Assembly (NCBI GenBank): GCA_024762475.1
Contig: JANTHJ010000010.1
Span: forward strand, 1 to 51,834
DNA length: 51,834 nucleotides
Direction of reading: 5' to 3'
DNA from: Chromatiales bacterium
Lineage (GTDB): Bacteria > Pseudomonadota > Gammaproteobacteria > Chromatiales > Chromatiaceae
The notes beneath the pieces were generated by a model, which saw only the letters and a list, made by a program, of their open reading frames with translations, made no database searches and was not told the origin of the DNA. The position numbers were made by a program, and so were the translations under genes. Position 1 is the stretch's first letter; each line of letters starts with the position of its first letter. Positions 1-51,834 of the stretch are shown here, piece after piece.

Positions 1-338
1 CCGACCGCCAGGGTGAGCAGTAGAGAGAGCGCCGGGGCACTGCCCCAGGCGCGTGCCAGCAGCCGCCCCACCGGCTCCAGGGCACCGGTGCGCACCAGCC
101 CCTGGCCAGCGATCATCAGGGCGCACACTGCCACCAGGGCCTCGTGACCGAAGCCCAGCAGGAACTCGTCCGCGTGGATCCGGGTACCGTCGTGCTGGTA
201 GGGGAACAGCTCGAAACCCAAGGTCAGAGCCACCAGGACGAACAGGCTGGAGGTCTCCAGGGGTATCTTCTCGCGGGTGAACAGAATGAGTGCGAGGATG
301 GTCAGCGCCATGACGGCGATGGCGTGGGGGCTCGGCAC
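1..338 (-). CDS. SLC13/DASS-type permease, N-terminal part (cut by window edge)
   Basis: I translated this from the minus strand. It opens at a GTG (336-338) that directly follows an in-frame stop and begins VPSPHAIAVMALTILAL. The first about 112 residues hold hydrophobic segments separated by an REKIPLE loop, then GFGHEALVAVCALMIAG, which resembles the N-terminus of SLC13 (sodium/dicarboxylate or sulfate) permeases. The start lies 3 bp after the tesA stop, so the two are probably co-transcribed. The rest of the protein is outside the window, so the substrate cannot be inferred. Family assignment is from remembered sequence style, not a search. Confidence 0.6.
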   Translation of the reverse strand, partial: MPSPHAIAVMALTILALILFTREKIPLETSSLFVLVALTLGFELFPYQHDGTRIHADEFLLGFGHEALVAVCALMIAGQGLVRTGALEPVGRLLARAWGSAPALSLLLTLAV

Positions 339-341
339 CGG

Positions 342-992
342 TCAGTCTCTTTCCTTGGCGTTATCGTTCAGCAGAGGCTGTAACGTCGGCCAGACATTGT
401 CCAGCAGGCGGGGCTGGGCGGACACGGCGGGGTGGATGCCGTCGGCCTGCATGAGGTCGCGGTTCTCGGCCACGCCTTGCATGAAGAATGCCACCAGCGG
501 CACCTGTTCGGTCTCGGCCACCTGGTGGTAGAGCGCATGGAAGCGCTCGGCGTACTCTCCGTAGTTGGGCGGCAGGCGAACCCCCAGCAGGATGACCTTG
601 GCGCCCGCGTCGCGGGACAGCTGCACCAGCTTGCGCAGGTTGGCGCGGATCTGCGCCAGCGGAAAGCCGCGTAGCCCATCGTTGCCGCCCAGCTCGATGA
701 TCACCACCTGCGGCCGGTGGCGCGCCAGGGCCTCCGGCAGGCGGGACAGGCCGCCCCGGGTGGTGTCGCCGGTGATGCTGGCATTGATCACGGCCCAGTC
801 CAATCCTTGTTGGTGCAGGCGGTGGCGCAGCAGATCTACCCAACCACTACCGGCGGGAAGACCGTAGCCGGCACTGAGGCTGTCGCCGAGCACCAGCAGG
901 GCCGGGCGCGCCTGCGCCGATGCCGGTATGCTCCACGCAAACAGGCAGCAGACGAGCAGTCGGGAAAGCAGTATGGAAAAGGCATTGGTCAT
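342..992 (-). CDS. tesA: TesA-type GDSL arylesterase / lysophospholipase
   Basis: This 216-residue secreted esterase has an N-terminal signal peptide (SRLLVCCLFAWSIPASAQA, about residues 9-27). The SGNH blocks follow: GDSLSAGYG with the nucleophile Ser, the GGND block, and DGIHP near the C-terminus with the Asp and His. The family hydrolyses acyl thioesters, aryl esters and lysophospholipids in the periplasm. I chose the ATG at 992 because it puts the signal peptide at the very N-terminus. The gene is divergent from the ybbA-like gene, as in E. coli, but here the two coding regions overlap at their 5' ends by 20 bp (973-992). The SLC13-type gene follows immediately. Confidence 0.93.
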   Translation of the reverse strand: MTNAFSILLSRLLVCCLFAWSIPASAQARPALLVLGDSLSAGYGLPAGSGWVDLLRHRLHQQGLDWAVINASITGDTTRGGLSRLPEALARHRPQVVIIELGGNDGLRGFPLAQIRANLRKLVQLSRDAGAKVILLGVRLPPNYGEYAERFHALYHQVAETEQVPLVAFFMQGVAENRDLMQADGIHPAVSAQPRLLDNVWPTLQPLLNDNAKERD

Positions 993-1650
993 TGAGGCAC
1001 GGTCGCTGAGCAAGTCGGTCGATTCCCCGGAGGGAGGAGTGCTGCACATCCTGCGGGGTGTGGATATGGCCGTCAACAGCGGCGAGGCAGTGGCCATTCT
1101 GGGCGCCTCGGGTTCGGGCAAGTCCACCCTGCTGGGCCTGCTGGCGGGGCTGGACGAGCCGAGCGGCGGCGCGTGCCACCTGCTGGGGCAGTGCCTGAAT
1201 GATCTGGACGAGGACGGCCGCGCCCGCCTGCGCCTGGCGCGGGTCGGTTTCGTGTTCCAGTCCTTTCAACTGCTGGCCGGCATGAGTGCCCTGGAGAACG
1301 TCTATCTGCCCCTGCAGCTGGCCGGGCGAGCCGATGCCCGTGGGCAGGCCATAGCCCTCCTGGAAGAGGTCGGGCTGGGGCATCGCCTGCACCACCAGCC
1401 GCAGCAGCTCTCGGGCGGTGAACAGCAGCGGGTCGCCATTGCACGCGCCTTCGCCGGTCCGCCGCAGGTGCTGTTCGCCGACGAGCCCACCGGAAATCTG
1501 GACCAGCACACCGGGGAGCAGATCGAGTCCCTGCTGTTCGATCTGCGTGACCGCCACGCCACGGCGCTGGTGCTGGTGACCCATGAACAGCACCTGGCGG
1601 ATCGCTGCGACCGGATCCTGCGTCTGGATCAAGGGAGGGTGGTCGCGTGA
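973..1650 (+). CDS. ybbA: ABC transporter ATP-binding protein, YbbA type
   Basis: This 225-residue ATPase belongs to the LolD/MacB-like group. Walker A is GASGSGKST, the signature is [15 protein letters not shown], and Walker B is [12 protein letters not shown] followed by the H-loop VTHEQ. It should energise the FtsX-type permease encoded next, whose GTG start overlaps this stop. The E. coli counterparts ybbA and ybbP also sit beside tesA; their transport role is poorly defined, with lipid or envelope extrusion suggested. The chosen start [16 protein letters not shown] gives a normal N-terminus. A longer frame reaches further upstream but would lie fully inside tesA. Confidence 0.9.
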
Positions 1651-4064
1651 AGACGGGCAGCCTGCGTATCCTGTTCGCCGCGGTCCTGCTCGCAGTCACC
1701 GCGCTGGCGGCCGTGGGTTTCTTTGCCGACCGGGTGGAGCGGGCGTTGCAGGGAGAGCGGGCCGCGGCGCTGGCGGCTGACCTGGTGGCCGAGCAGGGCG
1801 AGCCCATCCCCCAAGCCTGGATCGCCAGGGCGCAGTCCCTGGGACTGGCGACCAGCCGCCAGGTGACCTTCCCGAGCGTGTTGTTCCTGCAAGGGCAGCC
1901 GCGTCTGGTTCAGGTCAAGGCGGTCGACGCGAGCTATCCCTTGCGTGGCCGGTTGAGGGTCGGACGGCCCGACGGCAGCGAATCCGGCGAGCCGCCTCGG
2001 CCTGGCGAGGCGGTGGTCGAGGCGCGGATCGCCCGCTGGCTGGGCGAGCAGACGGAGGTTCCCCTGGGCCGGCTGAAGCTGCGCCTGGCCGGTCGTCTGC
2101 TGGAGGAGCCCGATGTGGGCGCCAGCCTGTTCCGCCTGGCGCCGCGCCTGCTGATCAACCGGGCGGATGTGGACGCCAGTGGCCTGTTGGGACCGGCCAG
2201 CCGGGCCCATTTCCGGCTGCTGGTGGCCGGAGAGGCACGCCAGATCGCGTCCTTTCGCCAATGGCTTGGTTCGCGTTTGAACGCGGATGGCCGCTTGCTC
2301 GGAGTGGAAGACGGACGACCCGAGCTGAACACCGCGATCGAGCGGGCACGGCGCTTCCTCGGCCTGGCCGCGCTGTGCGCCAGTCTGCTCGCCGGGGTGG
2401 CCATCCTGCTGGCCGCGCGGGACTACCTGGCGCGCTCGCTGGACGAGGCAGCGATCCTGCGTACCCTGGGCATGACCTCGCGCCAGCTGCTATGGCGCTA
2501 CCTGCGGCGGCTGATCGGTATCGGTTTGGCCGCCGGGCTGCTCGGCTGTGTGGCCGGGCTGGTCTTGCAGCAGGCCCTGGTCCACTGGCTGGGCGGCGAA
2601 ATGGGCCAGGCGCTGCCCCCGCCGGGCTGGGCGCCGTTGCCGGTGGCCCTGGGTCATGCGGCGGTGTTGCTCCTGGGGTTTGCCCTGCCGTCGCTGTGGC
2701 AGATCCGCAGGGTGCCGCCGCTGCGGGTGCTGCGGCGCGATCTCGACCCCCCAGGCGTCTCGCAGCTGGCGCTGGGCGGTGCGGCGTTGGTCGCCTATCT
2801 GTTGCTGATCTTCTGGCAGGTGAACGACTCGAAGCTGGCCTTCGGCATGACCCTGGGTGTGGCGGGGGTGCTGGTGGTCTTCGGCGTGGCAGGTTGGGGA
2901 TGCCTGTGGCTGCTGGGCCGCCGCCGACGTGCCGGCCGACTCGGGGCGGGCCTACTCGGCCTGGTCCGCCAGCCGGGGCTGGTGTTGATGCAGCTGGCCG
3001 GCTTCGGCATGGGCCTGAGCCTGCTGTTGCTGCTCGCGCTGGTGCGCGGCGACCTGCTCGATGCCTGGCAGCGCAGTCTGCCACCGGATACCCCCAATCA
3101 TTTCCTGATCAACATTCAACCCGACGAGGCGGGCGAGCTGGCCCGGCTGCTCGACGAGCGGCAGATCCCCAGCAGCGGCCTCTATCCCACCACCCGCGGC
3201 CGGCTGTTGGCGATCAGCGGGATGCGTGTCGACCCGGCCGACTACAGCGACATGCGCGCGCGACGCCTGGCCAGCCGCGAGTACAGCCTGGGGTTCGGTG
3301 ACCGGCTGCAGGGCGACAACCGGATCGTGGCCGGTCACTGGTGGCAGCCCGGCGAGGCGGGCTTCTCGGTGGAAGAGGGGGTCGCGAAGGCCCTGGGCAT
3401 CATCATCGGCGACGAGCTGCTGTTCGAGGTCGCCGGTCAGCGGCTGCAAGGGCCGGTGACCAGCCTGCGTGAGGTTGCCTGGGACTCGTTCAACGTGAAC
3501 TTCTTTATCCAGGGCAGTCAGGCCCTGCTGGACCGTTCCGAGGTGCCCTATACCCTGCTTGGCAGCATCTACCTGGGGCCGGGACAGGACGAGGTGCTGG
3601 CGATCCTGGCCGAGCGTTTCCCCGCCGTCTCGGCAATCGCCATCGGCCCATTGCTGCAGAAGGTGCGCGACATCATCGGGCGCGGCACCCGCGCGGTCGA
3701 GGCGGTCTTCCTCTTTACCCTGGGTGCCGCCCTGCTGGTCAGCCTGGCGGCGCTACAGCTGACCCGTGCCCAGCGTGAGCGCGAGGTGGCACTGATGCGC
3801 ACCCTGGGGGCCTCGCGACGACAGGTACTCTCGGCGCTGCTGGTCGAGTTCGGTGGCATCGGCGTGCTGGCGGGATTGCTTTCTGCGCTGCTGGCGCAGG
3901 GCCTGGGCATCTGGCTGGGGCAGCGCCTGTTCGGCATCGTTCTGGGGCCGGATCTCTGGCTCTGGCTGGTCGGGTTGTTGGCCGGTCCCTTGCTGCTGGG
4001 CGGTATTGCCTGGCTGGCGGGTAGGCCGCTGTTGGCGATGCCGCCCCTGAGGATACTCCGCTGA
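1647..4064 (+). CDS. ybbP: FtsX-type ABC transporter permease, YbbP type
   Basis: This 805-residue membrane protein starts at GTG 1647, overlapping the ybbA stop (GTGA). An N-terminal transmembrane segment (about residues 5-25) is followed by a periplasmic region, then two FtsX-like membrane modules. The first carries about four segments around residues 230-370 with the RTLGMTSRQLLW coupling region. The second is at the C-terminus with the analogous MRTLGASRRQVLSALL. The duplicated motif and the length match YbbP. It probably forms a complex with two YbbA subunits. The overlap with the next gene (ATGA at 4062-4066) points to one transcript through tmcA. Confidence 0.88.
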   Translation: MKTGSLRILFAAVLLAVTALAAVGFFADRVERALQGERAAALAADLVAEQGEPIPQAWIARAQSLGLATSRQVTFPSVLFLQGQPRLVQVKAVDASYPLRGRLRVGRPDGSESGEPPRPGEAVVEARIARWLGEQTEVPLGRLKLRLAGRLLEEPDVGASLFRLAPRLLINRADVDASGLLGPASRAHFRLLVAGEARQIASFRQWLGSRLNADGRLLGVEDGRPELNTAIERARRFLGLAALCASLLAGVAILLAARDYLARSLDEAAILRTLGMTSRQLLWRYLRRLIGIGLAAGLLGCVAGLVLQQALVHWLGGEMGQALPPPGWAPLPVALGHAAVLLLGFALPSLWQIRRVPPLRVLRRDLDPPGVSQLALGGAALVAYLLLIFWQVNDSKLAFGMTLGVAGVLVVFGVAGWGCLWLLGRRRRAGRLGAGLLGLVRQPGLVLMQLAGFGMGLSLLLLLALVRGDLLDAWQRSLPPDTPNHFLINIQPDEAGELARLLDERQIPSSGLYPTTRGRLLAISGMRVDPADYSDMRARRLASREYSLGFGDRLQGDNRIVAGHWWQPGEAGFSVEEGVAKALGIIIGDELLFEVAGQRLQGPVTSLREVAWDSFNVNFFIQGSQALLDRSEVPYTLLGSIYLGPGQDEVLAILAERFPAVSAIAIGPLLQKVRDIIGRGTRAVEAVFLFTLGAALLVSLAALQLTRAQREREVALMRTLGASRRQVLSALLVEFGGIGVLAGLLSALLAQGLGIWLGQRLFGIVLGPDLWLWLVGLLAGPLLLGGIAWLAGRPLLAMPPLRILR

Positions 4065-4531
4065 TGCCGCAGCGCAGCGCGGGCGTCCTCATGTATCGCC
4101 GGCGGGAGACGGGCCCCGAGCTGCTGCTGGTGCACCCCGGCGGTCCCTTCTGGGTACATCGCGACGAGGGCGCCTGGTCCATCCCCAAGGGACTCTACGA
4201 GGCAGACGAAGCGGCCTTCGATGCGGCCCGGCGAGAGTTCCAGGAAGAGACGGGATCTCCGGTCGATGGCGACTTTGTCGACCTGGGCGAGCTGCGTCTG
4301 CCCAGCGGCAAGCGGCTGCATGTGTGGGCGGTGGAGGGGGATCTGGATGCCGACCGCATCCGCAGCAACACCTTCGCGCTGGAATGGCCGCGTGGCTCGG
4401 GAAGGGTCATCGAGGTGCCCGAGGCGGATCGCGGCGCCTGGTTCCCGCCGGAGGCGGCGCGCCGCCGGATCAGCCCCGGACAGCGGCCCTTCATCGATCG
4501 TCTGCTCGAAAAGCTGGAGACTGCGGGATGA
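4064..4531 (+). CDS. Nudix hydrolase
   Basis: This 155-residue protein has a complete Nudix box GX5EX7REUXEEXGU, visible as GLYEADEAAFDAAR followed by REFQEETG at about residues 45-67. Nudix enzymes cleave nucleoside diphosphates linked to another moiety using divalent cations. N-terminal features (RSAGVLMYRR, and LLVHPGGPFW followed by WSIPKGLY) match the small bacterial group annotated as NUDIX-domain NTP pyrophosphohydrolases, so the exact substrate is open. It overlaps its upstream neighbour by 1 bp and the downstream tmcA by 4 bp (ATGA at 4528-4531), implying translational coupling. Confidence 0.9.
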   Translation: MPQRSAGVLMYRRRETGPELLLVHPGGPFWVHRDEGAWSIPKGLYEADEAAFDAARREFQEETGSPVDGDFVDLGELRLPSGKRLHVWAVEGDLDADRIRSNTFALEWPRGSGRVIEVPEADRGAWFPPEAARRRISPGQRPFIDRLLEKLETAG

Positions 4532-6636
4532 AAGGCGAGGGTGTATCGACGCCCGCCCTTCGGCGCTGGCGGGTGCTGGCTGGTGACAGGAGGCAGGCGC
4601 TGGCCCGGCTGGCCGAGGCATTGCGCGGCCTTCCGCCGGATCGCTGCTGGTGGTTTGGCGACCAGGCACCGCCGGGGGTCCGGCCGCTGTCGTGCCGCGA
4701 TGTCCAGGGGGCGCTCGGGAGCGAATGCGACCTGCTGGTGTACGACGCCCAGGCGGGCCTCTATCCCGATGTCCTTGCTGCCCTGTTGGGTACCCTGCGC
4801 GGCGGCGGGGAGTTGCTGTTGCTGGCGCCCGCCTGGAATGAGTGGCCGGCGTTCCAAGACCCGGCGCTCGAGCGGCTGGCGCCCTGGCCCCTCGATGGCC
4901 GGGCGGTGGGCCGTCGCTTCGTCAGACGTCTGCAGCGCGAACTGGAGCAGGCGGGGCCGGACCGGATCCAGTCCGCCGGGCAACCGGTGAAGCTGGCACT
5001 TCCTTCTGCACCAGAGTGGGTGCCGCTGACGCTGACCGAGGATCAGCAGCGGGCGGTCGACGCGATCGAGCGGGCCGCCCTGGGGCATGCGCGCAGACCG
5101 CTGGTATTGCTCGCCGACCGGGGGCGGGGCAAGAGTACGGCCATCGGCAGCGCCCTGGCACGGCTGTTGGCGCAGCGATCGAAGCGAATTCGGTTGCTCG
5201 CTCCCTCGCCCGCCGCGGTGGCTGCGGTGTTCGACCAGCTTGCGCGGGAACTGCCCCAGGGCAATCGGGAGGGCGAGGCCTTCCGCCACCATCAGGGCGA
5301 GGTGCGTTTCTGCCGGCCGGCGGAATATCTCGCCGAAAACCCGGCCTGTGATCTGCTGGTGGCAGACGAGGCGGCCGCCTTGGGCGTGCCCTTGTTGCAG
5401 CAGTTGTGCGAGCGCCACAACCGGCTGGTCTTCAGTACCACGGTGCACGGCTACGAGGGCAGCGGGCGCGGCTTCGTGACGCGCTTCGCCCGGTACCTGG
5501 ACGGGCATTTCAGGCAGTGGAAACGGCTGGTGCTGCAACAACCAGTGCGCTGGGCGGCGGGTGATCCGCTGGAGGCACTGACCGATCGGCTGTTCTTGCT
5601 GTCGGCCGAGCCGAACTCCCCCTCCCAGCCTCCCCCGCAAGCGGGGGAGGGGGTCGTGGGAGACGCGCAAGCGGGGGAACAGCAAGGATTCGGTTCGCAG
5701 CCGCGCTATCGCTGGCTGAGCCAGGATGCGCTTGCGGGTGACGAGACACTCTTGAGCGGTGTCTATGGCCTGCTGGTCGGCGCCCATTACCAGACTCGCC
5801 CCTCGGACCTGCAGCAGCTGCTGGATGGGCCGGGTCTGCGGATATTGGCGGCACTGGAGGGTGGGCAACCGGTGGGGGTGCTGCTGGTGGTCGAGGAAGG
5901 GGGGATGCCGGCAGAGCTGGCCGAGGCGATTGCTGCCGGGCGGCGGCGCCCCCGCGGGCACCAGCTGGCACAGTCCCTGGCGGCCCATGGCGGCTATCGC
6001 GAGGCGCCGCGGCTGCACCTGTGGCGGGTGATGCGGATCGCGGTCGCGGAGCAGGTGCGACGCCAGGGTATCGGCAGCGGCCTGCTCGAGACCCTGCGGC
6101 AGCAGGCGATGAGAGAGAAGGTCGATCTGCTTGGGGCCAGCTTTGGGCTGGAGGTGGGCCTGCTGCGCTTCTGGCTGGCCAACGGCTACCGGCCGGTCCG
6201 GGTGGGCCACCGCCACGACCCGGCCAGTGCCGCGCGCTCGGTGCAGATGCTGTTTCCCCTCAGCGCGTCCGGGGAGGCGTTGAACGAAAGAGCGGTGACA
6301 CGCTTTCAACGAGACCTGCCCTTGGGCCTGGGCGGTGGGCTCGGCGACCTGCCCCCCGAGGCGGTGGCACCGATGCTGGCTGGACGGGATCTGCAGGATC
6401 TGCCGCTGACCGTCGACGACCTCGACGATCTGCATCGTTTTGCCCGAGGCGAGCGCGATATCCGGGGCATCTGGCCGGTGCTATGGCGCTGGGCTGTGCA
6501 TCGGCTGGCGGAAGGCGAGGCGGGGAATGACGAGGCCGGGGTGTTGGTGCCTCTATTGCAGGGGCCGACAACGGGCCTGGGAGAGAGAGAGCGGGAGAGG
6601 CTGAGGGTGTTGGTGGAGGGCCGGCAGCAGTCGTAG
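4528..6636 (+). CDS. tmcA: tRNA(Met) cytidine acetyltransferase TmcA
   Basis: TmcA makes N4-acetylcytidine at the wobble base of elongator tRNA(Met), using acetyl-CoA and ATP. The 702-residue product shows the expected order: an N-terminal DUF1726-like part, a RecD-like ATPase with Walker A ADRGRGKST near residue 197 and the DEAAALGVPLL block near 280, a GNAT acetyltransferase with VRRQGIGSGLLETL near 510, and a C-terminal tRNA-binding region. The ATG at 4528 overlaps the Nudix stop. Around residues 365-400 the frame runs through a palindromic repeat (5629-5650) that adds a Pro/Gly-rich stretch unlike the rest of the protein. Confidence 0.92.
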   Translation: MKGEGVSTPALRRWRVLAGDRRQALARLAEALRGLPPDRCWWFGDQAPPGVRPLSCRDVQGALGSECDLLVYDAQAGLYPDVLAALLGTLRGGGELLLLAPAWNEWPAFQDPALERLAPWPLDGRAVGRRFVRRLQRELEQAGPDRIQSAGQPVKLALPSAPEWVPLTLTEDQQRAVDAIERAALGHARRPLVLLADRGRGKSTAIGSALARLLAQRSKRIRLLAPSPAAVAAVFDQLARELPQGNREGEAFRHHQGEVRFCRPAEYLAENPACDLLVADEAAALGVPLLQQLCERHNRLVFSTTVHGYEGSGRGFVTRFARYLDGHFRQWKRLVLQQPVRWAAGDPLEALTDRLFLLSAEPNSPSQPPPQAGEGVVGDAQAGEQQGFGSQPRYRWLSQDALAGDETLLSGVYGLLVGAHYQTRPSDLQQLLDGPGLRILAALEGGQPVGVLLVVEEGGMPAELAEAIAAGRRRPRGHQLAQSLAAHGGYREAPRLHLWRVMRIAVAEQVRRQGIGSGLLETLRQQAMREKVDLLGASFGLEVGLLRFWLANGYRPVRVGHRHDPASAARSVQMLFPLSASGEALNERAVTRFQRDLPLGLGGGLGDLPPEAVAPMLAGRDLQDLPLTVDDLDDLHRFARGERDIRGIWPVLWRWAVHRLAEGEAGNDEAGVLVPLLQGPTTGLGERERERLRVLVEGRQQS
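5629..5650. repeat. Palindromic GC-rich repeat inside tmcA
   Basis: The arms CCTCCCCCGC (5629-5638) and GCGGGGGAGG (5641-5650) are perfectly complementary around an AA loop. The pattern matches common intergenic palindromes of this class, but here it lies in frame within a coding sequence. A partial second copy (GCAAGCGGGGGA) follows at about 5668-5679. Confidence 0.75.
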
Positions 6637-6718
6637 CCTGGGTGGAGGCCGCAGGCCGGAATCCGGGAAGAAAAAGGTGGAGCAACCTGGATTCCGCTAT
6701 GGCTCCATCCAGGCTACG
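6632..6718. repeat. REP-like imperfect inverted repeat after tmcA
   Basis: The outer arms CGTAGCCTGGGTGGAG (6632-6647) and CTCCATCCAGGCTACG (6703-6718) pair with one mismatch. The inner parts (GGAATCCGG and CCTGGATTCC) also pair imperfectly. The left arm contains the tmcA stop codon. The unit looks like the roughly 85-bp interspersed palindromes of gammaproteobacteria and could fold in RNA to mark the end of the tmcA transcript. Confidence 0.6.
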
Positions 6719-6818
6719 CCACCGGTGGGGAACCGGCAGGGCAGGGATTGACCCAGCGCCAAGGCGCCCCTACATTGCCGATGACATAACAACGACCGAC
6801 CACCGTGAGGAAGCAGAC

Positions 6819-7283
6819 ATGTTGAATGCAGGAGACAAGGCACCGGAGTTCGAGTTGCCGGACGCCGACATGAATATGCAGCGTTCCGCTGATCTGGCGG
6901 GAAAGAACTATGTCATCTATTTCTACCCAAAGGACGACACGCCGGGCTGCACCCTTGAGGCCCAGGAGTTCACCGATCTCATGGAGGAGTTCGAGCGCTT
7001 GAGCACAGTGCTGATCGGGGTCAGTAAGGACAACTGTATGAGCCACGGGGCCTTTCGCGACAAGTACGGTCTCGGCGTCAACCTCCTGGCCGACGTCGAT
7101 GGTCAGCTGTGCGAGGCCTATGGCGTGTGGCAGGAAAAGGAGAAGAACGGCGAAAAGAAGATGGGCATCGTCCGCTCGACCTTTATCGTCGATGGTGACG
7201 GCATCATTCGCCATGCCGAGTATGGGGTGACCCCGAAGGGGCATGCCGAGAAGGTTCTGGAGGTCCTGCAGGACCTGCAATAG
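6819..7283 (+). CDS. bcp: Thiol peroxidase, Bcp/PrxQ-type peroxiredoxin
   Basis: This 154-residue thioredoxin-fold peroxidase reduces hydrogen peroxide and organic hydroperoxides. The active-site block is FYPKDDTPGCTLEAQEF with the peroxidatic Cys at about residue 46. The PrxQ resolving Cys five residues later is absent (Glu in CTLEAQE), so this is a one-Cys or differently resolved form. A later Cys in DNCMSHG could matter. The start is set by the leader GTGAGGAAGCAGAC before ATG 6819. It is convergent with katG, so two peroxide-removing genes face each other across a terminator hairpin and a MITE. Confidence 0.9.
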   Translation: MLNAGDKAPEFELPDADMNMQRSADLAGKNYVIYFYPKDDTPGCTLEAQEFTDLMEEFERLSTVLIGVSKDNCMSHGAFRDKYGLGVNLLADVDGQLCEAYGVWQEKEKNGEKKMGIVRSTFIVDGDGIIRHAEYGVTPKGHAEKVLEVLQDLQ

Positions 7284-7292
7284 CGACAGACC

Positions 7293-7329
7293 CTTGGGGC
7301 AGAAGGCGACCCGCGCCTTCTGCCCCAAG
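7293..7329 (+). terminator. Strong hairpin after the peroxiredoxin gene
   Basis: The arms CTTGGGGCAGAAGGCG (7293-7308) and CGCCTTCTGCCCCAAG (7314-7329) form a perfect 16-bp stem with a 5-nt loop, starting 10 bp after the stop codon. There is no T-run, so it may stop RNA polymerase weakly or mainly protect the 3' end of the mRNA. Confidence 0.65.
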
Positions 7330-7529
7330 GGAACCTCTGATCAATTCATGACACGGCATCTTGCGGCACCAGATTGCCCATTTCTTCGTTGCGAATCTTC
7401 GCAATAGCTGGCTACAAGGTGAATCGCGAAGCGAGAGAGGGTCCCCTGGGGGATTACCTGCGATTCGCGCCTTGAACTGGACGATTTTTCACCGCAATCT
7501 GCTCGCGTCAGAATTAATCAGAGGCTCCC
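7329..7529. mobile_element. MITE-like element with terminal inverted repeats
   Basis: The left end (GGGAACCTCTGATCAATTC at 7329-7347, then ATGAC to 7352) is nearly complementary to the right end (GTCAGAATTAATCAGAGG at 7507-7524, then CTCCC to 7529). The flanks share CCCAAGG (7324-7330 and 7527-7533), a possible target duplication overlapping the ends. The interior is about 150 bp with no convincing gene. The short length and paired ends fit a miniature element moved by a transposase encoded elsewhere. It lies between the bcp hairpin and the katG stop codon. Confidence 0.6.
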
Positions 7530-7535
7530 AAGGGA

Positions 7536-9815
<2,280 letters not shown>

Positions 9816-9923
9816 TTAGGAAATCGTTTGTGGCAATAGGGCCGATAGCCCCTGACGATCGTGACTTGGTGAATCGCTGCCGGTGCGGGGAAAGCGCGGG
9901 GGACGGTGCCTGTGGCCGTTTCC

Positions 9924-10622
9924 TCAGAGGTTTGAGAGATCCCAGGCGAACGCCTCCATCAGGCGTTCCCATTCCGGTTCCGGCAGGGCGGTGAAGGTCA
10001 CGGCTTCGCCGGTTGTCGGGTGATGGAAGGCGAGCCGCTGCGCAGTGAGCATCAGCCGGTGGATGCCGTAGCACTCGCGAAAGAACCGGTTGTGCCTGCC
10101 GTTGCCGTGGGTGGTGTCGCCGATCAGGTGATGGGAGATGTGCTTGAAGTGGCGGCGGATCTGCTGGCGGCGTCCGGTCAGGGGCTCGACCGCCACCAGG
10201 GAGTAGCGCGAGGTGGGATAGCGATCGACTGCGACCGGCAGTTCCACCTGGGCGAGCCGCCGGTAGTGGGTGATCGCCGCTTGCGGGGTGCCCCCCTCGG
10301 CATCGTCGCGAACCGGATGATCGATCACGCCCTCGGATTCGACCCAGCCGCGTGCCAGGGCGCGGTATTCCTTGGTTACTTCATGGCGCTCGAACTGGCC
10401 GGCCAGATCCCGCGCGCTGGCCGGGTCGAGGCCGAACACCATCACCCCCGAGGTGGCCCGGTCGAGCCGGTGAACGGGCCAGACCCGCTGGCCGATCTGA
10501 TCGCGCAGGGTCTGCAGGACGAAGACCCGGTCGCGTGAGAGGGCGCTGCGGTGTACCAGCAGCCCGGGGGGCTTGTGGATCACCGCCAGCTGGTCGTCGA
10601 TGTGCAGGATGGGGAGCTTCAT
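9924..10622 (-). CDS. truC: tRNA pseudouridine(65) synthase TruC
   Basis: This 232-residue RluA-family enzyme lacks an S4 domain. The catalytic motif is HRLDRATSG with Asp at about residue 53. The N-terminal KPPGLLVHRSALSRDRVFVLQ block and PVAVDRYPTSRYSLV followed by EPLTGRRQQIRRH are those of TruC, which modifies U65 in some tRNAs, rather than of RluC or RluD. The ATG at 10622 begins MKLPILHIDDQLAVIHKPPG. It is divergent from the hybrid kinase gene with 46 bp between the starts. Confidence 0.9.
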   Translation of the reverse strand: MKLPILHIDDQLAVIHKPPGLLVHRSALSRDRVFVLQTLRDQIGQRVWPVHRLDRATSGVMVFGLDPASARDLAGQFERHEVTKEYRALARGWVESEGVIDHPVRDDAEGGTPQAAITHYRRLAQVELPVAVDRYPTSRYSLVAVEPLTGRRQQIRRHFKHISHHLIGDTTHGNGRHNRFFRECYGIHRLMLTAQRLAFHHPTTGEAVTFTALPEPEWERLMEAFAWDLSNL

Positions 10623-10668
10623 GCCGGCTCCATTGTAGAGGGTCAGGCTTTCACGGTATGGTTCTGTA

Positions 10669-12972
10669 ATGTCCCTGCGCACCCGTATCCTGCTGTTCCT
10701 GTTCGTTTTTGCTCTGGTCCCGCTGCTCATGGCGGTGGTCATCAATCTGCCGCTGGTGCTCGAACGGGTGGACAGCTTCTACCGCGAGGCCTTTTTGCGC
10801 GACCTGCGCCAGGACTTCCGCGACCTCGATCAGCACCTGGCGAGCCGTGACGCCAACGTACGCCTGCTGGCACGTCTGCCCGAGCCCTCGCTGCTGTCCG
10901 ATGAGCGGGACCGTAACTCGCCGCGGGTGGATTTCGACCGCGCTCGCTACAGCGCCTGGATCAATCGCATCTTCACCGATGAGCGCGACCTGATCGAGAT
11001 CCGCTTCCTCGATGCCCGGGCGAAGGAACGCTTCTCAATGGTACGCGACCCGCGCAACGGCCTGTGGGTGGCGCCACCTGCCTCGTTACCTCCGCTGCCG
11101 AAGGAGCAGCTGGAGGCGATCCGCTCCGGGGCGATCAAGGATGTGGTCTACAGCCCGGTGCGGGTGGACCTTCAGGCGAGTGACCCGCGCCGCATCATCA
11201 GCCTGCAGATGATGGGGCCGATCCGGTTCCAGGGGCGCTACCGCGGGGCGGTAGTGATCACCGTCGATCTGGGCGGCCTGGTGCGGCGTGATCCAAACAC
11301 CCTATGGGCACTCGACAATGGAGAGTATCTGCACCTGCCCGGTATGGCTGAGATCAGCGGCAACGCCTTCCGGGACTATCCGGGGCTTAAGCGGCTGTTC
11401 AGTAGGCGCGAGCCCGTGTTGTGGGAAGGAAGTGAACGGCGGTTGATATGGGTGCCCATGTTGGTAACGGAAGGGGGAACGCCGCTTTGGGTGGGGCGTC
11501 AGGTGGATATGACCCCATTGGAGGCCTTCCGGGACGAGTTGGTCAATCGCGTGATGGTGATCGTCCTGGGCCTGATCATTCTGCTGCTGATCGCCGCCCG
11601 GGTGCTGGCCAGCCGGGTGGAGCGGATCGGCGCCGAGCTGTTGCAGGGTATCCGCACCACCCTGGAGAGCGACCGGCCGGTGATCTTCGAATGGCACGAT
11701 ACGCGCGAGCTCGAGCAGCTCTCTGCCGACCTGACCCGGCTCTCACAGCAGCACGCCAGTCAGGCGATGCGGCTGCGCCGATCCATGCAGGAGCTGGAAC
11801 AGAGCAACCGTTACAAGTCGGAGTTTCTGGCCAACGTGAGCCACGAGCTGCGCACGCCGCTCAACTCGATTCTGCTGCTGTCGAAGATGCTTGCGGACAA
11901 GGAATCGGGGCTGTGCGAGGAGCAGCGCGAGCAGGCCCGGGTGATCCACAAGGCGGGCACTGACCTGCGGGCATTGATCGACAACATACTGGATCATTCG
12001 CGTATCGAGGCGGGCAAGCTGGAGATTCACTGCGATCCGGTGGATGTCGGATCGCTCCTCGAAGACCTGCGCCGTCTGATGCAGCCGCAGTTCGAGCAGA
12101 AGGAGCTGGATCTGGTGGTCGAGCTCACGCTCGATGCGCCGCGTCTCATTCACAGCGATGCCGACCGGATTGCCCAGATCCTCAAGAATTTCCTCGCCAA
12201 CGCCCTCAAGTTCACCGATTCGGGCGAGGTGCGGGTGATCGCACGGTCTGCACCGTCCCCCTATGCCCTTGAACTGGCGGTGAGCGATACCGGCATCGGC
12301 ATTCCGGCGGACAAGCAGGTGCATATCTTCGAGGCCTTTCAGCAGGCCGACGGGTCCACCAGCCGGCGCTACGGCGGGACGGGTCTGGGCCTGACCATCA
12401 GTCGCCAGTTGGCACGGTTGCTCGGCGGCGACCTGCGCATGATCAGCGAGCCTGGCAAGGGATCGGTCTTCTCTCTGTTGTTACCCTCCCGTTGTGAGCC
12501 GGGAACGGTGGATCTCGCATCCCTCGAGGGCGCGTATCCCGAGCTCGGGGAGGAGCGCCTGGAGCCCGACGGGATGCTGGCGGCAAGCGCAGAAGAGCCT
12601 GACCTGAATGGTGATCGCGTCCTCCTGGTGGAGGCGGATGTGCGCACCCAGCTGCGCCTGAGCCAGCTGTTCAAGCGCTGGGGTGCGCTCGTTGAGCTGG
12701 CCTGCGATGCGGACGAGGCGCAGGAGACGCTGGAGGAGGATGCACGAATCGATATCCTGGTGTTCGATCCGCAGATTCTGGACGCCAGGGCCTGTGATAG
12801 GATCAGCGAACTACGCGAGGGAGACAGGCCGCTGCAGCTGATTGCCCTGGACGGAGAAGCCGGGGCCATGTGTGAGGCCGTGGCTGCCGCAAGGCGGGTC
12901 TCCCGGCCAGTCGACCCGGAGGCGTTGCGTGCCTTGCTGCTCGGGCCGCACCAACCAGCGGAGGATACATGA
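10669..12972 (+). CDS. Hybrid sensor histidine kinase with degenerate receiver
   Basis: This 767-residue inner-membrane kinase has a transmembrane segment at about residues 5-27, a periplasmic sensor region of about 260 residues, and a second segment near 290-312. A linker leads to HisKA with [13 protein letters not shown] (His near 391) and an HATPase with the N-box [15 protein letters not shown] and [16 protein letters not shown]. Residues from about 645 form a receiver-like domain. It keeps the acceptor-like Asp in ILVFDPQIL but has EAD for the acidic pair and RPVD where the conserved Lys-Pro should be. The stop overlaps the next gene by 4 bp (ATGA), making that response regulator the likely partner. 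Confidence 0.9.
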
Positions 12973-13814
12973 GCAAACCCTACGCGGGATTCAAGCTCCT
13001 GGCGGTAGACGACAACCCCGACAACCTGTTTACCCTGCGGACCCTTTTGCAGCAGCATATGGGGGTGGAGATCCTCGAGGCACTAAGCGGCATGCAGGCC
13101 CTCGAGATCGCCCAGTCCACGCCGGATATCGACCTGATCATCCTGGATGTGCAGATGCCCGAGGTGGACGGGTTCGAGACTGCCCAGTTGCTCAAGGCGC
13201 GCAAGAAGACGCGCGATATCCCGATAATCTTTCTTACCGCGGCGTTCAAGAGTGAAGAGTTCCAGCGGCGGGGCTATGCCATTGGCGCGGTGGACTACCT
13301 GCTCAAGCCGATCGACGACAGCCAGTTGATCAACAAGGTCAGCACCTATTTTCGGCTGATCGAGAAGGAGCGCCAGCTCAATCAGATACTGGAACACAAG
13401 GTGGCCGAGCGCACTGCTGAGCTGCACCAGGCCAATCAGCATCTGCAGAGAATCCTCGAGAACATGGGTGAGGCGTTGTTCGTGCTGTCGCCCGACGGGC
13501 AGATCCGGCAGGCCAATCCTGCAGCCCAGCGGCTCCTGGGCTACTCTGAACAAGAGCTCGAGGGCATGGCCATCGGCGATGTCTTCGAGGAGGAGGGCGA
13601 GGAGCAGGCCAATGCCTTCCTCGGCACCTGGCTGGAGGCGCTGATTCGCAGCGGGGCGCTCAAGGATATCGAGGCCTCGCTCATCGATCGCAACAGCGAG
13701 CGGGTACCGATTCTGTTCTCGCGCACGGCCATCACCAGCGAGGATGGCGAGATCGAGGAGATCTTGTGCATTGCGAAGAACATGTGCGGTTATCGCAAGA
13801 TCGATGATGATTGA
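12969..13814 (+). CDS. Response regulator with coiled coil and PAS domain
   Basis: This 281-residue protein has an intact receiver: VDDNPDN near residue 14, the phospho-acceptor Asp in IILDVQMPEVDG near residue 60, and LLKPID near residue 114. A helical linker follows (HKVAERTAELHQANQHLQ), then a PAS domain from about residue 160 (ENMGEALFVLSPDGQI, with RLLGYSEQELEGM after it). No output DNA-binding, GGDEF or kinase domain is present, so it probably acts through protein contacts. It overlaps the hybrid kinase gene by 4 bp. Confidence 0.88.
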   Translation: MSKPYAGFKLLAVDDNPDNLFTLRTLLQQHMGVEILEALSGMQALEIAQSTPDIDLIILDVQMPEVDGFETAQLLKARKKTRDIPIIFLTAAFKSEEFQRRGYAIGAVDYLLKPIDDSQLINKVSTYFRLIEKERQLNQILEHKVAERTAELHQANQHLQRILENMGEALFVLSPDGQIRQANPAAQRLLGYSEQELEGMAIGDVFEEEGEEQANAFLGTWLEALIRSGALKDIEASLIDRNSERVPILFSRTAITSEDGEIEEILCIAKNMCGYRKIDDD

Positions 13815-13867
13815 CCGGTGATTGGTGTCATCCGGTTTGGTATTCACTCAGAGGAGCAGTGGTACAA

Positions 13868-14221
13868 ATGAGTGACCAGGAACACAACAAGTCCGAGGGT
13901 CTGCCCGACGAAGATCCAACCCTGACCGCCAACGCCCTGAAGGCGATGGCTCATCCCCTGCGCTGGAAGATTCTGTGCACCCTGGGGGACCAGGAGATGT
14001 CGGTCGGCGAGATCGTCTCGCACACGGGCACATCCCAGAGCAATATCTCGCAACACCTGGAACAGTTGCGCAATAAGAACATTCTGACCTCGCGCAAGGA
14101 AGCCAACCGTATCTATTACCGGATTCGCAACGGCAAGCTGCTGGAGCTGATCGGCACCATGCGCAACGTTTTGTGCCCGGCCAACCTGGACGACTATTAT
14201 CAGGGGCCGCGTGACGACTGA
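13868..14221 (+). CDS. ArsR/SmtB-family repressor, SqrR/BigR-like
   Basis: This 117-residue winged-helix protein has the recognition region HTGTSQSNISQHLEQLRNK. It carries only two cysteines, Cys37 (RWKILCTLGD) and Cys103 (MRNVLCPAN), 66 residues apart. That matches the spacing of the dithiol pair in the persulfide sensors SqrR (Cys41/Cys107) and BigR, from remembered literature. Metal-site motifs of classical ArsR (CVC) are absent. The start is supported by GAGGAGCAG upstream of ATG 13868. It overlaps zapE by 11 bp. Candidate operators are the ATTA-N8-TAAT dyads at 16205-16220 and 20799-20814. Confidence 0.88.
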   Translation: MSDQEHNKSEGLPDEDPTLTANALKAMAHPLRWKILCTLGDQEMSVGEIVSHTGTSQSNISQHLEQLRNKNILTSRKEANRIYYRIRNGKLLELIGTMRNVLCPANLDDYYQGPRDD

Positions 14222-15311
14222 GGCGGACGAGACCGCCCTGCAATGGCACTATCATGCGGCCTTGCGCGCGCACGGTTTCGAACCGGATCCCCATCAGTTG
14301 GCAGTGGTCGAAGCCTTGGATCGGCTCGACGGGGCCTTGTGCGGGCGTCCTGCCGGTGGCTTTCAGCGATGGTTAGGTCGCGGCAATGGCGAAACACCCA
14401 AGGGCCTCTATCTTTGGGGTGGCGTGGGGCGCGGCAAGACCTGGCTGATGGATCTCTTCTTCGACCATGCGGCCGAGTCGCGCAGAGAGCGACTGCACTT
14501 CCACCACTTCATGCAGCAGGTCCACGCCGAGTTGGCCACCATCAAGGGTCGCAAGAATCCCCTCGAGATTGTGGCGCGTCGCATGGCCCGGGAATGGCGC
14601 CTGCTGTGTCTGGATGAGTTCCACGTCGTCGATATCGGCGACGCGATGATCCTGGCCGGGCTGCTCAAGGCCCTGTTCGCCCAGGGGATGGTGCTGGTGA
14701 CAACCTCCAACGTACCGCCCGACAAGCTGTACCGGGACGGCATCCAGCGTGCCAGCTTCCTGCCCGCGATCCGGCTGCTCCAGACATACCTGGAGGTGAT
14801 CGCGGTGGGCGGCGACCGGGATTTCCGGACCGAGGTGCTTGCGAGTGCGCGCCTCTACCACTGGCCGGCCAGCGAGGCGGTGGAGGTGCAGATGCAGGAG
14901 GAGTTCCACCGGCTCGCGCCCACGGCGGTGGAACAAGAGGGCGAGCTGGCGATCAACGGCCGGGTGATGCCCTACCGTTATCGCGCCGATGGCATGGCCT
15001 GGTTCGACTTCGAGGCGCTGTGCGGGCCGCCGCGCAGCCAGCATGACTACATCGAGCTGGCGCGTTGCCATCAGACGGTGTTCATCTCGAATGTCCCGCA
15101 GATGGGCGCCTCGCGTGACGATCGGACCCGGCGTTTCATTTTTCTGATCGACGAGTTCTACGATCGCAGGGTCAAGCTCGTGCTCAGCGCCGCGGCGCCC
15201 ATGGCGCGTCTCTATCAGGGCGAGCGCCTGGCCTTCGAGTTCCAGCGCACCGTCAGCCGATTGCAGGAGATGCAGACCGAGGCCTACCTGGGCAGCCCGC
15301 ACCGCTCCTGA
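14211..15311 (+). CDS. zapE: AFG1-family ATPase ZapE
   Basis: This 366-residue P-loop ATPase of the AFG1/ZapE family has Walker A WGGVGRGKTWLMD at about residues 66-78 and Walker B LLCLDEFHVVDIGDA near 140. In E. coli ZapE associates with FtsZ late in division and matters under low oxygen; eukaryotic relatives act in mitochondrial quality control. The GTG start at 14211 lies inside the 3' end of the ArsR-like gene, so translation is probably coupled. The following 159 bp contain three hairpins and no gene. Confidence 0.9.
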   Translation: MTTEADETALQWHYHAALRAHGFEPDPHQLAVVEALDRLDGALCGRPAGGFQRWLGRGNGETPKGLYLWGGVGRGKTWLMDLFFDHAAESRRERLHFHHFMQQVHAELATIKGRKNPLEIVARRMAREWRLLCLDEFHVVDIGDAMILAGLLKALFAQGMVLVTTSNVPPDKLYRDGIQRASFLPAIRLLQTYLEVIAVGGDRDFRTEVLASARLYHWPASEAVEVQMQEEFHRLAPTAVEQEGELAINGRVMPYRYRADGMAWFDFEALCGPPRSQHDYIELARCHQTVFISNVPQMGASRDDRTRRFIFLIDEFYDRRVKLVLSAAAPMARLYQGERLAFEFQRTVSRLQEMQTEAYLGSPHRS

Positions 15312-15379
15312 AGCATGTTCAATGCGCGCCAATCTCGATGAAGGGATAGCCCAGACCCCTGGTCGTTCCCTCACCCCAT

Positions 15380-15462
15380 CCCTCTCCCAGAGGGAGAGGG
15401 CTAGCCGCAAACCGCGTTTGCGGCGCAGCGCACCCTGATAAAGCCAAGGACGGCTTTTATCA
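15380..15462. terminator. Cluster of three hairpins between convergent genes
   Basis: Three palindromes occur in a row. CCCTCTCCC/GGGAGAGGG (15380-15388 and 15392-15400) is of a common repeat type. GCCGCAAA/TTTGCGGC is at 15404-15411 and 15417-15424. TGATAAAGCC/GGCTTTTATCA (15436-15445 and 15452-15462) is rich in A/T outside its stem. The last could end transcription from both sides, since zapE and the ankyrin gene converge here. Confidence 0.5.
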
Positions 15463-15470
15463 TGGCTTCC

Positions 15471-16082
15471 TTAAGGACTGCCCCTCTCGCTTCGCACTCC
15501 GCGTACTCCGCCTGGGTCGTTGCGGCCGATCAGCAGGGCCACGATCTCGTCATGGCCCTTGCGCCGAGCCCAGTCGAGCGCCGTCAGGCCCTGCCTGTCC
15601 CTCAGTCCCGTGCTGGCACCGGCATCCAGCAGGGCCACCAGCGCGTCCCGATGGCCGCGCCGGGCCGCCCAGATGAGCGCGGTCAGTCCCTCGGTGGTCT
15701 CTTGCTGATCTATTCTTGCTCCGTGCAGCAGCAACAGTTTGACCAACCGGGTGTGGCCGTTGGAAGTGGCCAGCAGGAGCGGAGTGTAACCACCCTTGTC
15801 TGCCGCCTGCACGTCGGCGCCGGCCTCTAACAGCCGTTCCGCCGTGGTGTAGTGGCCGCCGAGTGCCGCCCGCATCAGTGGTGTCCAGGCGCAGTGGTCG
15901 CGTACGTCTGCGGTGGCGTCGATGCTGAGCAATTGCTCGACGCGCGCGTTGTCGCCGGCCTCGGCGGCCGCCACCAGCGGCGGGGTCTGAGGATCGGGCT
16001 CGGTCGGCTCCCCCTTGCAGGCAAACAGCCACAGGGGAAGGAGAAAGGCGATAAGAAGCGCTATCCTGTACATTCTGCTCAT
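15471..16082 (-). CDS. Ankyrin-repeat lipoprotein
   Basis: This protein of about 203 residues has a signal peptide ending in a lipobox (LPLWLFAC, Cys near residue 22), so it should be lipidated and face the periplasm. About five ankyrin repeats follow, with blocks such as WTPLMRAALGGHYTTAERLL and TPLLLATSNGHTRLVKLLL. Ankyrin repeats bind other proteins; no partner is evident. The start is uncertain: ATGs at 16082 and 16073 both precede the signal peptide, and a longer frame starts at 16115. It is convergent with zapE and divergent from the RND operon. Confidence 0.83.
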   Translation of the reverse strand: MSRMYRIALLIAFLLPLWLFACKGEPTEPDPQTPPLVAAAEAGDNARVEQLLSIDATADVRDHCAWTPLMRAALGGHYTTAERLLEAGADVQAADKGGYTPLLLATSNGHTRLVKLLLLHGARIDQQETTEGLTALIWAARRGHRDALVALLDAGASTGLRDRQGLTALDWARRKGHDEIVALLIGRNDPGGVRGVRSERGSP

Positions 16083-16179
16083 CGGATTCGATGCAGTCTC
16101 CCGCGTCCATGACATATCGCAACCAGAGGGGTCGCCGGGTGTCGCCTTTCCCCTGACAGCTCCAAGGTCTCTGTGGGGG

Positions 16180-16220
16180 TTGTTTTGCGATAAAAATAAT
16201 CTATATTAGCGAACATTAAT
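16180..16220 (+). promoter_or_regulatory. Promoter and dyad operator of the RND operon
   Basis: An AT-rich island stands out from the GC-rich surroundings. A possible -35 TTGTTT (16180-16185) and -10 TATATT (16202-16207) are 16 bp apart. The dyad ATTAGCGAACATTAAT (16205-16220, ATTA-N8-TAAT) overlaps the -10, a position suited to repression. A ribosome site GGGGAGG (16231-16237) precedes the ATG. The same dyad occurs at 20799-20814. Confidence 0.55.
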
Positions 16221-16241
16221 TTATTATGCCGGGGAGGCATT

Positions 16242-17297
16242 ATGAAAACCATCTTGTGGACACTCGCCGCGGTCGCGCTGCTGGGGTTTGCCCAGACCGG
16301 CGTGGCCTGGGCCGCTGAACTCCAGACCGCCGAGGCGACGGTGGTCGAGGTGCCGCGGGTCTATCAGCTGGACGGCGTGGTGGAGGCGGTCAATGCTGGC
16401 ACCATCTCCGCGCAGACCAGCGGCCAGGTCAAGGAGGTCCGATTCGACGTGGACGATCTGGTCGAGGCCGGCAGCGTGATCGTGGTGATCGACGACACCC
16501 AGCAGAAGGCGGCGCTGGAGCAGGCCAAGGCCAATCTGCGCCAGGCCCAGGCTCAACTGGCCGATACGGACAAGGAGTATCGTCGCATCAGCAAGGTCTT
16601 CGCGAAGAATGCGGTCTCCAAGGCGGTGATGGACAAGACCCGCGCCGCGCGTGACCAGGCCCGGGCCGCGGTGGCGGCCGCGCGGGCGGCCTTGACCCAG
16701 GCGCAGCAGCAGCTGGAATACACCCGGGTCAAGGCGCCCTACAGGGGGATTGTCACCGAGCGCCTGATCGAGGTCGGCGAGGTCGCTGCACCGGGCAAGC
16801 CCCTGATGAGCGGCATCTCGCTGGAGAAGCTGCGGGTCAACGTGGACACGCCGCAATCGCTGGTCGAGGCCGTTCGGGCTCAGCGCCGTGGCGCCGTGCT
16901 GGTAGGCAAGCAGTGGATCGAGGCGCAAAAGGTCACCGTGTTCCCGGTGGCCGATCCCACCACCGATACCTTCCGGGTGCGCATGCAGCTGCCTCCCGGG
17001 GTAAAGGGCGTCTATCCGGGGATGTATCTGAAGGCCGCGCTCGAGGTGGGCAAGCGCAGCGTGCTGGTGGTGCCGCCCCAGGCGGTGGTGTTTCGCTCCG
17101 AGGTGGTCGGCGTCTACGTGGTGGATGCGAATGGCCGGGTGAGCCTGCGTCACATCCGTATTGGCAAGCCCCTGGTCGACGGTCGCTATGTGGTGCTCTC
17201 GGGGGTCAGTGCGGGTGAGCGGGTGGCAACCGATCCCCAGGCGGCGGTCAGGGAACTGATCGCGCAGCGCAAGGAGCGCAGCAACCATGAAGGGTAA
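16242..17297 (+). CDS. RND efflux periplasmic adaptor subunit
   Basis: This 351-residue membrane-fusion protein starts with a signal peptide (ILWTLAAVALLGFAQTGVAWA). A biotinyl-lipoyl half (ISAQTSGQVKEVRFDVDDLV) is followed by an alpha-helical hairpin (about 85-150, rich in Ala/Gln), the second lipoyl half and beta-barrel domains. It should bridge the inner-membrane pump to an outer-membrane channel, but no TolC-like gene lies in the window. It overlaps the pump gene by 11 bp. The substrate is unknown; the ArsR-like regulator 2 kb upstream and the dyad in the promoter suggest inducible expression. Confidence 0.9.
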   Translation: MKTILWTLAAVALLGFAQTGVAWAAELQTAEATVVEVPRVYQLDGVVEAVNAGTISAQTSGQVKEVRFDVDDLVEAGSVIVVIDDTQQKAALEQAKANLRQAQAQLADTDKEYRRISKVFAKNAVSKAVMDKTRAARDQARAAVAAARAALTQAQQQLEYTRVKAPYRGIVTERLIEVGEVAAPGKPLMSGISLEKLRVNVDTPQSLVEAVRAQRRGAVLVGKQWIEAQKVTVFPVADPTTDTFRVRMQLPPGVKGVYPGMYLKAALEVGKRSVLVVPPQAVVFRSEVVGVYVVDANGRVSLRHIRIGKPLVDGRYVVLSGVSAGERVATDPQAAVRELIAQRKERSNHEG

Positions 17298-20200
17298 GCT
17301 GGGTATCTCCGGCGCTACCGCGCAGCGCTTTCAGAACACCCAGATCACGCCCCTGCTGGCGCTGGTCGGCGTGTTGATGGGGCTGTTGGCGATCGTGATC
17401 ACCCCGCGCGAGGAAGAGCCGCAGATCAACGTCACCTTCGCCAACGTCTTCATCCCCTTCCCCGGGGCGGCGGCACAGGAGGTGGAAAGTCTGGTGGCCT
17501 CTCCGGCCGAGCAGGTGTTGTCCGAAATCGACGGGATCAAGCACGTCTACTCGACCTCGATGCCGGGGATGGCGATCCTGACCGTGCAGTACAAGGTCGG
17601 CGAGGATCGTACCGATGCCATCGTGCGCCTGTTCAGCAAGATCTTCTCCAAACAGGACTGGTTGCCGCCCAATCTCGGTGTGGGTCAGCCCATCGTGAAG
17701 CCCAAGGGTATCGATGATGTACCCATCGTCAGCCTGACCCTGTGGGCCGACGATCCCGAGCAGGGGTCCTACGATCTGGGCCAGGTGGCGCATGCCATCG
17801 AGGTCGAACTCAAGCGGGTGCCCGGGACCCGTGATATCTACACCATTGGCGACCCTGACCGGGTGGTCAAGGTGACCCTGGATCCGCAGGCCCTGGCCTC
17901 CCACAACCTCGATCCCAGGGACCTGCGCCTGGCGCTGATGGCGGCGAATAGTACGCGGGACAACATCGAGGTGGTCACCGAAGACGGCGAAATGCTGGTG
18001 CAGGCCGGGGTGTTCCTCAGTCATCCCGAGGACCTGGGCGAACTGGTGGTCGGCGTGTTCGACGGCAAGCCCGTGTTCCTGCGTGACGTGGCCAAGGTCG
18101 AGGAAGGGCCGGACATCCCCTCCAGCTATGTGTGGATGGGTCCGGGGCCGCATGCGCCCGAGGCGCTGCAGCAGGCGGGCGAGCGTCCCGCAGTTACCAT
18201 TGCGATCGCCAAAAAGCCCGGTACCAATGCGGTGGATATCGCCAGCGCGGTGATCGACCGCTTCGAGCAGCTGCGTGGCATCTATGTGCCCGACGGCGTG
18301 CACGCCGAGGTCACCCGTAATTACGGCGCGACTGCTGACGCCAAGGCGAAGAAGCTGATCAGCAAGCTCATCTTTGCGACCATCTCGGTCGTGGCCCTGG
18401 TGCTGCTGACCCTGGGCTGGCGAGAGGCGGTGATCGTGGGCGCGGCGGTGATCGTGACCTTGCTGATCACCCTGTTCGCCTCCTGGGCCTGGGGCTTTAC
18501 CCTCAACCGGGTGTCGCTGTTCGCGCTGATCTTCTCCATCGGTATCCTGGTGGACGATGCCATCGTGGTAGTGGAGAACATCCATCGTCACATGAGCATG
18601 GGCGGCAAGAAGCTGCTGGAGGCCATCCCCTATGCGGTGGATGAGGTCGGTGGTCCGACGATTCTGGCCACTTTCACGGTGATCGCGGCACTGCTGCCGA
18701 TGGCCTTCGTCACCGGCCTGATGGGGCCCTACATGAGCCCCATCCCCATCAATGCCTCCATGGGCATGATGATCTCGCTGGTGGTGGCCTTCGTGTTCAC
18801 CCCCTGGCTGTCCAACAAGATGCTCTCGCCGGTGGCGCATCGCTTCGCCAGCGAACACGGTCACGATGAAGAAGACACCGAGAATGCCCTGAGCCGTCTG
18901 TTCGGCAAGGTAATGACGCCATTCCTCGCCGGTCGCCGGGGTTGGCGCAATCGCTGGTTGCTGTTACTGAGCATGTTGCTGCTGATTGCTGGCTCGGTGG
19001 CGTTGGTGGTATCCAAGTCGGTGGTCCTCAAAATGCTGCCCTTCGATAACAAGTCCGAGTTCCAGGTGGTGCTGGATATGCCCGAGGGCACCACGCTGGA
19101 GCGTACCAGTCAGGTCCTGGGGGAGATTGCCGATTACCTGGGCACGGTGCCCGAGGTGCAGGACTACCAGGTGTATGCCGGTACCAGTGCGCCGATCAGC
19201 TTCAACGGACTGGTGCGTCAGTACTATCTGCGTGAAGGCGGCAACCTGGGCGATATCCAGGTCAACCTGATCGACAAGCACGAGCGCGACCGCAAGAGCC
19301 ATGAGATCGCCCTGAGCGTGCGCGGCCCGGTGCAGAAGATCGCGCGCAAATACAACGGCAACGCCAAGATCGTGGAGGTGCCGCCGGGTCCGCCGGTGAT
19401 CTCGCCACTGGTGGCGGAGGTCTACGGACTCGACTACGTCGGCCAGGTGAAGTCGGCCAAGGAGATCCGCAAGCTGTTCGAGACCACGCCGGATATCGTC
19501 GATGTGGACGATTCGATCACCTATCCCTCCACCAAAGGGGTGGTGCTGGTGGATCGCGCCAAGGCGGCCAAGTTGGGTGTGGCGCAGTCAGATATTGCGG
19601 ATGCCCTGGGGATCGCCCTGGGTGGCGAGGATATGACCTATATCCACTCGCCCAACCTGAAATACGCGGTACCGATCCGGGTGCGCTTCGACGAGGGCGA
19701 CCGGGCCGACCTCGGCCAGGTGCTTTCGCTCAAGGTACGCAACCGGGTGGGCAAGCTGGTGCCGCTCTCCGAACTGGTGAAGGTGGTGCCGGCGGTGCGC
19801 GAGCTGAACATCTACCACAAGGATCTGCTGCCGGTGGTCTATGTGACCGGCGACATGGCCGGGGAGCTGGACAGCCCGCTATACGGCATGTTCGAGATCT
19901 ACGACCGCATCGACAAGGAGCTGGGCATGGATCAATGGCTGCTCAAGCAGCCGGACAATCCGTATGACTACAGCGTGAAGTGGGACGGCGAATGGCAGGT
20001 CACCTACGAGACCTTCCGTGACATGGGCATCGCCTACTCGGTGGGGCTGGTGCTGATCTACCTGCTGGTAGTGGCGCAGTTCCGCTCATACCTGGTGCCG
20101 CTGGTGATCATGGCACCCATTCCCTTGACCATCATCGGTATCCTGCCGGGCCACGCCCTGCTGGGGGCACAGTTCACTGCCACCTCGATGATCGGCATGA

Positions 20201-20514
20201 TTGCGCTGGCCGGGATCATCGTGCGCAACTCCATCCTGTTGGTTGATTTCATCAACCAACAACTGCGTGAGGGCGCCTCGTTCGAAACCGCAGTGATCCA
20301 GGCCGCAGCGGTGCGGGCCAAGCCCATCGCCCTGACCGCGATTGCGGCCATGGCGGGTGGCTTCTTCATCCTGGACGACCCGATCTTTTCGGGGCTGGCG
20401 GTATCGCTGATCTTCGGTCTGCTGGTGTCCACCCTGCTTACCCTGGTGGTGATCCCGGTGGTGTACTACGGGGTGATGAAGAAACGCGAGGCCAAGCTGA
20501 TCAACAGTGTCTGA
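17287..20514 (+). CDS. RND efflux transporter permease (AcrB/HAE1-like)
   Basis: This 1075-residue proton-driven pump has the usual layout: one segment near residue 20, a large periplasmic loop, segments 2-6 (from about 357), a second large loop, then five C-terminal segments. TM4 carries the proton-relay pair in GILVDDAIVVVENIHRH, as in AcrB. The heavy-metal CusA signature is not evident, so a hydrophobic or amphiphilic substrate is more likely. The opposite half shows MIALAGIIVRNSILLVDFINQ. The gene is followed by a strong terminator at 20533-20573. Confidence 0.92.
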   Translation: MKGKLGISGATAQRFQNTQITPLLALVGVLMGLLAIVITPREEEPQINVTFANVFIPFPGAAAQEVESLVASPAEQVLSEIDGIKHVYSTSMPGMAILTVQYKVGEDRTDAIVRLFSKIFSKQDWLPPNLGVGQPIVKPKGIDDVPIVSLTLWADDPEQGSYDLGQVAHAIEVELKRVPGTRDIYTIGDPDRVVKVTLDPQALASHNLDPRDLRLALMAANSTRDNIEVVTEDGEMLVQAGVFLSHPEDLGELVVGVFDGKPVFLRDVAKVEEGPDIPSSYVWMGPGPHAPEALQQAGERPAVTIAIAKKPGTNAVDIASAVIDRFEQLRGIYVPDGVHAEVTRNYGATADAKAKKLISKLIFATISVVALVLLTLGWREAVIVGAAVIVTLLITLFASWAWGFTLNRVSLFALIFSIGILVDDAIVVVENIHRHMSMGGKKLLEAIPYAVDEVGGPTILATFTVIAALLPMAFVTGLMGPYMSPIPINASMGMMISLVVAFVFTPWLSNKMLSPVAHRFASEHGHDEEDTENALSRLFGKVMTPFLAGRRGWRNRWLLLLSMLLLIAGSVALVVSKSVVLKMLPFDNKSEFQVVLDMPEGTTLERTSQVLGEIADYLGTVPEVQDYQVYAGTSAPISFNGLVRQYYLREGGNLGDIQVNLIDKHERDRKSHEIALSVRGPVQKIARKYNGNAKIVEVPPGPPVISPLVAEVYGLDYVGQVKSAKEIRKLFETTPDIVDVDDSITYPSTKGVVLVDRAKAAKLGVAQSDIADALGIALGGEDMTYIHSPNLKYAVPIRVRFDEGDRADLGQVLSLKVRNRVGKLVPLSELVKVVPAVRELNIYHKDLLPVVYVTGDMAGELDSPLYGMFEIYDRIDKELGMDQWLLKQPDNPYDYSVKWDGEWQVTYETFRDMGIAYSVGLVLIYLLVVAQFRSYLVPLVIMAPIPLTIIGILPGHALLGAQFTATSMIGMIALAGIIVRNSILLVDFINQQLREGASFETAVIQAAAVRAKPIALTAIAAMAGGFFILDDPIFSGLAVSLIFGLLVSTLLTLVVIPVVYYGVMKKREAKLINSV

Positions 20515-20532
20515 TCCGTGCTGGAAGCGGAG

Positions 20533-20573
20533 AAACAGAGGGCGGGCCGCGCAGCGGCCCGCCCTCTGTTTTG
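20533..20573. terminator. Bidirectional intrinsic terminator
   Basis: The arms AAACAGAGGGCGGGCCG (20533-20549) and CGGCCCGCCCTCTGTTT (20555-20571) form a perfect 17-bp stem with a CGCAG loop, ending in a TTTT run. It sits between the RND permease and the convergent small membrane-protein gene and can serve both strands. Confidence 0.9.
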
Positions 20574-20584
20574 ATCGGGCCTGC

Positions 20585-20761
20585 TCAGCTGCGCCGTAGC
20601 TCTGCGGGTGCGCCGGTTTCTACTGGCGGCGGCTGGGTGACGGGCAGCAGCGAGTCTTCGCGGCCGAACAGGGATCCATTCGCTATCAGCCAGGCGTTGG
20701 CCAGCAGGGCGAGGGCGGCCACGAGCAGGGCCAGTGTCAGGCGCTTTTCCCAACCACTCAT
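20585..20761 (-). CDS. 58-residue single-pass membrane protein
   Basis: I read this on the minus strand. ATG 20761 is preceded by GGAGAGG at normal spacing. The product begins MSGWEKRLTLALLVAALALL, a short positive N-terminus and one hydrophobic segment of about 20 residues, followed by a Pro-rich tail (VTQPPPVETGAPAELRRS) that probably faces the periplasm. I do not recognise the family. It converges on the RND permease through a shared terminator, and the dyad upstream matches the one in front of the RND operon, so it may be a small accessory of that pump. Confidence 0.7.
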   Translation of the reverse strand: MSGWEKRLTLALLVAALALLANAWLIANGSLFGREDSLLPVTQPPPVETGAPAELRRS

Positions 20762-20798
20762 CAAAGGGCCTCTCCGGCTTCGTTCGAATGCCGCACTT

Positions 20799-20814
20799 AT
20801 TAGGATAAGCTAAT
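20799..20814 (-). promoter_or_regulatory. ATTA-N8-TAAT dyad upstream of the small membrane protein
   Basis: The sequence ATTAGGATAAGCTAAT lies 38 bp upstream of the start codon at 20761. It has the same arms and spacing as 16205-16220, and again lies in an AT-rich patch. It could be a repressor site over the promoter. Confidence 0.5.
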
Positions 20815-20917
20815 GTTAGAGGAGGCGTGCTGACCCGACCATCCTGGAAAACCCGCATTGGCCCCCGGGATCCCGGCGAGCAGCCGAAGCAGCACGCAGC
20901 CTGTCTGCAATGTCGCG

Positions 20918-20990
20918 GCTAACAGCCTGTCGGACTCGACGCTGTCCGCAAACTTTCGCTTCGAACGGCCGAGTCCGACAGGCTGCTAAC
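20918..20990. repeat. Inverted repeat in the 20.8-21.1 kb intergenic stretch
   Basis: CAGCCTGTCGGACTCG (20923-20938) and CGAGTCCGACAGGCTG (20970-20985) are perfect 16-bp complements around a 31-nt loop, with partly matching flanks (GCTAAC and GCTAAC in direct orientation). It resembles interspersed palindromes I recall from gammaproteobacteria. The remaining sequence from 20815 to 21144 shows no gene or clear signal. Confidence 0.65.
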
Positions 20991-21144
20991 CCGAATATTT
21001 CACCCGGTCGCTGAAAATGATGGATGATCGACGGAATATCAAAGGCCTTTTTCGTCTATCAGCGGGTAACGAAGTGTCACCGGCCCTACGCTTGAGAACG
21101 CCCGTCCCTGCACGATCATCGCGTCCCCGGGTGAAATAGCCTGG

Positions 21145-22131
21145 CTAGTCGCCACTCCATACGATCTGGCCGCAGCCTCCCAGGTCGTATCCGCGCAGTT
21201 GCAGGGCGGTCTCGAGGCCCTTGTCCGAACGCAGCAGGGTGAGCAGCTGCTGGAACAGCTTGCGGAAGTAGATGCGGCGCGGGAGCGCAAGGTCGAACGC
21301 CTCCCAGCCGATGGGCAGAAAGTCCAGACCGAACTCGATCGCGACCGCCTCCGCGCCCGGGGCGCAGTCGGCCTTGCCCATGGCAATACTGGCGGCGGCC
21401 TCGCGTTCCGATCGTGCCTCGCAGGCATCCGCCAGCGCCCGAAGGTCGCGTTCACCGCCCGGGAGGGCATCGAGCAGAAACCGCTGGGCCCCGGAACCTG
21501 GCTGGCGCACCGTCCAACCCAGGCCTTGGTGACGGGTGCTGTGCATCAGGGTTTCGAGGGAGACGTCGGCAAGGTGCAGATGGGGATTGAGCAGGATGCC
21601 CTGTCGCCGCCGGAACAGCCGTACCAATACCCAATTGCGGTGTTGCGGATACTGTACCAGCAGGGCGGGGTGGCGGGTCGTCGATTCGCGGTCCGGCCCC
21701 CAGTGGAGCGCGCAGACATCGGCGCGGCTGGCCTGCAGCAGTTCCAGTCCAAGGCGCGTCCCCGTCGGGCTGTAGGTGAGCAGGGCATGCGCCCGGCTCT
21801 GCTGGGCGAAATCCAGCGCCAGGCGGTAGAGCAACGGGTCGTCGCTGCCACTGATCACCAGTCGGTCGTTGAGTAGACCTCCATGCGTCGCGTCGAGCAG
21901 CCAGCGGTCGATCAGCTCGCGGGGGAAGAGCCATTTGCCGGTCACCTTGGTGCCGGGAATCTCGCCTTCCTTGAGCAGTGCGTAGATCTTCTTTTCGTTC
22001 AGCTGCAGGTACTGCGCCACCTGGCGCACGCTCATGAAGGGAGGATAGTCGTCTGCTGCCGCCTTGTCGTCCAGTATCGCGGACACGTCAGACTGCCCGC
22101 CTCGCGGCAGCGACATCCGTCGGCGGCGCAT
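21145..22131 (-). CDS. HTH regulator with periplasmic-binding-protein-like sensor domain
   Basis: This protein of about 328 residues has an excisionase-type helix-turn-helix near residues 32-78 (MSVRQVAQYLQLNEKKIYAL, then PGTKVTGKWLFPRELIDRWL). The rest looks like the PBP-like domain (PF12727-type) often linked to molybdate, tungstate or molybdopterin regulation. It is the third gene of the moaA-fdhD operon and overlaps fdhD. The start is uncertain: ATGs at 22131 and 22116 are equally possible. The function is inferred from domain and context: sensing the oxyanion or cofactor and adjusting gene expression. Confidence 0.75.
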   Translation of the reverse strand: MRRRRMSLPRGGQSDVSAILDDKAAADDYPPFMSVRQVAQYLQLNEKKIYALLKEGEIPGTKVTGKWLFPRELIDRWLLDATHGGLLNDRLVISGSDDPLLYRLALDFAQQSRAHALLTYSPTGTRLGLELLQASRADVCALHWGPDRESTTRHPALLVQYPQHRNWVLVRLFRRRQGILLNPHLHLADVSLETLMHSTRHQGLGWTVRQPGSGAQRFLLDALPGGERDLRALADACEARSEREAAASIAMGKADCAPGAEAVAIEFGLDFLPIGWEAFDLALPRRIYFRKLFQQLLTLLRSDKGLETALQLRGYDLGGCGQIVWSGD

Positions 22132-22936
22132 CGAAGGTGATGTTCTCGGCGCCGTGATAGACCAGGAAGTGCCGGCCCTTGGCCCGAGCGATCAGGGTGA
22201 CCCCCAGGCGCCTCGCGAGGTCCAGTCCCATCTGGGTCAGGCCGGACCGCGAGAGCAGCAACGGGATGCCCATCTGGGCCACCTTCATCACCATCTCTGA
22301 GGTGAGGCGACCGGTGGTGTAGAAGCACAGGTCCTCGCCACCCAACTCCTCGAGCCACATCAGGCCGGCGAGGGTATCCACCGCATTGTGCCGGCCCACG
22401 TCCTCGACGAAGTGCAGCACCTCGGTGTCGTGGCAGAGCGCGCAACCGTGTACCGCGCCGGCACGGCGATAGATCTGGTTGTGGGTGTTGAGGTTCTCGA
22501 GCAGGGCGTAGATACGCGACTGGGCCACCCTCGGTAGCGGCAGCTCGACACGCTCCAGCGCTTCCATCAGGTTGCCGAAGACAGTGCCCTGCCCACAGCC
22601 GCTGGTGACGGTCTTGTGTGCCAGGCGCGAGTCCAGGTTATCGATGCCCTCATGGGTGGTGACCGCCACCGAATCGGTCTCCCAGTCGACCTGTATCGAA
22701 CGGATGCGATCCGGGCGATCGATCAGTCGCTGGTTGCGCAGCCAGCCGAGCACCAGCAGTTCGGGATGGGTGCCCAGGGTCATCAGGGTGACGACCTCGC
22801 GCTTGTCGATATACAGCGTCAGGGCACGTTCTGCCGCGATGTGCTGTTGACGCCTTGTGCCGAACTCGTCCACCGCCGTGACCGGGACACTCGATTCGAG
22901 GCCCGCAGCGCTCATCTCGATCAGGGGTTCGGTCAT
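22088..22936 (-). CDS. fdhD: Formate dehydrogenase sulfur-carrier protein FdhD
   Basis: This 282-residue FdhD-family protein passes sulfur from a cysteine desulfurase to the Mo/W-bis-pterin cofactor of formate dehydrogenase. Family blocks are clear: TVTSGCGQGTVFGN, THNQIYRRAGAVHGCALC, FVEDVGRHNAVDTLAGL, YTTGRLTSEMVMKVAQ and SRSGLT. In E. coli the functional loop is CxxC (Cys121/Cys124); here the loop reads CGQG with a single Cys, while a CALC pair occurs later. Its start is 1 bp after the moaA stop. Confidence 0.93.
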   Translation of the reverse strand: MTEPLIEMSAAGLESSVPVTAVDEFGTRRQQHIAAERALTLYIDKREVVTLMTLGTHPELLVLGWLRNQRLIDRPDRIRSIQVDWETDSVAVTTHEGIDNLDSRLAHKTVTSGCGQGTVFGNLMEALERVELPLPRVAQSRIYALLENLNTHNQIYRRAGAVHGCALCHDTEVLHFVEDVGRHNAVDTLAGLMWLEELGGEDLCFYTTGRLTSEMVMKVAQMGIPLLLSRSGLTQMGLDLARRLGVTLIARAKGRHFLVYHGAENITFDAPPTDVAAARRAV

Positions 22937-22937
22937 C

Positions 22938-23942
22938 TCAGCCTCCAGTGGTGTTCATGTGACGGGCGATCACCGGAATCCCCCCGAGCTGGAAGTCGTG
23001 GCCCCGCGGCTTCAGATCCATGGCGGCGCGGATCGCGGCCTGGATAGGCACATCGTCCAGGGGATGGGCGCGCAGCACCGGTCGCAGTTGCATGCTGCGT
23101 TCCTGGCCCAGGCACAGCAGCAGGCGGCCGGTGGCGGTCAGACGCACACGGTTACAGCTGTCGCAGAAGTTGTGGGTATGAGGGGAGATGAAGCCGATGC
23201 GGTTGGCATATCCCTGTACCTGATAATAGCGCGAGGGGCCGCCGGTACGCTCGGCGCTCTCAATCAGTTCGAACGCCGGTGCCAGGTCCTGGCGGATCGC
23301 CGCCGACGGATAGTGCGCCTCGGCCCGATCATGTTCGTCGATCATGCCCAGGGGCATCTCCTCGATGAAGCTGATGTCCATGCCCCGCTCGAAGGCGAAG
23401 CGAGCCAGGTCCAGTACCTCTTCATGGTTGCGGTTGCGCAGGATGACGCTGTTGATCTTGACCCGCTCGAAACCGGCCTCGAGCGCTGCGTCGATACCAC
23501 GCAATACCTTGTGCAGCTCGCCGTTGCGGGTGATCCGGTGGAACCGGTCGGGGCGCAGGGAATCGAGACTGATATTGACCCGGCGTACCCCGGCCGAGAC
23601 CAGATCCCGGGCGAAATGCGGCAGCTGGGTGCCGTTGGTGGTCAGGGTCAGCTCGCGCAGTCCCTCGAGGGCACCGAGTTCCTCGAATACCCGGATCACG
23701 TTCTTGCGCACCAGGGGTTCGCCCCCGGTGATGCGGATCTTGTTCACCCCCAGCGCGACGAAGTTGCGGCCGAGGCGCACGATCTCTTCCAGGGTCAGTA
23801 ACTGGGCGCGGGGCACGAAACGGGTCTCGGGTGTCATGCAGTAGATACAGCGCAGGTCGCAGCGGTCAGTCACCGAGATGCGCAGGTAGCTCACATGACG
23901 GCCGTAGCGGTCGACGAGTTGGGATGGCGGAGGGATGCTCAT
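22938..23942 (-). CDS. moaA: GTP 3',8-cyclase MoaA
   Basis: This 334-residue radical SAM enzyme starts molybdopterin synthesis from GTP. The N-terminal cluster motif CDLRCIYC lies near residues 26-33. The C-terminal cluster is seen in CDSCNRVRLTATGRLLLCLG, and the product ends in the functional Gly-Gly tail (NTTGG). The ATG at 23942 follows CGGGAGACACA. A sigma-54-type promoter (23977-23992) lies about 24 nt upstream of the inferred transcript start region, and the gene is divergent from aorA, so cofactor synthesis is apparently switched on with the enzymes that need it. Confidence 0.95.
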   Translation of the reverse strand: MSIPPPSQLVDRYGRHVSYLRISVTDRCDLRCIYCMTPETRFVPRAQLLTLEEIVRLGRNFVALGVNKIRITGGEPLVRKNVIRVFEELGALEGLRELTLTTNGTQLPHFARDLVSAGVRRVNISLDSLRPDRFHRITRNGELHKVLRGIDAALEAGFERVKINSVILRNRNHEEVLDLARFAFERGMDISFIEEMPLGMIDEHDRAEAHYPSAAIRQDLAPAFELIESAERTGGPSRYYQVQGYANRIGFISPHTHNFCDSCNRVRLTATGRLLLCLGQERSMQLRPVLRAHPLDDVPIQAAIRAAMDLKPRGHDFQLGGIPVIARHMNTTGG

Positions 23943-23976
23943 TGTGTCTCCCGGTAGGTGCCCGGAAAGGCTCCGA

Positions 23977-23992
23977 GGCAAGATCCAGGCCA
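23977..23992 (-). promoter_or_regulatory. Sigma-54 promoter of moaA-fdhD operon
   Basis: Read on the minus strand: TGGCCTGGATCTTGCC. GG and GC are separated by exactly 10 nt, as in the -24/-12 consensus TGGCACGNNNNTTGCW. The expected transcript start is near 23966, 24 nt before the moaA ATG. It faces away from the aorA promoter. Confidence 0.7.
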
Positions 23993-24034
23993 CCGGCTGG
24001 CGAGCGGCCAGGGGCGAGAACGGGGAGGGGGGCC

Positions 24035-24082
24035 GGGGACAAAATGACCCAGGCGGCGAAGTCGGTCTGGGTCAAATGGTGG
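24035..24082. promoter_or_regulatory. Tandem dyads between moaA and aorA sigma-54 promoters
   Basis: Two 15-mers start 33 bp apart: GGGACAAAATGACCC (24035-24049) and GGGTCAAATGGTGGC (24068-24082, right arm weak). They lie between the two divergent promoters. The nearer copy is 64 bp from the moaA -12 C and 74 bp from the aorA -12 C, centre to base. A wider palindrome TGACCCAG/CTGGGTCA (24044-24051 and 24066-24073) links the two. Proposed upstream activating sequence. Confidence 0.65.
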
Positions 24083-24134
24083 CGATCCCCATGGGGGTGG
24101 TTCGATTTCCCTTTGGCGGTCCATCCTCCCCATC

Positions 24135-24150
24135 TGGCACGTCTGTTGCT
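24135..24150 (+). promoter_or_regulatory. Sigma-54 promoter of the aor operon
   Basis: TGGCACGTCTGTTGCT fits the -24/-12 consensus TGGCACGNNNNTTGCW at every defined position. The expected transcript start is near 24161, giving a leader of about 69 nt before aorA, with ribosome site GGGGGAG. Confidence 0.88.
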
Positions 24151-24229
24151 CTGAATTTACATGGCCCCGCGATTGGGTACCCGTGCTCGTGGGCAGACGA
24201 AAAGAACCAACTCCTGAGGGGGAGATGTC

Positions 24230-24703
24230 ATGCAGAGAGCGCTTTCGATAGACCCGGGCAAGTGCACGGGATGCCTGCAGTGCGAGCTGGCCTGCTCGTT
24301 CGAGCACACCGGCCTGTTCAATCCGTCCCGCTCGGTGATCCGGGTCTTCACCTTCCACGAAGAGGGGCGGTTCGTCCCCTACACCTGTACCCAGTGCGCC
24401 GAGGCGTGGTGCCTGCAGGCATGCCCGGTGGACGCCATCGCCATCAATGCCGCGACCGGGGCGAAGGAGATCAACGAGGCGACGTGCGTCGGCTGCAAGG
24501 TCTGCACCATCGCCTGTCCCTTCGGCACGGTGAACTACAGCCAGGCGACCGGCAAGGTCGTGAAGTGCGACCTGTGTGGCGGTGATCCACAGTGCGCGGA
24601 GGCATGCCCCACGCAGGCGATCACCTTCGTGGACGCCGACCAGACCGGCCTGGAGCGGATGCGGCACTGGGCCGTCAAGACCGACGCCGCGGCGCACGCC
24701 TGA
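24230..24703 (+). CDS. aorA: Ferredoxin-like electron-transfer subunit of aldehyde oxidoreductase (AorA type)
   Basis: This 157-residue iron-sulfur protein has four Cys clusters in the HycB/polyferredoxin arrangement: CTGCLQCELAC, CTQCAEAWCLQACP, CVGCKVCTIACPFG and CDLCGGDPQCAEACP, suggesting four [4Fe-4S] clusters. In Aromatoleum AorABC the equivalent subunit forms an electron wire from the tungsten subunit to the FAD subunit. It is first in the operon, directly after the sigma-54 promoter, and aorB begins 13 bp after its stop. Confidence 0.88.
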   Translation: MQRALSIDPGKCTGCLQCELACSFEHTGLFNPSRSVIRVFTFHEEGRFVPYTCTQCAEAWCLQACPVDAIAINAATGAKEINEATCVGCKVCTIACPFGTVNYSQATGKVVKCDLCGGDPQCAEACPTQAITFVDADQTGLERMRHWAVKTDAAAHA

Positions 24704-24716
24704 GGAGGACATCGAC

Positions 24717-26564
24717 ATGGCCTGGACTGAAAAGATCCTGCGAGTGAATCTCAGCGACAAGACGTGCAAGGAGGAACCGCTCAACAAGGAGTGGGCCCAG
24801 CAGTACCTCGGCCAACGGGGGCTGGCGACCAAGTACCTGGTCGAAGAAGTGGACCCCAAGGCCGACCCCCTCGGCCCGGACAACAAACTCATTTTCGCTA
24901 CCGGTCCGATGACTGGCACCATGGCATCGACCGGCGGTCGCTACTCGGTGATCACCAAGAGCCCGCTGACCCACTGCGTGGCCTGCTCCAACTCTGGTGG
25001 CTTCATCGGCCAGGAGCTGAAGAACGCGGGCTGGGACATGGTGATCGTCGAGGGTGAGGCGGACAGCCCCCTCTATCTCTACATCGAGAACGAAAGGGCG
25101 GAGCTGTTGCCAGCGGACGAGATCTGGGGCACCAGCGTCTGGCATACGGACGAATGGCTGCACAAGCGCCATCAGGACCCCCTGCTGCGCATCGCCGCAG
25201 TGGGCCGCTCGGCTGAGCAGGGCTGTCTGTATTCCGCGGTCATCAATGACCTGCACCGGGCTGCCGGCCGTTCCGGCGTGGGCACGGTCATGGCCTCCAA
25301 GAATCTGAAGGCGATGGCGGTGCGCGGGACCCAGGGGGTCGGCAACATCAAGGATCCCAAGCGGTTCATGCAGGCCGTCAATACCGCCAAGAAAGTTCTG
25401 GCCGACAACGCGGTCACCGGCCAGGGCCTGCCCACCTACGGCACCCAGGTGTTGATGAATGTGATCAACGAGATCGGCGCCCTGCCAACCCGCAACGCGC
25501 GCGAGGTTCAGTTCGAGGGCGCCAACGAGATCTCCGGCGAGGCGATGCATGAACCCCGGCCCAGTGATGGCAAGCCCAACCTCGTGACCAATGCCGGCTG
25601 CTTCGCATGCACCATTGCCTGCGGGCGCATCTCTACCGTCGACAAGGGCCATTTCTCCGTCAAGAACAAGCCTGAGTACTGGGGCGCCTCCGGCGGCCTG
25701 GAGTACGAGGCGGCCTGGGCGCTGGGAACCGACACGGGCGTGGACGACCTGGATGCGCTCACCTACGCCAACTTCATCTGCAACGAGGACGGCTTCGATC
25801 CCATCAGCTTCGGTGCCACTGTGGCCGCGGCGATGGAGTTGTACGGGCGGGGCGTGCTGACCACTGAGCAGACCGGCACTCCCTTTGACTTCGGATCCGC
25901 CGAGGCGCTGGTCAAGGCGGCCGAATGGGTGGCAACCGGCGAGGGCTTCGGCAAGGAGCTGGGGCTGGGCTCGAAGCGCCTGTGCGAGAAATACGGCCAT
26001 CCAGAGCTGTCCATGACGGTCAAGGGCCAGGAGTTTCCCGCCTACGATCCGCGCGGCATCCAGGGCATGGGTCTGACCTATGCCACCTCCAACCGCGGGG
26101 CCTGCCATCTGCGCAGCTATACCGTCGCCTCCGAGGTGCTGGGTATCCCGGAGAAGACCGATCCGCTGACGGCCGAGGGCAAGCCCGCGCTGGTCAAGGC
26201 CTTTCAGGATGCGACGGCGGCGGTGGACTCTTCCGGACTCTGTGTCTTCACCACCTTTGCGTGGACCCTGGAGGACATCGCGCCCCAGATCGACGCGGCC
26301 TGTGAGGGTGAGTGGACGGCCGCCCGGTTGCTCGAGATGGGAGAGCGGGTTTGGAACCTGGAGCGCCGCTTCAATCTGGCGGCGGGCGTGAGCGGCAAGG
26401 AAGACACCCTGCCGAAACGCCTGCTCGACGAGCCGGCTGCGACCGGACCGGCCAAGGGCCTGGTCAGCAAGTTGGATGAGATGCTGCCGGAGTACTACCA
26501 GCTGCGTGGCTGGTCATCCGACGGCGAGCCCACGCCGGAAACGTTGCAACGGCTCGGGCTCTGA
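24717..26564 (+). CDS. aorB: Tungsten-type aldehyde:ferredoxin oxidoreductase, catalytic subunit
   Basis: This 615-residue enzyme of the AOR family interconverts aldehydes and carboxylic acids at a bis-pyranopterin tungsten centre. Cluster ligands Cys295, Cys298 and Cys302 (CFACTIAC) correspond to Cys288/291/295 of the Pyrococcus enzyme, with a further Cys in SSGLCVFTTFAW. The N-terminal domain (RVNLSDKTCKEEPL, then GPMTGTMASTGGRYSVITKS) is typical. The ATG at 24717 follows GAGGAGGAC. With AorA and AorC it probably forms the NAD-linked complex known from Aromatoleum. Nearby tupABC supports tungsten use, but a molybdenum form cannot be excluded from sequence. Confidence 0.94.
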   Translation: MAWTEKILRVNLSDKTCKEEPLNKEWAQQYLGQRGLATKYLVEEVDPKADPLGPDNKLIFATGPMTGTMASTGGRYSVITKSPLTHCVACSNSGGFIGQELKNAGWDMVIVEGEADSPLYLYIENERAELLPADEIWGTSVWHTDEWLHKRHQDPLLRIAAVGRSAEQGCLYSAVINDLHRAAGRSGVGTVMASKNLKAMAVRGTQGVGNIKDPKRFMQAVNTAKKVLADNAVTGQGLPTYGTQVLMNVINEIGALPTRNAREVQFEGANEISGEAMHEPRPSDGKPNLVTNAGCFACTIACGRISTVDKGHFSVKNKPEYWGASGGLEYEAAWALGTDTGVDDLDALTYANFICNEDGFDPISFGATVAAAMELYGRGVLTTEQTGTPFDFGSAEALVKAAEWVATGEGFGKELGLGSKRLCEKYGHPELSMTVKGQEFPAYDPRGIQGMGLTYATSNRGACHLRSYTVASEVLGIPEKTDPLTAEGKPALVKAFQDATAAVDSSGLCVFTTFAWTLEDIAPQIDAACEGEWTAARLLEMGERVWNLERRFNLAAGVSGKEDTLPKRLLDEPAATGPAKGLVSKLDEMLPEYYQLRGWSSDGEPTPETLQRLGL

Positions 26565-26577
26565 GAGGAGCGCTGGC

Positions 26578-27822
26578 ATGCATTTCCTGGTGGCCGGTGG
26601 CGGACCTGCGGGCGTTACGGCCTGCGAGACATTGCGCCGGCTCGACCCGGCGGCCGAGATCACTCTGCTGTGCGGCGAGCCGGGCGAGCCCTATGGCCGG
26701 ATGGCTATTCCCTATTATCTGATCGGCAATATCGACGCAGAGGGTACCCGGCTGCGCAAGCGCCATGGCTATTGGGAGGGGCTGGGCATCCCGCTGCGGC
26801 ACGACCGTATTGCCTCGCTGGTACCGGACCGCGATCAGGTCATCCTGGAGGGCGGAGAGAGGCTCGACTTCGATCGCCTGCTCATCGCCACCGGTGCCCA
26901 TCCCGTGAGTCCACCCATTCCCGGTATCGATCTGCCCGGGGTGGTCCACTGCTGGACCCTGGAAGACGCCCACGCCATCGCCGAACGCGCCGACGAGGGC
27001 AGCAAGGTCGTGCTGATGGGTGCCGGCTTCATCGGCTGCATCATCCTCGAATCCCTGGTCAAGCGCGGCGTGAGGTTGAGCGTGATCGAGCAGGGGCCGC
27101 GCATGGTGCCAAGGATGCTCGACGAGGTGGCCGGCGGCATGTTGCAGGCGCATTGCGAGTCGCAGGGCGTAAGGGTGCTGACCGGCACCCGCGCCGAATC
27201 CATTGCAGAGTCGGGCGGGCGCTTGGCGGTAGCGACCAGCCAGGGCGAGATCCCGGCCGACCTGGTGATCGTGGCCACCGGCGTGCGCAGCAATACCGGC
27301 TTTCTCGACGGGAGCGGGGTCGACTGCGACCAGGGGGTGCTGGTAGACGAGCACTTGGAGTCCAGCCGCGCGGGGGTGTTCGCTGCGGGCGACGTGGCCC
27401 AGGGCCCTGACCTGCTCGGCGGCAATCGACAGGTCCACGCCATTCAGCCCACCGCGGTCGAGCACGGGCGCATCGCGGCCCTCAACATGGCGGGGCAAGG
27501 TGCCCGCTACCCTGGCAGCCTGAACATGAACATACTCGATACCCTGGGGCTGGTGTCCGTGTCCTTTGGCAACTGGGAGGGCGGGGGCGAGCACCAGACC
27601 CTGTCGCTGGACAGTCGAGATGCCGGGCGTTACCTCAAGCTGGTATTCGACGATCAGGACCGACTGCGCGGCGCCATCGCGGTGGGACACACCGAGAAGG
27701 TCGGCATATTGCGGGGTCTCATCCAAAGCCGCCGCCCGCTGCGTGGGTGGCGCGAGCGCCTGCAACGCGATCCCACCCGGATCGCCGAGGCCTATGTGGG
27801 GGCGATCGAGGCGTCCGCCTGA
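26578..27822 (+). CDS. aorC: FAD-dependent NAD(P)H oxidoreductase subunit (AorC type)
   Basis: This 414-residue two-dinucleotide-fold flavoprotein has an N-terminal FAD motif VAGGGPAGVTACE, an ATGAHPV block, a central NAD motif LMGAGFIGCIILESL near residue 147, and a second FAD block VFAAGDVAQG near residue 265. In Aromatoleum aldehyde oxidoreductase this subunit passes electrons to NAD or benzyl viologen, letting the enzyme work with NAD rather than only ferredoxin. It starts 13 bp after aorB and ends 3 bp before the MoaD-like gene. Confidence 0.88.
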   Translation: MHFLVAGGGPAGVTACETLRRLDPAAEITLLCGEPGEPYGRMAIPYYLIGNIDAEGTRLRKRHGYWEGLGIPLRHDRIASLVPDRDQVILEGGERLDFDRLLIATGAHPVSPPIPGIDLPGVVHCWTLEDAHAIAERADEGSKVVLMGAGFIGCIILESLVKRGVRLSVIEQGPRMVPRMLDEVAGGMLQAHCESQGVRVLTGTRAESIAESGGRLAVATSQGEIPADLVIVATGVRSNTGFLDGSGVDCDQGVLVDEHLESSRAGVFAAGDVAQGPDLLGGNRQVHAIQPTAVEHGRIAALNMAGQGARYPGSLNMNILDTLGLVSVSFGNWEGGGEHQTLSLDSRDAGRYLKLVFDDQDRLRGAIAVGHTEKVGILRGLIQSRRPLRGWRERLQRDPTRIAEAYVGAIEASA

Positions 27823-27825
27823 GCC

Positions 27826-28077
27826 GTGCGCATCACCCTCAAGCTCTTTGCCTCTCTCTCCGGGCACCTGCCGCCCAGTGCGCGCCGCAACGAGGCCGAG
27901 GTGGAGGTGCCCGACGGCGCCAGCGTGCAGGAGCTGCTGGATCGGTTCAAGTTGTCCCGGGAACAGGCCCATCTGGTGACACGTAACGGGGTGTTCGTGC
28001 CCTGCTCGCTGCGCGGTGAGGAACGGCTGGAACCCGGCGACGCCTTGGCAGTGTGGCCGCCGGTGGCAGGGGGATAG
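27826..28077 (+). CDS. aorD: MoaD-like sulfur-carrier protein (AorD type)
   Basis: This 83-residue beta-grasp protein begins at GTG 27826 (VRITLKLFASLSGHLP) and ends in Gly-Gly (WPPVAGG), the tail that is thiocarboxylated to supply the dithiolene sulfurs of molybdopterin. A dedicated copy inside aor operons is known from Aromatoleum and probably serves the tungsten pterin. No MoaE partner is in the window. A 69-bp gap without a terminator follows. Confidence 0.85.
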   Translation: MRITLKLFASLSGHLPPSARRNEAEVEVPDGASVQELLDRFKLSREQAHLVTRNGVFVPCSLRGEERLEPGDALAVWPPVAGG

Positions 28078-28146
28078 CGACGCCGCCCCTTTTGGCATGA
28101 GGCCACAGCCGAATGCGTCGAAAAATAACCTAGAGGAGTTGCTTCA

Positions 28147-28728
28147 ATGAGCAAGATTGTTGATGAGGTATTACAGGCAAATGAGGCCTATGCGGCGGAG
28201 TTCGGTGACAAGGCCAATCTACCGATGCCGCCGGGGCGGCGTTTTGCGGTGCTGACCTGCATGGACGCGCGGCTTGATCCGGCCAAGTTTGCCGGTTTGG
28301 CAGAAGGGGATGCGCATGTAATCCGCAATGCCGGTGGACGGGCGAGCGACGATGCCATCCGCTCTTTGGTGATTTCCTACAAGTTGCTGGGGACATGCGA
28401 GTGGTTCGTCATTCACCACACCGACTGCGGCATGGAAACCTTTACCAATGAGATCATGGCGGACCTGCTGTCGCGCAGCCTCAAGACCGCAACTATCGAC
28501 GAAAATGGATGGCATGACAGTGACGCGGGCGGTGGCACGGTCGAGGGAAGATTCATCCAGTGGCTAACCATCCCCAACCTCGAGCAGAGTGTGGTCGATG
28601 ATGTGCTGCGCATTCGCAATAATCCAATGGTGCCCCCGGACATTCCTGTTCATGGCTACATCTACGATTGTAAGAGTGGGCGTCTGATCGAGGTGCCGGA
28701 GGCCACCAAGGCGGGGCAGGCAGGCTGA
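28147..28728 (+). CDS. Beta-class carbonic anhydrase
   Basis: This 193-residue zinc enzyme interconverts CO2 and bicarbonate. Zinc ligands are Cys38 in TCMDARLDP (Asp40-Arg42 dyad), His91 and Cys94 in IHHTDCGM. The family block [17 protein letters not shown] lies between them. It is shorter than the E. coli Can protein and closer to the small bacterial type. GAGGAG precedes the ATG. Placement between the aldehyde oxidoreductase and formate dehydrogenase genes suggests it keeps CO2/bicarbonate in balance with formate oxidation or CO2 reduction, but it may simply be a neighbour. Confidence 0.9.
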
Positions 28729-28885
28729 ACTCTGCGGGAAAGGGTATTCGTATCATCAGGACCCTTGCGGAAAGCCGGTGCCGGGGCGAATGGCCTCTCG
28801 GCGGGATGCATACTGAGACCGTGAGAGCGGCTTCAGCCACGACGGGGGGTAGCGGCCCGTCCGCTTGTGGCGGGTGAGTCGCTGA

Positions 28886-29173
28886 ATGGACCAGCGCATC
28901 GAACGTGAGATGGGATTGGACCGTGCGGAGTTCCTGCGCTCGCTCGAGGCCCTCCTGGGTGGTCGGGATTGGCAATCAGAGGACGGTTGGTTGCAGTTCC
29001 GATGGGCGGGTCGCCCCGTCCGTATCCTGCTGCACCCCACGGGCGCACGCCGAATCGGGTCGCTGAGCCTGCCCATGACCCAGGTCGAAATCGATCTTCG
29101 CGCCCTGGATGAGGAAGAGGCAAGGGACTTTCTCGCTCGCTTCGACCGTGCCTTCCAACGGGGAGGCGGCTGA
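28886..29173 (+). CDS. Hypothetical protein before the formate dehydrogenase accessory genes
   Basis: A 95-residue soluble protein without Cys, signal or membrane segment (MDQRIEREMGLDRAEFLRSL; GRPVRILLHPTGARRIG; acidic LDEEEARDFLARFDRAF). I do not recognise the family. No ribosome site is strong. It ends just before the tandem dyads and sigma-54 promoter of DUF3305, so it belongs to a different transcript. The 157 bp upstream show no convincing promoter. Confidence 0.6.
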   Translation: MDQRIEREMGLDRAEFLRSLEALLGGRDWQSEDGWLQFRWAGRPVRILLHPTGARRIGSLSLPMTQVEIDLRALDEEEARDFLARFDRAFQRGGG

Positions 29174-29174
29174 T

Positions 29175-29222
29175 GGGTCAGTCTGTCTCTGATTCGATGG
29201 CCAGGCTGGGTCAATTCGACCC
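29175..29222 (+). promoter_or_regulatory. Tandem dyads upstream of DUF3305
   Basis: GGGTCAGTCTGTCTC (29175-29189) and GGGTCAATTCGACCC (29208-29222) start 33 bp apart. The second is the best dyad in the window (arms GGGTC and GACCC, centre AATTC). Its centre is 54 bp from the -12 C of the promoter. Proposed activator site. Confidence 0.7.
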
Positions 29223-29254
29223 TCCTTATCTTCTGCACGCCCGCTGTTTCGACG

Positions 29255-29270
29255 GGGCACGGAACTTGCT
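29255..29270 (+). promoter_or_regulatory. Sigma-54 promoter of the fdh accessory operon
   Basis: GGGCACGGAACTTGCT differs from the consensus only at the first base (G for T) and keeps GG-N10-GC. The expected start of transcription is near 29281, giving a 25-nt leader with AGGAG before the DUF3305 ATG. Confidence 0.82.
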
Positions 29271-29305
29271 GCGCTTCTCAATCGGAAGCCACAGGAGCGA
29301 CTGCC

Positions 29306-29821
29306 ATGCGACCGATCGAACTGACCGACCACGCGGAACCGCAACTCTCCGACATGCCGGTCTCGGTGATGCTGGAGCGAAGGCCCGCCCAGGTACGGGA
29401 GTGGGTCGATCACCTGTGGGAGGTGATCGGCGTGGTGGCGGGCTCGACGGACGGGGGCGGCGCCGAACCCGTGCTGCAGACCGAGCAAGGGGTAGAGCGC
29501 TTTCTGCATGGCGGGCTGCGGCTGAACCTCTATCCCGACGAATGCGAGAGCTACTACCACAACCTGATGTCGCCTCGCCCGAGTTGCTACGTGGTGGCCC
29601 GTCTGGACGACGAAGACGAGCGCCGACCCGATCCCTTCCTGGTGACCATGAGCTTCGACGCCGCGCATGCCTATCTGGAGGGAGACGACGAAATCTTTGC
29701 GGTGGAGATTCCGCCTGAGATCTATTGCTGGACCGAGGCGTTCGTGCTGAGCTACTACGCCCCCGAGAAACGACGCAAGCGCAAGCTGGTCAAGGGGTCG
29801 GCCGGGGCGAGGGAGCAGTGA
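29306..29821 (+). CDS. DUF3305 formate dehydrogenase-associated protein
   Basis: This 171-residue protein is recognised by MPVSVMLERRPAQVREW, HGGLRLNLYPDECESYYHNL, and EIPPEIYCWTEAFVLSYYAP, which fit DUF3305. The family is found beside DUF3306 in formate dehydrogenase operons; no biochemical role is established. No signal peptide, so it should act in the cytoplasm, perhaps in enzyme maturation. The stop overlaps the DUF3306 start (TGATG at 29819-29823). Leader has AGGAGCGACTGCC before the ATG. Confidence 0.85.
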   Translation: MRPIELTDHAEPQLSDMPVSVMLERRPAQVREWVDHLWEVIGVVAGSTDGGGAEPVLQTEQGVERFLHGGLRLNLYPDECESYYHNLMSPRPSCYVVARLDDEDERRPDPFLVTMSFDAAHAYLEGDDEIFAVEIPPEIYCWTEAFVLSYYAPEKRRKRKLVKGSAGAREQ

Positions 29822-30387
29822 TGAAACCGATCGACCCGGCATTTCGCGAGGCCGCAGACGACGAGCCCTTTCTGCAACGATTCCATCGGCGCAAGCTGGC
29901 GGCGCGCCGGGGAGAAGCGCTGCCCGATGAGCCCCTGCCCGGGAACCCCGCGACGCCCGCCTCGGCCGCGCCATCCGAGCCCGAGCCGCTGCTGACCGAC
30001 GAGGACATGCCGCCCATTGAATCGTTGAGCGCTGAATCGGACTTCAGCGGCTTTCTGTCGCCGGGTGTCAGTGAGGACCTGCGCCGCGTCGCGTTGCGAC
30101 GTCTGTGGCAGGTGGCCGACCTGGACTTTGTCGATGAGCTCGACATCTACGCGGGCGACTACACCTCGTTCGAGCCGCTGGGTGGCCTGGTCACGCAGGA
30201 GATGAGTCGTAGGTTGGAACTGGCCGCGCGCCGCGAGGCCGAACGGTTGGTCGAGGACCGACCGGCAGGTAACCCGGCCATCGACGAGCAGGCCGAGGAC
30301 GAACGCGCAGACGCGACTGCACCAGATGAGAGGCCCCAGCAGATAACGCGGGTGGCGGAGCCGGAGGAGCAGACCGATGCAGGCTGA
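29821..30387 (+). CDS. DUF3306 formate dehydrogenase-associated protein
   Basis: This 188-residue protein opens with an FLQRFHRRKLAARRGEA block and a Pro/Ala/Glu-rich linker, followed by MPPIESLSAESDFSGFL and RRVALRRLWQVADLDFVDEL, the DUF3306 core. The tail is acidic and probably disordered. The family accompanies DUF3305 and a four-cluster ferredoxin upstream of Fdh genes. The function is unknown. It overlaps the next gene by 11 bp (30377-30387), so translation is probably coupled. Confidence 0.82.
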   Translation: MKPIDPAFREAADDEPFLQRFHRRKLAARRGEALPDEPLPGNPATPASAAPSEPEPLLTDEDMPPIESLSAESDFSGFLSPGVSEDLRRVALRRLWQVADLDFVDELDIYAGDYTSFEPLGGLVTQEMSRRLELAARREAERLVEDRPAGNPAIDEQAEDERADATAPDERPQQITRVAEPEEQTDAG

Positions 30388-32005
30388 AGATCAGCTACGG
30401 GCAAGGCGTAATGCCGAGGCGCGTGACCGCGCCCTGAGCAAGGCCGGGGACATGCAGACCGGGTCAGGCGGCAGCGTGACCTACCGATCCGAGGGGCGGA
30501 TCCTGGTGATCGGCGGCGAGGAGGCGCTGCTGTTCGCGCCGCGCCTGCTGCCGGAACTCAAGCCCGAGGTGTTGGTGACCGACGGCAGCGATGAGTCGAG
30601 CGTCCCGTCGGTCGCCCTGGCGGGCCGGCGTTGTGCCATCCAGGGTCACTTGGGGGCCTTCGAGATCGACCTCGGCGAGCCAGGAAGGCCGGGCCATCAG
30701 CGCCTGGTCTGCGACCTGATCCTCGACCTGACGACAGAGGGTATGGTCCCGACGGATCTTCCACCGCCTGGGTATTTCCGCAGTGATACCGAGCCGCTGA
30801 CACTCGACGGCATGGTGGATGAGCTCAAGGAGATGGTAGGCACCTTCGAGAAGCCGCGCTATTTCCAGTACGACCCGGATCGCTGTGCGCATGACCGCAA
30901 CGGCGTGACCGGCTGTACGCGCTGCCTGGATGCCTGCCCCGCCGAGGCGATCACCTCGCTGGGGGAACGCATCGAGGTGAACCCCTGGCTGTGTCAGGGC
31001 GGCGGTGCTTGCGCCAGCGTCTGCCCCTCGGGCGCCATCGAGTACAGCATGCCGCTGGCCGAGTCCCTGCAGGAGCGGGTGCGGCGGATGCTCAAGACCT
31101 ACCGCGACGCCGGGGGCACGGGCGCGGTGCTCTGCTTCCACACCGAGGACGCGGCAGACAGTATCCCGGCACGGCCGGAGCTGCTCCCGGTGGTGGTCGA
31201 GGAACTGGCCAGCGTTGGACCCGAACTGCTGCTCGGCGCGCTGGCCTATGGGGCGGCACAGGTCTGGCTATGGCAGGAGGGCGACCTGCCCGCACGGTCC
31301 CGTTGCGCCATCGAGGCGCAGCTGGCCTGGATCGGCCCCCTGCTCGAGTCGCAGGGCTATGCCGCCGATGTGCTGCGGCTGACGGATGCCGATCGCGCCT
31401 CCGGATCACCGGAAGCGGCCATGTCAGAAGACTTCGAGGCCGCCTCGTTCGCGCCGGCAGGCGACAAGCGCCAGCGCCTTTTTGCGCCGATCGATCACCT
31501 GCATGCCCAGGGGACGAAACCATTGCCGATGGTCGAGCTGGACGCCGGCGCGCCCTTTGGCACGGCGGGTATCAGCGACTCCCGCTGCACTCTTTGCATG
31601 GCCTGTGTGGGCGCCTGCCCTGGTCATGCCCTGCAGCCGGCTGGCGAGGAACCCGGGATCGATTTTGTCGAGGCCAACTGCCTACAGTGCGGCATTTGTA
31701 CCCGCACCTGCCCTGAGGATGCCATCTGGATCAGTCCACGGCTGTTGTTCGATGTCGAGGCCCGGCGCCGGCCGCGGGCACTGCATCGGGAGCCGGCTTT
31801 CGAGTGCGTGCGCTGCGGTAAGCCCTTCGGTACGCGCAGGATGGTGGACACAGTGCTGGAGCGGCTGAAGGGCAATCCCATGTTTACCACCGCCCGAGCC
31901 CGTAATCGGCTGAGGATGTGCGAGGAATGCCGGGTGGTCGACATGGCGGAAGACCAGGAAAGCGAACTCTTCGGACCAAAGGGGGAGCGGCGTCATGCGA
32001 GATGA
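30377..32005 (+). CDS. Polyferredoxin-type 4Fe-4S protein of the fdh accessory operon
   Basis: This 542-residue soluble protein has paired cluster motifs near residues 175-215 (CTRCLDACPAEAI; CQGGGACASVCPSGAI) and near 400-445 (CTLCMACVGACPGHAL; CLQCGICTRTCPEDAI). It also has two CxxC pairs near the C-terminus (CVRCGKP and CEECRVV) that could bind zinc or another cluster. The N-terminal 150 residues resemble nothing I can name. It may deliver electrons to the formate dehydrogenase during maturation or catalysis. It overlaps the TorD gene by 11 bp. Confidence 0.83.
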   Translation: MQAEDQLRARRNAEARDRALSKAGDMQTGSGGSVTYRSEGRILVIGGEEALLFAPRLLPELKPEVLVTDGSDESSVPSVALAGRRCAIQGHLGAFEIDLGEPGRPGHQRLVCDLILDLTTEGMVPTDLPPPGYFRSDTEPLTLDGMVDELKEMVGTFEKPRYFQYDPDRCAHDRNGVTGCTRCLDACPAEAITSLGERIEVNPWLCQGGGACASVCPSGAIEYSMPLAESLQERVRRMLKTYRDAGGTGAVLCFHTEDAADSIPARPELLPVVVEELASVGPELLLGALAYGAAQVWLWQEGDLPARSRCAIEAQLAWIGPLLESQGYAADVLRLTDADRASGSPEAAMSEDFEAASFAPAGDKRQRLFAPIDHLHAQGTKPLPMVELDAGAPFGTAGISDSRCTLCMACVGACPGHALQPAGEEPGIDFVEANCLQCGICTRTCPEDAIWISPRLLFDVEARRRPRALHREPAFECVRCGKPFGTRRMVDTVLERLKGNPMFTTARARNRLRMCEECRVVDMAEDQESELFGPKGERRHAR

Positions 32006-32624
32006 ACCGATGATGGACGGTCAGGTTCCGGTGGTCGGCACCCCGGCGGACGCAGTACAGGGCAGCGAGCGCGTTCTCTTGTACCGACTGCTCGCCTCGC
32101 TGCTGCGGCAGCCGCCACGCGAGGAGATGCTCACCTACCTTCGGACGCTGGAGACCGGGAGCGGGGAGGGGGGCGAGATGGGTGTGGCGTTGCAGATGTT
32201 GGGCCTGGCGGCTCGCAGTTCCACGCCGGGAAGGATCGACGACGAGTTCCATGAGCTGTTCATCGGACTGGGAAGAGGTGAGTTGGTGCCTTACGGTTCC
32301 TGGTATCTGACGGGCTACCTGATGGAGCAGCCATTGGCGCGGCTGCGCGAGGACATGGCGCGGCTGGGCTTCGTCCGTGAAAGCACCTCGAGTGAGCCGG
32401 AAGACCATATCGCCTCGGCAATGGAGGTGATGTCCTTCCTGGCCGAGGGGCCGGAGCCGCTTTCGGTCCAGGCCGCTTTCCACGATGTCCACCTGGCACC
32501 CTGGGTGGGACGATTCTTCGAGGACCTGGCGCAGGCCCGCGCGGCGGTGTTCTATCGTTCGGTGGCGCGATTGGGTGCGCTATTCGTCGAGAGTGAGCGA
32601 TTATTGCTGGAGGGGGCGAACTGA
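31995..32624 (+). CDS. TorD/DmsD-family molybdoenzyme chaperone
   Basis: This all-helical chaperone of 209 residues has the TorD-family blocks LYRLLASLLRQPP, EFHELFIGLGRGELVPYGSWY and EDHIASAMEVMSFLAEG, with FFEDLAQARAAVFYRSVA near the C-terminus. Such proteins bind the Tat signal of a partner and hold it until the cofactor is inserted. The partner is probably the Tat-signal-bearing formate dehydrogenase alpha subunit downstream. It ends the accessory transcript; an 860-bp stretch without genes follows. Confidence 0.88.
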   Translation: MRDEPMMDGQVPVVGTPADAVQGSERVLLYRLLASLLRQPPREEMLTYLRTLETGSGEGGEMGVALQMLGLAARSSTPGRIDDEFHELFIGLGRGELVPYGSWYLTGYLMEQPLARLREDMARLGFVRESTSSEPEDHIASAMEVMSFLAEGPEPLSVQAAFHDVHLAPWVGRFFEDLAQARAAVFYRSVARLGALFVESERLLLEGAN

Positions 32625-32656
32625 GGGCATCCCGATATCACGATGATGGGTTGCTG

Positions 32657-33117
32657 CCGCCTGACGGCGGGTTGTTGCTGAAAGCGCGCGGCGGCGCGCA
32701 CTCGCCCTACTTTGACTCGCGCTACGCGCTCACCCTTCGGGCCGGCCTGTGGCCGTTCAAGGCGACAAGCCGCCGTAGTCTTTGCTTGCCCAAAGAAAAG
32801 TAGGCAAAAGAAAGGGCACCCCAAGGCTTGCCCTTCGCTGCGCTCCGGGTGCCCTGCGTGCCTCGGAGAAACGCGGCGCTCGGCTGCGCCAAGGGGGAGG
32901 GGGCGCTCCGTAGCCAGATCGGTGCGCCGGGTGTGACTGCAAGCCGCCGAGCAACGCAGCGGGCGCCCGGGACAAGCGAGGGGTGTTTGAGCCCATCGAA
33001 GATGGGCGAGTTCCCGAGCGCGGGCGACTGCGAGTAGCGCAGGGAAGCCCTGGCTTCGCCAGGGTCGGCTTGCTGGAACCGAGCGCTTTTGGTTACTTTT
33101 GGCGCGTCAAAAGTAAC
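32657..33117. repeat. Structured non-coding element in the 860-bp intergenic stretch
   Basis: Nothing here looks like a real gene, though open frames exist on both strands. It begins with a CCGCC/GGCGG hairpin (32657-32670). It then carries CTTTGCTTGCCCAAAGAAAAG, a GGCAAAAGAAAGGGCACC block, and a CCCTGGC/GCCAGGG hairpin (33048-33064). It ends with GTTACTTTTG/CAAAAGTAAC (33092-33101 and 33108-33117). I recall similar stretches scattered in gammaproteobacterial genomes, often mis-annotated as hypothetical proteins, but no search was possible. The remaining 33118-33390 has no clear gene and holds the upstream region of the fdh promoter. Confidence 0.45.
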
Positions 33118-33275
33118 GAGGAGACTTGCCTCGCCACCGGACGGCAACTCGTAGCCAGCACGACAACCGTCGCAACTCATCTTCCGCAGGGCGGTGGCAC
33201 GATCTCCCGATCGAGAGTTCTTTCTCGCCGGCCAGTTCTTCCTCTGCGTCACCGGTCTCGTCGGCAGGCTTGCGC

Positions 33276-33290
33276 TGAACCTTCTGACCC
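33276..33290 (+). promoter_or_regulatory. Weak dyad upstream of the fdh promoter
   Basis: TGAACCTTCTGACCC has the GACCC right arm of the dyad seen at the other sigma-54 promoters but a poor left arm. A match 33 bp away was not found. Its centre is 125 bp from the -12 C. It is listed as a possible site only. Confidence 0.3.
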
Positions 33291-33393
33291 ATCGCCAAGC
33301 CCAAATCGCACCCTGCCCACGCATCCGGTAGCGATTCGCACAACATCCTTATCCATATCGTTCCCTTCTTGTCATTCCTTTCCACCTCCGATT

Positions 33394-33409
33394 GGTATCG
33401 CCCTTGCAG
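33394..33409 (+). promoter_or_regulatory. Sigma-54 promoter of the formate dehydrogenase operon
   Basis: TGGTATCGCCCTTGCA keeps GG-N10-GC and the TTGCA -12 element; the -24 side (TGGTATC for TGGCACG) is weaker. The expected transcript start is near 33420, 65 nt before the Tat-peptide gene. Confidence 0.7.
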
Positions 33410-33484
33410 GCTATCTGATGGATTCGGTACCGGCGCGTCTGGCACGCGCCATCACAACCTCAATATCGAGCAGAGGGCGGCACC

Positions 33485-33697
33485 ATGACAGACGAGCGCA
33501 ACGGGCAGGGCAAGACCCGCAGAGATTTTCTGAAGGACGTGACGATAGCTGGCGGCGGACTGGCTGCAACGGCAGTGCTGCCCGGCGCTGCAATGGCTGC
33601 GGTCGATCGGGGTGCGGAGAAGGCGGGGGGAGAGGGCGAGGAAGGCTACCGGCTGACCGAGCACGTCTCACGTTATTACGAAACGCTCAAGCGCTGA
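33485..33697 (+). CDS. Small Tat-signal protein of formate dehydrogenase regions
   Basis: This 70-residue protein consists of a twin-arginine signal (KTRRDFLKDVTIAGGGLAA) and a short tail (YRLTEHVSRYYETLKR). It matches the family called formate dehydrogenase region TAT target (TIGR02811-type), always found just before the alpha subunit. The role is unknown; it might assist Tat export or become a small subunit. It is the first gene after the sigma-54 promoter and 12 bp before the alpha subunit. Confidence 0.85.
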   Translation: MTDERNGQGKTRRDFLKDVTIAGGGLAATAVLPGAAMAAVDRGAEKAGGEGEEGYRLTEHVSRYYETLKR

Positions 33698-33709
33698 GGG
33701 GAGCGGCAG

Positions 33710-36604
33710 ATGAAACTCAAAAAGATATCCGAAAGCATTGAGCCGGCGGTCACTGTGGAGCCCAAGGCGGCAACGAAGCGGGCGCCAGGACTGAGCCGCC
33801 GCGACTTTCTGCGCAACACGGGCGTCATCGGTGGCAGTGCGGCCTTGGGCAGTCTGTTGGCACCTGCGATGGTGCAGCGCGCCGAGGCCGCCGCGGAGTC
33901 GCAGGCGCAAGGGGCAGTCAAACAGGTCAAGACCATCTGCACCCATTGCTCGGTGGGCTGCGGCATCATCGCCGAGGTACGCAGTGGTGTCTGGGAGGGT
34001 CAGGAGCCCGCCTTCGATCATCCCTTCAACCTGGGGGCACACTGCGCCAAGGGTGCCTCGGTGCGCGAGCACGGTCACGGCGAGCGTCGCCTCAAGTACC
34101 CGACCAAGCTGGTGGACGGCAAGTGGAAACGGGTCTCCTGGGACGAGGCGATCAACGAGATCGGTGACAGGCTGCTGACGATCCGCAAGGAGTCCAGCCC
34201 CGACTCGGTCTACTGGCTCGGCTCGGCCAAGCACAATAACGAGCAGGCCTACCTGTTCCGCAAGCTGGCCGCCATGTGGGGCACCAACAACGTCGATCAC
34301 CAGGCGCGTATCTGTCATTCGACCACCGTGGCCGGGGTGGCCAACACCTGGGGCTACGGTGCGATGACCAATTCCTACAACGATATCCACAACTCGAAGT
34401 CGATTCTGTTGATCGGCTCCAACCCCGCCGAGGCGCACCCGGTGGCCCTGCAGCACATCTTCAAGGCCAAGGAGGAGAACAATGCGCCGATCGTGGTTAT
34501 CGACCCCCGGTTCACCCGCACGGCGGCGCATGCCAATCACTTCCTGCGCATCCGTCCCGGTACCGACGTGCCGATCATCTGGGGCATGCTCTGGCATATC
34601 TTCCAGAACAACTGGCAGGACGAGACCTTTATCCGCCAGCGGGTCTATGGCATGGACGAGGTCAAGGCCGAGGTGGCCAAGTGGACCCCCGACGAGGTGG
34701 AACGGGTCACCGGGGTGCCGGAACAACAGGTCTTTGCGGCCACCAAGGTGATGGCGGACAACCGACCCGGTACCTTCATCTGGTGCATGGGTGGGACCCA
34801 GCACACCATCGGCAACAACAATACCCGGGCCTACTGCATCTTCCAGCTGGCGCTGGGCAACATGGGTGTGTCCGGCGGCGGGGCCAACATCTTCCGTGGC
34901 CACGACAACGTGCAGGGTGCGACCGACCTGGGCGTGCTGGCCAATACGCTCCCCGGTTACTACGGCCTGGCACCCGGCTCCTGGGGCCACTGGTCAAGGG
35001 TCTGGGATCTGGACCTGGACTGGGTCAAGGGCCGTTTCGACGACGGCAGCTACGAGAAGAAGGGCGACAAGGCCGTACCGGTGATGAACACCAAGGGGAT
35101 TCCGGTCTCGCGTTGGATCGATGGAGTGCTCGAGGACAAGGCCAATATCGCGCAGAAGGACAATATCCGCGCCATGATCTTCTGGGGCCACGCCCCCAAC
35201 TCGCAAACCCGCGGCCCCGAGATGAAACAGGCGATGGAGAAGCTCGACCTGCTGGTGGTGGTCGATCCCTATCCGACCCTGTCGGCGGTGATGCACGACC
35301 GCAAGGAGGGCGTCTATCTGCTGCCAGCCTGCACCCAGTTCGAGACCTATGGCTCGGTGACCGCATCCAACCGCAGCCTGCAATGGCGTGACAAGGTGAT
35401 CGACCCGCTGTTCGAGTCGTTGCCCGATCACACCATCATGTACAAGCTGGCGAAGAAGCTCGGCATCGCCGACCAGCTGTGCAAGCACATCCAGGTCAAT
35501 AACGACGAGCCACTGTTGGAGGACATCACGCGCGAGTTCAATCGCGGCATGTGGACCATCGGTTATACCGGCCAGAGTCCAGAGCGCCTGAAGCTGCAGC
35601 AGCAGCATTGGGGCACCTTCGACTACACCTCGCTGGCCGCCGAAGGCGGGCCCTGCGATGGAGAGTACTACGGGTTGCCCTGGCCCTGCTGGGGCAACCC
35701 GGAGATGAAGCATCCTGGGACACCCAATCTATACGATGGCAGCAAGCCGGTGGCCAAGGGCGGCCTGACCTTCCGCGCCCGCTTTGGGGTGGAACGCAAT
35801 GGGGTCAACCTGCTTGCCGAAGGCTTCTACTCCAAGGGCTCGGAGATCAAGGATGGCTATCCCGAGTTCACCGACAAGCTGCTCAAGAAGCTGGGCTGGT
35901 GGAAGGATCTGACGCCCGAGGAGCAGCAGGCAGCCGAGGGCAGGAACTGGAAGACCGATCTCTCCGGCGGCATACAGCGGGTGGCGATCAGGCGCGGCTG
36001 CGCACCCTTCGGCAACGCCAAGGCACGGGCGGTGGTCTGGACCTTCCCGGATCCTGTGCCGATTCACCGCGAGCCACTCTACACCAGTCGGCGGGATCTG
36101 GTGAGCAAGTACCCGACCTATGAGGACCGGAAGTCCTTCTGGCGGCTGCCGACCCGTTATGGCTCGATTCAGGCGACCGACTATTCCAAGGACTTCCCGA
36201 TCGTGCTCACGTCCGGGCGCCTGGTCGAATACGAGGGCGGAGGCGACGAGTCGCGTTCCAATCCCTGGCTCGCCGAGCTGCAGCAGCACATGTATGCCGA
36301 AATCAACCCGCGCGACGCCAACAACGTCGGGATACGCGACGGCGACACTATCTGGCTCGAGACCCCAGAGGGCAAGGTCAAGGTGCAGGCGATGGTGACC
36401 CGGCGCGTTGCCCCGGGCGTGGCCTTCATGCCTTTCCACTTCGGCGGGGTCTTCGAGGGTCGCGATCTGCGCGACAAGTATCCCAAGGGGGCCGATCCCT
36501 ATGTGCTGGGTGAGGCGGCCAATACTGCCTTCACCTACGGTTACGACTCGGTGACCCAGATGCAGGAAACCAAGTGCAGCCTGTGCCGCATCCAGAAGGC
36601 CTGA
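33710..36604 (+). CDS. fdhA: Formate dehydrogenase alpha (catalytic) subunit
   Basis: This 964-residue Mo/W-bis-PGD enzyme oxidises formate, or reduces CO2, on the periplasmic side. A Tat signal is present (LSRRDFLRNTGVIGGSAALG, about residues 25-45). A [4Fe-4S] motif CTHCSVGCGII near residue 80 ends with a further Cys in GAHCAKG. The metal ligand is Cys202 in RICHSTTVAGVANTWG, where FdnG-type enzymes have selenocysteine, so no UGA recoding is needed. The C-terminal block MQETKCSLCRI is as in Fdh3-type enzymes. The beta subunit starts 13 bp downstream. Confidence 0.95.
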   Translation: MKLKKISESIEPAVTVEPKAATKRAPGLSRRDFLRNTGVIGGSAALGSLLAPAMVQRAEAAAESQAQGAVKQVKTICTHCSVGCGIIAEVRSGVWEGQEPAFDHPFNLGAHCAKGASVREHGHGERRLKYPTKLVDGKWKRVSWDEAINEIGDRLLTIRKESSPDSVYWLGSAKHNNEQAYLFRKLAAMWGTNNVDHQARICHSTTVAGVANTWGYGAMTNSYNDIHNSKSILLIGSNPAEAHPVALQHIFKAKEENNAPIVVIDPRFTRTAAHANHFLRIRPGTDVPIIWGMLWHIFQNNWQDETFIRQRVYGMDEVKAEVAKWTPDEVERVTGVPEQQVFAATKVMADNRPGTFIWCMGGTQHTIGNNNTRAYCIFQLALGNMGVSGGGANIFRGHDNVQGATDLGVLANTLPGYYGLAPGSWGHWSRVWDLDLDWVKGRFDDGSYEKKGDKAVPVMNTKGIPVSRWIDGVLEDKANIAQKDNIRAMIFWGHAPNSQTRGPEMKQAMEKLDLLVVVDPYPTLSAVMHDRKEGVYLLPACTQFETYGSVTASNRSLQWRDKVIDPLFESLPDHTIMYKLAKKLGIADQLCKHIQVNNDEPLLEDITREFNRGMWTIGYTGQSPERLKLQQQHWGTFDYTSLAAEGGPCDGEYYGLPWPCWGNPEMKHPGTPNLYDGSKPVAKGGLTFRARFGVERNGVNLLAEGFYSKGSEIKDGYPEFTDKLLKKLGWWKDLTPEEQQAAEGRNWKTDLSGGIQRVAIRRGCAPFGNAKARAVVWTFPDPVPIHREPLYTSRRDLVSKYPTYEDRKSFWRLPTRYGSIQATDYSKDFPIVLTSGRLVEYEGGGDESRSNPWLAELQQHMYAEINPRDANNVGIRDGDTIWLETPEGKVKVQAMVTRRVAPGVAFMPFHFGGVFEGRDLRDKYPKGADPYVLGEAANTAFTYGYDSVTQMQETKCSLCRIQKA

Positions 36605-36617
36605 GGAGAGACTGACC

Positions 36618-37253
36618 ATGGCAAGAATGAAATTCTATTGTGACGCCGAGCGGTGCATCGAGTGCAACGGCTGCGTGACCGCCTGCAAGAACGAGAACGA
36701 AGTACCTTGGGGAGTCAATCGCCGGCGGGTGGTGACCATCAAGGATGGCGAGCGCGGCGAGCGTTCGCTGTCGGTGGCCTGCATGCATTGCTCCGATGCC
36801 CCCTGTGCGGCGGTCTGCCCGGTGGACTGCTTTTACACCACCAAGGAAGGCGTGGTGCTGCATGACAAGGACATCTGCATCGGCTGCGGTTACTGCTTCT
36901 ACGCCTGTCCCTTCGGTGCGCCCCAGTTTCCCGAGGACGGGGCCTTTGCCTCCCGCGGCAAGATGGACAAGTGCACCTTCTGCGCCGGTGGGCCCGAAGA
37001 GACCGGCAGCGCCGACGAGTTCCGCAAGTACGGCCGCAACCGCCTCGCCGAAGGTAAGCTACCGCTGTGCGCCGAGATGTGCGCCACCAAGGCATTGCTC
37101 GCGGGAGACGCAAACGTCATAGCCGATATCTACCGGCAACGGGTGGTCAATCGCGCCGCCAGTTCCCTGGCCCATGGGGTCGAGTTGCAGCGGCAAAAGT
37201 TCCGCGCCACGCCAGAGCGTGAGCGCACCAGAACGCGGGGCAGTGAGGGCTGA
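36618..37253 (+). CDS. fdhB: Formate dehydrogenase beta iron-sulfur subunit
   Basis: This 211-residue ferredoxin-type subunit has the four-cluster arrangement of FdhB/Fdh3B: CIECNGCVTACKNEN, CMHCSDAPCAAVCPVDC, CIGCGYCFYACPFG, and CTFC with CAEMC. It should carry electrons from the alpha subunit to cytochrome b. No signal peptide is present, so it would cross the membrane with the alpha subunit through Tat. There is a 99-bp gap before the gamma gene. Confidence 0.93.
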   Translation: MARMKFYCDAERCIECNGCVTACKNENEVPWGVNRRRVVTIKDGERGERSLSVACMHCSDAPCAAVCPVDCFYTTKEGVVLHDKDICIGCGYCFYACPFGAPQFPEDGAFASRGKMDKCTFCAGGPEETGSADEFRKYGRNRLAEGKLPLCAEMCATKALLAGDANVIADIYRQRVVNRAASSLAHGVELQRQKFRATPERERTRTRGSEG

Positions 37254-37352
37254 GGTGTCCTTCTTCCAGGCTCCGCCATCGGTTGGCGGCGCAGGGGACG
37301 AGGCCGTCCGATTGAACCCTCCTGCACTAGCGGGAAGGTCAGGGGAGGGAGT

Positions 37353-38327
37353 ATGAGGCATTGGTGGGTCTGGGTCTGGCTGTGTCTGGGGGCGACGCTG
37401 TTTCCGCCGGTACACGCGGCCGGCCCCTCGACGGACAAGGTGCTCAATCCGGGCGCGGAGTTGTGGAACGAGGTGCGCGGCCGGCAGGCGGCTCCCGCGA
37501 CCACCCAGGTCCAGGGGCGCGATAGCCAGGTGCTGGTAAACGAATGGGGCGAGCATTTTCGCGACTACCGGCGTCAGCGGTTTGTCCGCTACAGTGGCTA
37601 CCTGCTGGCGGGGGTTGTTTCCCTCCTGCTGCTCTATCACCTGCTGCACGGCGGGCTGGAGGTTACCGAGAGCGGACGCAAGGTGCTGCGCTTCGAGCTG
37701 ACCGAGCGCATCGTGCACTGGTTGCTTGCCGGTGTGTTCCTGTTGCTCACGGTCACTGGCGTGGTTCTGGCCTTTGGGCGCTTCGTGGTCCTCCCCTGGT
37801 CTGGGCCAGAGGTCTTTGCAGTAATCGCCAGTGCCTCGAAGGAAGGGCACAACCTGTTCGGTCCGCTGTTCATTGTGGCGTTGCTGTGGTTCTTCGTGTT
37901 GTTTGTCGGCCGCAACCTGCCGAGACTGGTGGATATCTACTGGCTGATCCGCGCGGGCGGCATGCTGGGCGGAGGGCATCCAGCTGCCGGTTTCTTCAAC
38001 GGCGGCGAAAAGATCTGGTTCTGGATCCTGACGATCGGAGGGCTGGCCGTCTCGACCTCCGGTGTCGTGCTCGACTTTCCAGCGCTGGTGGAGGGGCGCA
38101 ATCCCCTGGTCCTGGCGCTGGTGGTGCACGGGATCGCGGCGGTGGTGCTGATAGCCGCCTCCTTCGGCCACATGTATCTGGGCACCCTGGGGGTGAAGGG
38201 TTCGCTCGAAGGCATGAAGAGCGGCCTGGTGGACGAGGCATGGGCGCATGCCCACCACGTGCTCTGGTACGAGGAGCTAAATCGCAAGGCGCAGGCTGAG
38301 AGTTCTGCCAGGGAGCAAGGCCAATGA
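37353..38327 (+). CDS. fdhC: Formate dehydrogenase gamma subunit (cytochrome b)
   Basis: This 324-residue protein has an N-terminal signal-like segment (WWVWVWLCLGATLFPPVHAAG), a periplasmic part of about 65 residues, and four membrane segments of the FdnI/FdoI family. Candidate heme-b ligands lie in LLYHLLHGGLEV, ERIVHWLLAG, KEGHNLFG, SFGHMYLG and AHAHHVLWYEE. It links formate oxidation to the quinone pool. Its stop overlaps the next gene by 4 bp (ATGA), so the operon continues into a NarI-like protein. Confidence 0.92.
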   Translation: MRHWWVWVWLCLGATLFPPVHAAGPSTDKVLNPGAELWNEVRGRQAAPATTQVQGRDSQVLVNEWGEHFRDYRRQRFVRYSGYLLAGVVSLLLLYHLLHGGLEVTESGRKVLRFELTERIVHWLLAGVFLLLTVTGVVLAFGRFVVLPWSGPEVFAVIASASKEGHNLFGPLFIVALLWFFVLFVGRNLPRLVDIYWLIRAGGMLGGGHPAAGFFNGGEKIWFWILTIGGLAVSTSGVVLDFPALVEGRNPLVLALVVHGIAAVVLIAASFGHMYLGTLGVKGSLEGMKSGLVDEAWAHAHHVLWYEELNRKAQAESSAREQGQ

Positions 38328-38968
38328 CCGTCACCGAGTTCGTGGATGGCCCGCTTTGGTATTTCGCCTTGGCGGTATTCTTTCTCGGTATCGCCTGGCG
38401 CCTGGTTGTGATCCTTGCCAACGGCTGGCGCGGTGATCTGAGCAGACCACGGCGTTCGGGACTGACAGGGTCAGTACGCGCGCTGTTCAGTCGCTTTGCG
38501 CCGGCGCCCGGGATAGGGCGCCGTATCGGTCTGCATCTCACAGGTGGCTACCTCTTTCATCTGGGCCTGTTCGCGCTGTTGCTGTTTGCAGCACCCCACG
38601 TGGCCTTCTATGCAGAGAGACTTTCCCTGCCCGCGTGGCAGCCGATGCCCCACTGGGCCTTTGTGCTGGTGTCCGAGCTGGCCTTCATAGGGCTGATGTT
38701 GTTGTGGCTCAATCGGGTGCTCAACCCTGTTACGCGGCTGATTTCGTCAACCGGCGATCACCTCTCGTCGATCCTGACCTTTCTGGTCATGCTCTCCGGC
38801 TGTCTTGCGCTGGAGCAGGCGCACGAGCCTTTGCGGGTGCTGCATTTCTTTCTGGTGGAAGTACTGATGATCTACTTCCCGTTCAGCTCGCTAATGCACG
38901 CATTCACTTTCGTGCTGAGTCGCGAGGCACTGGGCTACCGCTATGGCAGGCGAGGCGTGCCCGTCTGA
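38324..38968 (+). CDS. NarI/HdrE/DsrM-like membrane cytochrome
   Basis: This 214-residue inner-membrane protein has about five hydrophobic segments and likely heme ligands in LHLTGGYLFHLGLFALLL and in the C-terminal LRVLHFFLVEVLMIYFPFSSLMH. The profile fits the nitrate-reductase-gamma-like subunits that pair with HdrD/DsrK-type proteins (HdrE, DsrM, TmcC). No nitrate reductase genes are near. With the next gene it forms a second quinone-reactive module in the formate dehydrogenase operon. Start ATG 38324 overlaps the gamma subunit stop. Confidence 0.8.
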   Translation: MTVTEFVDGPLWYFALAVFFLGIAWRLVVILANGWRGDLSRPRRSGLTGSVRALFSRFAPAPGIGRRIGLHLTGGYLFHLGLFALLLFAAPHVAFYAERLSLPAWQPMPHWAFVLVSELAFIGLMLLWLNRVLNPVTRLISSTGDHLSSILTFLVMLSGCLALEQAHEPLRVLHFFLVEVLMIYFPFSSLMHAFTFVLSREALGYRYGRRGVPV

Positions 38969-38996
38969 TCCCTCACATCGATGTAGGAGTGCCTCC

Positions 38997-40331
38997 ATGG
39001 CCGTCGACATGAATGTCTTTCGCGGGTTTCTGCAGCAGGTCAGGCAGCTGCCGGCCATGGCACAGCCGACCGAGTGCCCGGACACAGAGCGGGTGGCGGC
39101 GGTCAAGGCCGTGTTCAAGGAAAGGATCGATGCGGGGGTGGCCAGCCACCTGGAGGCCTGCGTGCATTGCGGCATCTGTGCCGAGGCCTGCCACTTCTTC
39201 GTACAAACCGGCGATCCGCAATTTACGCCGATCCACAAGCTCGAGCCCCTGCGACGTTTCTACCGGCGCGAAAAGGGCCCCTTTGCCTGGCTCTACCGTC
39301 TGATTGAAAGGGACATCGAAGAGACCGATCTCGAGCAGTGGCAGCGGTTGGTCTACGACAGCTGCACCGAGTGCGGGCGTTGCAGCTTCGCCTGCCCGCA
39401 GGGGGTGGACATCGCCCACATGGTCGTCATCATGCGCCGGGCCCTGGCCAACGCCGGGCTGATTCCCGCAGGGCTACGCGCGGTCGAGCAGGAACAGGGC
39501 AGCCAGGGAACTGTCTTCGGTGTTGGCCCCAAACAGCTCATGGCCGCCGTCGAGGCCTTGCGGGTCAGGGGCTATGAGGTGCCAGTCGACAAGGACAAGG
39601 CGGATGTGCTGGTGCTCACGGCCACCACCGATATCCTGCTATTTCACGATGCCATGGAATCGACGGTGCGCATCATGAATCACCTGGGTGTGGATTGGAC
39701 CATCCACACCTGCGCCTTCGAGGGCGCCAACTTTGGCATGCTGTCGGGCTATGAAAAGGTACAGAAGGCGGCGTCCGAGCGCATCATCCGCGAGGCGATT
39801 CGCTGTGGCGCCAAGGTGGTGATCATCCCGGAGTGCGGTCATGCCTACCCTGCCATGCGCTGGGAGGGTGCCAACGAGCATGGCGAACCGCTGCCGTTCG
39901 AGGTGATGGCAATCTCCGAGTTCATCGGGCGCCAGGTGATGGACGGCAAGTTGAGCCTCAAGCCGATCGGCAAGGGGCGGCGGGTTACCTATCATGACCC
40001 CTGCAAGGTCGGCCGCCACGGGGGCGTATTCGACGAGCCTCGGGCCGTACTCGATGCCCTCGGTGTGGAGCGCGTCGAGCTTCCTGACAATCGCGAGATG
40101 AACTATTGCTGCGGTGGCGGCGCAGGGCTGTTCGTCATCGATACCGCGGAACGCTATCGCGCATTGGCTTTCGACCTCAAGCGGAAGCAGGTCGAGGCGA
40201 CCGGGGCCCAGAGCCTGATTACCGCCTGCGACAGTTGTCGACTGAGCTTTCTCGCCGGCACCGATCGAACCCAGTGGGACCGCCCGATCGAAAGCCTGGT
40301 GGAATTGGTGGGACAGGCGTTGCCGGATTGA
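38997..40331 (+). CDS. HdrD/DsrK-like CCG-domain iron-sulfur protein
   Basis: This 444-residue protein has two [4Fe-4S] motifs near the N-terminus (CVHCGICAEACHFF and CTECGRCSFACPQG). A C-terminal CCG (Cys-rich) domain follows with HDPCKVGRHGG, NYCCGGGAGL and ACDSCRLSF. The first CCG domain is degenerate (HTCAFEGANFG and IPECGHAY, without the paired Cys). Relatives (HdrD, DsrK, TmcB) act on disulfides or persulfides and pair with NarI-like cytochromes. Start MAVDMNVF has AGGAG 8 bp upstream. The electron acceptor is unknown. Confidence 0.82.
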   Translation: MAVDMNVFRGFLQQVRQLPAMAQPTECPDTERVAAVKAVFKERIDAGVASHLEACVHCGICAEACHFFVQTGDPQFTPIHKLEPLRRFYRREKGPFAWLYRLIERDIEETDLEQWQRLVYDSCTECGRCSFACPQGVDIAHMVVIMRRALANAGLIPAGLRAVEQEQGSQGTVFGVGPKQLMAAVEALRVRGYEVPVDKDKADVLVLTATTDILLFHDAMESTVRIMNHLGVDWTIHTCAFEGANFGMLSGYEKVQKAASERIIREAIRCGAKVVIIPECGHAYPAMRWEGANEHGEPLPFEVMAISEFIGRQVMDGKLSLKPIGKGRRVTYHDPCKVGRHGGVFDEPRAVLDALGVERVELPDNREMNYCCGGGAGLFVIDTAERYRALAFDLKRKQVEATGAQSLITACDSCRLSFLAGTDRTQWDRPIESLVELVGQALPD

Positions 40332-40408
40332 GGGGAGATGACCTGTTCAATGCAACTTTCAGTCCCGGTCCCGCATCAAACAAAGAGTCAATCAGGAGGA
40401 TTCTTGCC

Positions 40409-40978
40409 ATGAAACGCTTCGTTACCGTCTTGTTCGTCACCCTGTTCAGTCAGAGTTTACTGGCGGGCTGGGCGCTCGACAGTGCTGCGTCCACTTTCCA
40501 TTTTCTGAGCACCAAGAAGAATAGCATTGCCGAGATCCACAGCTTCGAGCGTCTGAGTGGCTCGATAGGGGATGACGGGCGAGCGACTCTGGCAATCGAC
40601 CTGGCAAGTGTGCAGACCGGGGTGGACATCCGAGACCAGCGCATGCGAGACATGCTGTTCGAGGTATCGCGTTTCGCGCAGGCAACCGCACAGCTGACAG
40701 TTGCTCCGGCACAGCTAGAGGCGCTGAATCCTGGTGACCAACTTCATTTACGGCAGGACGCCACGATCGACCTGCACGGCGTCTCCAAGACTATGCCGGT
40801 CGACCTGCTGGTAACCCGTCTGGGCGACGGCTCGCTGCAGGTGCAGACGCTCAAGCCGATCATTCTCAATGCACCTGACTTCGGCCTCGCCCAGGGCGTA
40901 GAAGCGCTGCGCGCCATCGTCAATCTGAGCTCGATCGATACCGCGGTGCCTGTCACCTTCAACCTGCGGTTCAGATAG
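40409..40978 (+). CDS. YceI-family periplasmic protein
   Basis: This 189-residue lipocalin-like beta-barrel is preceded by a signal peptide (RFVTVLFVTLFSQSLLAG). The pattern STFHFLSTKKNSIAEIHSF at the N-terminus and the IDLHGVSKTMPVDLLVTR block are of YceI, a family that binds polyisoprenoid-like ligands, including quinones. It sits 77 bp after the HdrD-like gene with its own ribosome site (AGGAGG) and may be the last gene of the fdh operon. A quinone link is suggestive but unproven. Confidence 0.83.
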   Translation: MKRFVTVLFVTLFSQSLLAGWALDSAASTFHFLSTKKNSIAEIHSFERLSGSIGDDGRATLAIDLASVQTGVDIRDQRMRDMLFEVSRFAQATAQLTVAPAQLEALNPGDQLHLRQDATIDLHGVSKTMPVDLLVTRLGDGSLQVQTLKPIILNAPDFGLAQGVEALRAIVNLSSIDTAVPVTFNLRFR

Positions 40979-40993
40979 GTCGGCAGACGCTCC

Positions 40994-41042
40994 GAACCTG
41001 GGAGGTCGCTCGCCAAGGTTCCCCTTTGTGCGGGTTTTTTTT
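40994..41042 (+). terminator. Possible terminator after the YceI gene
   Basis: GAACCTGGG (40994-41002) pairs with CCAAGGTTC (41013-41021) with one mismatch. A T8 run follows at 41035-41042, 13 nt beyond the stem, so the fit to an intrinsic terminator is only fair. The rest of this 210-bp gap holds nothing recognised. Confidence 0.4.
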
Positions 41043-41188
41043 CGGCCGGGTAAAAACTTTGAGTCGATCTTGCCGGGCGAAACTCGGCCACCTGTCTGTG
41101 TCGGGTGTCGATGTCGCTTGTGGACTGGCGGGTGATCCACTCCGCCGGTTTTCGCTCGGCACCTCTTGGGTTGCCCCTCAGGCCCTGT

Positions 41189-42457
41189 TTACACGAACCC
41201 CGCAAAGGGCTGCACCGTCACCTCTTCCCCCGCCTCCAGACTGCCCTGCTCCTCGTCCAGCAGGATGAAGCAGTTGCCGGTGCTCATCGAGCGCAGGATG
41301 CCCGAGCCCTGGGCGCCGGTAGTGGTTACCCAGGGTTGGGTGTTGTCGCCGCTCTGCTCGAGGATGCCGCGCACGAATTCGGATCGGCCGGGGCGTTTGC
41401 GCAGGGGCTCGCGCAGGCGCGCCCGCATTCGCAGCGGCTGCCAATCGGTCTCGCCGGCGAGTCGGTGCAGGGCGGGCAGGACGAATTGGTAGAAGGTGAC
41501 CATCACCGCCACCGGGTTACCGGGCAGGCCGAAGAACCAGGCATCGCCCAGCCGACCGAAGGTCAGCGGCCGGCCGGGCTTCATGGCGATCTTCCAGAAG
41601 TCGACCTCGCCGAGCTCGCCCAGCACCTGCTTGGTGTAGTCGGCATCGCCCACCGAGACGCCGCCGGAGGTGATCACCAGGTCGGCATGCGCGGCCGCAT
41701 CCGCGAAGGCATCGCGCAGGGCGTCCGGGTCGTCGCGGATCACCCCCAGGTCCCGCAGCTCGGCACCGGCCCGGGTGAGCATGCCGAACAGGGTGTAGCG
41801 ATTGCTGTCATAGACCTCGCCCTCGCCGAGCGGCTCGCCCAGCGAGCGCAGTTCGTCGCCGGTGGAGAAGAACGCCACGCGCGGTCGGCGCACCACGCTT
41901 ACCTCCGCCTGGCCCAGGGAGGCGAGCAGGCCGAGGTCGGCAGACGTGAGGCGCTTGCCGGCCGCGAGTGCCGGCGAGCCCTTGGCCAGATCCTCGCCCG
42001 CCTGGCGGATATTCTGGCCGAGCCGCTCGCCACCGCCGAAGGTGATGTGCTCGCCGTTCTCTTCGACGTGCTCGCGCATCACCACCGTATCCACGCCGAC
42101 CGGGAGCGGCGCGCCAGTCATGATGCGCACGCACTCGCCGGTCCCGATCTCCGCGGCAAAGGACTGGCCCGCCATCAGGGTGCCGATGCAGCGCAGGGTG
42201 ACCCTGCCCTCCGGGTCGAGATCGGCATGTCGGACGGCGAAACCATCCATGGCCGAATTGGTGTGGCCCGGAACATCGATGGGAGAGATGACATCCTCGG
42301 CCAGAATGCGGTCGAGGGCGCTGCGGATGGGCAGCCGCTCGGGCCCGCTCAGGGGTGTGATGCTGCGCAGTATCTGTTGCCGCGCCTCATCGACGTTCAG
42401 CACGCCCGATTCGCGGTCGTCCGCACAGCTGGGGGCATTGCGAATGGTGCTGCTCAC
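41189..42457 (-). CDS. moeA: Molybdopterin molybdenumtransferase MoeA
   Basis: This 422-residue MoeA inserts the metal into adenylated molybdopterin. The blocks VPGHTNSAMDGFAV, RIMTGAPLPVGVDTVV, FFSTGDEL, DLVITSGGVSVGDADYTKQV and KPGRPLTFG are typical. It is the last gene of the six-gene tupABC-mobAB-moeA operon and overlaps mobB by 4 bp. Its link with tungstate uptake suggests it may insert tungsten; MoeA sequence alone does not separate the two metals. Confidence 0.94.
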   Translation of the reverse strand: MSSTIRNAPSCADDRESGVLNVDEARQQILRSITPLSGPERLPIRSALDRILAEDVISPIDVPGHTNSAMDGFAVRHADLDPEGRVTLRCIGTLMAGQSFAAEIGTGECVRIMTGAPLPVGVDTVVMREHVEENGEHITFGGGERLGQNIRQAGEDLAKGSPALAAGKRLTSADLGLLASLGQAEVSVVRRPRVAFFSTGDELRSLGEPLGEGEVYDSNRYTLFGMLTRAGAELRDLGVIRDDPDALRDAFADAAAHADLVITSGGVSVGDADYTKQVLGELGEVDFWKIAMKPGRPLTFGRLGDAWFFGLPGNPVAVMVTFYQFVLPALHRLAGETDWQPLRMRARLREPLRKRPGRSEFVRGILEQSGDNTQPWVTTTGAQGSGILRSMSTGNCFILLDEEQGSLEAGEEVTVQPFAGFV

Positions 42458-42996
42458 GAGGCGATCCGAGAGGCCGGTTCGTTCAGGCGGTCCAGTATGA
42501 AGTCGGCGATGCCGCCGGGGTCGTTCATGTCGAGCAACGGGAGCGGACGCGGCAACTCGACTGGTGCGTCACTGGCGACTGCGATCACCTCCGGTACTTC
42601 GGCGCAAATCAGATCGCGCCCCATAGCGGGCCGATGCAGTTCTATCTTGGGGCAGGGTTCGTGTTTGAAGCCCTCTACCAGCACCAGATCCAGTGCGTCG
42701 GGATCGAGCAGGGCCAGGCTGTCGGCCAGCGAAGGCTCGGTACGGTCGTCGTCGTACTCGGTGATCAAGGCGGCGCGCCGCCGCGAGGCGACAACCGTCT
42801 GACTGGCCCCGGCGTGACGTAGCACCCAGGAGTCCTTGCCCGGCTTGTCGATGTCGAAATCGTGGTGGGCGTGTTTGACAATGGCCAGGCGCAGGTCGCG
42901 CTCACGCAGCAGCGGGATCAGGTGGGACAGCAGGGTGGTCTTGCCCGTGCCGGACCAGGCGCAGAAGCCGAGCAGGGGCAGCGGGAAATCGGTCAT
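42454..42996 (-). CDS. mobB: Molybdopterin-guanine dinucleotide biosynthesis adapter MobB
   Basis: This 180-residue P-loop GTPase has Walker A FCAWSGTGKTTLLSHL at the N-terminus, the KHAHHDFDIDKPGKDSW block and VLVEGFKHEPCPKIELHR, which are characteristic of MobB. It assists MobA in attaching GMP to molybdopterin. The ATG at 42996 overlaps the mobA stop, and the longer open frame upstream is mobA in another frame. Confidence 0.93.
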   Translation of the reverse strand: MTDFPLPLLGFCAWSGTGKTTLLSHLIPLLRERDLRLAIVKHAHHDFDIDKPGKDSWVLRHAGASQTVVASRRRAALITEYDDDRTEPSLADSLALLDPDALDLVLVEGFKHEPCPKIELHRPAMGRDLICAEVPEVIAVASDAPVELPRPLPLLDMNDPGGIADFILDRLNEPASRIAS

Positions 42997-43586
42997 GGGC
43001 GGGCCTCCGGGAACTGTTGGTAGTCTTCCGGGCGATTGAGGTTGAGAAACGCATCCGCACGGTCCGAGAAGTCGACCGCGACCATGGGATGACGGGCGTA
43101 CCAGATATCTATTTTTCGCTCGCCTGCCGCCAGGAAATCCTCCAGGTCGTCCAGCAGGGCGACATCCAGCAGGGCATGGGCCGGCTGCAGGCGCCGCCCG
43201 TCGTGGGCCACCGCGATGCGCGCATCCGCTGCCTCGCGCCCGGCCCATAGCCGCGTGACCAGGTCCGGTGGGATCTGGGGGGTGTCGCAGGGCACGGTGA
43301 CCAGCCAGGAATCTTCGCAGACTTCCATCAGCGCGGCGAAACCGGCGAGCGGTCCCTGGTGACCTTCGAGACGGTCGTTGATCACCGGGTGGCCGTAGCG
43401 TCGATACTGCTCGAGATTGCGGTTGGCGTTGATCAGCAAGTGGTTCACCTGGGGCAACAGGCCTTCCATGACGTGTTCGATCAGGGGCCGGCCGGCGAAC
43501 TCCGCCAGGCCCTTGTCGACGCCCCCCAGGCGCGACCCCCGGCCGCCGGCCAGGATGCCCCCGGTGATCGGTGGGTGGTCGCTCAT
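42993..43586 (-). CDS. mobA: Molybdenum cofactor guanylyltransferase MobA
   Basis: This 197-residue nucleotidyltransferase starts MSDHPPITGGILAGGRGSRL and carries the GTP-binding loop LAGGRGSRLGGVDKGL, then QGPLAGFAALME and TVPCDTPQIPPDL. It makes the bis-MGD form of the cofactor needed by formate dehydrogenase. It overlaps tupC and mobB by 4 bp each, so the set is tightly coupled. Confidence 0.94.
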   Translation of the reverse strand: MSDHPPITGGILAGGRGSRLGGVDKGLAEFAGRPLIEHVMEGLLPQVNHLLINANRNLEQYRRYGHPVINDRLEGHQGPLAGFAALMEVCEDSWLVTVPCDTPQIPPDLVTRLWAGREAADARIAVAHDGRRLQPAHALLDVALLDDLEDFLAAGERKIDIWYARHPMVAVDFSDRADAFLNLNRPEDYQQFPEARP

Positions 43587-44269
43587 GCACAGGCCCCCTG
43601 CGTCTCGTCGTCCTTCCCGGCCGGCGCGGCAAGCCGGAGCCGGCCGTCGGCCAGGTGCAGGTGGGCGCACCCCGCAAAGCGGAAGTGGGTGGGATCATGG
43701 GTAGCGATCATCAATCCGTGTCCCTTCTCGAGCAGAACCTGAAGCAGCGCACGCAAACGCTCGCGAGAAGCAGTATCCAGGTTGGAAGTCGGTTCGTCCA
43801 GCAGCAGATAGGGACTGCCGCGCAGCCAGGCGCGGGCCAGCGACAGGCGCTGGCGCTCGCCCCCCGAGAGGCCGCCGGCGTCGTTGCGACGCAGGTGGGT
43901 CAGCTCTGCCCATTCCAGGGCCTCGTCGACCCGCCGAGCACGGGCCCGGTATCCCAGCGACCAGGGCAGGGCCAGCAACAGGTTGTCGCGCACCGGCCCG
44001 CGAAACATGAAGGGATGCTGGTGAATGTAGGTGACCAGCCCCCGCAATCGGCGAGCCGCCCCGCGCGGGGTCGAGCCGCCGAGGTCGGGCAACGCCAGGC
44101 GGTTTGCCGGTGTCAGTCCCGCGACGATGCGCAACAGGGTGGACTTGCCCGCCCCGTTGGCGCCGGTCAGCAGGGTGCACAGTCCGCCATGCAGGTCGAG
44201 CGACAGGTCCTGCAGCAGATGCCGTTCGGGCAGGGACAGATCGAGCTGGCGCAGGCGCAGGGGACTCAT
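43583..44269 (-). CDS. tupC: Tungstate ABC transporter ATP-binding protein TupC
   Basis: This 228-residue ATPase has Walker A GANGAGKSTLLRIVAG, signature LSGGERQRLSLARAW, Walker B YLLLDEPTSNLD and H-loop ATHDP. It energises the TupB permease. Without the TupA-type binding protein it would be hard to tell tungstate from phosphate or sulfate transporters, but the operon settles it. It overlaps tupB by 4 bp. Confidence 0.9.
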   Translation of the reverse strand: MSPLRLRQLDLSLPERHLLQDLSLDLHGGLCTLLTGANGAGKSTLLRIVAGLTPANRLALPDLGGSTPRGAARRLRGLVTYIHQHPFMFRGPVRDNLLLALPWSLGYRARARRVDEALEWAELTHLRRNDAGGLSGGERQRLSLARAWLRGSPYLLLDEPTSNLDTASRERLRALLQVLLEKGHGLMIATHDPTHFRFAGCAHLHLADGRLRLAAPAGKDDETQGACA

Positions 44270-44970
44270 GCGAGGTACTCCGGTTGAAGGCGGCTGCGGC
44301 CCTGCAGCCAGTGCAGGCCGGCGTTGAGTGAGAAGGACAGCAACAACAGCACCAGCCCCAGTGCGATGCCCTGGGCATAGGCGCCCTTGCTGGTTTCCAA
44401 GGCGATGGCGGTGGTGATGTTGCGGGTATAGCCAAGGATATTGCCGCCGAGCATCATGGCCGAGCCCACCTCGGCGATGATCCGGCCGAAGGCGGCGATC
44501 ACCGCCGCGAGCAGGGCGAAGCGGACCTCCCGCAAGAGGATGAGAGTGGCCCGCAGCGCCCCTGCCCCGAGGGTGCGGGTGGTCTCCCAGGCGCGTGGGT
44601 CGAGCTCCTGCAGCGCAGTGTGGATCATGGCCACCAGGATGGGGAGGCTCAGCGCCACCTGTCCGGCCACCATGGCGGTCTGGGTGAACAGCAGGCGCCA
44701 CTCGCCCAGCGGGCCGTGACGGGAGAGCAGCAGGTAGAAGGTCAGACCCACCACCACCGCCGGGATCGACAGCATGGCGTTGAATAGCGAGACCGCCAGA
44801 CGACGACCCGGAAAGCGGGCGAAGGCGAGCAGGGCCGCAATGGCCAGTCCCGGTACCAGGCTGATCGTCAGAGCCACCAGGGACACGCGGAAGGACACGC
44901 CGACGATGTCCCATAGCGTGGGATCGCCGGCAAGCAGCATCTGCAGTGCCTGAATGATTGCTTCGGTCAT
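44266..44970 (-). CDS. tupB: Tungstate ABC transporter permease TupB
   Basis: This 234-residue permease has about five to six membrane segments and the coupling EAA-like loop ELDPRAWETTRTLGAGALRA, then AFGRIIAEVGSAMMLGGNI, shared with TupB proteins. It forms the membrane path of the tungstate importer. The start follows directly on the tupA stop. Confidence 0.91.
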   Translation of the reverse strand: MTEAIIQALQMLLAGDPTLWDIVGVSFRVSLVALTISLVPGLAIAALLAFARFPGRRLAVSLFNAMLSIPAVVVGLTFYLLLSRHGPLGEWRLLFTQTAMVAGQVALSLPILVAMIHTALQELDPRAWETTRTLGAGALRATLILLREVRFALLAAVIAAFGRIIAEVGSAMMLGGNILGYTRNITTAIALETSKGAYAQGIALGLVLLLLSFSLNAGLHWLQGRSRLQPEYLA

Positions 44971-45828
44971 TCAGTCTGCCTGCATCTGCGCAACCGATGG
45001 CAGTGCATCCGGGTGAAACAGCTGCTGTCCCTGCTTGCGATAGGCCGCGATCAGGCGTTGTCCCTCATTGCCGATGAGCCAGTCGATCAGTCTTTTGGCG
45101 GCCGCGAAGTTGACATCGGGATAGCGCTCGGGGTTGACCGCGATGACGTGATAGGGATTGAACAGACGATCGTCCCCTTCGGTCACCACCTGCAGGTCGG
45201 TCTTGGCCTGGTAGGCGAGCCAGGTGCCGCGATCGGTGAGGGTATAGCCCTGCAACTCGTCCGCCATCTGCAGCACCTTGCCCATGCCCTGTCCCGCTTC
45301 TCGATACCAATAGCCGGAGGGACGGATGCCGGCGGCGTCCCACAGGGCGCGCTCCTTCTTGTGGGTCCCCGAGTCGTCACCCCGCGAGATGAAGGTGCTA
45401 CGGGTGCGCGCAATGCGCTGCAGTGCGGCGACGGCATCGTGCAGTCCACGGATGCCGGCCCGGTCGCCGCGGGGACCCACGATCACGAAGTCGTTGTGCA
45501 TCACCGCGCGGCGCAGGATGCCCGCGCCGGTGTTCATGAACTGCTGCTCGGCGCCCGGGGCATGCACCAGGACCACGTCCACGTCGCCGTCCTGTGCCAT
45601 GCGCAGTGCCTTGCCGGTGCCCACCGCGATTACGTGTACGCGGAGACCCGTTTCGCGCTCGAAGACTGGCAGCAGGTAGCCCAGCAGGCCGGAATTCTCG
45701 GTGCTCGTGGTGGTCGCCAGGCGCAGCGTGAAGGCGGCGGAAGCCACGACCGGGTTGGCCGAGATCAGAAGCATTCCCAGCAACACCAGGCGGTATATTG
45801 TCCTGACCAGGCCGCGACTATGCGACAT
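44971..45828 (-). CDS. tupA: Tungstate-binding periplasmic protein TupA
   Basis: This 285-residue binding protein has a signal peptide (YRLVLLGMLLISANPVVASA) and the TupA-type oxyanion motif LATTTSTENSGLLGYLLP, with further blocks DVVLVHAPGAEQQFM, RSTFISRGDDSGTHKKE and FNPYHVIAVNP. TupA binds tungstate much more tightly than molybdate. GGAGATAAACG precedes ATG 45828. It is first in the six-gene operon, after a sigma-54 promoter at 45874-45889. Its product should supply the metal to the aldehyde oxidoreductase and perhaps to formate dehydrogenase. Confidence 0.93.
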   Translation of the reverse strand: MSHSRGLVRTIYRLVLLGMLLISANPVVASAAFTLRLATTTSTENSGLLGYLLPVFERETGLRVHVIAVGTGKALRMAQDGDVDVVLVHAPGAEQQFMNTGAGILRRAVMHNDFVIVGPRGDRAGIRGLHDAVAALQRIARTRSTFISRGDDSGTHKKERALWDAAGIRPSGYWYREAGQGMGKVLQMADELQGYTLTDRGTWLAYQAKTDLQVVTEGDDRLFNPYHVIAVNPERYPDVNFAAAKRLIDWLIGNEGQRLIAAYRKQGQQLFHPDALPSVAQMQAD

Positions 45829-45873
45829 TCGTTTATCTCCTCGGCTCGGGGCCAATGGGCTCAGGGGCTGGAT

Positions 45874-45889
45874 TGCAAGTTGAATGCCA
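45874..45889 (-). promoter_or_regulatory. Sigma-54 promoter of the tup-mob-moeA operon
   Basis: Read on the minus strand: TGGCATTCAACTTGCA. It keeps GG-N10-GC and a perfect TTGCA -12 element, and differs from the consensus only at two -24 positions. The expected start is near 45863, 35 nt before the tupA ATG. Confidence 0.82.
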
Positions 45890-45940
45890 CTTTGGAATGG
45901 CGCGGGCGGGCCGGCTGCGCGCGACTGGGCTGGCGCCGGT

Positions 45941-45988
45941 GTGTCGAAAGGATACGTTGCGTACTCGGCGGGTGCGTCAATTTGACGC
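45941..45988. promoter_or_regulatory. Tandem dyads between tupA and the sigma-54 activator gene
   Basis: GTGTCGAAAGGATAC (45941-45955, weak) and GCGTCAATTTGACGC (45974-45988, perfect 7-1-7 palindrome) start 33 bp apart. The nearer centre is 73 bp from the tupA -12 C. They could also touch the promoter of the divergent activator gene, whose start is 81 bp past the palindrome. Confidence 0.65.
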
Positions 45989-46068
45989 GTCTGCTGCCGT
46001 GCGTCCTCCGTTCCTTGCATTTTTTGGTTCCCGTTTCATACTCGGTTGACCGCCTGAGGAGAGATAAC

Positions 46069-47484
46069 ATGAGCAGCCTGCCTGTCGACCGGATGTCCTC
46101 GCCGCATGGGGAGGTCGAATTCGAACCCCGCGAAGGAGAAGAGGGAATTGTTCAGCCGGGAATGACCTCCGTCCTGGTAGTCGATGACGAGCCGGGAATC
46201 CGCCATTTCCTGCGCAAGGCGCTGGCAAAGCGCTTTGGTCTGGTCGAGGTGGCCGAGGATGCGCAGGAGGCCGAGACGCTGCGCCAGCGCTGTCACTTCG
46301 ACCTGATCATTGCGGACATCCGCCTGCCCGGGCTCAGCGGGGTGGAATGGATGGAACAGGTGCGCGCCGATGGCGGGGATGTGGCAGTAATCTTCATGAC
46401 CGCTCACGCCGATCTGGATACCGCCATCGCGGCCCTGCGCCTGGGCGCCGCGGACTTCCTGCTCAAGCCCTTTCGCACCGAACAGATGCTCGCCTCGGTG
46501 GAGCGTTGTCTCGGCGACCGGCGCATGCGGCGCGAGAACTATGTGCTCAGGCGCGAGGTGGATATCCAGCACGAGAGCGGCTTCGTCGGCGACAGCGAGG
46601 CGATGCGCAGTATCTGCGAGGTGCTCAAGCGGGTCGCGCCGATGAACTCTACCGTGTTGATCGAGGGCGAATCGGGGACCGGCAAGGAGTTGGCGGCGCG
46701 GGCCGTCCATCGCTGGAGTGGGCGCGAAGGGCCTTTTGTGGCCGTCAACTGCGGCGCCCTGGCGCCGGAACTGCTCGAGTCCGAGCTGTTCGGCCACGCC
46801 AAGGGCGCCTTTACGGGTGCCCAGCAGGCCCGCGACGGGCTCTTCAGTTATGCCAGTGGTGGCACCCTGTTCCTCGACGAGATCGGCGAAATGCCCCTGG
46901 CGATGCAGCCACGGCTGCTGCGGGTCATCGAAGACCGTTGCGTACGACCGGTGGGCAGCAATCGCGAGATACCGGTGGATGTGCGCATCGTCGCGGCCAC
47001 CAACCGGCGCCTGGCGGACGAGGTGAGCGGGGGCCGGTTTCGCGAAGACCTGTTCTTCCGCCTGAATGTGTTGTCGCTGCGTCTGCCGTCGCTGCGCGAG
47101 CGCCAGGGCGATATTCCCACGCTGATCCGGCACTTCGTCGAGAGCCTCTCGCGGGACATGGGGATGGCCCCGCCGGAGGTGGGCGAGGCGGACATGCTGC
47201 GCCTGCTGGACTACGACTGGCCGGGCAATGTGCGCGAGCTGCGCAATGTGATCGAGCGCTGCCTGCTGCTGGGTTCGCCGCCCGGACAGTGCCTGGTCAC
47301 CGGTGGGGACATGCCCGACGATGCGGGGGAGGATGTCACCCTCGAGGCGGTGGAGAAGCGTCACATCCTGAAGATTCTCGGCCTCGAGAAGGGCAACAAG
47401 TCCGCGGCCGCCCGACGCCTCGGCATCGCCCGCAAGACGCTGGAGCGCAAGCTCAAGGAATGGCAGGCCACCGGATCCGTGTGA
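46069..47484 (+). CDS. Sigma-54-dependent NtrC-family response regulator
   Basis: This 471-residue activator has a receiver (Asp39/Asp40, phospho-acceptor Asp83 in IADIRLPG, Lys133), an AAA+ domain with Walker A GESGTGKE at about 200-207 and the sigma-54 contact loop GAFTGA at 246-251, Walker [13 protein letters not shown], and a Fis-type HTH at the C-terminus ([20 protein letters not shown]). GAGGAGAG precedes ATG 46069. It is followed after 4 bp by its sensor kinase. Given the sigma-54 promoters nearby, it is the leading candidate for activating them. Confidence 0.93.
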
Positions 47485-47488
47485 GCCC

Positions 47489-49612
47489 ATGAGACGGCGC
47501 GCCGGCATTCGCCACAGCCTGCGCCAGAAGCTGCTGGCGTTGGTGCTGTTTCCGATCCTGCTGGTGGTGCCGGCCGCGCTGCTGCTGTCGGGCTGGTGGG
47601 GCACGCGTTTCACCTATGAACAACTCTTTTTCAAGGTCACCACCGATCTGTCGGTGGCGCACGATGCCTTCCTGCGGGTGCAGCGGCAGCTGCTCTCCAG
47701 CCTCGAACTGCTGGGAGAGAGTCACCGCTTTCGCACCAGTCTCGAGGTGCGCAACCGCCAGGCCCTGGCCGAACAGCTGGCCGGGTATCGGGCCACCAAC
47801 GGCCTCTCCTATCTCTGGCTTACCGACCTGAACGGCCGGCGCCTCGACGCCGAGTCGGCGCAGCTCAGCCCCCCCACCTCACTGCGGATCGCCGCCGCCC
47901 AGGGCAAGGCGCGCGCCGGCGTGGAGATATTCGACCAGGACGCGCTGCGGGTGCTTTCTCCCAGTTTGGCGGAGCGGGTCCGCCTGCCGTTGCTGCCCAC
48001 GCCCCGGGCGCGGCCCAGCGATCGCCGGCAAGAGGACCGGGGCATGATGATCCGCGTGCTCTACCCGCTCCACGATGGCGAGGGCAGGGTGGTGGCGTTG
48101 CTCGATGGCGGTGTGCTGCTGAATGGCAACTTCGCCTTCGTCGATGGCATTCGCGACCTGGTCTATGGCAAGGGCAGCCTGTTGGAGGGCAGCATCGGTA
48201 CGGTCACCGTCTTTCTCGACGATGTGCGCATCTCCACCAATGTGCCGCTGCGCGCCGGCGAACGCGCCCTGGGAACCCGGGTCTCGGACGAGGTCCGTAC
48301 CCGTCTCCTGGACGAGGGCCGGAACTGGATAGACCGCGCCTTCGTGGTGAACGACTGGTACATCTCCGCCTACGAGCCCATTGTCGACACCGCGGGTAGG
48401 CGGGTGGGCATGTTGTACGCCGGTTATCTGGAGGCACCCTATCGGCAGGTCCTGCTGACTGCGATCGGGGTGCTGGCCCTGCTGTTCATCGCCCTGATGG
48501 TGCTTGCCGGTTACATCGCAGTCTGGGGCGCGCGCAGCATCTTCCGTCCGGTGGAGGCGATGAGTGCGGTCATCGAAGCCACCCGGCGCGGCGAACGTGC
48601 ACGCATCGGCACCATTGCCTCGCACGACGAGTTGGGCAGCCTGGCCCGCGAGCTCGACCAGCTCCTGGATCAGCTCGAGGACCAGCGCACGCGCATCGCA
48701 CGCAGCGCCAGCGAGCTGGAGCAGAAGGTGGAGGAGCGCACTGCCGAGCTGCGCCGGAGCAACGAGGAGCTGCGCCAGATGGTGCGGGTGCTGCGCGAGA
48801 CCCGACGCCAGCTGGTGGAGACGGAGAAACTGGCCGCCCTCGGCGAGCTGACCGCCGGGGTTGCGCACGAGATCAACAACCCCACCGCGGTCATTCTCGG
48901 GCTCATCGACGGCATCATCGAGGAACTGGGCGAGGCGGCAGATCCGGTTCGCGAAGACCTCGAGCTGGCCATCGCCCAGGTCTACCGGATTCGGGATATC
49001 GTCGATCGTCTGCTGCAATATGCCCGGCCGGGAGACTTCGCCGGCTATCTCGAAGCGCTGGATGTAAACCAGGTGGTCGAGCAGGCACTGCGGCTGATCG
49101 AGCACATGCGCAAGCAGCGCGAGTTCGTAGTGGAGCTCGATCTGCAGGCAACGCTACGGGTCGAGATCAATGCGCAGGAACTGCAGCAGGTGCTGGTGAA
49201 CCTGCTGGTCAACGCCATCCATGCCCTGCCGCCCACAGAAGGCGGGATCGCAATTACGAGCCGCGACTGGGAGGCGCAGGGGGTGATCGTCGAGCTGCGT
49301 GACAACGGCCACGGCATGGCGCCTGACCAGGTGGAGCGAATCTTCAATCCCTTCTACAGCAACAAGCGGCAGGGGGAGGGCACCGGGCTGGGGCTGTCCA
49401 TCACCTATAGCCTGGTGCGCCGCTATGGGGGGTTCATCACGGTGGAGTCTACCCCGGGAAAGGGCTCCTGTTTTGCCGTCTACCTACGCTGCAGGCCGGA
49501 GTACCATGCCGACGAAGAGACCCTCATGGAGCAGCTGGCCGGTGCAGTGGCTGCCTCGCCCCGGACTCAGCTCCCGGCCCCGGAGTCGCGTGCCAGCAAC
49601 AGCCGCAGATAG
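47489..49612 (+). CDS. Membrane sensor histidine kinase, partner of the sigma-54 activator
   Basis: This 707-residue kinase has a transmembrane segment at about 15-35, a periplasmic Cache-like sensor (with VSDEVRTRLLDEGRNWIDRA and NDWYISAYEPIVDTAGRRV) to about 320, a second segment, a HAMP linker and a coiled coil. HisKA follows with AGVAHEINNPTAVI, then HATPase with LLVNAIHALPP, RDNGHGMAP and GEGTGLGLSITYSLVRRYGG. The NtrB/DctB-like catalytic core suits an NtrC-family partner. The ligand is unknown: formate, an aldehyde, an acid or an oxyanion would fit. Its 3' end overlaps a convergent gene by 46 bp. Confidence 0.92.
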   Translation: MRRRAGIRHSLRQKLLALVLFPILLVVPAALLLSGWWGTRFTYEQLFFKVTTDLSVAHDAFLRVQRQLLSSLELLGESHRFRTSLEVRNRQALAEQLAGYRATNGLSYLWLTDLNGRRLDAESAQLSPPTSLRIAAAQGKARAGVEIFDQDALRVLSPSLAERVRLPLLPTPRARPSDRRQEDRGMMIRVLYPLHDGEGRVVALLDGGVLLNGNFAFVDGIRDLVYGKGSLLEGSIGTVTVFLDDVRISTNVPLRAGERALGTRVSDEVRTRLLDEGRNWIDRAFVVNDWYISAYEPIVDTAGRRVGMLYAGYLEAPYRQVLLTAIGVLALLFIALMVLAGYIAVWGARSIFRPVEAMSAVIEATRRGERARIGTIASHDELGSLARELDQLLDQLEDQRTRIARSASELEQKVEERTAELRRSNEELRQMVRVLRETRRQLVETEKLAALGELTAGVAHEINNPTAVILGLIDGIIEELGEAADPVREDLELAIAQVYRIRDIVDRLLQYARPGDFAGYLEALDVNQVVEQALRLIEHMRKQREFVVELDLQATLRVEINAQELQQVLVNLLVNAIHALPPTEGGIAITSRDWEAQGVIVELRDNGHGMAPDQVERIFNPFYSNKRQGEGTGLGLSITYSLVRRYGGFITVESTPGKGSCFAVYLRCRPEYHADEETLMEQLAGAVAASPRTQLPAPESRASNSRR

Positions 49613-49845
49613 GGCAGCAGCATCGACACGAACAGAATCAGCATGGCCAGCTGAAGCCTGTCCTGCGCCAGCCAGATCACCAGGAGAAAGCCCAGCGACA
49701 TCGAGATCGTGCAGTCGATGGCGGTGCGGCGAAGTTGCGCCTTGCGCTGCCGGTCGCTGCTGCGAAAGGCCGCCACCAGCAGCGGCACCAGGTAGTGCAG
49801 CGGCGCGTAGAAGGCCGCGACGATGATCCAGGTCAGCGCATCCAT
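49567..49845 (-). CDS. Small membrane protein next to the TraB-family gene
   Basis: This 92-residue protein has about two or three hydrophobic stretches (MDALTWIIVAAFYAPLHYLV, CTISMSLGFLLVIWLA and LQLAMLILFVSMLLPYL) separated by a basic loop (RSSDRQRKAQLRR). I do not recognise the family. It starts 5 bp after the TraB-family stop, so the two are likely one transcript. The 3' end runs into the kinase gene on the other strand. Confidence 0.7.
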   Translation of the reverse strand: MDALTWIIVAAFYAPLHYLVPLLVAAFRSSDRQRKAQLRRTAIDCTISMSLGFLLVIWLAQDRLQLAMLILFVSMLLPYLRLLLARDSGAGS

Positions 49846-49850
49846 TGCGC

Positions 49851-51062
49851 CTATCCGGCGAGCCGTCCGAAGATACGGAACCCGGCCAGGTAGGTGCCCA
49901 CCGCCGAGCCGAGCGTGCTGAACAGGAATACCAGCAGGGTGCGCGAGACCCGGTTGCGCCACCAGCCGGTCCATTGCGCCACGTCGTGGCGCAGGCTGGC
50001 GAAGTCGCGCACCTGCGGCTTGCGCAACATCAGTTCGACCGCGGCGGTGACCATGCCGGCGCCGATGGTCGGGTTGAGCGAGGTGATGGGGGCGGCGAGA
50101 AAGGCGGTGATCACCGTCACCGGATGGGCGGCCGCGAGCAGCGCCCCCAGGGCCGAGAGGCCGCCGTTGATCACCACCCAGTCGGCCACCAGCTGCCATC
50201 CCAGGTCGCTGCTGCGGCTGAAACCGAGCCAGAAGCCGAACAGCACCAGGGCGACGATCACCCAGGGGATCACCTTGGGCCAGACCGGACGGGGCGGTTC
50301 CTGTTCCAACCTTTCCAGCTCGGCCTCCGGGTCGTCGATGGCATGCAGGTGCTCCACGATGCCCTTGAGGTGGCCGGCGCCGACCACCGCCAGGACATGC
50401 TTGTCGGGATGTTTGCGCGCGGTCTGCAGCAGCTTGGCCGCCATGTAACGGTCGCGCTCCTCGATCAGGGGTTGGTACAGATCCTTGCGGTCGTGGGCGA
50501 ATTCGGCGAAGGCCGCCTCCAGGACGTCTCCCTCCTTGAGCTTCTCGATCTCCTCCTCGTCGACATCGTCGCTCACGAACAGGCTGGCCAGCAGGCCACT
50601 GAACAGGTTCAGACGCTTCCACCAACTGAGGTTGGCGGAGGTGCGGCGCAGGGTGGTGCCGATCTCCCGGTCGATCAGCACCAGCGGCAGGCCATGTTCC
50701 TCGGCCTTGTTCATGGCCATGCGCATCTCGGCGCCCGGCTCGATGCCATATTGCTCGGCCAGGCGCTGCTGATAGGCCCCCATCACCAGGTTGGCCGCCA
50801 CCATGGCCGCCTTGCCCTGGCGAAACACCTGCAGCAGGTCCATCTGTGCCAGCGCCTCGGGCTCGGTCAGGGCATGATGGCGACTGGGGCAGAGCTCCAC
50901 GGCGACCAGGTCATAGCGCCCCGAATCGATCATCGCCTGGACCGTCTCGGCGCTCTTGCGCGAGACATGCGCGGTGCCCAGCAGGGTGATCCGGGTGTCC
51001 CCGATCCGGGTTTCGACGACCGGCTCCCCCGCAGGGGGCGTGGCAAGGGCTTGTTCGGGCAT
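49851..51062 (-). CDS. TraB/PrgY-family protein
   Basis: This 403-residue protein starts MPEQALATPPAGE and has the family motif ITLLGTAHVSRKSAETV near residue 27, then VAVELCPSRH and VVGAGHLKGIVEHL. The C-terminal third is membrane-embedded (three to four segments from about 275). The fold resembles TIKI/erythromycin-esterase-like metalloproteases; bacterial PrgY blocks peptide pheromones, but the role here is unknown. Glu and His residues in the GTAHVS and VELCPSRH blocks would be the metal site. No clear regulatory signal was seen upstream. Confidence 0.88.
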   Translation of the reverse strand: MPEQALATPPAGEPVVETRIGDTRITLLGTAHVSRKSAETVQAMIDSGRYDLVAVELCPSRHHALTEPEALAQMDLLQVFRQGKAAMVAANLVMGAYQQRLAEQYGIEPGAEMRMAMNKAEEHGLPLVLIDREIGTTLRRTSANLSWWKRLNLFSGLLASLFVSDDVDEEEIEKLKEGDVLEAAFAEFAHDRKDLYQPLIEERDRYMAAKLLQTARKHPDKHVLAVVGAGHLKGIVEHLHAIDDPEAELERLEQEPPRPVWPKVIPWVIVALVLFGFWLGFSRSSDLGWQLVADWVVINGGLSALGALLAAAHPVTVITAFLAAPITSLNPTIGAGMVTAAVELMLRKPQVRDFASLRHDVAQWTGWWRNRVSRTLLVFLFSTLGSAVGTYLAGFRIFGRLAG

Positions 51063-51161
51063 GGCAGTTCCTCTGTCAATGGACCGGAATGATACCCGAC
51101 TGCTACAGCGGAGGCGCAGTCCTGGGTTACCATCGGGTGCCCCGTCCGATAGGAATACATC

Positions 51162-51560
51162 ATGCCGTTGCGATTGCTGTTGCTTGTGACCGTGGGCCTG
51201 CTGCTCGGCGCCTGCATGGCCACCAATCCCTATGACCCGGTACCCAAGACGCTGGGCGTGAAGGCGGATGCCTACGAAGACGTCACCCGTTGGCGCGAAC
51301 TGAGCAAGCTGTATGCCTTTATGGCGCCCGGCAAGGTGACCGAGATTCCCGAGGGGTTGGATCGGGTGCGGGTCAGTCACTACGAATCGTCGGGGCTGCG
51401 CCAGACCGGCCCCTGGCGGTGGGAGCAGACCGCGGTGATCGACTATGTGCTCACCGACCGCCAAGTGGTCAAGCGGGTCGTCGATCGCCAGATCTGGGTC
51501 AGCGATGACGAGGGCAAGACCTGGTACCGCGAGAACCCGCCACCGGACTTCTTCCAGTGA
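51162..51560 (+). CDS. Predicted lipoprotein of unknown function
   Basis: This 132-residue protein has a signal peptide with a lipobox (RLLLLVTVGLLLGACMA, Cys at residue 18). The mature part (YDPVPKTLGVKADAYEDV and WRWEQTAVIDYVLTDRQVVK) contains a beta-rich stretch and ends in ENPPPDFFQ. I do not recognise the family. It is divergent from the TraB-family gene and overlaps the next frame by 4 bp (GTGA). Confidence 0.78.
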   Translation: MPLRLLLLVTVGLLLGACMATNPYDPVPKTLGVKADAYEDVTRWRELSKLYAFMAPGKVTEIPEGLDRVRVSHYESSGLRQTGPWRWEQTAVIDYVLTDRQVVKRVVDRQIWVSDDEGKTWYRENPPPDFFQ

Positions 51561-51834
51561 GCGATATCTTCTCCCGGCCGGATGCGGCGGCGCGCTGGCT
51601 GAAGGCTCAGCTGGAACGCCGCCAGGGTGGCAAGGTGTTGCTCGCGGGCTTTTCCGGCGACCAGCCGCAGGCCGCCTGGAGTGCCGGTCTGAAGGGTGAA
51701 CAGGACCATCCCAACTTCATCACCTTCGCCCGCTTCGTTCTGCAGAAGCTCCACCCGTGCAACGGCTATTGGCTGATGCTGCCGACCGTGTTCGATCAGG
51801 AGCAGTGCCTGGGGTATCGGCTGGACCTGCGCTC
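51557..51834 (+). CDS. Unrecognised protein, N-terminal part (cut by window edge)
   Basis: I read this from the GTG at 51557, overlapping the lipoprotein stop. The visible 92 codons are open to the window end and begin VSDIFSRPDAAARWLKAQLE, followed by GGKVLLAGFSGDQPQAAWSA and FARFVLQKLHPCNGYWLMLP. Codon use matches the neighbours. No function is recognised; it is likely co-transcribed with the lipoprotein. Confidence 0.65.
   Translation, partial: MSDIFSRPDAAARWLKAQLERRQGGKVLLAGFSGDQPQAAWSAGLKGEQDHPNFITFARFVLQKLHPCNGYWLMLPTVFDQEQCLGYRLDLR

Follow-up and report, generated by a model that had tools for sequence, protein, structure and literature searches.

Why should an operon for a membrane-bound formate dehydrogenase continue, beyond fdhC, into genes for a NarI-like cytochrome b and a CCG-domain iron-sulfur protein? 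This question is raised by a locus in a 51,834-nucleotide stretch of DNA from a Chromatiales bacterium (hereafter, the window). The added module (hdrE-hdrD) is real and related to Isp1 and Isp2, of which there is virtually no doubt. The reading that we favour, and to which we give an even chance, is that the locus encodes a dedicated Isp-type conduit for formate electrons to cytoplasmic sulfur, as a formate counterpart of the group 1e [NiFe] hydrogenases.

Table 1. Features of the fdh locus and associated genes, with positions in the window.
Feature	Position	Strand	Basis
FdhA, formate dehydrogenase catalytic subunit	33710-36604	+	profile matches; 9vap_A match, 1527 bits
FdhB, FDH3-type iron-sulfur subunit	36618-37253	+	NF038355, 341 bits; 9vap_B match
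FdhC, cytochrome b gamma subunit	37353-38327	+	TIGR01583; 1kqf_C, E 2.9e-26
Isp1/HdrE-like NarI-fold cytochrome b, fdh-linked clade	38324-38968	+	profiles, tree, fold, invariant His
Isp2/HdrD/DsrK-like CCG iron-sulfur protein, hydrogenase-operon type	38997-40331	+	open frame from 38943
TorD-like chaperone, same gene cluster	31995-32624	+	profiles and neighbourhood comparison
4Fe-4S protein, 542 aa, recurs in fdh cluster	30377-32005	+	
DUF3306 protein, recurs in fdh cluster	29725-30387	+	
FdhD/NarQ family protein	22088-22936	-	

The dehydrogenase itself was readily identified. FdhB scored above the cut-off for FDH3 beta subunits (341.4 vs. 240 bits) and FdhC above that for formate dehydrogenase gamma subunits (156.6 vs. 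115.85 bits). FdhA lay below the cut-off of TIGR01591 (454 vs. 666 bits), and its alignment with the solved formate dehydrogenase 9vap_A was full-length, covering 950 residues. It carries the sequence SRRDFLRN, which we take to be a twin-arginine motif, and Cys202-His203, to which we likewise assign the customary meaning; FdhA is presumably periplasmic. Near full-length matches of FdhA and FdhB to 9vap, together with the FdhB score, ruled out a sulfite dehydrogenase mislabelled as a formate dehydrogenase, a confusion of names that is on record in an excerpt of PMC6504805. FdhC retains His122, His166, His259 and His273, as well as Asn216 and Gly218; the histidines, presumably the heme ligands, align with those of 1kqf_C. 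FdhC sequences from operons with and without the module were intermixed in the tree, and a separate clade of module-adjacent FdhC was rejected (p 0.0002). Residues 160, 161 and 168 of FdhC are typical of module loci, an observation that serves as a lead only.

The start of the CCG protein in Table 1 (MAVDMNV...) is the probable one, by comparison with the starts in the related loci L039 and L106, and the CCG gene would therefore follow the NarI-like gene without overlap. No cytochrome c gene was recognised in the operon, and dsrJOP were absent from the genes identified beside the pair.

The NarI-like membrane subunit scored below the cut-offs for TmcC, HmcE, DsrM and Pfam Nitrate_red_gam. Its best NCBIfam matches were TmcC (80.9 bits, cut-off 240) and HmcE (74.5 bits, cut-off 275), and the DsrM model gave 18.6 bits (cut-off 300). 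Structure comparison yielded a NarI fold (Z 13.6), and His79, His92, His174 and His192 are invariant. His66 of NarI has no aligned histidine in this subunit, so that its second heme is only putative. Membrane subunits from fdh and hyn operons formed two clades, with all the fdh-type sequences on one branch with a support value of 100 (42 fdh-type rows vs. 15 others), in a tree that, like the others described here, was a quick build with SH-aLRT support only.

The CCG protein also remained below the cut-offs of the known families (DsrK, 219.7 vs. 400 bits; TmcB, 162.9 vs. 735 bits; HmcF, 169.1 vs. 750 bits). It contains two 4Fe-4S motifs and one complete CCG motif (Pfam CCG stretch 348-436); with a single complete CCG motif, HdrDE proper was ruled out. 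Only Cys298 is conserved in the first CCG domain, which the initial annotation had taken to have lost its paired cysteine. However, 14 cysteine positions of this protein are also cysteines in 7/7 DsrK rows, and the two proteins do not differ in any of the ligand cysteines. As DsrK carries the same ligand set, no cysteine has been lost here, and the so-called lost cysteines are, judging from the alignment, the ancestral state.

The two subunits differ in their affinities. The window sequences were 31-36% (membrane subunit, vs. Isp1) and 46-55% (CCG protein) identical to those of the same five type-A rows, one of which, L040, has no recognised hydrogenase gene in 19 kb and a membrane subunit that groups with the hyn rows. 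In the tree including DsrK, the window CCG protein grouped with the hyn rows (support 98 and 95), and a single group of fdh-type CCG rows was rejected in the analysis without the outgroup (p 5e-65). Thus, the CCG proteins of fdh and hyn operons, unlike the membrane subunits, do not form two clades, and that of the window is of the hyn type. We conclude from this discordance that the CCG partner has apparently been exchanged and that, in this lineage, it has been taken from a hydrogenase-type operon.

The initial annotation described an fdh operon extended by an HdrE/HdrD-like pair, and both the gene calls and the conserved neighbourhood agree with this description. The fdh-type membrane protein led to 78 loci, and in 61 of them fdhA/B, fdhC, hdrE and hdrD occurred together. 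The 4-bp overlap already noted at the fdhC-hdrE junction, seen here as ATGA, had exactly this length in 47 of 76 loci (the window among the 47); these two results indicate that the gene arrangement is not due to chance. The fdh-type HdrE was missing from 25/34 FDH3 genomes, implying that FdhABC can work without the pair. In 11 genomes the module does not adjoin fdhAB; an FDH3 FdhB was encoded elsewhere in eight of these, and six of the eight fdhAB stretches read had an fdhC of their own. Loci L106 and L127 contained hdrE-hdrD without fdhC. Hyn-linked copies outnumbered fdh-linked copies 17 to 7 among 25 loci from relatives at the genus, family and class levels, and a module exclusive to formate dehydrogenases was accordingly rejected. 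Among these relatives the module at large thus occurs mostly without fdh, a distribution that the initial annotation regarded as adverse to its proposal, but this does not apply to the fdh-type membrane subunit, with its own clade. The nearest hydrogenase large subunit in the genome of the window is 54% identical and lies on contig C145. Hosts of the module include Sedimenticola, Cocleimonas, the Solemya velum symbiont, Thiodiazotropha and several alphaproteobacteria; more broadly, the arrangement is shared by numerous sulfur oxidisers and symbionts of animals. In Cocleimonas flava, the module is located away from fdhAB. A plasmid search returned nothing beyond the Methylovirgula match.

The occurrence of the module is associated with sulfur metabolism of the Dsr type. 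In statistics that ignore phylogeny, DsrA was found in 9/10 module genomes (8/9 without G109, the FdhB of which is not over the cut-off) and in 83/264 others, on the basis of 92 DsrA genomes at ≥300 bits. It was also found in 24/28 genomes with an Isp1-like protein of the hyn type (23/28 without G240), a type assigned here by score (118-175 bits), with not every neighbourhood read, and a count based on 93 DsrA genomes, including G240, whose DsrA fragments scored 204 bits at most. DsrA was not detected over the cut-off in G262 and 8/35 other module genomes, in sets that are not independent, since no fewer than three of the 35 appear, from their coordinates, to be the same as a genome of the other set (G300/G109, G320/G013 and G329/G175), and it was present in 12/25 module-free FDH3 genomes. 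In the genome of the window, a DsrK-like gene lies on the same contig as dsrA and dsrC.

On our favoured reading, FDH3-type FdhAB would oxidise formate in the periplasm, anchored by the cytochrome b FdhC, and electrons from FdhC would reach the Isp1-like hemes by contact or via quinol, a choice on which we infer only. The retention of both the heme and the quinone-side residues in FdhC makes quinone mediation possible, and a two-module complex is also possible. Candidate ligand residues are present for two b hemes and for the special [4Fe-4S] cluster of the CCG subunit. The Isp1-like cytochrome b and the CCG protein, the latter at the cytoplasmic face, would constitute a transmembrane conduit. 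The pair very probably works with this formate dehydrogenase, and it is, in all likelihood, a conduit to the cytoplasm. Electron flow is probably inward, in which case energy would be conserved as a redox loop. The single special cluster would reduce a disulfide, persulfide or trisulfide, and a sulfur substrate is, on balance, to be expected. This group would most likely be borne by one of the sulfur carriers of the Dsr system, for example DsrC, but DsrC itself is a tentative assignment. The initial annotation was right that the pair could link formate to thiol or persulfide chemistry, and a direct route is putative. A more far-reaching version, which we consider rather doubtful, would make FdhABC-HdrED a single membrane complex acting as a formate:DsrC (or persulfide) oxidoreductase. 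Sulfur oxidisers of the Dsr type, and their relatives among animal symbionts, would then be able to use formate for the energy-conserving respiration of sulfur that is stored or bound to protein. In this version, the CCG subunit would be a plug that hydrogenases and formate dehydrogenases have in common and that has passed between their complexes.

It is conceivable, though we think it somewhat unlikely, that FdhABC by itself makes up a complete formate:quinone oxidoreductase, with HdrE-HdrD as a separate quinol:sulfur-carrier oxidoreductase merely sharing its operon. The four heme histidines and the quinone-side Asn and Gly of FdhC were kept in 37/37 rows with the module and 21/21 rows without it, module-free FDH3 operons are common, and the distant modules with fdhC left beside fdhAB, like the loci lacking fdhC altogether, are consistent with such independence. 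However, the frequent 4-bp overlap of fdhC and hdrE speaks against it, and the hyn loci among the relatives have no fdhC between hynS and isp1, so that Isp1 apparently manages without such an anchor. That the pair is a mere gene neighbour with no role in formate metabolism is scarcely credible: hyn-linked copies exist and most sampled FDH3 genomes lack the pair, but the membrane subunits of the fdh type form their own clade, the neighbourhood is conserved, and FDH3 persists in most genomes in which the module is elsewhere.

Outward flow, in which the CCG protein would oxidise a cytoplasmic sulfur carrier and feed quinone or drive the conversion of CO2 to formate, the fdh genes sharing it for that purpose, is improbable. 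Dsr genes are present in most module genomes tested, and Dsr-type sulfur oxidisers, as we take them to be, figure among the named hosts. Nevertheless, electron flow in this direction would be uphill and would have to be driven, formate/CO2 lying at about -430 mV and S0/HS- at about -270 mV, and the genome already has its DsrK-like gene on the dsrA/dsrC contig for that step. HydDB, in an excerpt of PMC5037454, calls group 1e physiologically reversible, in keeping with outward flow. Transfer from the CCG protein to a low-potential carrier (ferredoxin or NAD) for biosynthesis, perhaps with bifurcation, has been proposed for archaeal Isp hydrogenases in part of PMC11018855, but it is very improbable here, given that no flavin or NAD subunit was recognised between positions 29725 and 40978 and that the module is tied to Dsr.

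If the favoured conduit is correct, its dedicated and widespread use by formate dehydrogenases suggests that the Isp conduit serves more generally to adapt a donor in the periplasm to the sulfur chemistry of the cytoplasm. A link between formate and sulfur is predicted for the hosts listed by name above, of which the Sedimenticola and Cocleimonas strains, such as Sedimenticola selenatireducens and Cocleimonas flava, would be tractable for establishing what the special cluster of Isp2/DsrK-like proteins reduces.

The catalytic part of the system resembles FDH3-type FdhABC (9vap for FdhAB), from which the locus differs by a pair that most FDH3 genomes lack. The CCG fold is shared with HdrDE heterodisulfide reductase (HdrB, Z 20.5-21.5). 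Mycobacterial EtfD (9ojn) has both folds (CCG part, Z 27.4; membrane part, weaker at Z 9.2), but fused in one polypeptide, unlike the two-gene pair here; it presumably serves electron-transfer flavoprotein. TmcB/TmcC and HmcF/HmcE of sulfate reducers, which include the best NCBIfam matches of the membrane subunit, albeit far below cut-off, form a conduit from a periplasmic donor, the idea proposed here. With DsrM/DsrK of DsrMKJOP, the similarity extends to 28-31% identity between the CCG protein and DsrK (local alignments) and the 14 shared cysteines, but the two lie in separate clades; excerpts of PMC8076601 state that DsrK can reduce DsrC and that DsrM is di-heme. An fdh-linked Isp pair was not found in the open-access literature among the matches listed: the relevant portions of PMC10504309 describe reshuffling of Qmo/Hdr and those of PMC2702500 formate dehydrogenase genes in hdrA/hdrL loci, in neither case with this pair, and an extract of PMC11267869 reports that the A. 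vinosum formate dehydrogenase genes Alvin_2452-2454 were raised on pyrite. According to sections of PMC11018855, isp genes were once thought exclusive to two hydrogenase groups, a third was added in 2024, and the topology of hydrogenase-Isp1-Isp2 has been modelled in an archaeon. Group 1e is described as an electron input for sulfur respiration in passages of PMC5037454, PMC7735108 and PMC10892978. The initial comparison with HdrD, DsrK or TmcB holds in that the pair is Hdr-like, but its closest relatives are Isp1 and Isp2 of group 1e [NiFe] hydrogenases (hynS-isp1-isp2-hynL), not HdrDE. A membrane cytochrome b and a CCG protein in that order define the Isp1/Isp2 families; the window pair has the same families and ligand residues, and the membrane-then-CCG order is common to most loci. 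It differs in following fdhABC, with no hydrogenase small or large subunits around it, and in having a membrane subunit in a clade separate from that of group 1e Isp1.

Genes of the formate dehydrogenase cluster and its flanks
Gene or product	Position	Strand	Remark
Aldehyde ferredoxin oxidoreductase	24576-26564		
Flavoprotein	26476-27822		
Carbonic anhydrase	28147-28728		
DUF3306 protein	29725-30387	+	
4Fe-4S protein	30377-32005	+	542 aa
TorD-like chaperone	31995-32624	+	
fdhA	33710-36604	+	9vap chain A match
fdhB	36618-37253	+	9vap chain B match
fdhC	37353-38327	+	
NarI-like cytochrome b	38324-38968	+	
CCG protein	38943-40331	+	ORF; likely start 38997
YceI family	40379-40978		

FdhA and FdhB matched chains A and B of the solved formate dehydrogenase structure 9vap (1527 and 325 bits, respectively) over nearly their full length. 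FdhA scored 454 with TIGR01591, under the cut-off of 666, and contains a twin-arginine motif and Cys202-His203. Judged by its sequence, the catalytic part belongs to the formate dehydrogenases. The fdhC gene overlaps, by ATGA, the gene for a NarI-like membrane cytochrome b (HdrE, Isp1-like), which precedes that of the CCG protein (HdrD, Isp2/DsrK-like); the later start is likely for the CCG protein, because its near homologues (loci L039 and L106) start at a position corresponding roughly to codon 19. The surroundings of the cluster (21145-28728 and 41189-46020) include fdhD and moaA, and nearby lie moeA-like and mobA/mobB-like genes judged by eye, the aldehyde ferredoxin oxidoreductase and flavoprotein genes, and an ABC transporter with a PBP-like binding protein, for which a tungstate type is a guess; these surroundings point to a gene set for tungsten or molybdenum. 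The upstream carbonic anhydrase gene fits CO2/formate chemistry. Immediately after the CCG gene comes the YceI-family gene; locus L185, which lacks the module and has an FdhC sister to that of the window, carries a YceI gene (6833-7501) between its fdhB and fdhC.

The NCBIfam matches of the membrane protein were TmcC, HmcE and DsrM, and those of the CCG protein were DsrK, HmcF and TmcB, all under the cut-offs; the identity of the pair was settled by the neighbourhoods of its relatives. A match was present in 29 of the 38 genomes searched, including its own, many being DsrK (about 33% identity). Among the neighbourhoods of the 25 matches with at least 36% identity, 17 contained hydrogenase genes, seven contained fdh genes (genomes G000, G008, G010, G013, G014, G016 and G018) and one contained neither. 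Both kinds of copy occurred in G008, G010, G013, G014 and G018, and on contig 127 of G009 no hydrogenase or fdh genes were recognised beside the pair within the 19 kb examined. This Isp1-Isp2 pair (L040, 3692-5742), one of five hyn-type rows designated type A, may have a third partner or stand alone. The hyn operon of L042 (7656-12499), from a same-genus genome, is interrupted by stop codons and broken reading frames in isp2 and hynL, reflecting decay or assembly errors. On Methylovirgula plasmid pHY1 (L059, 172-6734), an F0F1 ATP synthase operon lies about 8 kb from Isp-type hydrogenase genes.

The fdh-type membrane protein, a query by design leaning to fdh, was used to scan genome_contigs (84,980 species); this yielded 133 relatives, 80 of which were kept. 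A CCG frame was recognised beside the membrane protein in 78 (exceptions: L110 and L120). The initial annotation described an fdh operon continuing into the NarI-like and CCG pair with a 4-bp overlap, and this arrangement recurs: fdhA or fdhB together with fdhC, all on one strand and no more than 9 kb away, were present in 61 of the 78 loci, and 47 of 76 loci, the window among them, had an fdhC-hdrE overlap of precisely 4 bp. Fourteen loci had fdhC only and three had none of fdhA/B/C, the contig ending about 1 kb or less upstream in seven of these 17 (L073, L104, L109, L112, L114, L125 and L139). Record titles of the hosts included Sedimenticola, Thiodiazotropha, Cocleimonas, Solemya velum and Olavius algarvensis symbionts, Jhaorihella and Hyphomicrobiaceae.

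The module is an accessory to the formate dehydrogenase. In a class-level sample of 274 genomes, FdhB of the FDH3 type (profile NF038355) exceeded the cut-off in 34, and fdh-type HdrE, called at ≥249 bits (next score 175), was present in 10. The two lay within 3 kb on one contig in eight of the 34 FDH3 genomes and on separate contigs in one (G232); the other 25 lacked fdh-type HdrE, and G109 had it without FdhB over the cut-off. The 25 module-free FDH3 stretches had no recognisable HdrE or HdrD frame, and 21 of them contained FdhC (not L178, L191, L199 or L201). Rows with and without the module were intermixed in the FdhC tree, and four His and an Asn/Gly pair were kept in all FdhC (37/37, 6/6 and 21/21). 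Residues 160, 161 and 168 of FdhC hardly varied where the module was present and were variable where it was absent; they adjoin a heme-ligand histidine and form a possible contact site. In 11 genomes with the module not beside fdhAB in the stretch examined, FDH3 FdhB was found elsewhere in eight but not for L112 (contig ending just upstream), L119 or L133; six of these eight fdhAB stretches had their own fdhC, the exceptions being L226 and L227 (which ends close by). The fdhC-hdrE-hdrD triads away from fdhAB (L079, L091, L103, L117, L119, L124 and L133) suggest that this trio is a unit. In six loci (L080, L083, L094, L097, L104 and L134), fdhC was doubled in tandem before hdrE, the far copies forming one clade (support 100).

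The trees of the two subunits were in conflict. That of the membrane subunit separated 42 fdh-type from 15 hyn-type rows (group 1e [NiFe] hydrogenase operons) cleanly (support 100), whereas in the CCG tree, rooted with DsrK, sets holding hyn rows also took in the window and four fdh rows (support 98 and 95). L106 and L133 also lay inside those sets, and the remaining fdh rows grouped with ten further hyn rows across a split of support 82. Grouping of all fdh-type CCG rows as one was rejected (p 5e-65; 57 rows, no DsrK). Against 35 other fdh-type rows the window's membrane protein had 48-60% identity, and against the five type-A rows 31-36%; for its CCG protein the values were 34-44% and 46-55%, respectively. 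From this conflict and these identities, it appears that a CCG protein of hydrogenase type was acquired by an fdh operon. The CCG proteins would then act on one type of partner in the cytoplasm, whichever the periplasmic enzyme.

Fourteen Cys were common to the 57 rows and seven DsrK rows: C73, C76, C79, C83, C141, C144, C147, C151, C298, C354, C389, C390, C429 and C432 (counted from 38943; gaps in one or two rows at the last five). This set predicts two cubanes and a single CCG cluster. The first CCG domain had been thought to have lost its paired Cys; since the DsrK rows have the same Cys set, its incomplete motif is ancestral. The model of the CCG protein (pLDDT 92.6) matched EtfD (Z 27.4 over 389 residues) and, over model residues 202-444, HdrB (Z 20.5-21.5), so both CCG halves are present as predicted folds. 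The membrane protein model (pLDDT 89) matched NarI (Z 13.6), its His79, 174 and 192 aligning with the NarI heme ligands His56, 187 and 205. NarI His66 had no aligned His, and His92 of the membrane protein was invariant instead (57/57); a second heme is likely from these residues.

In tests treating genomes as independent of shared ancestry, with the class sample as the only background, DsrA (≥300 bits) was present in nine of 10 fdh-module genomes versus 83 of 264 others (Fisher p 0.0003), and over the curated cut-off in 8/10 versus 79/264 (p 0.002). Among FDH3 genomes plus G109, it was present in 9/10 with the module versus 12/25 without (p 0.028). DsrA was also found in 24 of 28 genomes with an Isp1-like score (one on fragments), and over the cut-off in 27 of the 35 genomes behind scan loci, at least three of which repeat class-sample genomes; the 27 include 12 of the 16 with alphaproteobacterial titles. 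In the genome of the window, DsrA is present as two pieces at contig ends, together with a DsrK-like gene and five matches to the DsrC family over the cut-off.

The CCG protein would sit in the cytoplasm, with electrons flowing inward, passing from FdhC to HdrE by contact or through quinol, and would act on a sulfur substrate. Among the matches listed from open-access literature, there was no fdh-linked Isp pair. Group 1e hydrogenases have the arrangement hynS-isp1-isp2-hynL (PMC7735108) and are listed as reversible and as input primarily for sulfur respiration (PMC5037454), dark sulfur reduction with H2 is described as the sole major physiological role known for HydSL of T. bogorovii (PMC10892978), and DsrC is reducible by DsrK (PMC8076601). 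The archaeal hydrogenase-Isp1-Isp2 model also places Isp2 on the cytoplasmic side, but its electrons leave either through Isp1 to quinone or through Isp2 to a low-potential acceptor, which differs from the sulfur-substrate reading proposed here (PMC11018855). By analogy with group 1e, HydSL and DsrK, the pair in the fdh operon follows naturally as a putative formate counterpart of the Isp hydrogenase conduit.
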